Below, in pieces: positions 1 to 64,000 of a DNA stretch of 64,000 nt. Every line of letters starts with the position of its first letter. Position 1 is the stretch's first letter. The position numbers and the translations under genes were made by a program. Source of the stretch: Nannochloropsis salina CCMP1776 (Eukaryota > Sar > Eustigmatophyceae > Eustigmatales > Monodopsidaceae); NCBI GenBank assembly GCA_004565275.1, contig SDOX01000016.1, forward strand, positions 1,009,292-1,073,291. The letters run 5' to 3'. A model generated the notes under the pieces. It was not told the DNA's origin. It saw nothing but the letters and a program-made list of their open reading frames with translations, and did not search any database.

Positions 1-345
1 CCTTGGTAGCGCCGAAATGCGTTTCAAAATTGCGAGGTGATTTGTTCTCACACCAAGCGAAGTGTATTTCTGCAATGTGGGAAGCGTTTACGTGCATGGC
101 ATGTTGAAATTCTCGATACTTCTTTTGTTAAATGTCGAATGAGGTACGCCTTTTCAATATATACGTGAAAAGCCGCGACCAAGCACCATTTTAACAAGAC
201 CTATCGATGTTACCACTCAAACTCGCACACGTCTCTGTGTCTTGCATACCTGATTGCGAGGTACTCGTGCACTGGCCCATTATATATTCAAAGCATCTGT
301 ACTACAATAATCAGATACGCGCCACGAATGCGACCTCCATCCGCT
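1..345. other. 5' edge of window, no gene seen
   Basis: I see no supported coding region, RNA gene or repeat here. The stretch is AT-rich and ends just before a TATA-like element, so the part nearest 345 is probably promoter of the next gene. The window starts inside the chromosome; no telomere repeat is present at this end. Confidence 0.5.
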
Positions 346-352
346 TATAAAT
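346..352 (+). promoter_or_regulatory. TATA-like box (TATAAAT)
   Basis: TATAAAT lies 45 bases before the ATG at 397. A TATA box here would put the transcription start close to 375-380. That favours the ATG at 397 over the in-frame ATG at 328, which lies upstream of the box. This rests on sequence match and spacing only. Confidence 0.4.
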
Positions 353-396
353 CACGGCCTATCTCACTGTACGCTTTTAGGCGCACTTCAAGGACT

Positions 397-1812
397 ATGA
401 ACTCCATTCTTCGACTATTTATTTGTAGCAGCATTACTATCGTTGCTAAAGGATCAAGCAACCCACAATCCAGCGTACTCGTCAGAGGCCTGCAAGACAA
501 TGAATCTACTACGTCTGACCCTACCATCGAGGTTACATCGAGCCCTACTATCGACCCCACGTCTGACCCTACCATCGAGGTGGTTACATCCAGCCCTACT
601 ATCGATCCCACGTCTGACCCATCCATCGAGCCTACACCGACCCCTACTATCGACCCCACGTCTGACCCTACCATCGAGCCTACTGACGCCCCCACCAAGA
701 ACCCTACGCCAGCTCCTACAATGGCCCCCACTCCCTCCCCTACTGACGCCCCCACCAAGATCCCTACGCCAGCTCCTACAATGGCCCCCACTCCCTCCCC
801 TACTGACGCCCCCACCAAGATCCCTACGCCAGCTCCTACAATGGCCCCCACTCCCTCCCCTACTGAAGCCCCCACCAAGATTCCTACGTCAGCTCCTACA
901 ATGGCTCCCACTCCCTCCCCTACTAACGCCCCCACCAAGATTCCTACGCCAGCTCCTACAATGGCTCCCACTCCCTCCCCTACTGACGCCCCCACCAAGA
1001 TCCCTACGCCAGCTCCTACGCCGGCCCCCACTCCATCCCCTACTGACGCCCCCACCAAGATCCCTACGCCAGCTCCTACGCCGGCCTCCACTCCCTCCCC
1101 TACTGACGCCCCCACCAAGATCCCTACGCCAGCTCCTACAATGGCTCCCACTCCCTCCCCTACTAACGCCCCCACCCAGATCCCTACCAAGATCCCCACG
1201 GCTGCTCCTACTGAGCGGCCTTCCCCGGCGCCCACTACGCCCGCTCCGGTCACTCCAATCGACCCCTTCAATACCCCGGTCCTGGTTGAAAACTCCACAT
1301 GCATTCGCGTTGTTGATTTCCATACCGATCCTTCTGCCAAGCCCTTCAAAGCGAAAAGGGATCGATGGACCATTACGGGCTTCTTCAACGACTCCGCAGA
1401 AACTGCGGTCGTGAACATTGGCCAGTACGGCATCATTGCAGTGCTCCAGGATGCAGCGAAGAAGGCTCTGAGCTCCACTTTCTTCACACCCCCGCAATGC
1501 AAAGCGTTGAACAATATACGAGGCGTGACTTGCAAGACCACTGGTGCTCGCTTACGGCTCAAGAAGACGAAGGATCCGAGCGTACGCAACAAATCAAGCG
1601 AAGGCGCTTTCTACAAGGTGAAAGGTGTCTTTCGCTGGCTGACCTTCCTGCAACAGCCTGTCCAGACCCCTCTTACCACGATATTTGCAGTTCAGTTTCC
1701 GAATACGACTACTGTCTTTACCACCTCAGCCACCGAGCAATGCACGGAAAAGGGCAAGACAGGAGGCAAGAAGACCAAGATCGACTGCTGCAGGCCGTCT
1801 AAAAAGAAGTAG
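397..1812 (+). CDS. Secreted Thr/Pro/Ala-rich repeat protein
   Basis: The protein is 471 residues when started at 397; the frame is also open from an ATG at 328. The 397 start is chosen because it puts a signal peptide first ([19 protein letters not shown]) and lies downstream of a TATA-like box. Next come [16 protein letters not shown]-type repeats, then about eight 20-residue repeats of the type [20 protein letters not shown], encoded by a 60-bp tandem array. The last ~150 residues are non-repetitive, with a few cysteines, several N-glycosylation sequons and a lysine-rich end; I do not recognise this domain. No membrane segment or GPI-type tail is seen. Thr/Pro-rich stalks of this kind are common in extracellular and wall proteins of stramenopiles, where they are heavily O-glycosylated, so an extracellular role is inferred. 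No enzyme function is claimed. Confidence 0.75.
679..1188 (+). repeat. 60-bp coding minisatellite, ~8.5 units
   Basis: There are about eight and a half tandem copies of a 60-base unit inside the secreted-protein gene. Units differ at few positions (GAC/AAC/GAA for one codon, ATG/ACG alternatives, TCC/TTC). The period is exactly 20 codons, so copy number can change without breaking the frame. Confidence 0.95.
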
Positions 1813-2805
1813 GCCATCCGCGTTGCAGCTTGCTGTCCTTACCATTTGTGTCCATCGCACTAGTTGTGAGTTGGAAGTATATGTGCGACGTTCAAAGAGG
1901 GGCGGCTTGTCTGCCTTGTGAACTAGCATTGTGAAGCAATTTGATTGTGTGTGACTACTTGTGCCCTGAATTGTATGCACCACAGCGTAATTTTCTTCCC
2001 CCCCGCAGGCAGCATTGCAAGTATGTCTGCCTGCCACTCTGAAAAGGAATCCCATATTCTTTCGTTCTCCCCCCTAGTTAGTAGCAAAGAATTTGATGAA
2101 GCGCGCAGGAAGAAAAGAATGGCAGCTTTGAGAGATGCGCAATGGTTCCCACAATATCAGTAAAGATTCGTTTATTTCTATGTCATTGTGTGACTCTGTG
2201 TTTGTTTGCTTTTTCTCAGCTCCGTTTTCAGGTCGAATGATGCACAGCGTTCTATTTAAGTCTTAATCACGAAGAGTGAATCATGTCCGGGGAAAAAATG
2301 GTATTGACAGGCGGAAACTTACAATCTTGTATGCTAGTAGGACAATTCTTTTCGTGAAAATCAAGAGGTATCTCGTATTCAACGCTTTTCGAAATCATAG
2401 CTCCACCTTATGGCAGCTATTCCGCTCCAACTACGCTGTGCATTAATGTAAGAAAGGGTTCAAGAAGGAAATCAGACTCAGAAATTTCAGCAAAAGCGCA
2501 ACTTGCCCTCAAACCATAGGCCAAGTTGACGCCGAGAGCGAGAAGCACAAAAAGGACCATAACTATCGATTTTCCTCCTTGTGTCGAACATTTTAATACA
2601 CTGAAAGGATGTCACTAGAAGCGTTTTTGCCGTCGGGTACTCCCAATTGCATGAGCTTAAGCTCGGATGATGTACTGTGCGAAGTTGTGGTTGACCCTTC
2701 ACAGCCCACTCAACGGTGATGATCATCAAGCAACAAAAGACTTCCTGATCTGAACTTTTTTTTAAAAAAACGGAACTAAAATGAAACACAATCTGATTCA
2801 TTTTA
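1813..2805. other. Intergenic, no gene recognised
   Basis: About 1 kb after the repeat-protein stop. It is AT-rich, with only short open frames of no clear family and no convincing splice-linked coding. It presumably holds the 3' UTR of the upstream gene. Confidence 0.4.
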
Positions 2806-3262
2806 TTAACGCACAGTCGTAATGCCTAAAAAATAAGACGACGGTGCGTTAGCTCTATCGGGATAACCTGGAAGGTCTTCTATAAGCGATGGTCCGTTTG
2901 GCGACGAAACTCCGAACAGGAGCTTGTTGTCTCGTGCATATTTGTAATCTAGTTCTGCATCTGGCATGCCATTGTAAAAAGATCTATTTCTCTTCCCGTA
3001 TGTAATGGGTAGTCGATATAACTTGGATGCTGTGCACGTGAGATCTGACAAAAAATTAGCGGCTCGGATCTGCCCCAAGCAAAGCGTCGCGGGCGAGATG
3101 TACATTTCTAAATCGCACTCCTGTTATGGCTTCGTCAGAAATGGAGTACTTTACAGAGAGAGTTTTTTTTTCTACCAGCGCTAGTATGAAGTCATGCACA
3201 ACCGAAATATCGTTGTCGTCGCGTTGCTTAGGTAAATGTATTTGTAGGTCGGTATATAGCAC
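2806..3262 (-). pseudogene. Possible gene relic, two frames
   Basis: Two adjacent minus-strand open frames have ordinary protein-like composition. The first (3262 to 3056, 68 residues) contains SVVHDFILALVEKK; the second (3105 to 2806, 99 residues, ATG start) contains LPITYGKRNRSFYNGMPD. They overlap around 3056-3105 and would join if one base were lost or a short intron removed. I recognise no family. It may be a decayed gene, a real small gene with an intron, or chance. Confidence 0.25.
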
Positions 3263-3562
3263 CTCACATGCTTCACTGTCACGCTCATATGCTTGCAGCA
3301 GCCTTCACGTTTTCTCAGCGATGCCATTCCATCACAGGTTTAGCCACATTGACTCACATCAAAATGTCGCTTACACGAACACAAATAGGCATAGTTGCAT
3401 TGTGCGGGAGTAAACCGTTCTCGATCTCCCCCGTTTCGGACGGGCCTGGCTTGCATATAGCTGTTGACTACCATAAACTTGCCTACTCACTTGCCTGTCC
3501 TCACTCGGATGATCATAGCGGACCACGCTACGCCTGCATCTTTGTAGCTTCTTTGCTCGACA
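3263..3562. other. Upstream region of the TRRAP gene
   Basis: About 300 bases before the TRRAP start with no clear coding signal. It presumably contains the promoter and 5' UTR. No canonical TATA box was noticed. Confidence 0.4.
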
Positions 3563-6500
3563 ATGAACCCTCCACCGCCTCCGAACGACCCTGCTGGACA
3601 AGAGCGCCAGGGTTTGAACGCTGGTGCGTCTGCTGAAGGCGCTCCAATCTCCTCATCTGCCTCTCCCGCTTTGCCCGTGACCACCAATCCTTTTTCAGCT
3701 TCAGCTGGTAGTACGCCGCCTGTCTATCCGGTGTCAGGGCAATCCCAGCAGCCACCTAGCGATATCTCGAAGCCTACAGAGCTCAGTAACTCTAGTGTCA
3801 TAAATTCTGCAAGGCCGTCAATTTGGGAGGTGCAGGCAGAGCGACTGAAAGCGGGTAAGCAAGTTGCTAGGGACGATGTGATTAGAAATTGTATGGACGA
3901 TTTCGACCATTATATCATCATTTGGTGACAGATGGGATTACTTCAGAAGACCAAGTCGCGATTTTGTGTGAACTGAGGGACCGGGTCATTGAGACTGCAC
4001 TTGCGACGACAGGTAGGTCCTAAGAAGGAAACCTCCGAACCATGTTAGAGGAAAGACAATGGAACGAGGCTTCTTTAAATATCCTATCATCTTCCATTCT
4101 GAAAGACGGGAATATTTCATGCGTACACTATACCTATCTTATCCTTACTCCAGTGGTGGAATATCCAGCTTTTCTGGAACACTTGCTCCCCGTCTTCGAA
4201 TTGGTGCTCCAAACCGTGCCCGTTCAAAGCCTTGAAAATGTGCAACACAAAATACGGTACGTCCCAGGTCCCTTTTAAACTCCTCATCGCCACTCTATCC
4301 GCTTCTGACAAATATGTGCCTCTAAGTTCGTTGCTTTATTTCATATTCTTCCCGCCTTACTTCCTCCGCGACTCGACCGCGATTCTTCGTGTTTGCCTCT
4401 CGTTCACGACCTTTTGAAAATCTTTATTCCGCATACTGATTCCGTGGTTCTCCACGCAGGCACTCAATTATTGACATGCTTGAACGATTGCTTCCTTCGG
4501 AGACCCTGAAACCCTACAAAGACCGCCTCCTTTCGCTGGCCCTCGAGATTGTCCGGAAGGACAACGAAGAGAATGCGGTGCTCGGTGCCAAGGTAACGCC
4601 TGTCCTCCACTGTCGTATGTAGATCAGGGCATTAGTAGGATTAGCAGCATTTCTCATACCTTGTATGCCACTGCCAGATTCTTTCCAACCTTTTCAAAGC
4701 CTACCGAGGGAAACTTGAGAACCACGTCGAGCCTTGTTTCCTTCTGGTCATGGACATGTATCGGGTAAGTGACATGACTGAAGGGGAAAATGATGACAAA
4801 AGTAAGGAGGCTTGCATGGACCATCTGATTTTCACCCTCTTTCACGGTGTAGCTCCTCCCTGAAGCCGTCAACGAGGCGTTCGCCCCTTCGTCTGCCTCG
4901 GCCCTGGAGGAGCAACAAGAGGAGGAGGAAAGCACTAGGGGTATGGCAGCGGCCTCTCCTACCTTGGACAGGCTACCATCGGAAGGAAGCGCGTCTGGAC
5001 ACGGTAGTGGGCAATCAGATCGACGCAAGGGACCATTGCCGCTGGGAATGAAAAGCTTCAAGGTAAAGATGCCGGCAGGGAAGAGGGAAAGTTAAGATTT
5101 TGTAGGCGAATTGCCTCTAATGCCTCGTCTTGGTGTCCTTTAAAGTTCACCCCTTTCATCGCTTCTATCCCCTGCCTCTTTATCCCTCTTCTCATTAATT
5201 CCACCAATTTCCAGGTCCTGGTCGAGTGTCCGTTTTTGATAATGGTGCTGTCTTCCTACTACCCCTCAGTCCAACAACATCCGTGGGTGGCGGATTTGAT
5301 TGGACTGGCTATCAAGGGATTAGAGCTTCGACCTCCTGAGAAGGTATGTGCGCGGGGGATGGATCTAATGGAAGTAGAGAGGAATGTAGGTGGGGGGGAA
5401 AGGAGTACGCTGGCGTTCCGTTAGTAAGGGCAGCATCGAGGGGCGAATTTGATTTTTCTTCCAATTTAACATTTCATATCTTCCTCAGGCGGCATTAAAG
5501 CAACGAGTGCTCTTCCGGGAGTTCCTGGCTCTGCAGATCAAGACCGTCAATTTCCTGTCTTGGAATCGGCAGCATGTAAGCCTTTTTCCTTCTTGTTCTT
5601 CCCTCTGTCATCGTAGCATCGACGTCGCATTTTGTCCTCTCTCCTCCCTCCGCTCACTCGCTATCGCCATTCTTGTCACGTACTTCTTTTCACCCTGAAA
5701 TTCCGCAGGCCAAGCTGCTGGTTCCCTATCAGGACACTATGATTGCCTCCGCCGTCTGGCTCTTGCAGAACTGCCCTGGAGAATTCGCGAGCAACCGCAA
5801 GGTACACTCTCTTTACTGGGTTATGTCCATTTTCTCTTGTGTCGTTTGGCTTTGTATATTCCTCATCAAACTTTTTTTTTTTTCAGGAACTCCTGACCGC
5901 CATGCGCTACATGATTCAAAGCGAAATGCGCGAGGGTTTCCTTGTTCATGGTAAGGTTTTCACAGTCTTGTTCATTCATCAGCCCCAATGGCCCCTAAAG
6001 CGTGACGCTCCCTCCGTTTATCGACTCACATGCGCAATTAGTTGATGTCCTACTGGACGAAGCAACTCTGGAAGGGATCCCTCCATCGTCCTTAACCAGC
6101 TCGTCCTCCACTTCCTCCGCCGGCCGGCCTCACGATGCACTCCGCACCTCCTCCCTCAATATGCTGAGTGAACTGGTCTCACCCTTGCGTGAAAAGCTGT
6201 CGACGCAACAGGTGAGATTACGCAGATCAAGGAAGATATTAAGTATTTTTATCCACGTCTCACGAGGTGTTGCCTTGACTTTGCTGAGCACATGCCGTCT
6301 CCCTGCCCTATATTCTCTCAGCTTTCGGCCGTGGTCTACCTGTTCTCCAAGCATGTGCACGACCCCACGCTTCCCCTTGCGACTCAGACGCTTGCTGTAC
6401 GCGTGCTTTTGCATCTAGTCGACAGCATTTGTCGAAATGCCTCGAGTGAGGAAGGGTTACAGCAGGTAGGACTTATTGGCTTTCAGCTCTTTGTTTATGT

Positions 6501-9500
6501 CTCGTGCCAGATATCGTACAAAAGGGAAGATAAAATTAGCAAGGGCCGTGTGAGAGGAGACTGCGCTATGAACCATAAATACCTTACTCGTCTTTTCTTC
6601 TCTAGGGCCGTCGTCTTCTGTTCTGGATCTTGCAAACCTTGGTGGAGAAATTTGGATCGCTGCGTGCCTACCTTCCTAAGCTCGGTAGGACGTTGTTTTT
6701 CTGTTGGGAAATGTCCATCTTACCAAGCATTGTCTTCCCCCATGTCGTATGTATTTTGTTGGCTCCACGCATGTCATATTCCTCGCTACATCTTCTCATG
6801 CTACAGAGGCGCAGGAACGAGTAAAGGCTATGGAACAAGAAGTTCACGATCAGGGGGCTTTGCGACAGCTTCCGTCTCCCTCTCCTGCGTCCTCTGCATC
6901 CTCTCCCTTTCATCGTCCCTTCTCCTCTCCCATGCCGTATGCAGCTGGTAATCTATCCACGCCTGTGACAGCCGCAACACCGAGCATGAGTGCCAACCCG
7001 GGGTCTACAGCGTTTCGTAAACCCAATCCCGCAGTCATCGAGCGGGTTGAGCGGTAGGTGGATCTGCCAGATCCTGTTGGGAATAATTTTCAGTTGCTCA
7101 CATATTGACTCTTGGTTTCTCCTTCTCTGATATTATTGTGCGAAAAAAACTATTTCTGCGTTTTCAAAGCGTGGAAATGAACGAAAATCTACGGGCCGGA
7201 AAGGACTTGATTAAAACGATGATGGTTGGTTTAAAAACCGTGATATGGTGCCTCTTGAATCCCCAGCAGGTAAGCTGTCGTCTTGGATTAGCATAAATCG
7301 TCCTATTCAACCGAAAATCACTTTTTGATCGTCGTTGTTTGATTTATTGGTGGCTTTTCTGTATATATATCAGGCAACCGCACGTGCCCAAGGTCAGCCT
7401 GCTCCTGTTGGACTTCAAGCGCGTGAGTCCCTCATTTTCCCTTTTAACGTTCCTTTTACTCAGTACGATGATGCTTCATATTGTTCCTCTGTCCGTAGGG
7501 CTTGCACTTGGGCCCATGGCTTCTTTTAACCAAAATATGCGCCTTTAATCTTCTCATTTCTCATTTTTCCTTTCCTTGAAAAGCGTCGCCACCCCTGCCC
7601 GCTGAGGAGACAGCCGTTCTCGTCAATTTCTTCGAATGGGCGCTCCTTTGTCTCCGCAGCTACAGCAAAGCCACAGGCTCCACTGGGCCTGAAGCGAAGG
7701 AAATATTTGAGCTCTTTGTGGGGGCATTACTGGTATGTTCACATTGTCGGTCAGGTCTTATTTGCCATAAGCAGTACTTTGATTTTCACAGATAATTTCC
7801 CTCCTTATCTTCTCGGAACACTTAATTTCTTTTACCTCCATCGATGATCATTTTTTTATTACATTCTTAACATATAGGATTTATTTTGTTTACATTCTCA
7901 AGTTAATGTGGGAGGTGTTGCAACTGGTCCCATCGTCAATCAAGAGTATTCCTTATCCCTCCGCTCTTCTAATTTTTAGGTCATGGAGGCTCCCACTTTG
8001 CGAGAAGTCATGGGTCGCAATCTTGAGCTTTATTTTAATGTCGTGTTGCAGGTAGGTTGAAGGCAAAGCGAGGGGATGACCATTTGGCCTTTTTTTGACA
8101 GTTAGACGCTTCTTTACATGGAAACAGGACTTCCACTTCCTGGCGATCGCGCAACAGCTCGTGTCATCAAACAATGCCGGTATATACCTGTGTATCTTGG
8201 TGCTTCCCTCTTCTTATTTTTTTTCTTTTTCCTGAAATATACCGCTCACTTTCTGCTATGTCTGGCCTCTCATTGTTTTCAATACATAGCCGTATCCGCG
8301 TCCGTAGCCGACATGCTGGTACATTTTTTCCTTGCTCACATCGAATTGCTGTCCGGAGAAGACAACGGCTCGTGCCGTCCCATTCTTGTGTTCCTTCCGC
8401 CTTCCTTCACTCCGGATAACCCGTCTTCTGCCTCACCGACTTCATCTCATGCTTCTACGGTGGCATCTACTCTTTTCCGCATGTTCTCTGTCGCCCTTCA
8501 TTCCATCGCAAAATTTTCCGACAACGAGATTATCCTTCGCCCTCATTTGAAGCGACTTGTCCTGCTCTGTCAGCGAAATGCTTTATGGTACGAATTGTCC
8601 ATTACACGTCTTTCTGCTGGATTCACGTTGCACGACTTAATTGTTTTTGAAAGTGCTGATCAAGGCCAAAACGTTATTCGCATATACTCATAACAGTTAT
8701 ATTTTTTCTCTTCTTTTCTCACCTTTTTAATACAGCTGCCGACATCCATTTCAGTACCTAAGTGTCCTTCGAGTCCTATTCCGGATCATCTCAGGCGGGA
8801 AATTGGATGCGCTGATGCGAGAGATGTTCCCTTTGCTTCCTCATCTGTTGTTCGGTATGTAGCTAGCTATTGTAGTCTCATACTTTCTGCAAATGGCATC
8901 TATGCCCTTTGATGGGAAAGATTGGGCGTTGCAGCTTTGATCGCCTCTATTTCTCATTAATTTAATCTCGCAAAATTTATTCTCGTCCTTCAGGATTTTA
9001 CAAACTTCATGAGCGCACGGAAGACGACACCGACGATCACGTGCGGGATCTGCTAGTAGAGCTTTCTCTTACCGTCCCTGCGCGCTTATCCTCAATGGTG
9101 CCTTTCGTCGCACTTCTGATGCGAATGATTGTACAGGTTGAATGGGGGCCAGGGCGGTGCTTGGAGAGTTTGGAAGGAAGATGGCATCAACCATGTGCCA
9201 TTTCGGCTTTGTGATGTTCCTTCGAGAAAATGACTCTCTTCTGTGCGTGATGTAAAATGTTTTTTTCCAATGTATCAATACCATACCTCGTATACTGATC
9301 TGCAGGCACTTCGTAGCAAGCCGGAATTGGCACACATCGGATTGCGCACATTGGAATTCTGGGTTGATAATTTGAACGTGGTAAGGCTAACAAGGCGAAA
9401 TGATAAAGATGGCAGTGCTTCTGACAGTCAAAATCGTCCTTCAGCATGCTTCTAGGTTTTTATCGGTTTCCGAGGCCGAATATGCTCACTATAATTCTTA

Positions 9501-12500
9501 ATCAATTTTCAACTCCACCGCTCCTTTTCCTTCCACTTTCCTCTAACAGGACTACCTGTGGCACATTCTTTCTCAACAGCCCACGATATTAAGCGACCTC
9601 TTCGCTGCCCTTTGCGAGCACTTGCGTCCTCAGCCGTATCCCTACGGGCACTTGGCAGCTCGGCTTCTTGGTACGCTTCTCCGACATTCTTATTAGATCT
9701 GCAAGGTTTTCACGTTTCTTATTTTTTTGTTCCCTAAGGAAAATTGGGAGGGAGAAATCGCAGCTTTTTGAAGGAGGTTCCGCCCCCCCTGCCATCTTTA
9801 AACATGCAGGTATGGAGTAGAATCAAAAGGGAGAAAGAGAATTTGGCATTATTATGGTATCTAAAGATCGTCATACATGTCTTCACTGTTAGAGCCATTT
9901 ATTGTATTTTCCTCGTCTTCGGGGGTTCCAAATCGCAGGTGAAAAAAGGCCGTGCTGGTATTGGAGGTGGAAAAGCAGGAATTGGGATGGGTGGAGGCCT
10001 TTTGGAAACGCAAAATGGAGAAGAAGGGCTGATTGTGCCCCCTTCTATATTTGATGCCTCCACTAATGAGGCCTCATTTGGAAATGAGGAGGACGGGCAT
10101 ATGCAAGAAGTCCTCTTACCTTTGTTGTTCGATTGGAATAAGAAGGAAGGGGAGAAGGAAGCTCCTCCTTTTGCTTTGCCTTTGGATAGATGTATTGGCA
10201 CAATAACTTCTTTATTGGATCGTCTGCTCCTAACTTCGTCGCCGCCTAAGTTGAAGTTCGATGAGGAATCAGAAACTCGGATTGCAAACGATATAGATGG
10301 TGGAAATGAGATGAGCCTCGTGTCAACCAACTTCTTGTCGTCAGATGTGCTACTGCAAAAAAACAAAGATGCGGCATGGAAGGTTATTGTGGCATGTGTG
10401 GCAGCTCTAATTGTTGAAGACGGTGAGATAAAATGACCAGAGCGGGAGACGAAGGGATGACACGACCAATCTTGACACAACTTTATTCTTACCTCTACAC
10501 AACTTAGATTCAGAACTCGTTTTCCCGGATCCGGCCGGTGCTGTGAAAGCAAGGAAGAGAACTGTGCAAGATCGCTTTGCAGAGCTGCTTCACAGCTCCT
10601 TGCCACCTCCTCCACTTTCTCGCCCTCTCTCATCCAACTCACCTTCCACTGAAGAAGGAAAGAAAGAAGACGGGACAGATAACGATGGAAAGACGGTAGA
10701 CGCGTCACTTCTTTTCAGTACCATCAAGACTCGACGCTGCTTGGAAAAAGGAAATAAGCTGCTCAGGCAACTTTTAAGCGTGGTCGTGAGTGCTTGTGCT
10801 GATGTCCATTTGGGAGCCCAAGCGCGAAAGCTTGCGCGTGGTCTCGGTATCCACTTTCTTCTAGTGATGGCGACGCATACCGAGAAACTGAAAAAGGCAG
10901 TGGGAAACACCGAGAAGGATGAGAAAGAAGAGGATATGCAATTAGAAAACATGCCGGGCCAAGCGCCAGAGGAAACGAGTGCGGAGGTGAGAGCTTGTCG
11001 CTCAGCACAAAATTCATCATGCGGAGCATGAAGATGGAGTGCAGGCGCTGAGGGAGGAATAGGAATCACATCGTCATAGCTTTGATCATTTCCTCATTTA
11101 TCATAATCTGTTACAGTACGAGCTCAATCCTCTTGTCTCTGAAGCTTCGCTAAATCCTCTTGTATTGAAAGAGGTCATCTTATTAGCTCTGGTGGATGCT
11201 CGACCCGGTGTGCAGGTAAAGATCATGAACGCAACATGCATAGAATCATTGAGACAAGTTCTAAAGCAGCCTGACTTCTACCCGCGCCATCAAACCTCAC
11301 AGGATGCCGCACTGTGGTTCCTCAACTCTCTCGCAGCTCCTTCGACCACGTTACACGTGCACCGCCACTCTCTCAATCCTTTCTTCGACGACCTACTCTC
11401 TTCCACCCTCCGCAGTCTTTACCTTAAACGGGTTCGTTCCAAGCTGGGCGCAGCTAAGGGCGTGAAAATTTTGTGTGAAGCAATGGGTGCTGAGTGGACG
11501 CGGCGGCATGAGTTGCAGGTGGTCAAGGACTTGTTTTTCGTCCTCAAGGTAAGGTACATGAGAATATAAATCGATACATGTCTTTGCGATCTGGTCACTG
11601 TGAACTCATCTGACGATCTTTCAACCTATCAATCCCAGGATCAACCGTATGATGCTTCAGCTCCTGTGGTTGAAGACATCATGTCCGTTCTCCTTTCCCT
11701 CCTTACGCTTTGCCACACTTATGAAGAGGAGGAAGGGGAAGCAGAGAGGGGGAAAAAGATAAAAGAAAAAGAAGAGATGTTGCGGCGGATTGTAAACTTG
11801 GTTGTTCAAGACTTGGAGAATGGAAAGCCTGCCGTTCGTGTGGGTGTGAAGGTACGCTTGTAAAAAAGGAGTGGGAGGCAAGAGGACAAAAACAGGAGCT
11901 CATTTTTCCTTCGTTTTCTGTAGGTCGTGCTTGCGCATCTAGATGAGCTACATTCCAAATCAAGAAAGGTGGAGGGGAGCACGAATGAAAGTATGACGGT
12001 TTATGAAATGCTGGTCGACGGGAAAGACGCTTTGCTAAAACGTCTTCTGGAAAAGAAGGTAGGTGCCCGAGAAACGAAGCCCATGACAAAGCTGAATACT
12101 CTCGAGAACTATGACCGTCCGGACCACATAGAGTGTTCAAATTATTCATGAGCATTTCTTAAATACGTCTCAATCAACAATCATTTTTTCAATGGCGTAG
12201 GCGCATCATGTCAACACAAGCAAAATTGCACTCATCGACGCCTTGACATTCTGTCTACGGACCACACAAGAGCCTGTAGTGCCTTCCATGGCTATCGCAC
12301 CTCCTCCTGCTCAAGCTCCTCCTCATGTAGGCGCGGCCGATGAAGAAAAGAAGGAGATCGAAAGCCCCATGCCTGCCGCTTCAACATCTGTCCAGAAAAA
12401 GACACGGACTGACTTGCCAACCATGGTGCGAGAGGCTGCCGAAGCTTTGCAGAAGGAAAAGGAAGAGCAATTACGACGGTGCGTTTTGACTTACATAGGT

Positions 12501-15500
12501 GATATATCTGCTCAAGACTTACTCATCCTATGTTTCTCTTATATCCTTCTATATCAGTGAGGAAAAACGACTGTTTGCTTATCCGATCGTGCAATTATCA
12601 ACGGAGCTGATGAAGCATTTGGTTGATGGTATGTAGACTTGGTGGATTGGATTTGCTATATATATCGATACATCGGGTATTCTTTTAGAACGTTTCTCAC
12701 AATTGTCACATCTTTACTTCAGTATTTGATTCCTCTTGTCGTGAAGATATCGGCGCTACTGGTGGTGGAAATGCTATTTCAGGTCCGCAGGGAGGTACGT
12801 CATGACGGTGTAAGACTTATAGTGGAAGAGGTACTGCATAAAAAGAAGTCATTGCTTTTCACCCATCCACGAGTGCTCGGAGAGTCGGAAGACTCAGACT
12901 TGCGTCCATGTGAAATTTCAGACATGACGTTCGCTGTTGAAAAAGATGTGTTGAGCTGATTGAATTATAGGGTGCAATCGATGCTTTACAAAGCTCTAAG
13001 AAAGTTGTGTTACTTCTCTTGACGCGTTTCGATAATCTCATCATTGGCTTATGTACCCAAACCGCAGGTAATATTGCTGCGATGATAGACGATCGCGGCC
13101 GTAGCAGAGGAGGTGCTTACGACATAACTCCACGAAAATACTTGGAGGCGCAGAGCAAGTAGGTTAATGGATCGAGATTTATAACAGAAACCCCTCCTAT
13201 GACTTAGCTCATGTTTCCTGCGTTTCAATTATAGGATGTCGGAGCATGTCAATGACATGTTCATGGTAGGCGAGCTTCCCCATGTCATGCAACTCCGGTT
13301 TTATACGCTTCGGTTGGTGGCAGCGACTTTCCGAAATAAGCACGAGATCGCCTTTTCTGAAGTATGTAATGTACACAGTCCCTCCCTCTTTATCTCCAGT
13401 TTCCATAAAAAAAATACTTACCGTTGGCATCACATATTCAATTACAGGAATTCAAAGACTTCAGGCAGCGAGTGGTGGTTTTATGCTTCCGAACTATCAT
13501 CATGCAGTGCGATCCCGTGGCAGACGTGGCTTTGGAGGTGCGTTACTATTTAAAGCTGTGTTTTGACCAGCACACTTACTGTAACATGTGTGAATGTATC
13601 GTCAGATAGTATCGATAGGATCCTCCACCTTGCTATCCACTTTCTTTTCCCCCATTTTTAGACTCTTACTCTGTTGACAAGCATAAACAAGAACTTGCCA
13701 AAAGAAACGCTTCACAATTGCCTTCGTCCAGTTCTCAAATCGGTTCAGGACTATCGTTTGCTGACTGTCGCCAGCTTAGAGGTAGGGATTTTATCTGGAA
13801 AAAACGGGTTTGGATGGATAACGTTGACGACGAACCCTACCTTCAGTAAATTTAAATTGTGGCCCTAAGCTCTTTACTATCATCCTTCCGTTCACCAGGG
13901 CCTTCTACGCATCCTAGCTTCCCTGTCAAACCTATCTTCTCGCCTCTTCAATGTCAATTTTCCCGAAAAGCTTTTGGAACATTTGCAGGTGCAGTATTAC
14001 ATACACGCTTGCTTGTGCCAATATCTACTTAATGATCGAGAAAAAAAGGTGTTCCTCACAATTGGATTAAATTGACATAGCTATGTGAATACTTAAGCGA
14101 GATATGTACTGCGTGTCGTATCATCTTGGTTTTTACTAATCCTTAGAGCGTTCGGCTCAGTTGTTTTATGAACTTAAGTACTCGTTCATCGCTCCGACCA
14201 AAAAGTTGTGGACATCACATATTTCCCTTTTCTATTTTTTCGCCCTCGCCTGTTCAGAATTGGACGGAGCCGGAGGATAAAATTCTAAGTGAAGTCCGTG
14301 TAGGCATAAACGGTGCTGAACGTCCACCTGTATGGATGGAACCGGAAATTGCAGCCTCGATTCTTCATCTCTTCCATCTCATAGAGCCCGGACCAGTGTT
14401 TTGCGAAAAGGTAAATAACATAGATCGCTTTCTTGTTTCGTCTCTATTCTTTTGATCGCAAGAAAAACAAAAGTCAAAGACAAAGAATCATTCATTTCGT
14501 TCACGTCCCGCACAGTTTCTGGCTCCTCTTGTGCAGGTGACCATCGCACTTCAAAATGTTCTCCCTAAGTACCGGTATAATTATCCGTCCGCTCCGGTCG
14601 AAAATGCCGCTGCCTATATTCAACGTGCCATGGCTATCGCTGCCGCTGCGCCTTTGCCCTTAACGACAGGAGCAGCAGCCACTGCAGCAGCGGTTGCAGC
14701 TGCACAAAAAGAGGAAGGTAATGAGAGCGTTGAAATGAATATTCCAGAGGAAGGCAAAGAAGGATTTGTTGCAGCCTCTCCCTTCATAGTGCCCTTGGCA
14801 AAGTTTTTGAATCGCTTTGTTGCCGAACCGGACTGCTCAGATCAGGTAAAGTACCATGTAAAATAGTCATCATTACCTGCGCAGCTTATCTTCGAGATAC
14901 GTATTGCCGCTATAGATGTAAGCAGTTTTTTAAGTTGACAGTATTTCTTCGTTTATTCCATCGTTCATACCTAGGTGATCGCTTTTTTCTTGGAGCCTCG
15001 ACAGCTTGCCTCCGCCCCGACGCTCCAGCTTCTCACCAATGTTCTTCAAACGCCAGATGCTGAAGACTTCCGTTCTTTGTTTTTAAGCGCACCAGGTCTA
15101 CACTCTCTTTTGACCATTGCTTTCGGTCTGGAGGGGGTACACTTGTATGGGGAAGTAACAAATGAAGGTCTGCCCGAGTGGCCATTGCTTAAACCGCAGA
15201 AAGACACGTGGACCGTGGAGAAGTTGAAGGAGGAGAGGAAGCAGCATGACACTGGTCTCCTCATCAATCATGGGCTCATCCTTTTATCTACACTTCTGCG
15301 CATGGAAGGAGACAAGGGCGACGCGGATACGGGTGGGCTGTTGGGCACTGGGGGTACACCCGTCATGCAGGCTCTGAGGTACCTGTGGTCGCTCCACCGC
15401 ACGTCTTCTCCGTCCTACTATGGAGCGCCTTCAACACATCCTCCTTCTGTGCTCGATGATGCCCATACACGGGCTCAGGCAGACCAGATCTTGATTTTGA

Positions 15501-16529
15501 AATGTCTACTGCAGTATTCAAAGACCCATCCGAAGGACTGTCAGGGGCTGGTATCCTTGCTTGAGATTTTCACACGACCAACTTTTACGGGTACGAAAAA
15601 GAAGTAGTAGGACAGTTTACATGAATAGTCAGGATGAAGAATCACTCAGAATCAAACATTATCATCCTCTTATCGTACAGATCTCACCTTTCTGCGCGAT
15701 TTTTTCCGGAAGGACCTGGCATTGGACGCTTCGGCCGATACTAAGCGCTCCATTCTTTCTTCTTTCGTCTTCGAGATCATTCCTTCACCACATTACTCCT
15801 CGCAGCTCAAAATTCTCACTCTGCGCCATCTCATCCTGCCTTTATTGGCAGCGACTTTCGAGAGTCCAGCGATCGCCAATGGTGAAGTCGTGGAGAGCGC
15901 GGTGATAGATGGCCTGATTCAACATGCTTTTCACCCCATCCATTTCGATGCCTCTCTCGGGGGGATGAAGGAGCATACATTCAAGGAGGGATCGCCTTTG
16001 CTCTATAGTAACGGGTTGCTTGTCGAGCTTCACAAGCTCGCCACGTTGCTGATTGAATACATGGGACGGTACGCCAGTAGATGGAGCAAGAAAGGGGCAT
16101 GATTAGTCAGACCGTTTCAACATGCTCATTTACTTCTATACTCCTTCTTATCTGTATGTCTAGGGAATTCATGGGTCACAAGAAGGAAATGTTGAAATTC
16201 GCTTGGTCATTCCTGAAACGTGAGGACGACTCGCTGCTCCGTCATTGGGCCTACATTCACGTTTGTCGTCTTATTCAGGTACGTGGGTCTGCGAAATTGT
16301 TACCTTGAAGCGACGACCTCATGAACTGATTCACTCTTTTATCTTTTCTTAAATTATAGGTTTACGAAATTCTGCCCCCCCTCATCCTGCAAGTATACCT
16401 CTTTCTGCTGAAAGCCTACCAGCAAGATACGCGCGAGCTTGTTCGCACGGCTCTTGAGATTCTCGTCCCTGCGCTTCCTCGTCGGCTACCTCTACCTGAT
16501 TATCAAAAGGCGGTGCGGTATACGAAACG
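3563..16529 (+). other. TRRAP: Exon model for the 5' part of TRRAP
   Basis: Exons read by hand, phases checked: 3563-3854, 3932-4012, 4154-4256, 4460-4592, 4678-4764, 4853-5062, 5215-5343, 5489-5575, 5709-5801, 5887-5950, 6042-6211, 6322-6465, 6606-6684, 6807-7053, 7170-7269, 7374-7422, 7584-7732, 7980-8051, 8128-8179, 8290-8587, 8736-8854, 8994-9136, 9306-9380, 9550-9670, 9739-9809, 9939-10422, 10508-10986, 11117-11548, 11639-11851, 11924-12058, 12201-12478, 12558-12621 (uncertain), 12723-12794 (uncertain), 12971-13158, 13235-13361, 13448-13537, 13662-13781, 13899-13988, 14258-14410, 14516-14845, 14975-15590, 15681-16068, 16164-16278, 16360-16529, then 16662-24312. All introns are GT-AG, mostly 65-250 bases. 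The weak point is 12.6-13.0 kb, where keeping frame needs a GTTGAT donor instead of the better-looking GTATGT seven bases on. Confidence 0.75.
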
Positions 16530-19500
16530 GTACGTTTTCAAAACAACTTCATTTGCATCAATCATTTCTTTCTCAGTCGACATCGCGCTTGCCTTGTCTG
16601 TATCGCAAACGCCCTTATCTTCGCCCTGACCCCTTCTGTTTTGCCCTCCTTTCTTTTGCAGTGCCCTTTTTGAGGATGGCCTTCACACCTTTCAAATGGC
16701 GCATCTCGCTCATGTTCTGGTCCAGCATCCTCCGCTCTTCTATCCTTACCGCTCGTCTTTTGTGCCTCCGCTGATCACGTGCGTGCAGAAGCTTTCCCAG
16801 CCCTCCGTAATAACCACCGATGTTCGGCAGCTTGGCGTAGCTCTTTCTGACCTTCTCATCGCCTGGGAAATACATCGACGAGAGCGTGTGGCCGCAGCAG
16901 TGGCAACATCGGGGGCAGGCGTAGCGACAGGAACAACTGTTACGAAGGGAGCCGGTGTGGGAGTGGGTAACAAGCGTCCTGCAAGTAGCGATATGGACGT
17001 CTCATCTCCCGTCGCGGAAGGTGCTGGGGGCGAGAGCAATAAACGTGGCAAAGCAGATAGCGGCTCACCCTTTTCTCCTGCGGTCTCTTCTCCAGCAGCA
17101 GCGCCTGTTCCGCCGTCTTCGACTACATCTGCGGGTTCGTCGTCCTCGGGTGTATCAACGACAACCACGAGTCATGATGACGACAGTGTACCCGTCTTTG
17201 GTCACGTTACGCAGATGGAAGCTGTTCTGAACTTCCTTATCAAGAATGCTATTGCGACGGCGGATTCTCGCGATCCGCAGAGCGCTAGAGTCTCCGCCCG
17301 CTCTTTGCACTACATCGGCTCTGCCTTGTCACTCTGGGCGTGCCCTGAGCTTCGTCTTCCATACCTTGAACGCGTCCTCAGCTCAATGCCGGAGACGATT
17401 CCATCCACCTCAGCCCCCGCCTCATCTGGAGTGGCGCAACAGGGTGGTAAAGAAATCACTCCCCAAATCCTCATCTGCGTGCTTGACATCTTGCTCGCTG
17501 TGCTTGAACACGGTCCTCAACCTGCCCCTTTTGTCTCTCAAAATGTTGGCCGTGTCGCACACTTTTTGGTACCATGCTTTAATGCTTGCTCTGGAGAGTC
17601 CGAGATTCGAAAGCGTCTCACTCGTGTTCTCGCTCTGATCACGAAGTGGTGGCCTCCACATGATCCATCCCCGGAATTTTTAGAGCCGGGAAGCGGTGGA
17701 CTACCGGGAGTCAGCTTTTACGTGCGGATGAAAACGATCATGGAGAAGAAGGTCTATCAAGCGATAGAGACTGACAGTGCAGGAGGCAACAAAACTGGAG
17801 GCCTGGGTCCGCAGCAGCAACAGCAACAGCAACAACAGCAGCAACAGAAGGACACGGGTCGCTGTTCCGCTTTTCCCATCGTGCAGATTCTAGGCACCAT
17901 TGTCAAACAAGCCTCGGCTTCAGCTGTAACCAAGATTTCAAGTGATGGTGGGATAGCCGAGAAAGGGAGCGGTACAGTCGCGCCCTCTGCGGTCCCGAAT
18001 ATCAATCAAGCTGTCCTTGAACCGTACTGTTCTATGTTGCTCAAGCTTGCAACTCATCTCACGCGGCATCACACGGCAAATGCCCTGATGAATGCTCGGC
18101 CGGGGATAGCACAGCTTCAGTTCATGGCAACACCAACAATGGCGATACTCGACGAAGCGCTCTCGACAGCCACATCTACCGCAACAACGGTTTCAACCGC
18201 TAGCAGTAGTGGAAATGCATCGCCTTCTTCCGGTGCTTCTTCGGTAATGAAGCCCCCGGATGAGGCCATTCAAACCCTGATCCGTTGTATTCAGCTCACC
18301 GGACGATGCATAGGTGCCAATCCGATGAAATTGGCGGACCAACGGAAGGCGCTTTTGGCTGTAATGGGTGCTTGCTTGGATAAGTCAGATTCTATACCGC
18401 TTCTTCTTGCTATCTACCATCTTGTCGCAGAATGGACCTTGGGATACTCTCTCCGCACTATTGTAGAACAAGAGGATAATGACGATAGGGCAGCGGATAA
18501 GGAGAAAGTGGAAGATGAAATATATGAGGAAGAGCTTGATGTGAATTTGCGGGCAGTCCTACAGCAAAAGGAGAAAGCTGCGCTTCTGGCGAAAATGAGC
18601 TTGGCCCTGGAGCGGTCGCCAGAGGTGGTCTCTCAGCCCTTGCACGCCCTTCATCATCGGTTTGTCCTTCTGTTTCTCCAACAGCAGCAGCAGCAGGCGC
18701 AGCCTAATGTTGCACCGGCGCCCTTGCGAACTGAGGTCGTTGATTCTGCAGGACTGACAGGAGCTAGTCCATCTGTAGCATTTGCAGCTGCGGCTCCTGC
18801 CGACATGGATGTTGAGACAATAGCTGCCACAAAGACGCAGGGTGCCGTGTCGACCATCTCGCCCTCTCCTGCAACGGATCAAAATGGAGAGGCAGGCGCC
18901 ACCGAAATTTCCAGTACCTCGTTACCAGCCGCACCTGGTGCTCTCCCTGCTGCCACAGTCCATTTCTCTTCAGCTACTCCTTCATCTGTTCCTGTTGCAC
19001 CTGCCAAGCTGCCCGCTGGCCCTGTTCCACAGTGGGTGACGCAGGCAACGGCGCGATCAGTCACCGCTGGGCTAATAACTGTCGATTATAGACTCCGAGA
19101 GCAATACACGAGGATGTTTTATGATTCTCATATTGGAATGCAGGAAGGAGGAGTGAGTACACACCCTGGCGAGAGACTCACTCATCTTCTTTGCAAAGCT
19201 GAATGGGACGTCGTGGGTGGACGCTACTGGATTGTGGTCTTGGTAGATTTGTTGCTCAGAGCATTGTCCCCAAATAGTGCATCTCTGCAGCCTGTGAACC
19301 CCTCCCTGATTTTGGCAAGGCCTTGCCTGGCAGCTGCAGAAGGCGGCACACGGACGTCCTCCGACGTCGTCAGATTTTATCTTGAAACGCAAGGGGAGCT
19401 GAAGACCTCAAAGGAGGGTCTTGGGCCATCTATTATTGCCGCTCTTCGCCTGTTGTTGCATGCGGATCTGACGGTTGTGCGAGGATTGTGGATTCCGTTG

Positions 19501-22500
19501 CTACGCAACGCCTGGAAAGCTTTGAAGCCTGTATCCTCCCCTCCATCGGCGACAAGTACCGACGCACCCTCTATGCCAGTGTCTCCTTCCTCAGATCCTG
19601 GCACGCCAGATGAAAGTTTTAATGCCCTTCAAAATGAACTTGTGCCCGGTATGGTTTCTGTCCTGACTCGTGGCTCTCACAGGCAGGCCCTTGTGCTCCC
19701 GTCCTATCACCTTTCTCCGGTGCAACACCAGATAAATACCGTACAGGGACTCCTTCAAGGTTTTCTTTCCCTAAGACCCATGCCCAACTTGCCACCCGAT
19801 TTGTTGGGTGCCCTTGCAGTGAACTATAACGCGTGGACTACTGTCTTGCCTTTGATAGAACATCAAGTTACCTCTGTAATTGGATCGGCGGAGAAACAGC
19901 CTTGGATACAGGTCTTATCGACTATCTACTACATGATGGGCGAGCACGACCTCCGGGCGGCGATGCGAAAAAGGTTTTGTGCCTTACCTGAAAGCAAGTA
20001 TGCTTTGTCCTTGGAAATGTACGGAAAAGTGCTGGAGGCTCAGCAAGCCTTTTACGAGCTTATTCAGCGGGACGCTCTCGGAGGGCGTGGAGGAGGCGCA
20101 GGTGGAGGTGTTGGAGGGACGACAAGCTTTCGGGGCTTAGCACAGTTTGAGTTAGAGCTTTGGGAGGAAAGGTGGATAGAATGCAGCAAGCAACTTAGTC
20201 AATGGCCGACGCTGGGTGAATTTGCTGCTTCGACAAAGCATCCGGAGCTAGCCCTGGAGTGTGCATGGAAAAGTGCGGATTGGGAAAGTGTTCGATCGCT
20301 TCTACAAAGCAACCAACTGATCCTCCAGCAAGAAACTGGGAGCCCTGCGCATCGTGTGCATGAAGCGCGCCTGGCCGTGGCAGATGGAAGACCTCCTGTA
20401 GACATTGACCGGTCAATCGGACAAGCGTTCCAATTGGCACTAAGCAAATGGCAGCTGCTTCCTCGTGTCTACCAAGGCTGCCCATCGCACAAGCCTTTAC
20501 TTCACGTCATGCATCAACTCCACGAAATCAAGGAATCTGTTACCATTATGGATGATGCGGCAATGAAAAGGACTCCCGGCGTTGTTCGAGATGGAGGGAG
20601 TGGAGGAGGATTAGGAGGACCTTCGCCAGGCGCTGCCTCAGCTACGGCGACACATCTGCACAACTTGGTACGTTTTTGGCGGGATCGACTTCCGAATACA
20701 TGGGATCCACTCAATGAGTGGGATGACGTTCTGTACTGGCGGCTGCAAGTGTTCCAAAAGGTTCAAGAGAGGAGGCTGGCAGCTGCTGGTGGAGACTTGG
20801 CTGCTGCTGCGGCCATGAATTCCTCGGGAGCAGGAATGGGACCTCCTGATCCCTCACGGCTGGCGCCAGAATTTCAAGACACTGCCTGGACGATGGTGAC
20901 CCTCGCCAAAGGTGCGCGGAAACAAGAATTGAATGACGTGGCCCTGAACGTACTCTGCCGCATCCCCATGGCCACCATGGCCGTGTCGGATGCGTACGGC
21001 AAGCTCCGAGAGCAGGTGATGATTTGTTACCACGCTCTGCGTGCGGTGGGGTCTCTGGGCTCCATGGCATCAGATTATCTTTCTGGAATTCTCCCTGCTG
21101 CTGTCTCAAATGCCGGCCTGGGCAGCGTTCCTTTGACGCCGTCCAAGCTGGGACAGGCGGGGTTGAACATTATCAACCACACGAATATCGAATACTTCGG
21201 AGACGAGCAGACGGCGGAACTCTTCCGCCTGAAAGGTCTATTACTGGGTGCGGCAGACCTGCGAGCCGATGCGAATCAAGCTTTTAGCCACGCCGTGCAA
21301 GTGTGTGAAAAGTATGGGAAGGCTTGGTTGGCTTGGGGACGGTATTCAGATGAAATGTTTGAGAAAGAAACGGCGCAACGGCTCTTAGCCTTGAATGCGA
21401 TGGCGTGCTACTTGGAGGCGATCCATCACAATGCATTAGGGGCCCGTTTGCTCTTGTCTCGGGTACTTCAAATGCTTCTGATCGACGAAGAATCCGCAGC
21501 GCTTGTCCTGGATCGACACGGAAGAAGGCTGCCGGACTGGATATGGGTGCCCTGGATTCCTACACTTATCGCCTTCCTCACCCGCCCTGGCGCTCAAGTC
21601 GTGAAGGGTATTCTCAAGCAGGTGACCAACAGCTATCCACAGGCAGTGTACTGCACGATTCGCGCGTATTTTATCGAACGGCGGGACTTGCAAAGCTCTC
21701 TTTTACCGCCCTCCACCACGCAGTCAACGACCTCTGTCACATCTTCTGCACCAGCAGCAAGCACAAGAAGTGGCACAGTTTCTTCCGGTGACGCTGGCGT
21801 GGCAAGCAATACTGAAAAAGCTGTGGTTGCTCCTTCCATCGCCAATGGTGCCGCCACCACCGATGATCAGAAACTTCCACAAAGCTCGACTGCTCTTGCA
21901 GGTCTGCCACCGCAGCTCGCGGCATGTGTAGACTTAGCCACGGGAACCTTGACTCAGCCTGTGATCCTACGCTATTCAAGTCAGCCTGGACCTCTCGCAC
22001 CACCTCAACAGCAGCCTGGAACATCTTTAGTCGGACAAACTGTAAAAGTGGAGGCGGGTCGTCCTGTGGCTGAAGTTCGTGGGGCGTTGGACAAGGGTGC
22101 TATTCTACTCAACTTGCCGCCACCTTCTGTGCCTGGTGCATCTGAATCAGCAGCTGGTGGGGGTGTGAGCGGAGGAGCAACCCCGGCTTCGGTACAGGAG
22201 GTTGGTGCCTTCCAGCATGCGGAGGAAGTAGTTAACCAATTTCGGAAATCCCATCCCAGCTTGGCCCACGACATGGAATTAATGCTGGAAGAGATTATTG
22301 TGCGTTTTCGCCCCAAGCAAGAAGAAGAGCTGCTGGGTACATTACATACATTGCTGCGGCGATGTTTCCAGTCTATTTACATGCACTTGGACGATCCCAT
22401 GCCTCATAGTCTTCGTGAAACTCTTCTGCGAGTTTCCAAGAAATTTTTCCGCTCCTCGGGTCCTAATCCACCTCTAACCAGTCCATCGTCGCCTGTGCTG

Positions 22501-24312
22501 GCTGAAAATAGCGTCAGCGCAAAAAAGGCCGCTTTTGTCAAAACCTTCAAGGACGCATTCGAGAAAGACTTCATGCTTGTTCCTCCATTCGCCCCGGCGC
22601 CGCCAGCAGAAGGTCAGCCCGCATCAGTAGAACCGATGTCGCTGCATCGAGTTATCTTGACGCTTCGAAAATGGAAACAACTCCTGCTTTACTGCATTTT
22701 GAAAGACCAGCATACAGCGGGAGGAACTTCACCTGTGGAGCAGCCTCTCGCCCTTTACCAATGCAGTCCACACCTCGCCACCATGCGCTACGAGATACCA
22801 CCCTTCATTCTCCGAACTTCGGCATTGTCGACTTTAGGCTTGAGTAGCAGCAGCGGAGGTGGAGGTGGAAACTCGGCTGCTGAAGCGGCCATGAAAATGG
22901 GCCTGTCAGGAAGCCCTGCAGCAACGACGACACCGGTGGAGATTCCTGGACAATATGCGACCTGTCCCGGGCAACCATTCCCAGACATGCATGCAAAGCT
23001 CTTGGGATTTGATCCCAAGGTGGAGGTATTTTATCGGAATCACGCATTCCATCGTCGACTCTGTTTGTTAGGCAGTGACGGACGGAAATACTACTTCGTG
23101 GCGCAAGGTGCTACTCCTTACACGACTCGTTCTGATGAACGCATGATGCAATTGTATTGGCTGCTGAATCGGCTGCTCGAAAAATCCAACATGGCTCAGC
23201 GCCGGTCTATCGCTGTGAGTATCCCTGTAGTAGTACCTATCACTCCACGGCTGCGTCTGATGGAAGATCATCGTTTATTTACCTCTTTGGGAGAGGTTTA
23301 TGAGGCGGAACGTCATGCCAAAGGCCTAGACCCAGATGGTCCGGTGATGCTACGACGAGAGAGAGGCTCCGTCGCTATTTCATTGGCCAAGCAGGAGGTG
23401 GATGCCGAAGTTGCTGCAGAGCAAGCTCGACATACGATAGCTGTTCAAGTGGCGATAAATGCAGGGCAGCCCGCTCCACCGCCTCCGGTGGCTCAGTCGT
23501 CAGCTTATCAGGCCAAGATTGAGAAATACTTGCGCCGGGAACGCTTGGCCGTGTTCCAAGAAGTGACGCGTCCTGGAGGACTCGTTTCGAAGCAGATTCT
23601 TACGCAATTTGTGCATTCCACACTTGGCGGCGAACCTGAAGCTATCTGGTCCTGGAAGCATACCTTTGCCCAACAACTGGCCGTGTCGAGTCTGCTTTGC
23701 TTTGCTTTGAGTTGTGGAGAGCGCACACCGGGCCGCCTTATTTTCCATAAACTCAACGCTACAATCCAGTCAGCTGATTTGCGGCCCGGATATGGCATTC
23801 GAGGCTATCTAGAGAGCAATGAAGAAGTTCCTTTCCGCCTGTCTCCAAATCTGATGGCTGTCTTCTCCCCGTTTCTCGTCGATGGTGTCTTTGTCCCGAC
23901 GATGGCGGCGGTCGCCCAGGCTATGACACAGAAGCGAGAGTTAATTCAACCCTTTTTACATCTAATGCTGAAGGACGATATTTTAGCGTGGAATATGTCA
24001 AAAGCGACGATGCCTCGCGAGGCCGTATTAGATCAAAAGAAAATGGAGAGTGTTCTTGTCGACCGTGTCAATCGTAATGTGCTAAAAGTCTTGGAGCGCC
24101 TTGTCGTTTGTGCCCCAGCTTTACCGTCCGAGAAGCACCCGTTTGTCTCCCCATTGCAGCATGGGGCTGGTACTGGTGGAATGAGCTCCGGCATGGCGAC
24201 AATCGGTGCCGGAGGGGAAATGATAGACGCAAGGGCGACACTACTCGTGGAACGGGCGGCAAAGCACGAATATGTGGCGCAGATGGCCCCTACATGGCAT
24301 CCGTGGCTCTAA
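3563..24312 (+). CDS. TRRAP: TRRAP/Tra1 PIKK-family pseudokinase scaffold
   Basis: Predicted ~5120 residues from about 45 exons, against ~3860 in human TRRAP and ~3740 in yeast Tra1. TRRAP recruits SAGA and NuA4-type histone acetyltransferase complexes to activators in the nucleus. The N-terminal half is a long series of helical HEAT-like repeats. Then come an Asn/Ser/Ala-rich insert with a Gln run, a FAT region, a PI3K-like domain from about residue 4690 (LLGSDGRKYYFVAQG, DERMMQLYWLLNRLL, VVPITPRLRLMEDH) and a FATC end (TWHPWL). The PI3K-like core lacks catalytic residues: the DRHxxN position reads ERTPGR and no DFG is present, as expected for TRRAP rather than an active kinase. A typical TRRAP block, VPFRLSPNLMAVFSP, precedes FATC. 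The start at 3563 gives a Pro/Ser-rich leader. Introns crowd the 5' part; everything after 16662 is one exon. Confidence 0.93.
17810..17848 (+). repeat. CAG/CAA polyglutamine tract in TRRAP
   Basis: A run of 12-13 glutamine codons, mixed CAG and CAA, sits in the low-complexity insert of TRRAP near residue 2950. A shorter Gln run follows near 18680. Mixed codons suggest an old, fairly stable tract rather than a pure expanding triplet repeat. Confidence 0.9.
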
Positions 24313-25262
24313 ATGAAGTAAAAAAGCTCTTTATTAAGCATGACACTCAAACGTACGGCGTAGGATTTGCGGAGGGTGAAAATACTCGGATTGATGCGCA
24401 ACTCTTCCAACAAGCACACGGGTAACGCCCGACGTCTTGACCTGGGGTCGCAAATATATGTGAAGAGATATGAAAAAGGGGTGCAGATGCTAGACCAAGA
24501 TTATTTTAGGGCGAAACAAGTCTACAATAAATCAACATGTTCTGTTCAGATTCGCGTATAGAGCACACTGCACGCGGTGCAGCAATATTTGTGAGTGTTG
24601 CAGGCAGAATTATGAGCAGTCCTTTCTTTGGCGGCTCTAGCCCTGTGGCTTTTCAAATCGTTTTCCTCGGAGTATTTCTTTCCAAACCTCTCCCCTCATT
24701 CTTTACATACGCCTTTTGTTCGCACATTTTCTGGAAACAAGAAGCCGTAGGAAATCATATCTTAGTCGGACATCACATTTGCGTCCACATTGCCCCCTGT
24801 CCCGGTTCCAGCAGAAGGCGAGGTAGCAGCAGCTTCTGTCACCAAATTCGATCACCACATCGTCGGTTTGATTTACGTTTGTTGTGGGGGGGGAAGAGTG
24901 GGGGGAGACAGGTTTGAAATTGCCACATTATTTGAACGCTCAGCACGCCCTCTTTCAAAATTTCTTTTGCGTACCTGTACCTACGCGTCGCGGTCCTGAT
25001 ATTGAGCTGACAGACTGTAAAGAGCTTACACTGTCGCTCCTGTCGGTAGGAGGGGGGACTTCCCGCTGTCTCTCAAGACCTGAATGACGACCAGAAGCCA
25101 CATGAGATTACGAAGCCGATATGTCCGCACTAATGTTGCCTACTCCCGCACTGCTCAAGAACGCAATCCGATGCAATGTATACAACACCTGCAATCTTCC
25201 CCAATACCATTAGCATCACGACGAGGTGACAGGGGAAAAGACAACACAATAAAACCCAGGCC
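24313..25262. other. Convergent intergenic region TRRAP/CAF1
   Basis: 950 bases between two genes ending toward each other. It should hold both 3' UTRs and poly(A) sites. Open frames here are short and show no family likeness. I see no RNA gene. Confidence 0.45.
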
Positions 25263-27335
25263 TTACTCACCTCCATGGCCATGGCGATTGGTATTCTGCA
25301 TTTTGCTCCGATAGACCGTATGGTTATGACCCAGTCTGGGACACACGAAAGAAGGGGGGGGCAAAAAAAGAATGAGAAAACAAAACAACAAATCAAGGCA
25401 CTCGGTACATGGCCATAGACAGGGCGAATGAATGTGTGTGAATTCACTGTCCAAAGAGAGCCTACAAGAAACTTGAGATGTTCAGGCTTCAAAAACTTAG
25501 CATCCTTTCCGGCCACTGCCCTTTCATCATCCTGAACGCACCCAAAGAGCTCTCCCTTGAATTTCTCATCGCTGAGATTGTTGAGGCCATCGAAAGATAC
25601 TGCGCAGAGACGGAAAAAGGTTTGAGCCGTCAGGAGGGAGTCGCTGCCTGCTTGGTGCATGGGCCCCACGCGGGCCACTGAGAGCTCTTCGGCTGAGGGA
25701 AGGAGGGAGGAATCGAGCCACGTGCGAGATCATGAGTCGAATGAAGTAATAAAAGGTAAAGGGAAGGAATCCCTTGGCTTGGAATGTGAGCGGGGACAAG
25801 AAGCAGATAATACAAGCGCGGGTGAGATGAGGGGTGGCGTGTACCGATTCTTTGCAAGCCACCATGGAGCCCCTGGCAAGCCGTCATCAGATACTTGATG
25901 TCGTAGAAGCACGGGAAATAGGTACGCAGGAGGTCAAAAAACCTGGGGGGGGAAGCGAGGGGGGATACGGGAAGTGAGTGAGGAGGAAGTGCGGGGCAGG
26001 GCAGGCGATGGGCTGCGTCAAAGCGGCCGCTGGAGGTGAGGAAAGCAAGAGAGATAAAGCAAGGCTTCGACGCCACCCGGCGTCTAAAAAAGCAAGGGAG
26101 GGTCCAACGCACCCGTTCTCGTCCGAGGGCAAGGCAGCGCAGGTCAAGACCTTGAGCAGGTATCCGAAATCATACCCGGAGTGGAACGAGATCCACCGCA
26201 CCTCGTCCATTAGCACCAAGCCGCTGGTCATGAGGAGCTCGCCAAAGCGGAACACATCGATACCGTGGGACTGTATGAAGGGGAAAGTCGGTCGAGAACA
26301 ATTTATATCCTGTTCTCTCCCTCCCTCCCTCCTTCCCTTCCTCCCTCCCCCCGTCTATCCGACCGATGCCCCCCCTCTTCCGCACCTCGTGCTTTGAGAA
26401 GTCGATCCCGCTCTGCTTAAGAAGCTCAATCGAGTCCTCCGCGTAGATGTCGTCAGATAGGGAGAAACGGAAGTTGAACTGCCAGGTAGGGCAGTCCGGG
26501 GGGCTGTTGCCGTCCGAGTCGGCAAAGGAAAGTCCGAGCTGGATGATCTGAGGGGAAGGGAGCAATCACCACGAGGAAAGGGATGAGGAAGGTCTAATTA
26601 CAACTGCTTGTCATAGAATCTCGGAGAATACAGCCTCAAAAGACAGGAAGGATTTTTGAGGATAAGGGCCAGATGCAGAGGACGGACTGCTCTGTAATCC
26701 TCCTAGATTCACTGCCTCCCACGTCTCTCTCCTCATCCACCCTCCCTTTCCCCCACCTTCAGCAGGTCCACGTTGCACTTGAGCGTCTTGTACTGGTAGT
26801 CTGATGCCGATACGTCCCCCACCGGTCGCGCCACCACGCCCGGGAACTCCGTGTCCATCGCCACGTACGGGTATTGCTCCACCACCTACCGGGCGCGGCA
26901 TGAATGAGTGGGTTTCGATTCGCAATGAGCGAACTTATACGAGACGACCAAGATGTCCTTATCGTCCCACTTCCCAATCCTCTACCCTCCTTTCTGCTCT
27001 CTTCTCTTCCCTCCGCCCATCCCTCCCTCCCTCCCTCCCTCCCTCCCTGCGTTCTCTACATACTTCGCGAACAGCCACCATCTCCTTGTCGAGGTTCTCC
27101 AGCCAAACCTCCCTTATCTCCATACGCTTCCCATCTTGCCCAGTATAAATGTGTCTAGTGGGTCCCACCCCCGGAATTTCGCCTGTGTAGATGGGGGCAG
27201 AGACGGATTCGTCAGAAAGGACCTGCCCAGCCTCCCGGGCACGAAACATAATATACCCGCAAGTTGACCGGCTGCGAGGGAGATCGGGACCAACATACCT
27301 CGTTCTTCGGCGCTGCTTTGCGGGCCTCCATTCAT
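25263..27335 (-). CDS. CNOT7: CAF1/CNOT7 deadenylase, CCR4-NOT subunit
   Basis: Eight exons: 27335-27299, 27182-27064, 26885-26757, 26547-26386, 26270-26113, 25942-25845, 25692-25542, 25335-25263, giving 308 residues (human CNOT7 has 285). The enzyme shortens mRNA poly(A) tails as the DEDD-family 3'-5' exonuclease of CCR4-NOT in the cytoplasm. The DEDD residues are present in order: AMDTEFPGV (Asp, Glu), [10 protein letters not shown] (Asp) and [11 protein letters not shown] (Asp). Other family blocks are [44 protein letters not shown] and YDIKYLM. The end [14 protein letters not shown] fits the family's LYGLG terminus. The ATG at 27335 is the only one in frame, but the frame stays open ~240 bases upstream with Gly/Gln/Ala/Pro-rich codons, so an upstream exon could lengthen the N-terminus. 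Donors of the form GTGCGT occur after exons 5 and 7. Confidence 0.93.
26315..26351. repeat. Polypyrimidine (CCCT)n tract in CAF1 intron 4
   Basis: A CTCCCTCCCTCC-type run on the plus strand. On the CAF1 sense strand it is a purine tract with several GGG/GGAG runs able in principle to form a G-quadruplex. It lies near the 5' splice site of intron 4 (intron 26385-26271). Confidence 0.8.
27020..27048. repeat. (CCCT)7-type tract in CAF1 intron 2
   Basis: About seven CCCT units on the plus strand. The CAF1 sense strand therefore carries GGGA repeats starting ~15 bases after the 5' splice site at 27063. Four or more GGG runs with one-base loops match a G-quadruplex pattern. Confidence 0.9.
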
Positions 27336-28456
27336 GCCAAAGCGTTGTTGCGGCTTCCCCTTGTCCTCTCCCCCTCCTCCTCCCCCCTCCCCCCCGCCTT
27401 CCTTCCCTTGCGCCGCTTGGGATTGACCGCCTCCTGTGTCTGATCCGGAGGGAGCTGGTGCCGGTGCAGGTGCCTGCTGCTCTTCGTTGGAAGAGGTGGC
27501 GCTGCTTGTCGGGCGCCGCGTGAGAAAAGAGGCTAGATGCTGAATCGTGCCTTGCTTCTTTGAGTATCAAAAAGGATTTCTATGGCTGCGACCCAGTCTC
27601 GTTTGAGTTTCCTGGGCCTCCCCGCTCTTTTCAAGGGCCTGTGAGCAGAGTGTGGGTGTTTTCAATGCATCATCGTGGATTTTGACGGCGATTTGGGAGT
27701 AATCTGCACGGGACGAAAGACGGCTGCGAGGCAATCACTCCCGCGACAAAGCGGGCAGTCTGATATCATCTCCCTCCCCGGTTGATCCCAGGGCACTGGG
27801 CCCCAAAATGGACTCAACGCGGTGCATCTCAGCATTCCCCTCACCCGAGTGACCCACGCGCCTACATTGCGAAGGCATGCGACATTGGTCACGGGCGCGC
27901 GAACGCGGGACGTGGTGACCTCCCTGGCTTTTGCCTCCCGCCCTCTGTCTTCTCCTGAAGGCGAGGGAGAAGAAGAGAGGAGAAGTCCAAGAGCACTCAA
28001 GCTCCTTGCAAGACGCCCCGGCGGCCACTTTTTCGCCCGAATTTGAGGTGTGCATGGATGTGGGCAGCGTGGAGGGTTGGCACCCGCCGCGCGGCGGTGT
28101 ATTGGGGAAAGATTGGCTTTGATTCGCGTCCTTTAACCTCGGTGGGGCCTCCGTTTCAAACGCCTTCCTCTTCAGCGACATGGAAAAGTGTTGTTCTATA
28201 CCTTGGGGGACAAAGCCAAGCGCTCTCATTTGAAGGTTCTTGCGGAGTCGACAAAAGTAAAATAGACTCCTATAAAGTGGCTGTGATCAGGCAATGCATG
28301 TTGCCGGACTTTCGTACGTTTGTGAGCTTGGGCTCCCATTCCCATCATCTGATGACCCTGCGAGAAACCGCTCCACTCGTCGTGAGCCCACGATCAATGC
28401 TATGCTAATGACCTTGAACTTGATGAATCTCTTTCCCCCTATACGACGGCTTTACC
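27336..28456. other. Divergent region between CAF1 and Sec24
   Basis: About 1.1 kb between two start codons facing outward. It likely holds both promoters and 5' UTRs, and possibly an unrecognised 5' exon of CAF1 (Gly/Gln-rich open frame at ~27340-27575, minus strand). A TATAAA occurs at 28271-28276, 180 bases before Sec24. Other open frames here show no family likeness. Confidence 0.45.
28271..28276 (+). promoter_or_regulatory. Possible TATA box upstream of Sec24
   Basis: TATAAA stands about 180 bases before the first Sec24 ATG. The distance fits a core promoter with a ~150-base 5' UTR. No further evidence. Confidence 0.25.
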
Positions 28457-31400
28457 ATGTTCAAAGCACAGGCAAGTGACATGTCTCAACCGCCCCCTCC
28501 TCCTTCTTACGGGGCTCCCCGGGGCCCGCCCATGAATGGCATGCCGCCACAGCAGCCCTTTCAGCAGCAGCCCCCCCCTCCACGCCCCTCTGGCCCGGCT
28601 CCAGGCTACCCTGCGTCATCACAACACTATCAAAGTCCTTATCAGCAATCGCCGCAGCAGCAGCAGCCGCCGCCGCACCAGCAACAACACCTGGGTCCTG
28701 GCACGTACGGGCGCCCTCAACCTCTCGGTCCCCCCTCGGCTGCCGTCGGTGGCCCCCAAAACGCGGCTCCCCCCCGACCCGGACCAGGCGCACCTTACAC
28801 CATGATGCAGCCTCCAAGGGGCGGGCCTCCTCCTCCGCACATGCCGCCACCTTCCCCCGGGCCCGCGGCGGCGGGTGGGATGCTGAAAGGCACCCCCGCT
28901 GTTCCTCCCAACCACGGCCTTCAACAAGCCCAGTACCAGCCGTCGAAAGGGCCAGTCGGACCGCCCAAAGTCCCCGGGACCCCGCCACCCTTCTACAGTC
29001 AGTCCATGCCCCCTCCACCCCCGCCCCGCGGACCCCAAGGGCTGGCCCCTCAATCCTCCTCTCCGCGCCTCTCCGCGCCGGGAGGGGCCCCTCCCCCAAT
29101 GCGCCCGCCCTCGGCCGTGCAGGGCATGGGGAGGGGGCCGCCCATCGCCCCCTCCCCCCCCATCGCAGCCTACCACGCATGCCCCTCAGCCCCCCCCCCC
29201 GCGGCCGGCAGCTTCCTTCTACAAGGATCCTGGCACCGGCCCCCTCCCAGGGCGGGGAGTTCCCCCCCCTCCCATGTCTGCGGGTGGCCCGTCCCCGGTC
29301 ATGAACATGATGCAGCCGCCGCAGCAACAACAACAAGCACCGCCACAACACCCGCCACCGCCATCGGGGGGACCCCCGGGAGTGCAACAGCTGACGGGTC
29401 AATTCTCGCAGATGGGCTTGCGTCCGCCCCACCAACCTCCCCCCCCGCCGACGCACCCATCGTCCCCCTACTCCCAACCCTCCCACGCCCAACAACATCC
29501 AGACTTGGCGGGACCCCCAGGAGGGTCGGGCCCAGTGGGCTACCCGGGGCACTACCGACCTCCCTCGATGGACTACACGGGCGCGCCCCCCCCCCAAGGG
29601 ATGGGCCCGAGCCCCGTGCCCGGCATGGAGGCTGCCAACCAGCTACCCATGCTCTCGGAGGTGGACCTCTCCATCGCGTCCGACCCGCGCTTCATGCGTT
29701 TCACCGTCAGCAAGATCCCGAACTCGCAGAACAACGCGGCGGCGACCAAACTCCCGCTTGGTGTGGTGATCCAACCCATGGCCCTCGACGCCTCTGGTCA
29801 GGACTCCATCGACGTGGTCAACTTCGGGGCCACGGGCATTGTACGCTGCAAAAAGTGTCGGACCTACATCAATCCTTTCGTGTCGTGGCACGACGCGGGC
29901 CGGCGCTGGCGGTGCAACGTCTGTGGGACTCTGAACGACGTGTCGTCCTCCTACTTCAACCACCTGGATCAACACGGGCAACGACGGGACAAGCACGAGC
30001 GACCGGAGCTTTCGAATGGGTCTGTGGAACTGGTGGCGCCGGGAGAATACATGGTGCGCCCGCCTCAGCCCCCGGTGTACCTCTTCGTCGTGGACGTGTC
30101 CTACTCCTCCGTGGCGAGTGGGCTGTTGGCTCGCACGGTCGAGACCATCAAGAAAAATTTAGACGCCTTGCCCGGTGACCCCCGCACGCAATTCGGCCTG
30201 GTCACCTTCGATTCCACAGTACATTTTTACCACTTCAAGCCTTCCTTGAAGATGCCTCAAGTGCTGGTCGTTCCCGACATCTCGGAGCTCTTCCTGCCCC
30301 TGCCGGAAGATATGCTGGTTAATCTGAAGGAGAGCCGGGAGGTGATTGATCTGTTGTTGGAAACTCTTCCTGGGATGTACGAAAAGACGCGAAACATGGA
30401 TTCGGCGTTGGGCCCCGCCCTAACAGGGGCCTATCGGGTCATGGCCCCCGTGGGAGGGAAGATGTGCGTGGTCTTGGCCAGCATGCCCACCCTGGGCGAC
30501 GGGCGTCTGAAGCCCAGAGAAGAGCTGCGAGCCTTGGGAACCGAGCGGGAGCATGCTATGCTCAATCCCGAAGAAAGCTGGTACCGTACCAAGGCTGTGG
30601 AATTTTCGCGCGTGCAGATTTCCGTTGATCTCTTCTGCGTGGCGCCCGCCGGACAGCAAACTCCTTTCATGGACTTGGCGTCTTTGACCGCCTTGTCGAA
30701 ATTCACGGGTGGCAACCTCTTCTATTATCCAGGATTTGCGGTGGAGAAAGACGGAAGGAAGCTGGAGGAAGAGATGGGAGGCATCTTGACGCGGCCGACG
30801 GGCTTCGAGGCGGTCATGCGGGTGCGGGCGACGCGGGGTTTGAAAGTGACACAATTTTACGGAAATTACTATATCAGAGGCACGGATCTCCTGGCTTTGC
30901 CAAACTGCTCGAGTGAAAGTGTGTTCGGGGTGGAGATGGCTCACGATGAAGCATTCTTGACTGCGTCGGTCATCTGCGTGCAGGCGGCTTTGCTGCATAC
31001 GACCTCGAGTGGGGAACGTCGCATTCGAGTGCACACCGTTGCCGCGCCCGTGACGGCAGTCTTGCAAGAAGTGATTGCCTCGGTGGATGTGGACACCCTC
31101 TGCAACCTGATGGCCAAACGAATGCTGGAAGTAGCGCTCAAGACGGGTTTGGATGCGGCCCGGCACCGTTTGACACAGGTGTGCGCTGACCTCCTTCGGT
31201 CCTGCCGTGCCTTTAGTGCGCACCAACCGCAGGGGGGGGCTTCCGGGTATCATCAGCAGCAGCAGCAACAACCGGCGGGCATTCCGTCCACTTTAGAACT
31301 TCTTCCCCTCTACACGATGGCGATGACCAAGAACGTGGCCTTCCGGGGGGGCACGGACATTCGACCCGATCTTCGCACGTACATGATGCAGCTCTTCTCC

Positions 31401-32078
31401 GTCATGAACGTGGCAACCTCCCGTGCCTTTATTCATCCTAACCTCTTCGCACTCCACACCATGGGCAATGAAGCTGGCCTGCCCGTTCCTCCGAGTAAAG
31501 ATTCTTCAACGGACGAAGCAACCCTTCCACCCACCGCAGGGAGACAAAAGATCCGCTTGCCTGTAGCAGTCAACTTGTCGGGTGAAAGGTTTGTTTCAGA
31601 GGGCATCTATCTCCTGGAAAATGGCGTTTCGCTGTACCTATGGGTTGGGGCGAGGGCAGATCCTCGACAACTTGCCGCTTTGTTCGGCGGGATGACCTCT
31701 GTGGAGGGGACGGACGGAGGCATCCTCGCTCAGTTGTTTGAGGAAGGCAAAGAAGAGGGGGACTACGCGCGACGGGTGCACGCGATTGTTCAGGCGCTAA
31801 GGGAAGAAAGAAGTTTGCGTTGGCTGCAGGTGCAGGTTGTGAAAGAAGGAGACGCAGGGTTGGAGGCGTCTTCATTGTATCGGAACCTTGTAGAGGACCG
31901 CGCGGCATTTTCAGGAGGGCAGTATAGTTACGCGGAATTTATGGGTATGGTGAGTCGAGGTGGAGGAGGAGGAATGCCGGGAGGGATGGGGGGGGGGGCA
32001 CAAGGGGTGGTTGGAGGGATGGGAGGAGGACCTCCGCCTGGAATGGGATACCCTCCACCCTCAAGTGTGATGAGATGA
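28457..32078 (+). CDS. SEC24: COPII vesicle coat subunit Sec24
   Basis: Sec24 pairs with Sec23 as the cargo-binding adaptor of the COPII coat at ER exit sites. With one base removed, the gene gives ~1206 residues, close to human Sec24 (~1100-1270). Order: a Pro/Gln/Gly-rich disordered N-terminus (~390 residues), a zinc finger with CKKC...CNVC cysteines (bases ~29847-29925), a trunk domain starting PPVYLFVVDVSYSSV, beta-sandwich and helical regions, then a gelsolin-like fold (EGIYLLENGVSLYLWVGARA) and a Gly-rich tail. The frame set at 28457 must change to the frame used after ~29200. Both frames stay Pro-rich between two C tracts (29154-29161 and 29190-29200), so one extra C in either is the simplest cause. 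Possible starts are 28457 (MFKAQASD) and 28481 (MSQPPPPPSYG). No intron is needed. Confidence 0.93.
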
Positions 32079-32789
32079 CCATAGAAGAAATCAAAGGTAG
32101 CCAAGGAAAGGAGTTACTGGATTTCACAATGCAAGATGCGCGTGAAAAAGGACGCAAAGTAAGGAACACAGGCCTGAGGCCTGAGTTTCAATCGCGTCTA
32201 GCGAAAGTAGGAGGACAGGAGCACAATAAGCTGTTCAATTGCGAAGCTTTGACTTTATTGGCTATTTTATGGCATATGACATGAAAGTATGTGTCGCCAG
32301 GTATAGGATGGCTGGTGGAGCGGACATGCTAGAGGAAGTCTCAATGGAGAATGTTCCCAAGAAAAAGTTTTAAAGGAAGTTGTAACCGCTTGTGGGCAAG
32401 ACGCGTCGATATAGGTGTGAAGATGAACGTCAAAAACGCAAAAATAATAGATGCTTCTCAGCGGTTGACAGAAAATTGCGAATTTCACAGACACTTACTG
32501 CAGTTTTATTCAAGCAAAGTGCCCTCAAGCAAGCGCATGATTTTAATCGTTTGGTACTGAATGACTCCCATTTTGACCTGATTCGCCTCCTAGGTTGCAG
32601 ATGTCGATCTCTCATTTGCTTTTGTCTAACGGTGCTTGTCCATCTGACTCATGTAAGATTTTATCATCATCCAAACCTTGCGAATGCATTCTAATGCAAA
32701 CGTCCACGATTGCGTTGCCCGCTCTATATTTTTTTTCTGTGCTTTGTTTCGGGTCTTCATCTCTATGATTGGACCTCGATGTCACGGAT
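32079..32789. other. Convergent intergenic region after Sec24
   Basis: 711 bases between the stops of Sec24 and the minus-strand orphan gene. It is AT-rich with short open frames only; probably two 3' UTRs. Confidence 0.45.
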
Positions 32790-35524
32790 TTAGTCAATTC
32801 GCCAGTCGCTTGAGAAATAATCATCCAGCTCGGCAAGCATCGCATTTGGGCTCTCTTCGCTCCTCAGCGCATGCTCGTCCTCCTGCCCTCCTTCGGCCTC
32901 GCCAACACCCGCACGGGTAAAGGTCTTGTCTATTAGATAGATGTCTTCCTTTCCGTCGGTGCTGCTGTCGTTGATATTGTCTCTACTACGGTCGAGACAA
33001 GGTTGGTAGCACTCAGGTGGCCGAAGCTCTAAGTGTTGACGCACATCCTCGCTATCAAGTCGCAGAGGAGACACACCAACAAAGACACGAGAGCCGAAGG
33101 TTCGGGACGCACCGGTCCCACAGAGATTCTGGGCGGCAGGATCTTGCGAATGGTGGAGACGGAACTTCTCGTAGCCTGAGCCAGACGAATAAGTGGAATC
33201 CGAAGAACAGAAAAATGATCGCGAGCCAGGGAGAGATGCAGATGAGGACGTGCTACTTGACGCACTATCAATTTCTGCTTCATCGCAAGCTATTGTTTGA
33301 ACGTTTCCCGGCGGCTGTGGATACCGTCGTTTGAAAAGAGACTGATGATGAACCCTTGTTCGCGACCTTCTGTGTCCATGTTTTGGATCGTAGGATGCTT
33401 TTGCTGGATGCGGCAGCTGATATTGTAGCTGGTAGTGTTGTTTTTTGGCCATATCCCATTGTTGTTGTGGCGTCAAGTACTTTTCCGAAGGCAATTTAGC
33501 ACCATACTGCTGAGAGCTCTTGACTTGATTCGCAGATGCTTGCACTGAGAGCTCCTTATGCTGCTGCTGTCGTTGACACGTCACCCAACACTGCGGTCTA
33601 TTTAGCCGTGTCAAACGGCCATTAGGTGAAGGAGGCCACAGGTGCTTTTGACTCGCACGCTTACGATAGTATAGTTGCTCCTCCTGCTGCTGCACATTTT
33701 GCTGCTGCTGTGGCTGCCGCTTCATGTCAGTCGGCGATACAGATGGTTGAGTAATTACGGGTGCCTGATCTTTGGACACGTCGCGCTCAAATTCCCTCAT
33801 ACTATGCGTAAGGCTGGTCGAGCCGGCAGCAGAGGTGAGTGTATTTATACCACATACGGTATCGGAAATCCTAGACCCATGGCTACTGTCATAACGAGGA
33901 TGATGTCTTCCCAACAATATTTTGGCCTGCGTCGTTCTGTGAAGTCCACCTGTCGGACGGCATTGATAGAGGTAAATTTTCTCACTATAAAAATGGCTTT
34001 GATACTTGGCTCGTTAAATTCCAGCGCGACAGTGATCGTTGTTAATGCTATTAGCACATGACTATTTGCTACAATCGCCCCTCTCACCTGAGCAAGGAAA
34101 CCAGTCCGTTGATGAAGTCTTGGCCTGCCCCAGTGATGGTCGAAGAATTTCTGGCTGATGCTGCAATGCCTGCGCGTGGCTTTCACTACACGCGTGGCCT
34201 ACAAAGATGGTGCGGCGGAAGCCAGAGCAAGTCGTTTTGTCATGGTGCCGCGACCTTTTCGCCGCTATCACCATCTCACCTTCACTCGAGGCGGCGTCTC
34301 GTACGCAATTTTCTTGTGAGTCCCTATATTCCGTCGTTGAATCTGCTACAGCCTCCTCGTTCTTTTTTTCCATCCTTTTCCGTCCTTCTTCTCCCCCTGC
34401 TAAGAACGCGCCGATTCGCGCTCGACTCATTGATCTTGGAAACAATGACAGCTGGGGCGTGGATATCAGAGTCGAAGAGAATGACACGGAGGTAGCAGTA
34501 GAGTCGTGGACAGCTGCATTAGAATATTGCAGTGGACGGAGATTCATGGCGAAGTATGAGTTCTGCCCTGCGTTCAAGATCTCGTACTGAATCGTGAGAA
34601 ACCTCTTCATGAGCCGACCATCTCTGCCCACGGTCTCTGATATCATCGACGTCGTATGACCCTCTGAGCTATCCGTAAGCATATGCTCAGCCATGTACTC
34701 ATAGAAATTGTCACGCGACGCTGGAGAGAAGATGGTTCCAAACCAAAAAAATGGCAGCAGACCTGTGTCCGCCAGCCAATTGTTCACCTTCTCTGCGCTT
34801 ATGTACTCTGCCGAGAATCTGTCATTTGCCCATACACGGAAGGTCCCATTTGCTTGCACGAAGCCGCATGACACCGACAGTGCTCCCTCTCGTAGACCAC
34901 GCACAGTAGCAGGCATGTTCTTGAGCTCCATAAGCTTGTCTATTGGGAGCAACCACAAAGACAGATCGGTTCGCATTTGGACTTGCGGAATGCAAGGGAC
35001 ACCGCTGGGAGTTTGAGAAGCAAGTATGCGTAGGAGGAGGTTCGTAACGCCACAAGTGGCATCTACTTTATTCAGTTCACAACACCTATCCCACGTGCGG
35101 CTGTTTATACGGATATGAATTAAGAGGCGACATCTATTATGCTTTAGCAGTAACTTTATATGAGCAGGAATATCTTCAGACATCAGACTAGTGCTGTGTA
35201 TTTAATCTCGGGAGACAAGTACTAGCAGAAGGAGGAACATGAAAGGGTCGCGCACGCAGGGTACACAAGGCTTGACCTCACATACGAGCGCCACAGCCAC
35301 CTGATCTGTCATACTAACGCGGTCACTTACATTATAGCGAGGGCCTTGTCATGCTGAAGTTTCCCCACAGCCTTCAATTGGGCGGCGACTTGCGCAAACT
35401 TGCGTGCAGCTAGGGCGCAATGATCATACTGTCCAAGTCCACTGGGCACACCGAGCTCACCCGCTAGTGTACACCAGGATGAAAGAGCGCTGTCCTGTGG
35501 CGTTGTCTTTCTTGAAAGAAGCAT
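32790..35524 (-). CDS. Orphan protein, PAS-like segment, Gln/Ser-rich tail
   Basis: I do not recognise this gene. A three-exon model keeps frame: 35524-35331, 35193-34088, 33949-32790, giving 819 residues. Splice signals are GTAAGT/ACACAG and GTGAGA/GACAG. Residues ~1-65 are helical (LAGELGVPSGLGQYDHCALA). Residues ~150-300 look like a PAS fold by pattern: WFGTIFSPASRDNFYEYMAE, then SETVGRDGRLMKRFLTIQYE and YFAMNLRPL. After that come basic and Ser-rich stretches, a Gln-rich region (QQQQNVQQQEEQ), poly-Ser and an acidic/aromatic end (LAELDDYFSSDWRID). A transcription-regulator role would fit a PAS-like segment with Gln/Ser-rich tails but is inference. The first exon's ATG at 35524 is the least certain point, because the frame stays open a further 60 bases upstream. 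Confidence 0.55.
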
Positions 35525-38488
35525 CTGTGAAAAAGCTTCCAATGATTGGTGGTCGTGAAATATTTTTTTAGCTTGGACGCACAATCAATAGTAACAAGCA
35601 AAGGCTAGGTGACTAAGGAGGAAGGGCAGAACGTGCGAACAGACAGCTGTAGAGATTGCATGGTTCACGAAGTCTCCAGTATTTGAAAATCCTTGATACT
35701 GTCTACATCCGCTTCGACAGGCAGCAATTGAGTTGGTGATTAGGCTTAGGGATAAGAAGGTCAGGCGTGCATATGTGCAGCACATGCCATAGTAAATGGA
35801 CCCAAAAAAGATGGTAAAGTGTAGCAATCTACCCGCATTTGTCATCGAGGGTTTCTTATGAAAAGCACACCCTTGTTACAGTCGCTGCAAGCAGCTATGA
35901 TCTCTAGGGACGTGCTTTCGCACGCACTGGAACCTTGATGCCTACCTCTCAAAATACGCCTGACAGGCATATCATCACGTGCCATTCTCTGACACAAAAC
36001 CCTCGGACGGGTGCGGAAGTTCTAACTCCCCGAAATTCGGAAAAAATCCGAGCGTCGCTTTTGATGTGCAGTTTCTGCCATAGAAATGAAAATGATTTTG
36101 CTTTTAAGAAGCGTTCGGCTAGTGTTGAAAGACACTGTTTGTCGTAAATGTGGGAATGATGTTTCTCAAGAGGTCACGAGGAATCAATGGAAAGAATGCG
36201 ACTACTATTGTAAGGCACTAGCTATCGTAAAGGCGAGAACGATTTTTTAAAGAGGAATCAGTGGGAAGAGTGTGGGATGTTGCTAATGAGTAACGAGGAG
36301 CAGATCTGTATGACAGTCGCTGCTAGCGGCTATGGTCTCTAGGACGGGACGTCATTTTACACGCACTGTAACCTTGATGCCTAGAGCCCTCCTTTGAATT
36401 ATGTTTGAGGACAGGCGTGCCATCATATGCTTACTTTCCGACCAGCAAACAAGGACGGGCGCGAAAAGTCCGTTTTTCCGATGGTAGGTCTCCGGGCGTC
36501 GCGGTTAAAATGTGCAGTGTCTGTCAAAGAATTCGCACCGATCTTACTCGAGAGAAGTAAAGTGGAAATACGCGGCAAATATTGGAAAAACCTCTATGTC
36601 TTTTTTATAGTAGAGCGCTGTTTCCTAAGTGGAATCGATGGTGAGAGGACATCTGGTGTTTGAAAGCACAGTGTCTTCATAAAGCAATAACGAGATTTCT
36701 CGTGGGAAATCAGAAGGAAGAGCGCGGCTACCATCCGCCAGCTGAAGGCGACGGGCCATCCGACTGAAGGGAAAGGTACCTTTTTCCCCTGGAGAAATGG
36801 GGTAATCACATATTTCCCCTCCGACGGGAAATCTTCTGCCTCACCTTCCCTGCGACTACCGTCAACCGAGGAGTGCTGCTTCAGTGAATGCGACGGAGGG
36901 CATAAGAGGGCGGGCATCATGTCAACTCGCCATCGGACTTTATCGACCCTGTCGGCAATACGCACGCACGCATGTCACAGAAGAAGCAACCGTGACGGAA
37001 GGCGAGTGCATACATCATTTGTTATTCTGTCTCTTAGACTATACTGCTGAGCTCACGCGAGGTAGTCACTGACATTTCACAGTTATCTACGTCGCCTCCA
37101 AAAGCATGCTGCTGGTTCCGCTCTGAGGGAAAAGCAGTCTGACTTCATCTTATAACATCGGTGACAAGTCTCGTCGCCATATTTGAGCCTACAAAGCTGT
37201 AAGGCGAAAATTCGAACGCACTCCCGAAGTGTTTCTGAAAATGATGTTGCTCGATAGACCGTGAAGCCCTCCTAAGTTGGGCGCTAAATTGTACTTTCAA
37301 CAACATCATAATCTGCGTTCAAATAAAATGGCCGAGCAACTTAACTTTAGCAAGGTCTTGAGGACACATAATCCTTGTTATGCTCGATGATACCAACATT
37401 CTGATTGAAGGTGGTATGCTCAGAACTCGATTTGCTTCGATATGAAAAGGGAGGCCATGAGGGTTTATCCGTTTTTTGTGCTCTTCAGGCGTAAGAAATG
37501 TGTAGTATCTAAGGGTTTTCCGCATATATGTTGTCCATCACAAGAAACGAGGCATCGTTATTTCGTGAGTGTAAAGGACATCACTTAGATGTCTTCCCTC
37601 CATTTCTTCCTCGTTCATGTTGTGGAGGTGCCTGCTAAGCTCTGGGCAAGTATTTCTGTTTTACCCGAAGTCGGGCTTTATGAAGAGAAGATGGAACTCC
37701 TCGCCTTTTTCGCCTGATATGTACAGGTTTTTCAGGCTATGAGGCATAAAGAGCAGTCAAATGTACTGCTCAGGAAAATCAGACGCATTTATCTCGTAAA
37801 ATGAGGAGAATCTGGATACGGACAAGGACACGAAGTGCCTGCATATGCTTGTTGCCACCGATTGAGGGTGCATGCCGCGTTCTTCTTCGACATGTGGCGT
37901 CCGTTCGAAATCAACGATCTCATCGCATTAATAAAAGTTGACCGTCTGGCTTGATTTAAGCTGAAAGTTTGTCAAGGATACTGGCGCATGACAGGAGATT
38001 CGTTCCTTAATTTCAGGATCCTTTTACACTAAATTTTTAACTGACAATTTAATACGATATGATCACGGCACACATTCCACGATTTACTATCGCGTCACGG
38101 GGTCGACTTTGATCTAATAAGACGTGTAAAAGAAAACAAATCGCCGAAGCCAAGAAGCGACAGACAAGAATGCGTTCAAATCACATCGAGGTGTACGAGC
38201 CTGTTTTAGCAACTAGTTGCGAACCTACGATCATCGCCGTCTGAATACTCTGAAGTTCGGAAGTTTTGAGTGATTTTTGGGGAGAGTACACGTCTGCGTC
38301 ACCGCTCTCATAAAATATCAGCGTCGATTCTCGATGGTCAAGTTTCCTTGCCGTTCTCATGGAACTCCCACACATGCAAGACACATATCACACATACATT
38401 GCAAGCAACAATACTCACGCTTCACCGTAATCACGCTGTCATCGACACCAAAGCCTGCCTCCCTCCATCCTTCCTCTTCGATTTTCGG
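35525..38488. other. Gene-poor 3-kb stretch
   Basis: No gene can be supported over nearly 3 kb, unusually long for this window. Stops are frequent in all frames and no splice-linked coding is apparent. It includes a degenerate direct duplication (35878-36740, listed separately). Possibilities are old transposon remains, a long non-coding RNA or a long regulatory region; nothing decides between them. Confidence 0.5.
35878..36740. repeat. Degenerate ~435-bp direct duplication
   Basis: Two diverged copies start with ACAGTCGCTGC at 35878 and 36313. Shared blocks in the same order include GC(A/G)GCTATG(A/G)TCTCTAGG, CACGCACTG(G/T)AACCTTGATGCC, ACAGGC(A/G)TGCCATC-like and GACGGG(T/C)GCG(G/A)AA, GAGCGTCGC-like and ATGTGCAGT(T/G)TCTG. 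Each ends in an A-rich block with GGAATCAxxGGAAGAxxG. There is no coding potential in either copy. Confidence 0.6.
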
Positions 38489-39951
<1,463 letters not shown>

Positions 39952-40758
39952 TTCTTCGCTAGGACGTAGTTTATGCCTATTGACTGTGCAATGCCTAAAT
40001 TTTGGGTACAAATGCAATGCAATAGATAAGAATGGTCTGTCCAGAATAAGGAGATAGGAACTAAAACGACGAAATAGTAGGTCGTGGTACGCATTTTTGC
40101 TTGCATTTTGCTGGCGTCGGGCTTGGAATCGCTCTTCAGACTCTCGCGTGGGGACAGGCGAGCCAGGAAAGCCTTCAGATCCCACGGTGCCGCGAAATGT
40201 CCAAAGGACGATGAGGCGCGTGACAATCGCAAGGACGCTTTCTTCCACAACGCTGCGGTGTGTTTGCAGGCAGGCTGGACAATCCTGGAGGCGGTTTGTG
40301 GACGTGTCTGGTGATGCTGCGGCTCGGCGAGGGGAGACGCGAAGCAGCGACGTCGTCGACTGGGAAGGGGAAATGAGATATTACGCATGTTGGACGGAGG
40401 AGATGAGGGAAGACATGTCTTCACATGGTTATGCCTACCACTCAGTGTCGCGTCTTTCTTCCCTGTGGCCGGGATGGAGTTTGGGGTGGAAGTCTCTGTC
40501 GTGAATCGGGGCCACGGTCATTGTATTCATGGCCGAAGCACATGAGGCATCCCCGTTATCACGTGGTTACCTGCCTCCCTTTCTATCCGACCTCCGGCTC
40601 CTCAATTGGTGCATGCCTCATGGCGCGACAGACACCGGCTTGGTTACACACTAGGTACTCACACCGATGTCAAGCCCTCTGCATTGTCGAATCCCCTCAT
40701 GCTATTTATTTCCCTGCTTGCACTCTCAGGCCTCGGTTCGCGGTAACGAGCCTTCATC
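39952..40758. other. Divergent region between FabG and SF3B6
   Basis: 807 bases between outward-facing start codons, presumably a shared promoter region. Open frames across it are not supported by any family. No clear TATA box noticed. Confidence 0.45.
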
Positions 40759-41356
40759 ATGGCCGATGCCGCCAACTTTCGGCTGCGGAACCGTCTCTCT
40801 CCAGACGTGACCCGCGTGCTGTATGTTCGTAACCTTCCCTTCAAGCTTTCCTCCGAGGAACTTTACGACATTTTTGGCAAATATGGACCGATAAGACAGG
40901 TAATGCCTGGGAGGCGATCGGAAAGAGATTTGAAGTGCTTTAAGTACAGATCTCTCATCTCATTCCCACCTTTTAATATGTCTGGGGATGATATTACGCT
41001 GCGTCCCCCCCGTTTACATGATGGAGATGCTGGATGCAACCTTGCAATTTTTCCTTTCTTTCAAAGAAACGGAAAGACAGCCATGGTAGACCGCTCTCAT
41101 GTTCCTCACGCCCCACGGACAGATCCGCGTTGGAGCCGCCAACGAAAATCGAGGGAAGGCTTTCGTCATTTACGAAGATATCTACGACGCCAAGGACGCA
41201 CTTGAGCACTTGAATGGCTTCAATGTCTGCGGTCGGTACCTGGTGGTCCTCTACTTTCACCCTGAGAAGGAGCAGAAACGAATGAACCTGGAGAAGCAGC
41301 GGAAGGAGGTGGAGGAGCTGAGGAAAATGGTGGACGCTGGGAGGAAGGGGACATGA
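40759..41356 (+). CDS. SF3B6: Splicing factor SF3B6 (SF3b14/p14)
   Basis: Two exons, 40759-40899 and 41123-41356, give 124 residues; human SF3B6 has 125. The protein is a small RRM subunit of the U2 snRNP SF3b complex that binds SF3B1 and lies near the branch-point adenosine in the nucleus. RNP2 is VLYVRNLP and RNP1 GKAFVIYE. The blocks EELYDIFGKYGPIRQ, YEDIYDAK and GFNVCGRYLVVLY are nearly the same as in animals. The C-terminal helix is rich in Lys/Glu. The intron (40900-41122) falls in the RRM directly after PIRQ. It ends 337 bases from the converging cyclophilin stop. Confidence 0.96.
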
Positions 41357-41645
41357 CGGGGGGATGACACGGGTGTACATGGAGGCAAATAAGGCTGCTA
41401 ACGAAATAAAGGAAAGCAGGACCAAGACCTCGCCCCGCTTGAGAGCCTGCCGGCTTCTTCTGACAGGATTCATTCCTGTCCAGGATTTTGGAATGATTGT
41501 CTCCCTTATTGTGTCCCTTCTTGCTCCACACATTAGTGAGGTCAAGCTTCGCGTCCGTCACACTGTCGATGCAGTGCAGGTGACGCACCACCCTTTGCTT
41601 TCCTTTCCCAGATCCGCTTTATCTACTGACACTAGGTCTGAACGC

Positions 41646-41664
41646 CCCCCCCTCCCCCCCCCCT
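41646..41664. repeat. Poly-C tract between convergent genes
   Basis: A C-rich run broken by one T lies between the SF3B6 and cyclophilin stops. It could affect 3'-end formation on either strand or be a sequencing-difficult site; no function is shown. Confidence 0.7.
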
Positions 41665-41693
41665 GAATCAATGCCCACGCTCATCCCGCCCCT

Positions 41694-42917
41694 CTACTTG
41701 AGCTCTCCCGAGTCCACGATCACCACTTTCTTGCTCGGCGTTCCCCGGGGGGACCCCACCGCCTCCACCTTCCGCACCACGTCCATGCCCTCCGTGACCC
41801 GTCCGAAGACCGTGTGCCGGCCATCCAGCCTGTCGCCAGGACCAAGGAGAAGGGGGCCACGAGGGGAAGGGGGGGTATATGCCATTCTCAGAACGGGAAA
41901 AGGCAGCAAGAGGGGAGGGAGGCGATGAGAACCGCCCGATACGTACCAAGGAGTCTCGACGGTGGTGATGAAGAACTGGGAGCCGTTCGTGTTGGGACCG
42001 GCATTGGCCATGGAAAGGAGCCCGACGCCCTTGTGTTTGAGCGTAAAGTTCTCGTCCGGGACTGTGGTATAGGGATGGGTAGTCCGAGGAGAGGAAGGAA
42101 ACAGGAAAGGGGGAGGAGACGGAGGGCCATGAACGAGCTTCAACCGCGCTATCCTAGAGCGAGAAAGACTCTTCCAAATGCTTCGCGGTGGATCCAATTC
42201 CGTGTTCTGTGTGACGTACAGGTTCGGCCGTAGATGGACTGGCCACCGGTGCCATCTCCTCGGGTGATGTCTCCACCTTGGAGCATGAAGTCCGGGATGA
42301 TTCGGTGGAAGGCAGACCCCTTGTACGTGAAACCAGCCTCACCGGTGGCGATCTGCCGAAAATTTTCTGCCGGGTGAACAGGGAGGGGACATCAGCCTAC
42401 AACCAGTGACCTGTACGGCGGAGAGGTCCCGCAGAAACTCACCCGCAGTTTTGGGAGCCACGTCGGCCGCGAGCTCCATGGTGATACGACCAGCTTTCTC
42501 GCCCCCGATTTCAACGTCGAAATACACCTTTACTCGAGAAAGTCATGCAGGAGACGACACACAATTGAAATTATATATGCATGTTCAAATCGAAGCTTTC
42601 TGGCAGGAGATTCCAACTTTTAAGTAGCTTAGTCAGACTGTTTGGAAAGGGGAAACAACAAGGCAGCGCCGAGTATCTTCGCGTTTCTTTTGGATTTCCC
42701 AACCTCCGCTCACCTGAGGGTTGGCCGCCATGGCCAGGCTACGGGAAAGCATCATACGATGGCCTGCGGCATGGGCGGGTGCACGCGCAACCGAGGGTCC
42801 CACGCGCTGGAAGGCTAAGGAGGAAATACGCGGTAACATGAAGGCAGATGCGCTGTAGCTGGAAAGCACGAGACAAGCGACGAGGGTTAAAAAAGACGTG
42901 GAGGAAGATCGGCTCAT
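41694..42917 (-). CDS. Plastid-targeted cyclophilin, peptidyl-prolyl isomerase
   Basis: Five exons: 42917-42714, 42527-42443, 42366-42220, 42061-41947, 41829-41694, giving 228 residues. Cyclophilins catalyse cis-trans isomerisation of peptidyl-prolyl bonds and assist folding. The core is complete: [14 protein letters not shown] with the catalytic Arg, [18 protein letters not shown], and the cyclosporin-site Trp in [21 protein letters not shown] and [18 protein letters not shown] are family blocks that confirm three of the splice joins. The N-terminus [20 protein letters not shown] is a signal peptide followed by SASAF, the ASAF cleavage motif of secondary red plastids, then a basic Ser/Ala-rich transit region. 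This predicts stroma or thylakoid lumen; the sequence does not decide which. Confidence 0.95.
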
Positions 42918-43993
42918 TCCTGTCAGACAGATGGAAGACGGAAAGCGTGAGGTATTGATGGCTCGACTTCTGATGCGTGGAGGTGTTCACTGATGCCTAA
43001 GACGCGAGAGGATTCTTCTGCGGTGGTGGAGGGCTCGCTTGAGCAGCATCAACGAGGAGAGGGCGTCTGGCCGCCTCGGCGAGCAGGGAAATGCAGCACC
43101 GTGGTACTCACGGACCACGCACTACTGAGGCGCCTTGCCAGCACATTGATACGCAATTAAAATGTCTGAGGGAGCTTTTCATTTGATCCATCGATCAATT
43201 CAGGTCAAATGTGTATTCCTTTCTTTCAGGCCAAATTTTGGTTCCTTTCAATGGCGTGCTGAACAGAGCAGACAGTAACCACGGGTATTTTCGCGCTATG
43301 TGTGGATATTCGAGACGAGATCTTCATCGGCTTAACAACATGCAAGCTTTATCATCACCAAGAGAAAAACAAGGACGCTTTAGGCCAGTTGTGAGCCACA
43401 AAATTTTATGTTCATGGCATCACCTGATGCTTTAGCAGGAGGTTATATGATGGGGAAGTCGGTTTAAGGGAGATTTGGCGCAGCATTCTATTCTGATACT
43501 TGCCTACGGACCCATAATACCTTATAACTGAAGAAAACGGGCACAGATAGTGCAGAAAATGTTGCACACGGTTCCCGCACGCATGCATGGATAGTTTAGA
43601 GGTCTAATTTGGTGTAAGAGGGGGGTCCTTGCTCAACGTGTCTCCAAGATAGCAACAGTGAGGCTTTAAATGAATGGTCCAGCCATCCACTTTTGCGAAA
43701 CAGGCAGACAAATCTCGATTGCTGGGCCTCATTGTGGTCGAGTAACAGACTACAGTGCCTTTATATTACCACACCAAACCTTCAGAAATACACGCAGTTG
43801 TGCAAGCGCAGATGTTGAAAGTGGCTTAGCTGTACACATATTGGAGAGCTATGAAATAAAAAGGGCCTAAAGAATCATTGTTTGCATGTATTGCGATTGC
43901 ACCTTTTGCGACTTTGCATTTGCTTTCTGTACATCAACCACTTTGAACAGCTGCTTCTCTACATTGTCACCAGTTTACCAGTATCATCGCCTT
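42918..43993. other. Intergenic between cyclophilin and ATM
   Basis: 1.08 kb upstream of the cyclophilin start and downstream of the ATM stop. No supported gene; open frames are short and family-less. It likely holds the cyclophilin promoter and the ATM 3' UTR. Confidence 0.45.
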
Positions 43994-46900
43994 TCACAAC
44001 CATGGGCTCCACCCCACAAAGATACGGCACAAGTTATCCGGATCCGTTGCTTGCGAAATAAGGTACTTGACGTGACCCTCGGTACTCATTGCATCCCCTC
44101 CCGGGTCTTCGTATCCCTTGAGTTTCTGCCGAATGCGCAGCAAGGCTCGCTCTGCGTCGCTGTTGGGCCGCATCGTCTCGCATGCTTTCCGCTCTTCAAA
44201 GCCCAGCACCTTGTGGGCCGCGCCGCGACGACGGCGTCCACTTCCTTCCTCCTCCTCCTCCTCCTCCTCGTCTCCCCCCCTTACACAGTTCGCTTTGCCC
44301 GATACCGCCGAGACGCCCGCACGTGCCTCCTCACCACCTTCCTTGGCCAATACGCCAGGCATACCCGCACGTATCCAGCTATGTAGAGGGTCGTGGACAC
44401 AGACTTCCAATATAGTCAGTAACGACGGGGCATGCTGGCGCAGCACTGCCATTGTCGTGTTGCAGCATTGGCGGAAGACACCTTCGGTGCCCGTCACCCC
44501 CATGGCGTCCACCAAGTCACGCGTTAAGCGAAAGGGCACCGTCTCTGGTTGTGGTAGGACCTTGCCTTGCTCAAAGGTGTAGCCGAAGTCAATGTGCACG
44601 AGACCTGCCGTGGCCTGATCCACGAGGATGTTGCTGGCGTGTCTGTCCCCGATCCCCAACACGTAGCCGACGATCGAGCTCACCGCCACAGAGCGGGTGT
44701 AATACAAGCGCTTTCTGTACCAGACCGCCGGGTCTGGGAAGCTTTCGAGGAAGAAAAAACGGAAGGCAGGATGAAAATTCTCAGTGATGGTCTGATAGGC
44801 GTCTCGCCGCTCCTCACTTGTCCGAGCTGTTCGCAGGAGCTCCCGGCACTCCCGAGAGCTGAAGTCATTGTCCCCATTGTAGCGCTCATGCAGACCCAAA
44901 GAATTGTCTGATGATGCGACCAGCAGCCCGCCCAGCGTTTTGGTGTCCTCCACAAACTCGAGCGCGCCGCACTCAGGCGTCATGGGCACTACCCGGTAGG
45001 TGCGGATATGCAGGGCGCGGCGCCGGGCCCGAGGGTCCCTATAAAGGAGAGTGTTCATCATTTCAAAGACCTGCATCATGATAGCGTCCGAGCGCACGTC
45101 ATCCGCTTTCAAAACCTGCCTGTACCGCCGGCCGTCAGTGCCCAGACAAGCAATTATCAAAGGTCGGCTTAGTCCGGATTCGGCGAGAGCAAAGCGGGAT
45201 TCAAAGCGCTCCACACGCACCACATGCGTTGAACACCCCCATGCCTGATCCTCAGCGTCATACCTCGCCATCGGGTCCAACGGCGGTGATTTGGTCAAGA
45301 CGGCAGGTAAGGCGGCCAAGGTGACGCCGCTGCTCGAAGCCCCGCTTCCAGGACCTTCGGCGCCACGTCGCAGAATGTCCGGAAAATTTCGGAGAACGGC
45401 CGGCTCGGCGGTAAGGGACACAAAAGACAGGTTCCGGGACTGCTTCATCTCCGGCGTGCGCTTGATCGACGCCAATTTGATGTACCCGTCAAGAAGTTTT
45501 TCTGTGTTGGTGACGAGAGCTGCCAAGACGGGGCAACCACTAGACAGCAAGCGATTCAAGATTCCTTGGGCTGCTTGGACCTTCTCTTCCAGGTGCGCCA
45601 TACGATTGTAGGTTTCTCGGGCTGCAGCCGAATTGAGCGTCTTCCCGTGCCGAAGAGCGAAAAGCTGGAGCAGGGTATGGTGGGGGTGTTCTTTGCAAGT
45701 TCGGAAAACTAGCAATTCCACAGCGCTGCTGAATTCACGAGTACCCGAGCCCAATCGCGATAAAATCTGATATATCAATGGTACAACCTTGTAAGTGGGA
45801 ATCTCTAAAACCAGCTTGGCAAGCTCTGCATTCACGACAAGGCTTCCCGCATTGACTGGATCGAACCAAAGCGCTACCACCTTGAAGATGGGTCCCAAGT
45901 CATCATCATCTCCACATCCCGAGCCATCTTCCTCTTCGTGCTCTTTTGCCTCCGAGTCGCTCGCTAGGACAGGACGACCTTCGCAACTGTTCCTTGTAGT
46001 TTCCCGCCGGTGCCTACCTCCCACCAAACCGTCAAAGCACAGTGCTTGTCTGAAATGCTTCAACGCATCAAGAAGGATTCCAGATAAAGAGTCAACCTGT
46101 GCCTTATAATCGGCTTCGTCCAGCGCTAACTCTTTCTTTAAGCTTCCAATTCGCCGTCTGAGTTCATTGCGTTTCGGATCTTTTTCGCTAACCCCTTCGA
46201 ATTCCCGTTGCCTGACTTCAAGCTCCACTTTACGCTGCTGCAGTAGCTCTGCCTGTCGTACCATTTCGTCAGATTTCAGACGTTCAGAGCGACGTTGATA
46301 CAAGTCAGTGAGAAAATTAGCTAGTGTCAAATGAGCCTGTCGACGCTGCGCGGGCGTGCCTCCATCTGCACTAGCTCGATCTACGGCGGGCCGTAAATGT
46401 CCGTCGATAATACGTTGCGTGCTTTCGGATCGGGCTATCGCCATCCACCGCCCCGCTAGTTGTCGAGCCTGAACCTCCAATCCGCGTACCCTGGCATCAT
46501 CTGAACATTTTTCAGAGACGTCTCGGTCCAAAGTCTCCAAGGCAGGTGCCAGAGCTGTCACAGTTTGGATGGCAAGGTCTCCTTTCCCGTTTGCCCAGAG
46601 GATACGGGCTTGTTCAAGCTTGCAGACGCAGCGGTCCACTGTCAATACTCCATTCGGGCGAGCACCAGGGGCAAGTAGAAGGCTCTCCACTCTGTCCATC
46701 ACACTCGCCGCGATGGTCAAATTTCCTGCCGCACGCGCAGCTGCGGCTATACCTTGTGCATGACGCACAAGCGCTTGACGACAATCTAAGGGCGGACAAA
46801 GCGCTCGAATCAGCACTTCTTGTACGGCCAGCACCGGTTCGGCAAGCTCGAAGTCATCCTCAATTGCACCGTGCGACCGTGCCTGCCATATATCTATCAA

Positions 46901-49900
46901 CGCGCGCCCTTTATCTCTGCTATAAATGCCAGAATAGGAGGATGTGGCATTTTTATCGTAAGCCATAGCATTGTGATCTTCTTGCCCCGATAGCTGCTGC
47001 AGACTGACGGCGTGCAGATCTCTCGCATGATAACTTTTAGCCATTCTGCCGGTAAAAACTGCTCGCAGGGCTGCCACCTCTTCCATCTCCTGTAGCGACT
47101 GTAAACGGGCTAAGACAGGCGACAGGAAGCGACTAGGTTCTGAGGCTACCTCCTCAGCCAAGCAACTAAGCAATCCTAGACGCGCTGCCCGCAGGTTTTG
47201 TGAGAGAACTGCATTGTCTCCGGCCGCTAAGGCTCGCAGCCCCGCATGAATATGCTCATGATAGCGGTGTCGTCCTAGAAGACTCAGAGACGGCCCACCC
47301 GCTAGGTCTTCCGCAGCACTGCCCTCTTGATGCCAAGCTTTGATTGATTGATCGTCATCAAGGCTCAGAGGCAGGGCTGTATTCCCAAAATTGTGTGCTG
47401 TAGTAGCCAGTAAGGATGGTTGATACCGAGCCACACATACATTTGGACCCCAAAGGGCTGATGAGTAGGACCGATTATAATTCGCGATAGGGAATTGTTG
47501 CCATCGACAGGCCCGCCATGAGGTTTCAAATTCCAACTCCCGCAAAGCTGCTTCATGACCGATGTCCGTACGCGTCTTCAGCCCAGCCAAATATGTATCC
47601 AGAACATGGCCTAAATCCAGTTTCTGCAGAGCAATCGCCGATCCCGCAGAGATTCCAGTATCTTTGCTAGCATTCGGCGGATAATACGAACAGGAAGTGG
47701 AGCTATGGGACGCTCTGCTAGCATTTTGTCCTTGCCAACGCTGAAGAAGGCAGTCATGCTCTGCCAAAGCTTGGCGCCAATCAGGGCTTTCCTGAGCAGC
47801 TACCGCTCGCATCCTCCCTTCAAGGCCAGTACCTGCTTGTACACCATCTGCTCCATCAGGCTCCGCGAGACGACCCGATATACGAAGGAGAAGGGATTCG
47901 ACTTCCCCGACCTCACCCAATAATAGAGTGGATTTGTCCTGCTTTCCATAACCTTTTTTGCCTCTGCTAATGCTGATATCTCTGCTTGTACGGTCCATGG
48001 AGCGACTGTAGTCTTGTGTTCTGTCCGTCCCATCGTGTGCTCCTTCATGAATTCCTGAGTAACGGGCCTGAAGCTGATCGTGCTGTCGTTCGTCCTCCAC
48101 GTGAAGCTCCAAATAAAGTGTCGCTGCAGTCAGCGCACCACATCGAATCGCCGCTCGCGCTATTTCCAGCTTGTTCAACCCCAAGCCCATCATGCCCCCC
48201 ACAGCTGCAACAGCCTCGTGTGCTTCGAGATGAGGAGGAGAAGGACTGGTGCGTTCAGTGCTTTTGCGCCGAACCGATCTGCCGACAACGGGAGAAGAAG
48301 GAAAGCGTACCTGCAAAGCTTCATGGATGCTTTGCATACGAAGGAAAGTCAGCGCGCTAATTAAGGCTTGCGATGGACGGGGGTTTGCTCGGGAAAGGCA
48401 CAATCGAAGGCATCGCGTCAGCTGCTGACAGACCCATTCGCGTGTCATTTTTTTCTCGTCCTCTCCTTGCTGCTGCTGATCTACCCTCTCGCGCCTATTG
48501 AATGACTGTCTTGCCTGCACTGCTGTCAATGAGCAATCTCTTTCCAGTCGCAAGAGACAGAATAATGCAACGGGCAACAATACCTCTGCCAGCACCGGCT
48601 GACTTCGACAGGTTCCACTACACTGGATCAAAAATCGGCGCACTATAGTCAACTCACTCTCGTCCTGTTCGCAATTGTCGAGGTGATTCTCGATTTTACG
48701 CCCGGACGCTCGAACCATAACTTCCTGTGCGAGCGTCCAAACTAGCTGTGTGATCCAGTCCTCGTACGGTAGCCGACGAGGGTCCCAAATCCGTTGACTG
48801 CACCACTTGTTGTTAGCACGCGGAAAATTTGCATCAACTGGACGCATAGCATTGGGAAAGAGAGTTTGAAGCCGTTTTTTGCTTGACGACACCAAATACG
48901 ACGCTGCGAATGGTTCTCTTTGCCCTACATCGCACCGGTACGATGCCTCCGTGTCGCGAATGCGACGCTTGGTGGAAGACCGTTCGAACGACTGCAACAA
49001 TGCCACCTCTTGCTCGTCAAAGACCGCGTCGTGCTGTCGTGACTTCCAAACCGTTTTCATCCAAGGCCGTATCTCAAAATTTTGTACAGTTCGACCAGAG
49101 TCTGCATTTAAGTCGCTGTTTTCCTTCTGGTTTTTTGTCTCGTCGTACTTATACCGAAGCAATGTGCTTCGAAGGGTTAGGACAGCAAGTTGTACAGCAT
49201 GAGCGTCCGAGCTTGTCAAAAGTCCCAACAAAACCTTTAGTGCCTTGCCCACAATAGATTCGCATGGTGTTGCGGGCAGAAGAAGTGGAGGAGGTGCAGG
49301 TAACGAAGCACCCAGGGAGCGACGGGAGGAGCCAGCGCCGAATGATCTCTTCTTCCCATTGCTTGTGCTTGTACTTTTGTTACCATGGATTTGGTCAATA
49401 TGAGTTGCAGGTACCCATAGAACCAATTCGCTGGGTGGGACTGCACCGAGAGCTCCCAAGACACGGGCAGCCTCTAGTCGAATGGATATTTCCTCCTTGC
49501 CACTGCCACCGGACCTGTGCAAGGCTCCTGATAAATCTGACATTCCACCAAGGGACCTTTTCTCCCATTCCCGAGGTCGACACAAGCTTAGCAATGCAGG
49601 TACTAAGAGGCGGCGGACCTCTGGTCCAGGATCCAAAGGAGTCACTTGAGATGGGGAAAGATCATCTGCGGAAGTTTGGATAGGACTTAAGCGGTGCAGC
49701 AACGCTTGGAGGGCTACCAAGCGGGTAAATTGTCCCGCACGACCCTGTCCGGCACTTCGCGCCAATGTGACGGTAAAGCGCTTCGCATGAGCAATAAGCT
49801 GTCGACGTGCTTCTCCTTGGTCTATTCTGCCGCATTTTACTGTGGCACTTGTTGTAGCCCGCAATATAGCTACGCGGACTTCCTCCAGTGTCTGCTCCAA

Positions 49901-52900
49901 AGCATCCGACTCCCGAAACCAGCTGCCAATGGTAAGCCTAGGCAGAGGATCGAGGTCACAAATATAACGCTTCAGACTGCTTTCTTGTATAACCAAGCGA
50001 TGCAGGATAGAAACTACTTTTGCTGCGATAGCTCCCGCCTCATCTTCGGTGAGGACGAATGACGAAGAAGCCCGCTCGTTGATGGAGGGGGTAAAGAAGT
50101 GCAATGGCAACATCAACAATGAGCTCTCCGATATCATATCATCATCATGCAGGTCCGTCACCCCCACGCTCGGACGTCGATGTGTGTAGACCCGTAATTG
50201 AACCAATATTGTAAAAAGCGAAACGACCAGGCCGCCTAAATGCACGCGCAAACGTTCTGCCCCGACTGGGTGGCCATCTACACTCCTATGATCCAAAACA
50301 GCATCTAGGTAGCTCTCTAGCATATCTAGCACTGAGAGTGTGAGGGCACATGCGTGACGTTCCAGAGCCCACAGCATCAGGTGAATGCACACGTGCAGCG
50401 CAGCTGGAGACTGAGCTACTGGTCCGAGGATCATTAGTAATTCCTTGGTCACCTCCAGAAGGCGTTGAGCGCGAACAGGATTTGATGCTTGCGCGAGACG
50501 AACCTTAAGGTGGAACAAAAGCTCCACTGGATTGCAATTTGACCACAGCACCGTCAAGTTTACTACGTCACTATCCTCCTTTTCCCGCTCACTATTGCTA
50601 ATTGTGCGAACTACCCGTGATGCCCCCAAGATACGCTCGGCCAAGGCCTGAAGTGCTGGACCCAAGGCACTAGGCTCAAGAGAGCACAGGGCGCTCTTAC
50701 TTGTCGCGCCAGAGGGCAGTGAAGCAAGAGGTGCTTCTGTGCTCAGCAAATCCAACATGCTTACTATCACATCCTGCGGAAAACGTTCAGGGTCGAGTCC
50801 TGCTCTACTATTAAGTTCTTCTTCCCCTGCTTTGGGAAAGGACCTTTGAAGAAAGCCGTGTAAATCAGCGAGCTGAAGTCCAGCGTTCTCATGGACGGTG
50901 GATGCGCTCAAAAGCAGAAATTCAAGGGCTTTGATTTCCACTATATACGCACTTATGAGGCTCGCAATGCGGCCTTCCCGGAACATCGTCGGATCTTCGC
51001 GCTCATCCCCCCTTGAAGCATGAGGCGTCGCTTTCTTCTTCTGATTCCGATGCAGGGAACCTACGGCCAGTGCCAGATTGTCAAAGAGGTCCAAACGGTA
51101 CGTCGGAGGATCACCCCCGGAGGCTAGGCACGCTATGGGTACCAGGATGGAAAGCGTGTTTCCGACGAAAGCTTGAAGGAGAGCTTCTTGCTCTTTTGTG
51201 ACATCGCCATATTGCATATTAAATCTACTGCATCTACTAGCACCAGTGATATTTAAACATACAGGGACTCCCGCTGAACCCACGTCCTCTTCCCCCTCCT
51301 CAGTCTTGGAGGCTCTTCTTCCATGTTCTCTCCACTCGTCTTCTATTTCCCCCCAACAAAATTCTCCACTCTCTGGGTCGAGAAGTAGCATGTGTAGAGG
51401 AAAATCTAATAATGGTAAACGATGGACAACGAGCCATTCGTGCAGTAAGAAAATAAGGTGTTCCCGCAATAATGCCGCCACCGACGGGTACCCGAGTCCA
51501 CCAGCGATTGAGGAAATCACTGCTTCCACCATGGGTCTCACCATTTTCGCTGCTTGCAGCTCCGCAATTTTGCTGTGTGTTCCAGTCATTGCTCCGGTTG
51601 GTGAACCCCACCATCGACAGAGAGTAAGAATGGCCAAACGAGTCACCTTGTGGGAAGCTCGCGCTGCTGTGCCGAAGGCAATCAAGAGTCCCAAGCGGCG
51701 TTGCAAGACATATAGAGTAGAGAGAGTCGACTGCGACAATGTAACGTGGGACCGAGAAACAGTACTCGCCCTATCGTTCGCATCTGGGCCCTCTCCCGGC
51801 CCCGAAAGTACGCCTTGTCGACGGTACTGCTCCCAAACACTCAGGCTATTGGGGTAGACGAGAAAGACTGCAGGCAAGGCGCGGGACGTGGACAGACGGA
51901 CCTCACTGTCTCCATGCCGGGCACTGTGTACCAAGCAGGTCAAGAAAAGTTTTCGTGTCCCGTCATCGCCTCGCACAGCATTTGACGCTTCAAAAAGTGC
52001 ATGTCTGGCATCCGTTTCCATGCATCGGTTGTACCAGCTCAATTCTTCCCTTTCAACTAATGTGAAAGAGGACCACAGGCGGTCTTGTACAGAACCTAGC
52101 CCTTCCACTAACCAGCTTGGACTCTTTCGACTACAAAGCTGCTGAAGAAGTCGCCAGAGGCAGTTCAATCGGATTTCTTGCCCTGTACTTACCTCACGTC
52201 GAGCGGTGCTCTCCAAAGACAGAGCAACAGCGCTTAGGTCATGATTGACCCATCCTTGAAGCTCCGCCAGATGTTGAACATAATCCTCTGGATCTGCCAT
52301 GAGGAATAAGGTGTCAAACCATAATTTGGCTAAATCCAAATCCCGGTCGTCAAGCAAGATTGAGCTTGCGGCTTTGATATACCGATATGCGCACGGGTTG
52401 GTCGGGTTCAGAACGAGAGCTAGGCGGGCCCAAGCGGCTAATTGGCGCGCCGAGAAAGGGCTGTTCTTTGAAATTTCCCAGGCAAACGCACAATTCTCTC
52501 GACGCAGTTGCCTTCCTTCAACATGGCCCATCCTTACTCTGATACCCTTGCCGCGATGCTGTGTCAACGGTCGTCGCTGTGAAGCCAGCGCTACATAGGA
52601 GAGCTCCGTTGCCTCGTCCTCGTCATCGGAATCAGCCATCAGGTCATCCTCATCTCTGTAGGTTGAATTTAAATGGCGATTTTTAAACGATGAAGATGTT
52701 TCTCCATCGCTCAAATACCCTCCTTCCTCGTCTACTTCCCCACGTGAAATATCAGTTGCATCGTAGCTGTTTCCATGTATTACCTCTCCCGACCCTTCAG
52801 GAAGTATTAGGCTCAACGCCTCATCAATACGACTCCGGAAAAAACGCAACACGTCGTGTGCTCCTCTGGGCAGCTTTTCCTCTCTAGACAACCCTCCACC

Positions 52901-55900
52901 CAGGCCCTCGGTACTTTCTACCCACAAGCCAGTCTTCTCTAAGCCCCCCCCACCATCGATCGCGAAAGTAAGAGGCAATTCCTCAAGAAGAGAGCTAGAC
53001 ACGTCCAGTACCAAGGCTCCTGCCTCTGCCACTGCCCCTGGAACCGCCTTCTCTCCAAACCCTTCAGCTTCTTCCCTAAGTCCTCGCTGACTGCGTGACA
53101 GCCCCTCGCATTTTCCCATGCCAGGCCACGATAGGCAATGTAAGCAATCTTGCATTCTTCCCAGTAATTCTTCAACTCTTGTAGCCATAAGAACTACGCG
53201 TGAAAAGTCAGATGGCTGTTCATCCTCAACAGCGTCCAAAGAATCGTTTTCGTCCTTTAGCTCACCTGCTTCAACCGTTGCCTCATCCACTCTCACGGCC
53301 AAGAGAAGAAAGAGCATTTCTATCAATAAATAGCAGGGAATATGCACACCGTCAATATTTGAAGCGATCGAAGTATTTCTGACTTGAGCCTGGGTGTTCG
53401 TGGAAGCCATACATTCACGACTGAATGATCCCTTTTGCGCGCTGCTTCCAAACAGTAAGGAGCGTAGTGCTTCTGTCCAGGCCTCCACATGTCGTACAGC
53501 ACGCACTGCAACTCTATTTATTTGGACTGCCATCGCATCACCGAGAATATCGTTTTCCTCAAATCTCCGCCCGTGGCAACGGCGTAGCAAAGGGTGTCCG
53601 CCTGCAGAACAGAGCTTGGCTGTCTTAGTAGAGGTACTAGGCACCGTAATACCCCGTAAATCAGGACTGAAGCCTCGAGTGGGAGTTGTGGAAAACCCTG
53701 TAGCGGCTGCTTTTGTTGAGGCCATACCAGACGTGGAGAAAGTCGCTCCCGTTTGAAACGTTGTCCCTGCGTCATCGATACTCCTTGTCAGGTCTCGCCA
53801 TAGATTGCGCTCTCCGTGGATGCAAAAGAAATGTCGAATAGTCCCACTCTCATCGAGACTACTCCCACCTTTGGCTTCAGTGTGACTTCCTAACGACAGA
53901 GCCTTGCGCCGCCTCCCTTCTTCTTCCGCGAGCGCCCGCCAGGGACTCGAGAGAGACCACCTCAGTTTTCCGACGGCAAATGACGACTCCACCGTCCAGG
54001 GTAACGCACCATTTTCTGCTTGCGTACCGTCCTCATCAGTCACCATGCGCAGTCGGTAGCGAGAAGCCCCAATTAAGTCCACCAATGCTGCCATAGCCCG
54101 AGCAATAGCTCGACACCGATCTATGATCGAAGCATGCGATCGGAAGAGCTGAAGGCTAATAAATCCCATTAAAAAATCGCCCACGCGCTCCGCACGGCTT
54201 CGAGCCTGAGGTAGCATCATCTGCCTTTTTCTGAGCAGGTTCTCATTTTCTTCACTGCTCTCTCCATTTCCACGTATCCCACCATTTGAAAGGTGGGCGT
54301 GGTCCAAAAAACCACAAGGCACACTCGTACTGACTACACCCGTGGACCCCAAAAAAACTGAGGCTATACTGTCATGGCCGTCCGATATCTCCCCCCGCTG
54401 TAGCAAAGCATGCAACAAAGTTATGGCACTCAAAGAGTCCTGCACGCTTTGAAAGGCCGGCAATCTCCACAGTAGGTCTTGATTTCTCGCTAGTGTAGCC
54501 TCGCTTAGGAGAATAGGGTGGCTTACCAGTTTGATTAGCAGTCGGAGAACGCCGTCACCCAGTCCTACCCGTTGAGAATCTAGACGGCCTGTAGCTGACC
54601 AGCATTTTAGATCAGGACGGAGGATGGTGTGTAGGACTCGACCCCACGCAGCACCGAGCTGGGCCAACGGAAATACCGGCATCGGGCGGCGAGTGCAGAC
54701 GTGGGCCAGTGCGAGCAATGCCACCAAGGTCCACAGGAGAAGCACACTTTCCCGTCGTGATACCAACAGGTTCTCCAGTACGTCTACAAGCTCCACTAAG
54801 CCCTCTCCTTCGACAGTCTCGCAAAGCACCCAGAGCTCTCCGCCCGAAGGCAAGTTCTCCAAGACGGCGGCCAAAAGTTGCAAGTGAGCCAGAATGACAC
54901 TCACCCTTGCGCCCCCAGAGCCAACCCCCCCGCCTACTTGATTTTGAGTGCCCTTGACGGTAGGCTGTGAGCCTGGATTTTGAGTAGCTAGGCTCGCACC
55001 GGCCTGTCCGTGTGACCTCACTTGGTCGCCATCCGATAAACCCGCCCGACAACCTGCCTGCACACGTCTCCCAAGCCTGGCACTATCCTCCCTGCTGCCC
55101 ACGTTCTCCTTCGAAGCCATGCGCAAGACGTGGTAGATGCGGCCCATGGGGTCCTCCTTGACCGGATCCGAGCCCGATCCGGCCTCCCGAGCTATCGAGC
55201 TAACCCCGGCTTCCCCCCTGCTGCTCGCCAGCCGCTGCCGTTTCCGCACCTGCCCCGGTCCACGCATTCTTCCACCACCTTGATCATCCTCATCCAAACA
55301 TTCCTCTCCCCGCACGACCCCTGTCTCACCACCTCCGCGTGCCTTCTCTCCACTCCCCCCGGCCACACTTGTTCCGGGGGGCTCCTGCCCGTCCACGCAC
55401 GTCACTCTCAAAGCCCGCATCGCGAACAAAACCTCCGCTGCCAGGACCAGACTCAAACGCCCTCGGTACTCCAACGGCACCCAGGTTTCCTCTCTACCCT
55501 TCTTCCCGCCAGCACCGTGCGCCCGCACGTGCTGGCCGGCATTGACCAGACAGTCCTGCACAACCACCTCCCATACCTTGTCGAGATTGTGCACCATGTA
55601 ATCGCCAGCATCCAGCAGCCACGGGTGTGCAAAAGCGAGCCGAGCGCGGGCTAGATGGAGTTGGAGGCGGACGTGTTCGAAGAAGGTGGGAACCTTGGAG
55701 ACCCGCAGATTGGGCAAGCACTGCAGTGCCAGGCTCAGGACCGCCTCGCCGTAGCTCATATCTTGGTCGTGGCCGCCCATGGCCAAGTGGGGGGCGCAAT
55801 CTACGCCGTACTTGAGGAGCAAGGCATTTATGGTGGCCAGCACTTCCTCTGCCACGTCCGGGAAGGCGTTGACTCCGGCTTTGCGGGCCTCGGCGATCCC

Positions 55901-56560
55901 GTGCCGCCCCGCCCACCTGCCCGCGAAGCGCACTACGCCCCGCAAAAATGATTCCCTTCCGCCCGATCTGTCGCCCTCGAGGACAAAGTCTCGGCGATAG
56001 TTGGCTATCAGATTCGCGAGTGACCGCGCGCGGGAGATGGAGGTCTGGTCCAACCCATTTCTCTCATCGTCCTCCTCCAAAGAGCGCATCAATCTTTGCA
56101 TGCATCGCTCTGCTAGGCCCCGACTCATGCCCTCGCAATATTTGGCCTCTTTCAGCAATATTTCTAGTAGTTGTAAGGCACTCCCAACTGTAGCCTCCTG
56201 GTCCATTCGCAGCAGGGCATCCGTGACAAGAGCCTCGACAAGAGAAACTAGGGGCCATGCCCCTTCCCGGAGTGGGGCCCGTCGGACAACCGACACCAGG
56301 AAGAGCCCAACGTCCTCTTGTTGCGCACGCTTTTGTTTGTTGCTCCGTCCTTCATGCTTGACATACATAAGAGCTGACCACACTACCTCCTCCCATCGCC
56401 CTTTTTTCGTTAAGGCAGCGGCGCGTTTGGAGTCCGATACAGTCTCTGTAATAAAGCGGATTGCCTCTTTCTTATCCGTTATACGAGATCCCGACTGGGA
56501 TAGCGTGCACAGCGCCACGCTTAATGATGAGATGGCCATGGCTTTACGATTACTCTTCAT
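43994..56560 (-). CDS. ATM: ATM/Tel1 DNA-damage checkpoint kinase, intronless
   Basis: A single uninterrupted frame of 4188 residues; human ATM has 3056 and yeast Tel1 ~2790. ATM/Tel1 is a Ser/Thr kinase activated by double-strand breaks through the MRN complex, and it also maintains telomeres. At the N-terminus, [18 protein letters not shown] resembles the TAN motif found in ATM/Tel1 proteins. A very long helical solenoid follows, then FAT, kinase and FATC domains. Kinase landmarks are [48 protein letters not shown] (Asp ~3972, Asn ~3977) and DFG (Asp ~3991), so it should be active. [21 protein letters not shown] and the FATC end LKGYED...[17 protein letters not shown] separate it from ATR, mTOR and DNA-PK. 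A poly-Glu plus poly-Arg insert lies between kinase and FATC. ATG 56560 is the first; the Met at residue 8 is an alternative. Confidence 0.96.
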   Translation of the reverse strand: [4188 protein letters not shown]

Positions 56561-57159
56561 GGCTCCTGTGTTATTTTAGGCGGGGTGCGTATATTTCGTG
56601 AGAGCTGAAGAAAGGTAGAGTCGCTGGGGGCACTGTTGGGCGATGTGTAAGCACCTGTTGAACAATGCCTTTTTGGGGGGGAAAAATGTGAGGAAAATCG
56701 CAAACAAGGACTGATGCCAGATTGAATTGCAATAAAATCATAGAAATACAGGATTCTAGTTGTTTTCGTCCTGTAAATCGTTACTACAGAGTATGATTTT
56801 AGGTGCTCGTTCAAGAAAGTTGTGGGATAGAGGAGGTTCAGCCACCATGCGTCCCCAAAAAGGACTATGGAAGTGGTACGTCCCCGACATGCGGCTATAT
56901 TGCGGGCCAGTTTGCCATCAACATTCATCAACAAAATATGATTTGTTTGCGTGGTGACTTTGCCTCGCAAAGTGGTGGACAGACGTACCAATAAAACGAT
57001 GGAAACCAGGTAGAAATTGACAATTCTTACAACTGCTGTGCATTTCCACCTGAACACCGTCTACAAAAGCCTTTTTAAACTTTCATTGGGCATTATATTT
57101 GTCAGGACTTAGATTTTTCATATCTACAGAGTCTTTCGACAATACATGTACCCCGAAAT
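56561..57159. other. Intergenic between ATM and ENT
   Basis: About 600 AT-rich bases upstream of ATM and downstream of the transporter stop, both genes on the minus strand. It should contain the ATM promoter. No gene supported. Confidence 0.45.
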
Positions 57160-59184
57160 TTAGAACTTGTTAAGGCTTACAGCCGAAACAAGAAAAGAGA
57201 GCACAGACCCCGCGCTCAGACCAGCCGTCATTAACAGAACCATCACGTTCCCACCTCGCTCTGCCTGATCTACGGTCAGCTGCGCGGGCCCTCGCATCAT
57301 AGCTAAAGATGAGAGATAGCCGTTGCTGAGCGAAAAGAAAAGCATGAAGAGCATTGGCCACCAGTCCGCCGCAAAGACTGTAGGGAATGCTGAGTCGTCT
57401 ACGTTGCAAAGCAAGAAAAGCGGAAAGAATACTACCCTGGCCGCTGCATAGAAGCTCAATTGGTGAGCGGGCACAAGAAAGGGCGAGGGGAGGTGGCCGG
57501 CGAGGGTGCGACCTCCCCAGTCGCCCAGATTGAAGAGAAGGAACTGGAAGGGGACGAAAGCTTGGTCATAAAAGACCCCTCTGCCTTGGCAGCGTTGCAC
57601 AGAGACGATGTGTACCGTGGTGGATGGAAAGAGGGCCAGGGTGATGAAAAAAACGAGGAAGACTGCCAGGCCTGCAGACCCAAGGCGGCGGAGAAGTACG
57701 AGAAATGACTCGTGCTGGTGCGTGCGCACAGAGCTTTTCATGTCGTGCAGTGTGGTGTTCCCCCACGACTCTGACTCCTCATTGCCGTCACCTCGCTCGT
57801 CCTCTCCATGGGCGCTCAAGAGTGACAAGGACGAATCCACACGGGACAGGAGAGCGCAGGGGTCCGCGTTGGGCAGCACCCCCACGAGACCAACACTGCT
57901 CTCCTCGTCGCTGGCTTCCTCCCCTTGTTCCCCATCGACACCAACCGCTTCCTTATCCGCAGCCCCCTCTCCTCCGGCTCCGGCACGCACCGCCATCGGC
58001 AGGGCACGGAGGCCGCTCTCCACGACTGACGCGTCATCGCCCTTGCCGCTCCCACTCCTGTTGCCGCCAAGCCCCAAGGTCGCTATGGACCCTCCACCCG
58101 CTGCTCCTCTGGGGCTGTGGACGTGGCGCTTGTTATAGCCCACAAAGAACTGCGCCAAAGGCAAACGCTCCAGGTAAAGGAAGGAGACGATGCAGACCCC
58201 CAATATGACCACGGCCGTCCCGAAGTACGCCAAGGCGTGGTAGTCGATCTCCTGGTAAGCCGAGCAGGCCGCCGTTTGTTCTCCTTGTCCGGGTCCCTCC
58301 TCCGTCAGATGCACACCAGCGCAGGCACCGTTGGCTCGGCTGCTCGCGGCTGTGGCCAAGCCTGCCGCGGCCACGATGAGGCCAGCGAGCCCCTGTCCCG
58401 CCATCATGGCTTGCGTGTATCGGGGGGGGAAGGCCGCCGCATAGCCGAAGATCGCCGCCTGGAGGACAGAGGTGCAGAGCCCGCAGAATGCTACGCTTAA
58501 GGCAGTGAAGCTGAACATTGCGTCCCGGGAGGCATCTTTGACGAGAACCAATACCGCGGTGGCAGTGAATATCGAGAGTAGAAGAGCGAGCGGCAGGACG
58601 ATCCGAAAGGTGATGCTGCACTTACCGGCAGTTTTGGCAAACCGCACGAGCAAGCTTTGGAACAGCAAGTTGGTTGCCATGAACGTGAGAGAAAAGACTG
58701 CCCGCGAAGAAGAGAGACAGACATGAGGGGACGTGAGCGCGAGCGCGAGGGCACGACAGGCCATTATCCATGGTGAGCACTTACGCAAAACAGGACAAAT
58801 TAAAAACGCAATGTTGTTGTAATGAGAACTACCATGCTACTAAGACGCACAATTTTCAAAGTCATGCTGCCTATCCGTCCCACAGAAACGCTGCGCAAAA
58901 TAAGGCGCGGCGGTAATGAAGGCTGTCGTGAGGGTACCGAGATGTCTTTAGATGCCGTGATCTAGAGATTTGATGGAAACCATGAAGCAATTCAAACACC
59001 CTAGTAAGTTTCGATCAATACTCATGAAAGTCTGATACGTACCGTTCCAAGGGTATAGCTGAGCGATTCCATTCAGGTAAAATATAACTAGTGGCAAAAA
59101 TTGAGTGAGGTTAAGACTGAATTTCAGGAGAACTCCTCTGGGCACAGTGATGACCGTCATACATTCCGGAAAAGAAAAAATCAT
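57160..59184 (-). CDS. Equilibrative nucleoside transporter (ENT/SLC29)
   Basis: Three exons, 59184-59043, 58922-58851 and 58697-57160, give 583 residues; human ENTs have 450-530. ENTs move nucleosides or nucleobases across membranes. The N-terminus gives LVIFYLNGIAQLYPWN joined by splicing to AFITAAPYFAQRF, the family's PWN(A/x)FI signature, then DFENFFSLTFMATNLLF. About eleven hydrophobic segments are visible. A long acidic and Gly/Ser-rich cytoplasmic loop separates TM6 and TM7. The C-terminal half contains FLVFFITLALFPSTT, FLLFNLGDWGGRTLAG, ARVVFFPLFLLCNV and FFSLSNGYLSSLAMMRGP, all ENT blocks. Exon 2 ends in a GTGCGT donor. Whether it sits in the plasma membrane or an organelle cannot be told. 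The first exon starts at the only suitable ATG, and the splice phases agree. Confidence 0.86.
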
Positions 59185-59866
59185 GTGTCGATTGATGGCA
59201 CGACATGGATGATTTTCCAGGAGCTATGGTTCCAACCCTGGGTTCTAAAACCCAACGGGCACATTTCTTCTTGTATTCCAGACCTGTCCATGCCGTCACG
59301 TACCATATGCTACGTTGTACCGATCAGATGGGACCATTTCTTGCTTCTTTTCGCCCTGTAAAAGGGCCGCCTGCATGTATTTGTAAGGCTAGCTACCCGG
59401 CAGGCCAGGTTCTGTCCGGACGGGGGATAGTACTTCGCCTGCAGGGCCCTTAGAAACCACGCTACAAGCTATCAATCTGCTCCAATAATATCGGTGAGGA
59501 GTAGAAGAAGCCAAAGTCGTCCACACTCGCAGCCCTGATGACCATGCCGCGATGAATAGGGAGCCAGTGTGTGCTGCAAAGTTGAGAAATAGCACATTAG
59601 TTTGCCTAGTCTTCTAAACCTGGGTCTGTCGCCGAAGCGCGAGAGCAACAACTTGTTGCCAACTCGCGACATCAGAAACATTTCGGTGCGCATCAAACTA
59701 CCGCTCACAAAATAGTTCCTGAGTTAGTATAACACCACGTAAACGAACGGTAGGGTAGCAAAAACTGCCCCAAATGTATTAATCGTGTTGAGAGCACAAT
59801 TTGCAGTCTCTTGCAAGGAACGTGGCCCTCATTAATTTCTTGCCTTGGCCAGAAACCTGATTCGTC
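59185..59866. other. Intergenic, upstream of the transporter
   Basis: About 680 bases. Two short minus-strand open frames (59389-59595 and 59472-59708) have protein-like composition but no recognised family. They may be 5' sequence of the transporter or decayed gene pieces. Confidence 0.35.
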
Positions 59867-59935
59867 AGGGTTAGGATTAGGGCTAGGGTTAGGCTAAAGG
59901 CTAGGATAAAAGATAGGATCAAAGTAAGGGCTATG
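59867..59935 (+). repeat. Degenerate interstitial telomere-like repeats
   Basis: About 70 bases of decayed units such as GGTTAG, GATTAG, GGCTAGGGTTAGG, CTAAAGGCTAGG and ATAGGAT. The orientation matches the terminal telomere (G-rich strand toward the right). The decay suggests an old internal tract. Confidence 0.8.
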
Positions 59936-61250
59936 CTTAGAATAAGAGAAGTTGTTTAGCATAAGGGATCGTGACGGATGCCGTCTTTCCCTCTTCCGCT
60001 TGTGCCACCATCTCAAACCTGTCTTGGCATGACCTGGAGATCAAAGGTAGCTTCTGAAAGGGGGATAGGGAGGGTAAGGGAGAGGCTAAAGAGCGAAAAA
60101 CTACCGTCGACGACAATAAGTACGGTAGGGAGGGAAGGAGGCGGGAATGGACGATGGGAGGGACGGAAGGAGGGAGGGAGTGAGGGAAGGACGGAGACAG
60201 AGCAATCACATTCAGGTGAGATCTCAAGACGTTTGTCGATGGTGACGTCTAATCTGCATGTGGACACCCATTTCCTCGATGCTCTTTTCCTCCCTCCTTC
60301 CCTCTCTTTTGTCCTCCTTGCCACCCTCCTGTCCCCCCTTCCTAAGTTTCTTCTTTTCACCCTTATTATGTTCTTCCTACCTCTTCGTAGGCCTCCTCTC
60401 GATCCTCTCCTCCGTTTGCGGGCTCTTCTCTCTTTTTTTTTGACGGGAAGGTAAAAGAATAGGTCTCCGTGGGGGATACTACGGCTAGTCTTTCCTCCCG
60501 CCCTCCCCTCCTTTCCTTCCCCTCGCCCTCCCCTCTCTTCCCTCCTACATCTCTCACTCACCCTCCCTCCTCCCTCCCTCTTCCCCTCCCTATCTATCTC
60601 CTTCGCTCCTTCCTTCCCTCAGCAAGTAGCCCTGATCGTTTGCCCGAAGCTAGGGAAAATGAAATTGGGGGGGAGGGAAAGGAGGAATGGAGGGAGATCG
60701 AGAGGGCCTCAAAAATAAGAGAGGGATGCATAAGAAAAGGAACCGAGACGTTTATATGGAGTTACACGCTCGATCTGGCTCCCAGAGTGCCTGCTTCCTT
60801 CCCTTCCTTTCTCTCCTCCCTCCCTCCCTCACTTACTCTAACAGCGATGTCCTTTTTTCACATACCTGACGACAGCCGTCTACAAGAGCTCTAAATCGTC
60901 CTTTACGGACCGCCTGATTGTACGTTTCCCTCTCTCTTTGTTTCTTCGCTTTGCCTTTCTCTCTTTCCCTTTCACACCCTCCATCTTTCCGATCCTCCCT
61001 TCCTCCTCCTCTTTTCCTGAATCCTCGTCTGACCGTACGACACCTATTCAATCGTCGCACTGTTATTAAGTTCACCTCTCCTCTTGTTCACCCCCTCATT
61101 GTCTCCTTCGCCCCCTTTCATTCTCAACGCCCCATATAGGAATCCGGTGGGAGGTGTATGTCACTCCTCCTCTCATGCCTTGAATCTCCCTCCATTAAAT
61201 TCAGCAACTGGCCTTTTCATCCTAGCTTCAACGCCATGTAAGCCCTACTC
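59936..61250. other. Subtelomeric stretch, low complexity, possible exon relics
   Basis: Long CCCTCC/GGAGGG runs occur at ~60120-60190, ~60490-60620 and ~60800-60835. Between them are short minus-strand pieces that look like exons with good splice sites. One is 60913-60866 (RKGRFRALVDGCRQ, donor CAG|GTATGT), one around 60270-60215 (WVSTCRLDVTIDKRLE), and one ends near 59951 (EGKTASVTIPYAKQLLLF then stop). I cannot join them into a gene and recognise no family with confidence. It could be a decayed multi-exon gene or a divergent subtelomeric one. Confidence 0.3.
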
Positions 61251-61287
61251 TGTTAGGGTTAGGGTTAGGGTTAGGGGTAGGGTTAGG
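61251..61287 (+). repeat. Interstitial TTAGGG tract
   Basis: GTTAGGGTTAGGGTTAGGG with a GGGTAGGGTTAGG variant: six to seven units in the same orientation as the terminal telomere, about 2.5 kb inside it. Confidence 0.95.
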
Positions 61288-62719
61288 CTCGGGCCTTTCC
61301 TCCTCCTTGTCTTCCTCCGTGGGCAGGAGTCGGGCGGGGAGGCGAGTGAGGGGAAGGGCGAGCGGGGCCCCGAGCCTCCGGCCCGCCAGGCCTCCTACTA
61401 CGCGGCTCTCATGGAAGAAGCGGCATGGGAGCTTGAGGGCAGGGAGGGAGAAGGAATAGTCTCGACCATGGACGGAGAAATGGCGCCAGAAGATGACAAA
61501 GGGGTAGTCCATCAATCATCGCTCTCGGCGCCTTCACTGGTGGCTGAGGTCACTGACGAAGAGGGCGTGGGAAATAGTTGAAAAGCACACGGGAGGTGCT
61601 TTAAAGGAAAGTGTGCCCATCTGGCTGATTAAACATGCAATCAGAACGTGGGGGAGATTACGCTGGTGAGTATCATTCTTGAGCTCATGGCAAATAGCAG
61701 CATCTCTTCTACAACGAACAAAGCGTCTGAGAAAGGAGGGAAAGAAAATGAAAAAAAGGTCACTCACTGCCTTGAAGTAGAAGGGCACGTCTTCAGTAGG
61801 AAGAGGGTATAAAAACTAGGCCCCGTGGCACTACGGGAGAAAAAAGGGAGGGGAATTTTGGATTATTTGAATTCTTTCATAGTGCTTTACATTTCTTCCA
61901 TCTCAGATGTTTCCTGCTCACACCGGGAGTCTCCCAGTAAGCGCTGAGGTGACAAAAGCGCGCGAGATTACAAAGGATTAGCACCATCATTATCCTTGCG
62001 TCTGACGAAGGAGAATGGGAAGAGCTAAGGCACGAAAAACCGGGCACCAGTCCTGTAGACAATATATATTCCCACGTATGAGATGCACTTCGACTTTTTC
62101 TACAACATGAGATAGAGAGATAGGAGTCACGAAATCTCAAGTGGCTTGCGTCGCCACAGCCGCGAAAGCATGCACTGACGCCTCTTGTCCCCCCATCCAA
62201 TTTAGCATGAACAAAATAAGCCGGCGTTTACCAAATAGATGAAACAACCATGTAAGCAGGCTGACAATGAACATAAGCCGATCATCCCAGAACTTACATT
62301 TATTCCTTGCCCTAGCTTTGATGAAAATTTCGAGCCATCACCAAAGAAAATCGTGAGGAGAAAAGCCAGGGAAGATGTGTTAAGACGTCCTAAGATGTGC
62401 GTGTCTTCCTTCCCCCCAAAAAAATGCATATGCACCGTTATTATTTAGTGCTCCTCATCTAATGGGTCACGTCTGAGTATAGTGTGAGTACGCGTGAGTG
62501 AATATGTGCTTGTATGGGAGCGTTCAAAGTTTTATGGGCGCCTGTGAGGGGTCCACCTCTCAGAAAATACGCAAACATCAGCCCAAGTATATGAATCATG
62601 AGCCATGAAGCAATCTTCAAGCCTCAACGAAACTTTCTTGGTCATGAGTAGGACTTTGTTTTATGCGACAGAATTTTCTTAGTCAAAAATACAACTTTAT
62701 CCTATGATATGTATGTTGG
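61288..62719. other. Subtelomeric sequence, no gene supported
   Basis: 1.4 kb. A plus-strand open frame running through the interstitial telomere tract to a stop at ~61581 ends in ordinary acidic sequence (QASYYAALMEEAAWELEGRE) and could be a truncated coding tail, but has no recognised start. The rest shows nothing supported. Confidence 0.35.
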
Positions 62720-63350
62720 TCGAGAAGGGAGAATATTCATTGGACCACATTCTCTCGCGTGTTGGCCCGAGAGATAAGAATAGACTTGCACTACGAGAAG
62801 CGAGCAGGAGACTGCTACTACAAACCGTTCCAACGGCTGGTGGATCTTTTCCTTCGCACACATACCTCCGTGTCAAACCCGAGCGAGAATCTATAGCCAC
62901 CTCCTCGTAGGTCAGATATGATTCTAAGTATATATCGAAAGGTTCGAGAAGGGAGAATATTCATTGGACCACATTCTCTCGCGTGTTGGCCCGAGAGATA
63001 AGAAAATTCTTACACTACGAGAAGCGAGCAGGAGACTGCTACTACAAACCGTTCCAACGGCTGGTGGATCTTTTCCTTCGCACACATACCTCCGTGTCAA
63101 ACCCGAGCGAGAATCTATAGCCACCTCCTTGTAGGTCAGATATTATTCTAAGTATATACCGAAAGGTTCGAGAAGAGAGAATATTCATTGGACCACATTC
63201 TCTCGCGTGTTGGCCCGAGAGATAAGAATATACTTCGAGAAGAGAGAATATTCATTGGACCTCATTCTCTCGCGTGTTCGCCCGAGAGATAAGAATATTG
63301 TTGCACGAGGACAAGCGAGCAGGAGCCTGCTACTACGTATCCAACGGCTG
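62720..63350. repeat. Subtelomeric 224-bp tandem repeat, two full and two partial units
   Basis: Units begin with TCGAGAAG at 62720, 62944, 63168 and 63235. The first two are full (224 bases each) and nearly identical. The third is cut to 67 bases. The fourth keeps the first ~65 bases, then a diverged version of the next part (AAGCGAGCAGGAG...CTGCTACTACG), and ends next to a short GATTAGGGTTAGG. Each unit carries CTCTCGCGTGTTGGCCCGAG. No protein is claimed; the minus-strand open frame in each full unit lacks an ATG. Confidence 0.93.
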
Positions 63351-63720
63351 ATAGATTAGGGTTAGGATGGGAGTTTCCCTTGTGGGAAAATGTTTCTGTA
63401 CTGCTGATGCATTAGTTTCTCACTTGCTTGCCCCATTGTCTGTTGAGGTCTGCTTACGAGGTCGTAGTAACAGCAGCTTGGTTTTGTGGCAGGTGAAAAA
63501 AATCTTGGCCTGAGTCCTGTGGACGTAAACGGAACCAAGGGATACAGACATTCTTGCCATAGTTTAATCATGTATCAGATCTACAAAGTCTTAATGAGAC
63601 ATTGCAAATACCTTTCCCGTTTAATTTATGTATAATGGAGTGATCGTCTTACACTTTCTTACAGGTCGACCTGCCAATCCGTACGCGCCCATATTCAAGC
63701 ACAAATCTACACATCCAACA
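63351..63720. other. Telomere-proximal unique sequence with promoter-like end
   Basis: A short telomere-like GATTAGGGTTAGG (about 63354-63366) is followed by ~350 bases of unique sequence. A TATAATGG at ~63631 lies 90 bases before the ATG of the telomere-capped ORF, and the last 40 bases are A/C-rich like a 5' UTR. Confidence 0.4.
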
Positions 63721-63804
63721 ATGAAAGATTTCTCTTGCAATTTCCTCGTCGCTCTCCTGGGCTTTGGAAGTATTGTCACTACCATCTCTCAAGAGTGTCC
63801 GCGG
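63721..63804 (+). pseudogene. Truncated secretory gene capped by telomere
   Basis: An ATG at 63721 opens 28 codons: MKDFSCNFLVALLGFGSIVT, then TISQECPR. This is a textbook signal peptide (short N-region, hydrophobic core, likely cleavage before Glu-Cys). After CCG CGG the frame continues directly into the telomere, reading Leu-Gly repeats to the window end with no stop. The start context (CCAACAATG), the upstream TATA-like element and the abrupt change at 63805 suggest the 5' end of a real gene whose remainder was lost, with telomere added at the break. With only 28 codons the family cannot be named. Confidence 0.55.
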
Positions 63805-64000
63805 TTAGGGTTAGGGTTAGGGTTAGGGTTAGGGTTAGGGTTAGGGTTAGGGTTAGGGTTAGGGTTAGGGTTAGGGTTAGGGTTAGGGTTAGGGTTAGGG
63901 TTAGGGTTAGGGTTAGGGTTAGGGTTAGGGTTAGGGTTAGGGTTAGGGTTAGGGTTAGGGTTAGGGTTAGGGTTAGGGTTAGGGTTAGGGTTAGGGTTAG
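63803..64000 (+). repeat. Terminal telomere, (TTAGGG)33
   Basis: 198 bases of perfect period-6 repeat to the last base, read GGTTAG/TTAGGG on the plus strand with no variant unit. The G-rich strand runs 5'->3' to the end, so this is the right end of a chromosome. The six-base motif matches the vertebrate/stramenopile/fungal type and not the plant TTTAGGG type. Confidence 0.99.

Follow-up and report, generated by a model that had tools for sequence, protein, structure and literature searches.

A telomere array joined to the 5′ fragment of a subtelomeric secreted-protein gene in Nannochloropsis salina, with similar junctions at other chromosome ends

De novo telomere addition, in which a terminal loss is capped by new telomere repeats, is a known outcome of terminal deletions in yeast and human chromosomes. 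Those events have been studied experimentally or clinically, whereas the algal events described here are read from one assembly. In Plasmodium falciparum, the published account (PMC5550746) gives 5 of 28 reference chromosome ends as healed, four of them within truncated var genes, and describes nine healing junctions that are able to anneal to the telomerase RNA template. Chromosome healing itself is already known, the var genes being one example. The algal locus resembles var healing in that telomere repeats are fused into the coding sequence of members of a subtelomeric multigene family. It differs in its TTAGGG repeat, in its algal host, and in the enrichment of CTG among the bases that precede the arrays of this alga. 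No Pfam match links the algal family to var in the four copies scanned. A further comparison is with the subtelomeric promoters that produce TERRA: a promoter facing the chromosome tip would yield UUAGGG-containing RNA, as is predicted for the gene remnant described below. Unlike TERRA promoters, the 5′ region of this remnant belongs to a protein gene family, and its RNA output is a prediction only.

The TTAGGG repeat is given for Microchloropsis gaditana B-31 and for the other eustigmatophytes studied in PMC8570151. Among the matches listed in a literature search on Nannochloropsis and Microchloropsis telomeres and subtelomeres, in which subscription papers are thinly covered, no title on healing was found; the search likewise found no paper on telomerase RNA in the photosynthetic stramenopile group.

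The stretch of DNA analyzed here (the window, 64,000 bases) forms the terminal 64 kb of contig C37 of N. salina CCMP1776, the final base of which is 1,073,291, in a genome of 26.5 Mb and 103 contigs. Its outer part carries the following features:

61250–61287, + strand: interstitial telomere-like tract, which starts CTG-TTAGGG like many terminal junctions
62720–63298, no strand assigned: subtelomeric tandem repeat with a 224-base unit, accompanied by one of 67 bases, immediately ahead of the gene unit
63356–63366, + strand: short interstitial TTAGGGTTAGG, marking the upstream limit of the region common to the copies
63359–63720, + strand: conserved 5′ region, candidate promoter and 5′ UTR of a subtelomeric gene family, defined by a 12-copy alignment and at least 20 other places in the genome
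63581–63606, + strand: strongly conserved block CTACAAAGTCTTAATGAGACATTGCA, the first 11 bases of which occur in 12 of 12 copies
63650–63664, + strand: splice-acceptor-like TACACTTTCTTACAG, with TTTCTTACAG in 8 of 12 copies and the overlapping CAGGTCGACC in all 12
63721–63804, + strand: 28 remaining codons, which encode the signal-peptide-like N-terminus of the family protein (MKDFSCNFLVALLGFGSIVTTISQECPR), with the ATG at 63721–63723
63802–63804, + strand: CGG, the last native bases and presumed telomere-addition point, placed by the empty-site alignment (CGG here in 16 of 19 copies)
63805–64000, + strand: telomere, a perfect TTAGGG array of 196 bases that reaches the contig end in outward orientation, interpreted as added de novo

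Other genes were noted alongside these features. Two very large genes of the PI3K-like kinase family lie at 16696–24312 (+) and 43994–56560 (−); one has Tra1 ring, FAT, and kinase domains (TRRAP/Tra1-like), and the other, of 4188 amino acids, has kinase and FATC domains. A further protein with Pro-Thr repeats (Pfam PT, E 1.1e-14) and 60-base tandem repeats is encoded at the inner end of the window (328–1812, +). A U6 gene was located in the genome. A light-harvesting protein (L136) is close to VCPI-2 of Nannochloropsis (PDB 8zo9 chain 2), with 5 differences over 169 positions; of two other light-harvesting queries, one matched other algal antenna proteins more weakly and one had no match at E 1e-40.

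A sequence-only reading of this end had described an ATG, 28 codons, an immediate switch to perfect TTAGGG, and a frame that stays open without a stop, all of which is borne out from 63721 and 63805 to 64000. The native 3′ end before the array reads …CCGCGG, just after codon 28. The array starts at once with perfect repeats and directly follows the gene fragment, with no other subtelomeric sequence in between. The ATG frame continues through the array to the contig end as Leu-Gly, with no stop ahead in the window. TTAGGG is free of stops when read as TTA-GGG or AGG-GTT and contains one only as TAG-GGT, such that chance alone leaves the frame open in two of three phases; the Leu-Gly frame therefore carries little meaning and was rejected as a signal. 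Evidence beyond such chance comes from homology for the gene part, which matches its best other copy at E 1.7e-168, and from position at the contig end for the telomere. The strong secretion signal that the 28 codons had been said to encode stands as a hydrophobic run that is visible by eye and conserved in the copies.

A search of the alga's own genome with positions 63300–63810 (511 bases around the junction) returned at least 21 places, including the window. At least 20 other places thus match the 5′ region of the window, with E values from 1.7e-168 to 1.9e-9; the best is only 90% identical, so that this nearest copy approximates the parent sequence of the end but is not that exact sequence. 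Nineteen of the 20 other places were extracted and oriented as loci, which end about 1.5 kb past codon 28 or sooner. The frame is open for at least 300 codons from the ATG in 13 of the 19 (L002–L005, L007–L012, L014, L015, and L017), which provides the paralogue continuing past the cut that had been named as a check on the healing proposal. In the other six (L006, L013, L016, and L018–L020), the frame stops within 250 codons, and in view of these broken copies the parent gene of the window remnant may have been a pseudogene before it was cut. Some copy frames end at a possible intron start, and others shift into another frame within repeats.

Family open frames of up to 898 amino acids were found in a search of the whole genome. 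The longer copies open like a signal peptide and contain a conserved domain of about 190 residues, a stretch rich in cysteine, and Pro-Thr repeats; their further parts vary. Pfam scans of four family copies detected collagen repeats in L017 (E 2.7e-27), placed SBBP (beta-propeller repeats) slightly under the cut-off in L003 and L009, and gave no convincing match for the N-terminal part. L017 lies at the left end of C37, the opposite end of the window's contig; the frame of this family copy is open, its Gly-Ala-Thr repeats are collagen-like, and it too faces its end.

At the position of the cut, the copies provide an empty-site comparison. The junction triplet is CGG in 16 of the 19, CAG in L003, and GGG in L010 and L012, and all 19 continue after it with sequence other than TTAGGG, most often CTTTCTC. 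Terminal deletion at the window end is supported because the copies are uncut at this same place and continue without TTAGGG. The window end very probably holds a member of the subtelomeric secreted-protein family that lost its terminal part and was capped when a telomere was added de novo. Chromosome healing within a secreted-protein gene, leaving a capped 5′ fragment, is what the sequence-only reading had proposed, and the proposal gains support from the continuing copies, the clean switch, and the state of other chromosome ends. The right end of this chromosome would once have borne a longer gene of a modular, end-facing family of subtelomeric secreted proteins, and would then have broken or eroded into that gene. 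Telomerase, in the role assigned to it here, would have added TTAGGG directly onto the 3′ end …CCGCGG after codon 28; the distal part of the gene would have been lost, with the capped 5′ fragment and its promoter region left behind.

The region ahead of the cut was aligned from −420 to +84 in 12 copies, the window among them, and CAGGTCGACC and CTACAAAGTCT are present in all 12. Because of these conserved motifs and the alignment across 12 copies, what survives at the 5′ side of the window copy is, on sequence grounds, the genuine start of a gene rather than a chance ORF. The promoter and 5′ UTR that had been proposed upstream of the ATG are likewise plausible, given the conservation of this sequence across the 12 aligned copies. 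The splice-acceptor-like site at 63650–63664 would, if it acts as its sequence suggests, give a 56-nt leader ahead of the ATG. Going by its title in the reference list of PMC8570151, there is a patent on Nannochloropsis spliced leader sequences, and in light of that title the same site could be a trans-splice site. In the 12-copy alignment, the conserved 5′ region of the window is oriented toward the TTAGGG array, and the candidate promoter of the 5′ remnant may now transcribe into the telomere.

Copies of the family are concentrated at chromosome ends and, with few exceptions near those ends, face outward. A query with the N-terminal domain (190 amino acids) gave 59 matches that merged to 51 loci, 32 of which are no more than 8 kb from a contig end. 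Thirty-one of these 32 read toward the end (p 1.5e-8 if the loci are independent, with two loci at each of three contig ends). Twenty-three of the near-end loci sit at 20 telomere-bearing ends, and all 23 read toward the telomere; the other nine, including the sole exception to the orientation (C9), lie at contig ends that lack a terminal array. Toward-end orientation was also found in six of eight loci at 8–20 kb and in 4 of 11 farther in. Because the family loci face the ends, terminal loss removes the tail of the gene and spares its promoter. A promoter pointing at a telomere is therefore the expected product of terminal loss in this family.

The window end is not a lone accident, as similar scars are found at many ends of this genome. 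Six patterns for perfect TTAGGG arrays of at least four units gave 69 start places, including interstitial tracts and multiple starts per telomere, and these were reduced to 39 representative ends. Without C64r, whose array is followed by other sequence, 38 contig ends carry telomere arrays. The sequence before the array varies from end to end, with the exception of C74r and C79r, which share a subtelomere. One shared subtelomeric unit is cut at different points by C33r, C31l, C46r, C49r, and C17l, and also by C64r, and homologues that continue elsewhere were found for C100r, C2l, and C62r. C100r is a second family copy cut by a telomere, which runs in frame into Leu-Gly and has a stop and a frame change upstream, and the telomere of C62r lies about 1.9 kb past the ATG of another family copy. 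At the right ends of C34 (L108), C55 (L109), and C65 (L111), runs of the variant CTAGGG precede perfect TTAGGG; these are perhaps older ends.

Comparison with uncut homologues bears on the origin of the last bases before the array. At the window end (C37r), C2l, and C100r, the pre-array triplet (CGG, CGG, and CCG, respectively) is also present in the uncut homologue. At C46r, C49r, and C62r, a gapless reading leaves bases (G, TG, and CTG, respectively) that the homologue lacks, which would fit addition by telomerase. The case for added bases at these three ends was weakened by the printed alignments, which put gaps there between homologues that are about 74–95% alike; at C49r, one alternative alignment pairs the junction with a native CTCTC-TTAGGG in the homologue.

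The junctions share a base signature. At 25 clean ends, a set chosen by eye with the junctions already known, TTAGGG follows the triplet CTG in 11, CGG in four, GGG in three, AGG in two, and TGG, TTG, TCG, ATG, and CCG in one each. CTG or CGG is found at 15 of the 25; random cuts in the same flanks with a random repeat phase are expected to give about 1.5% CTG and 5% CGG. None of 20,000 random-cut simulations produced 11 CTG or 15 CTG plus CGG, and these counts were still not reached when microhomology of one or two bases (20,000 simulations each) or of three bases (3,000 simulations) was required. Thirteen ends with degenerate first repeats were left out of the clean set. Inspected by eye, C60r, C34r, C70l, and C72l from this group also start after CTG, the CTG start of C69r follows an earlier short tract, and the remaining eight do not start after CTG. 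The signature is not limited to ends, as CTG is also found at three of seven internal array starts in one pattern search. The window's own CGG was rejected as signature evidence when taken by itself, since this junction is not of the dominant CTG type and CGG arises in about 5% of cases by chance.

The CTG signature suggests a telomerase RNA template ending in CCCUAACAG. In the simplest reading, the template would continue as 5′-CCCUAACAG-3′, or something like it; broken 3′ ends would pair with it partly, the template would then be copied, and telomerase would prefer, or start with, C(T/G)G before TTAGGG. The 12-mer TAACCCTAACAG occurs 37 times in the genome (reversed control, 0), with 15 sites at telomere-bearing ends and 22 internal. 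For 20 of the internal sites, 81 bases of sequence were read; nine of them lie in longer telomere-like tracts and 11 are isolated, and none of these 20 was identifiable as the telomerase RNA gene. Interstitial tracts that start with CTG, similar to that at 61250–61287, were observed inside contigs C40 and C86; all three could be telomerase-made insertions at old breaks.

A broader and rather doubtful extension, made slightly less likely by the weakened case for added bases at C46r, C49r, and C62r, is that healing gave rise to most chromosome ends of this alga. Telomerase would each time have copied an extended template (predicted 5′-CUAACCCUAACAG-3′), for which reason the first bases would often be (C)TG before TTAGGG. 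Since the family faces the chromosome tips, healing would also repeatedly turn its promoters into drivers of telomeric RNA.

An array could also be acquired by telomere capture, in which the broken end is repaired via microhomology, with another telomere or an interstitial TTAGGG tract as donor for recombination or break-induced copying, without a new start by telomerase. Potential donors exist among the interstitial TTAGGG tracts, some of which start with CTG and could yield a CTG junction, and many ends share subtelomeric sequences. Capture is nevertheless unlikely at the window end, where the array is perfect from the first base with no foreign subtelomeric sequence ahead of it; across the genome, the flanks before CTG differ by end, and one captured segment would have to begin exactly at CTG every time. 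An assembly artefact, in which telomeric reads were joined onto a contig ending inside the gene, is very improbable. The assembly is a draft with N gaps beyond several telomere arrays, and some family copies (C90, C4, and C71) end near contig ends without a telomere, but the window array lies at the very contig end in outward orientation, and random joins would not be expected to leave a strong base signature common to the 25 clean ends among 38 with arrays. A functional gene with the telomere as its coding tail, encoding a secreted Leu-Gly repeat peptide, would accord with the open frame and the 28 intact codons but has next to no probability, given that an open frame is expected in two of three phases, that the window holds no stop codon ahead, and that the other in-frame telomere copy (C100r) is already broken upstream.

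With terminal deletion of a family gene and capping by de novo telomere addition as the preferred account, the surprise lies in the many similar ends, the CTG/CGG signature, and the end-facing family, all of which go beyond what the sequence-only reading could see. One assembly yields a catalogue of probable healing scars in a photosynthetic stramenopile, and the signature gives a concrete prediction for the telomerase RNA template. The end-facing family at eroding ends constitutes an architecture whose promoters survive loss by healing, and transcription of the telomere by such remnants becomes directly testable in a Nannochloropsis-type alga.
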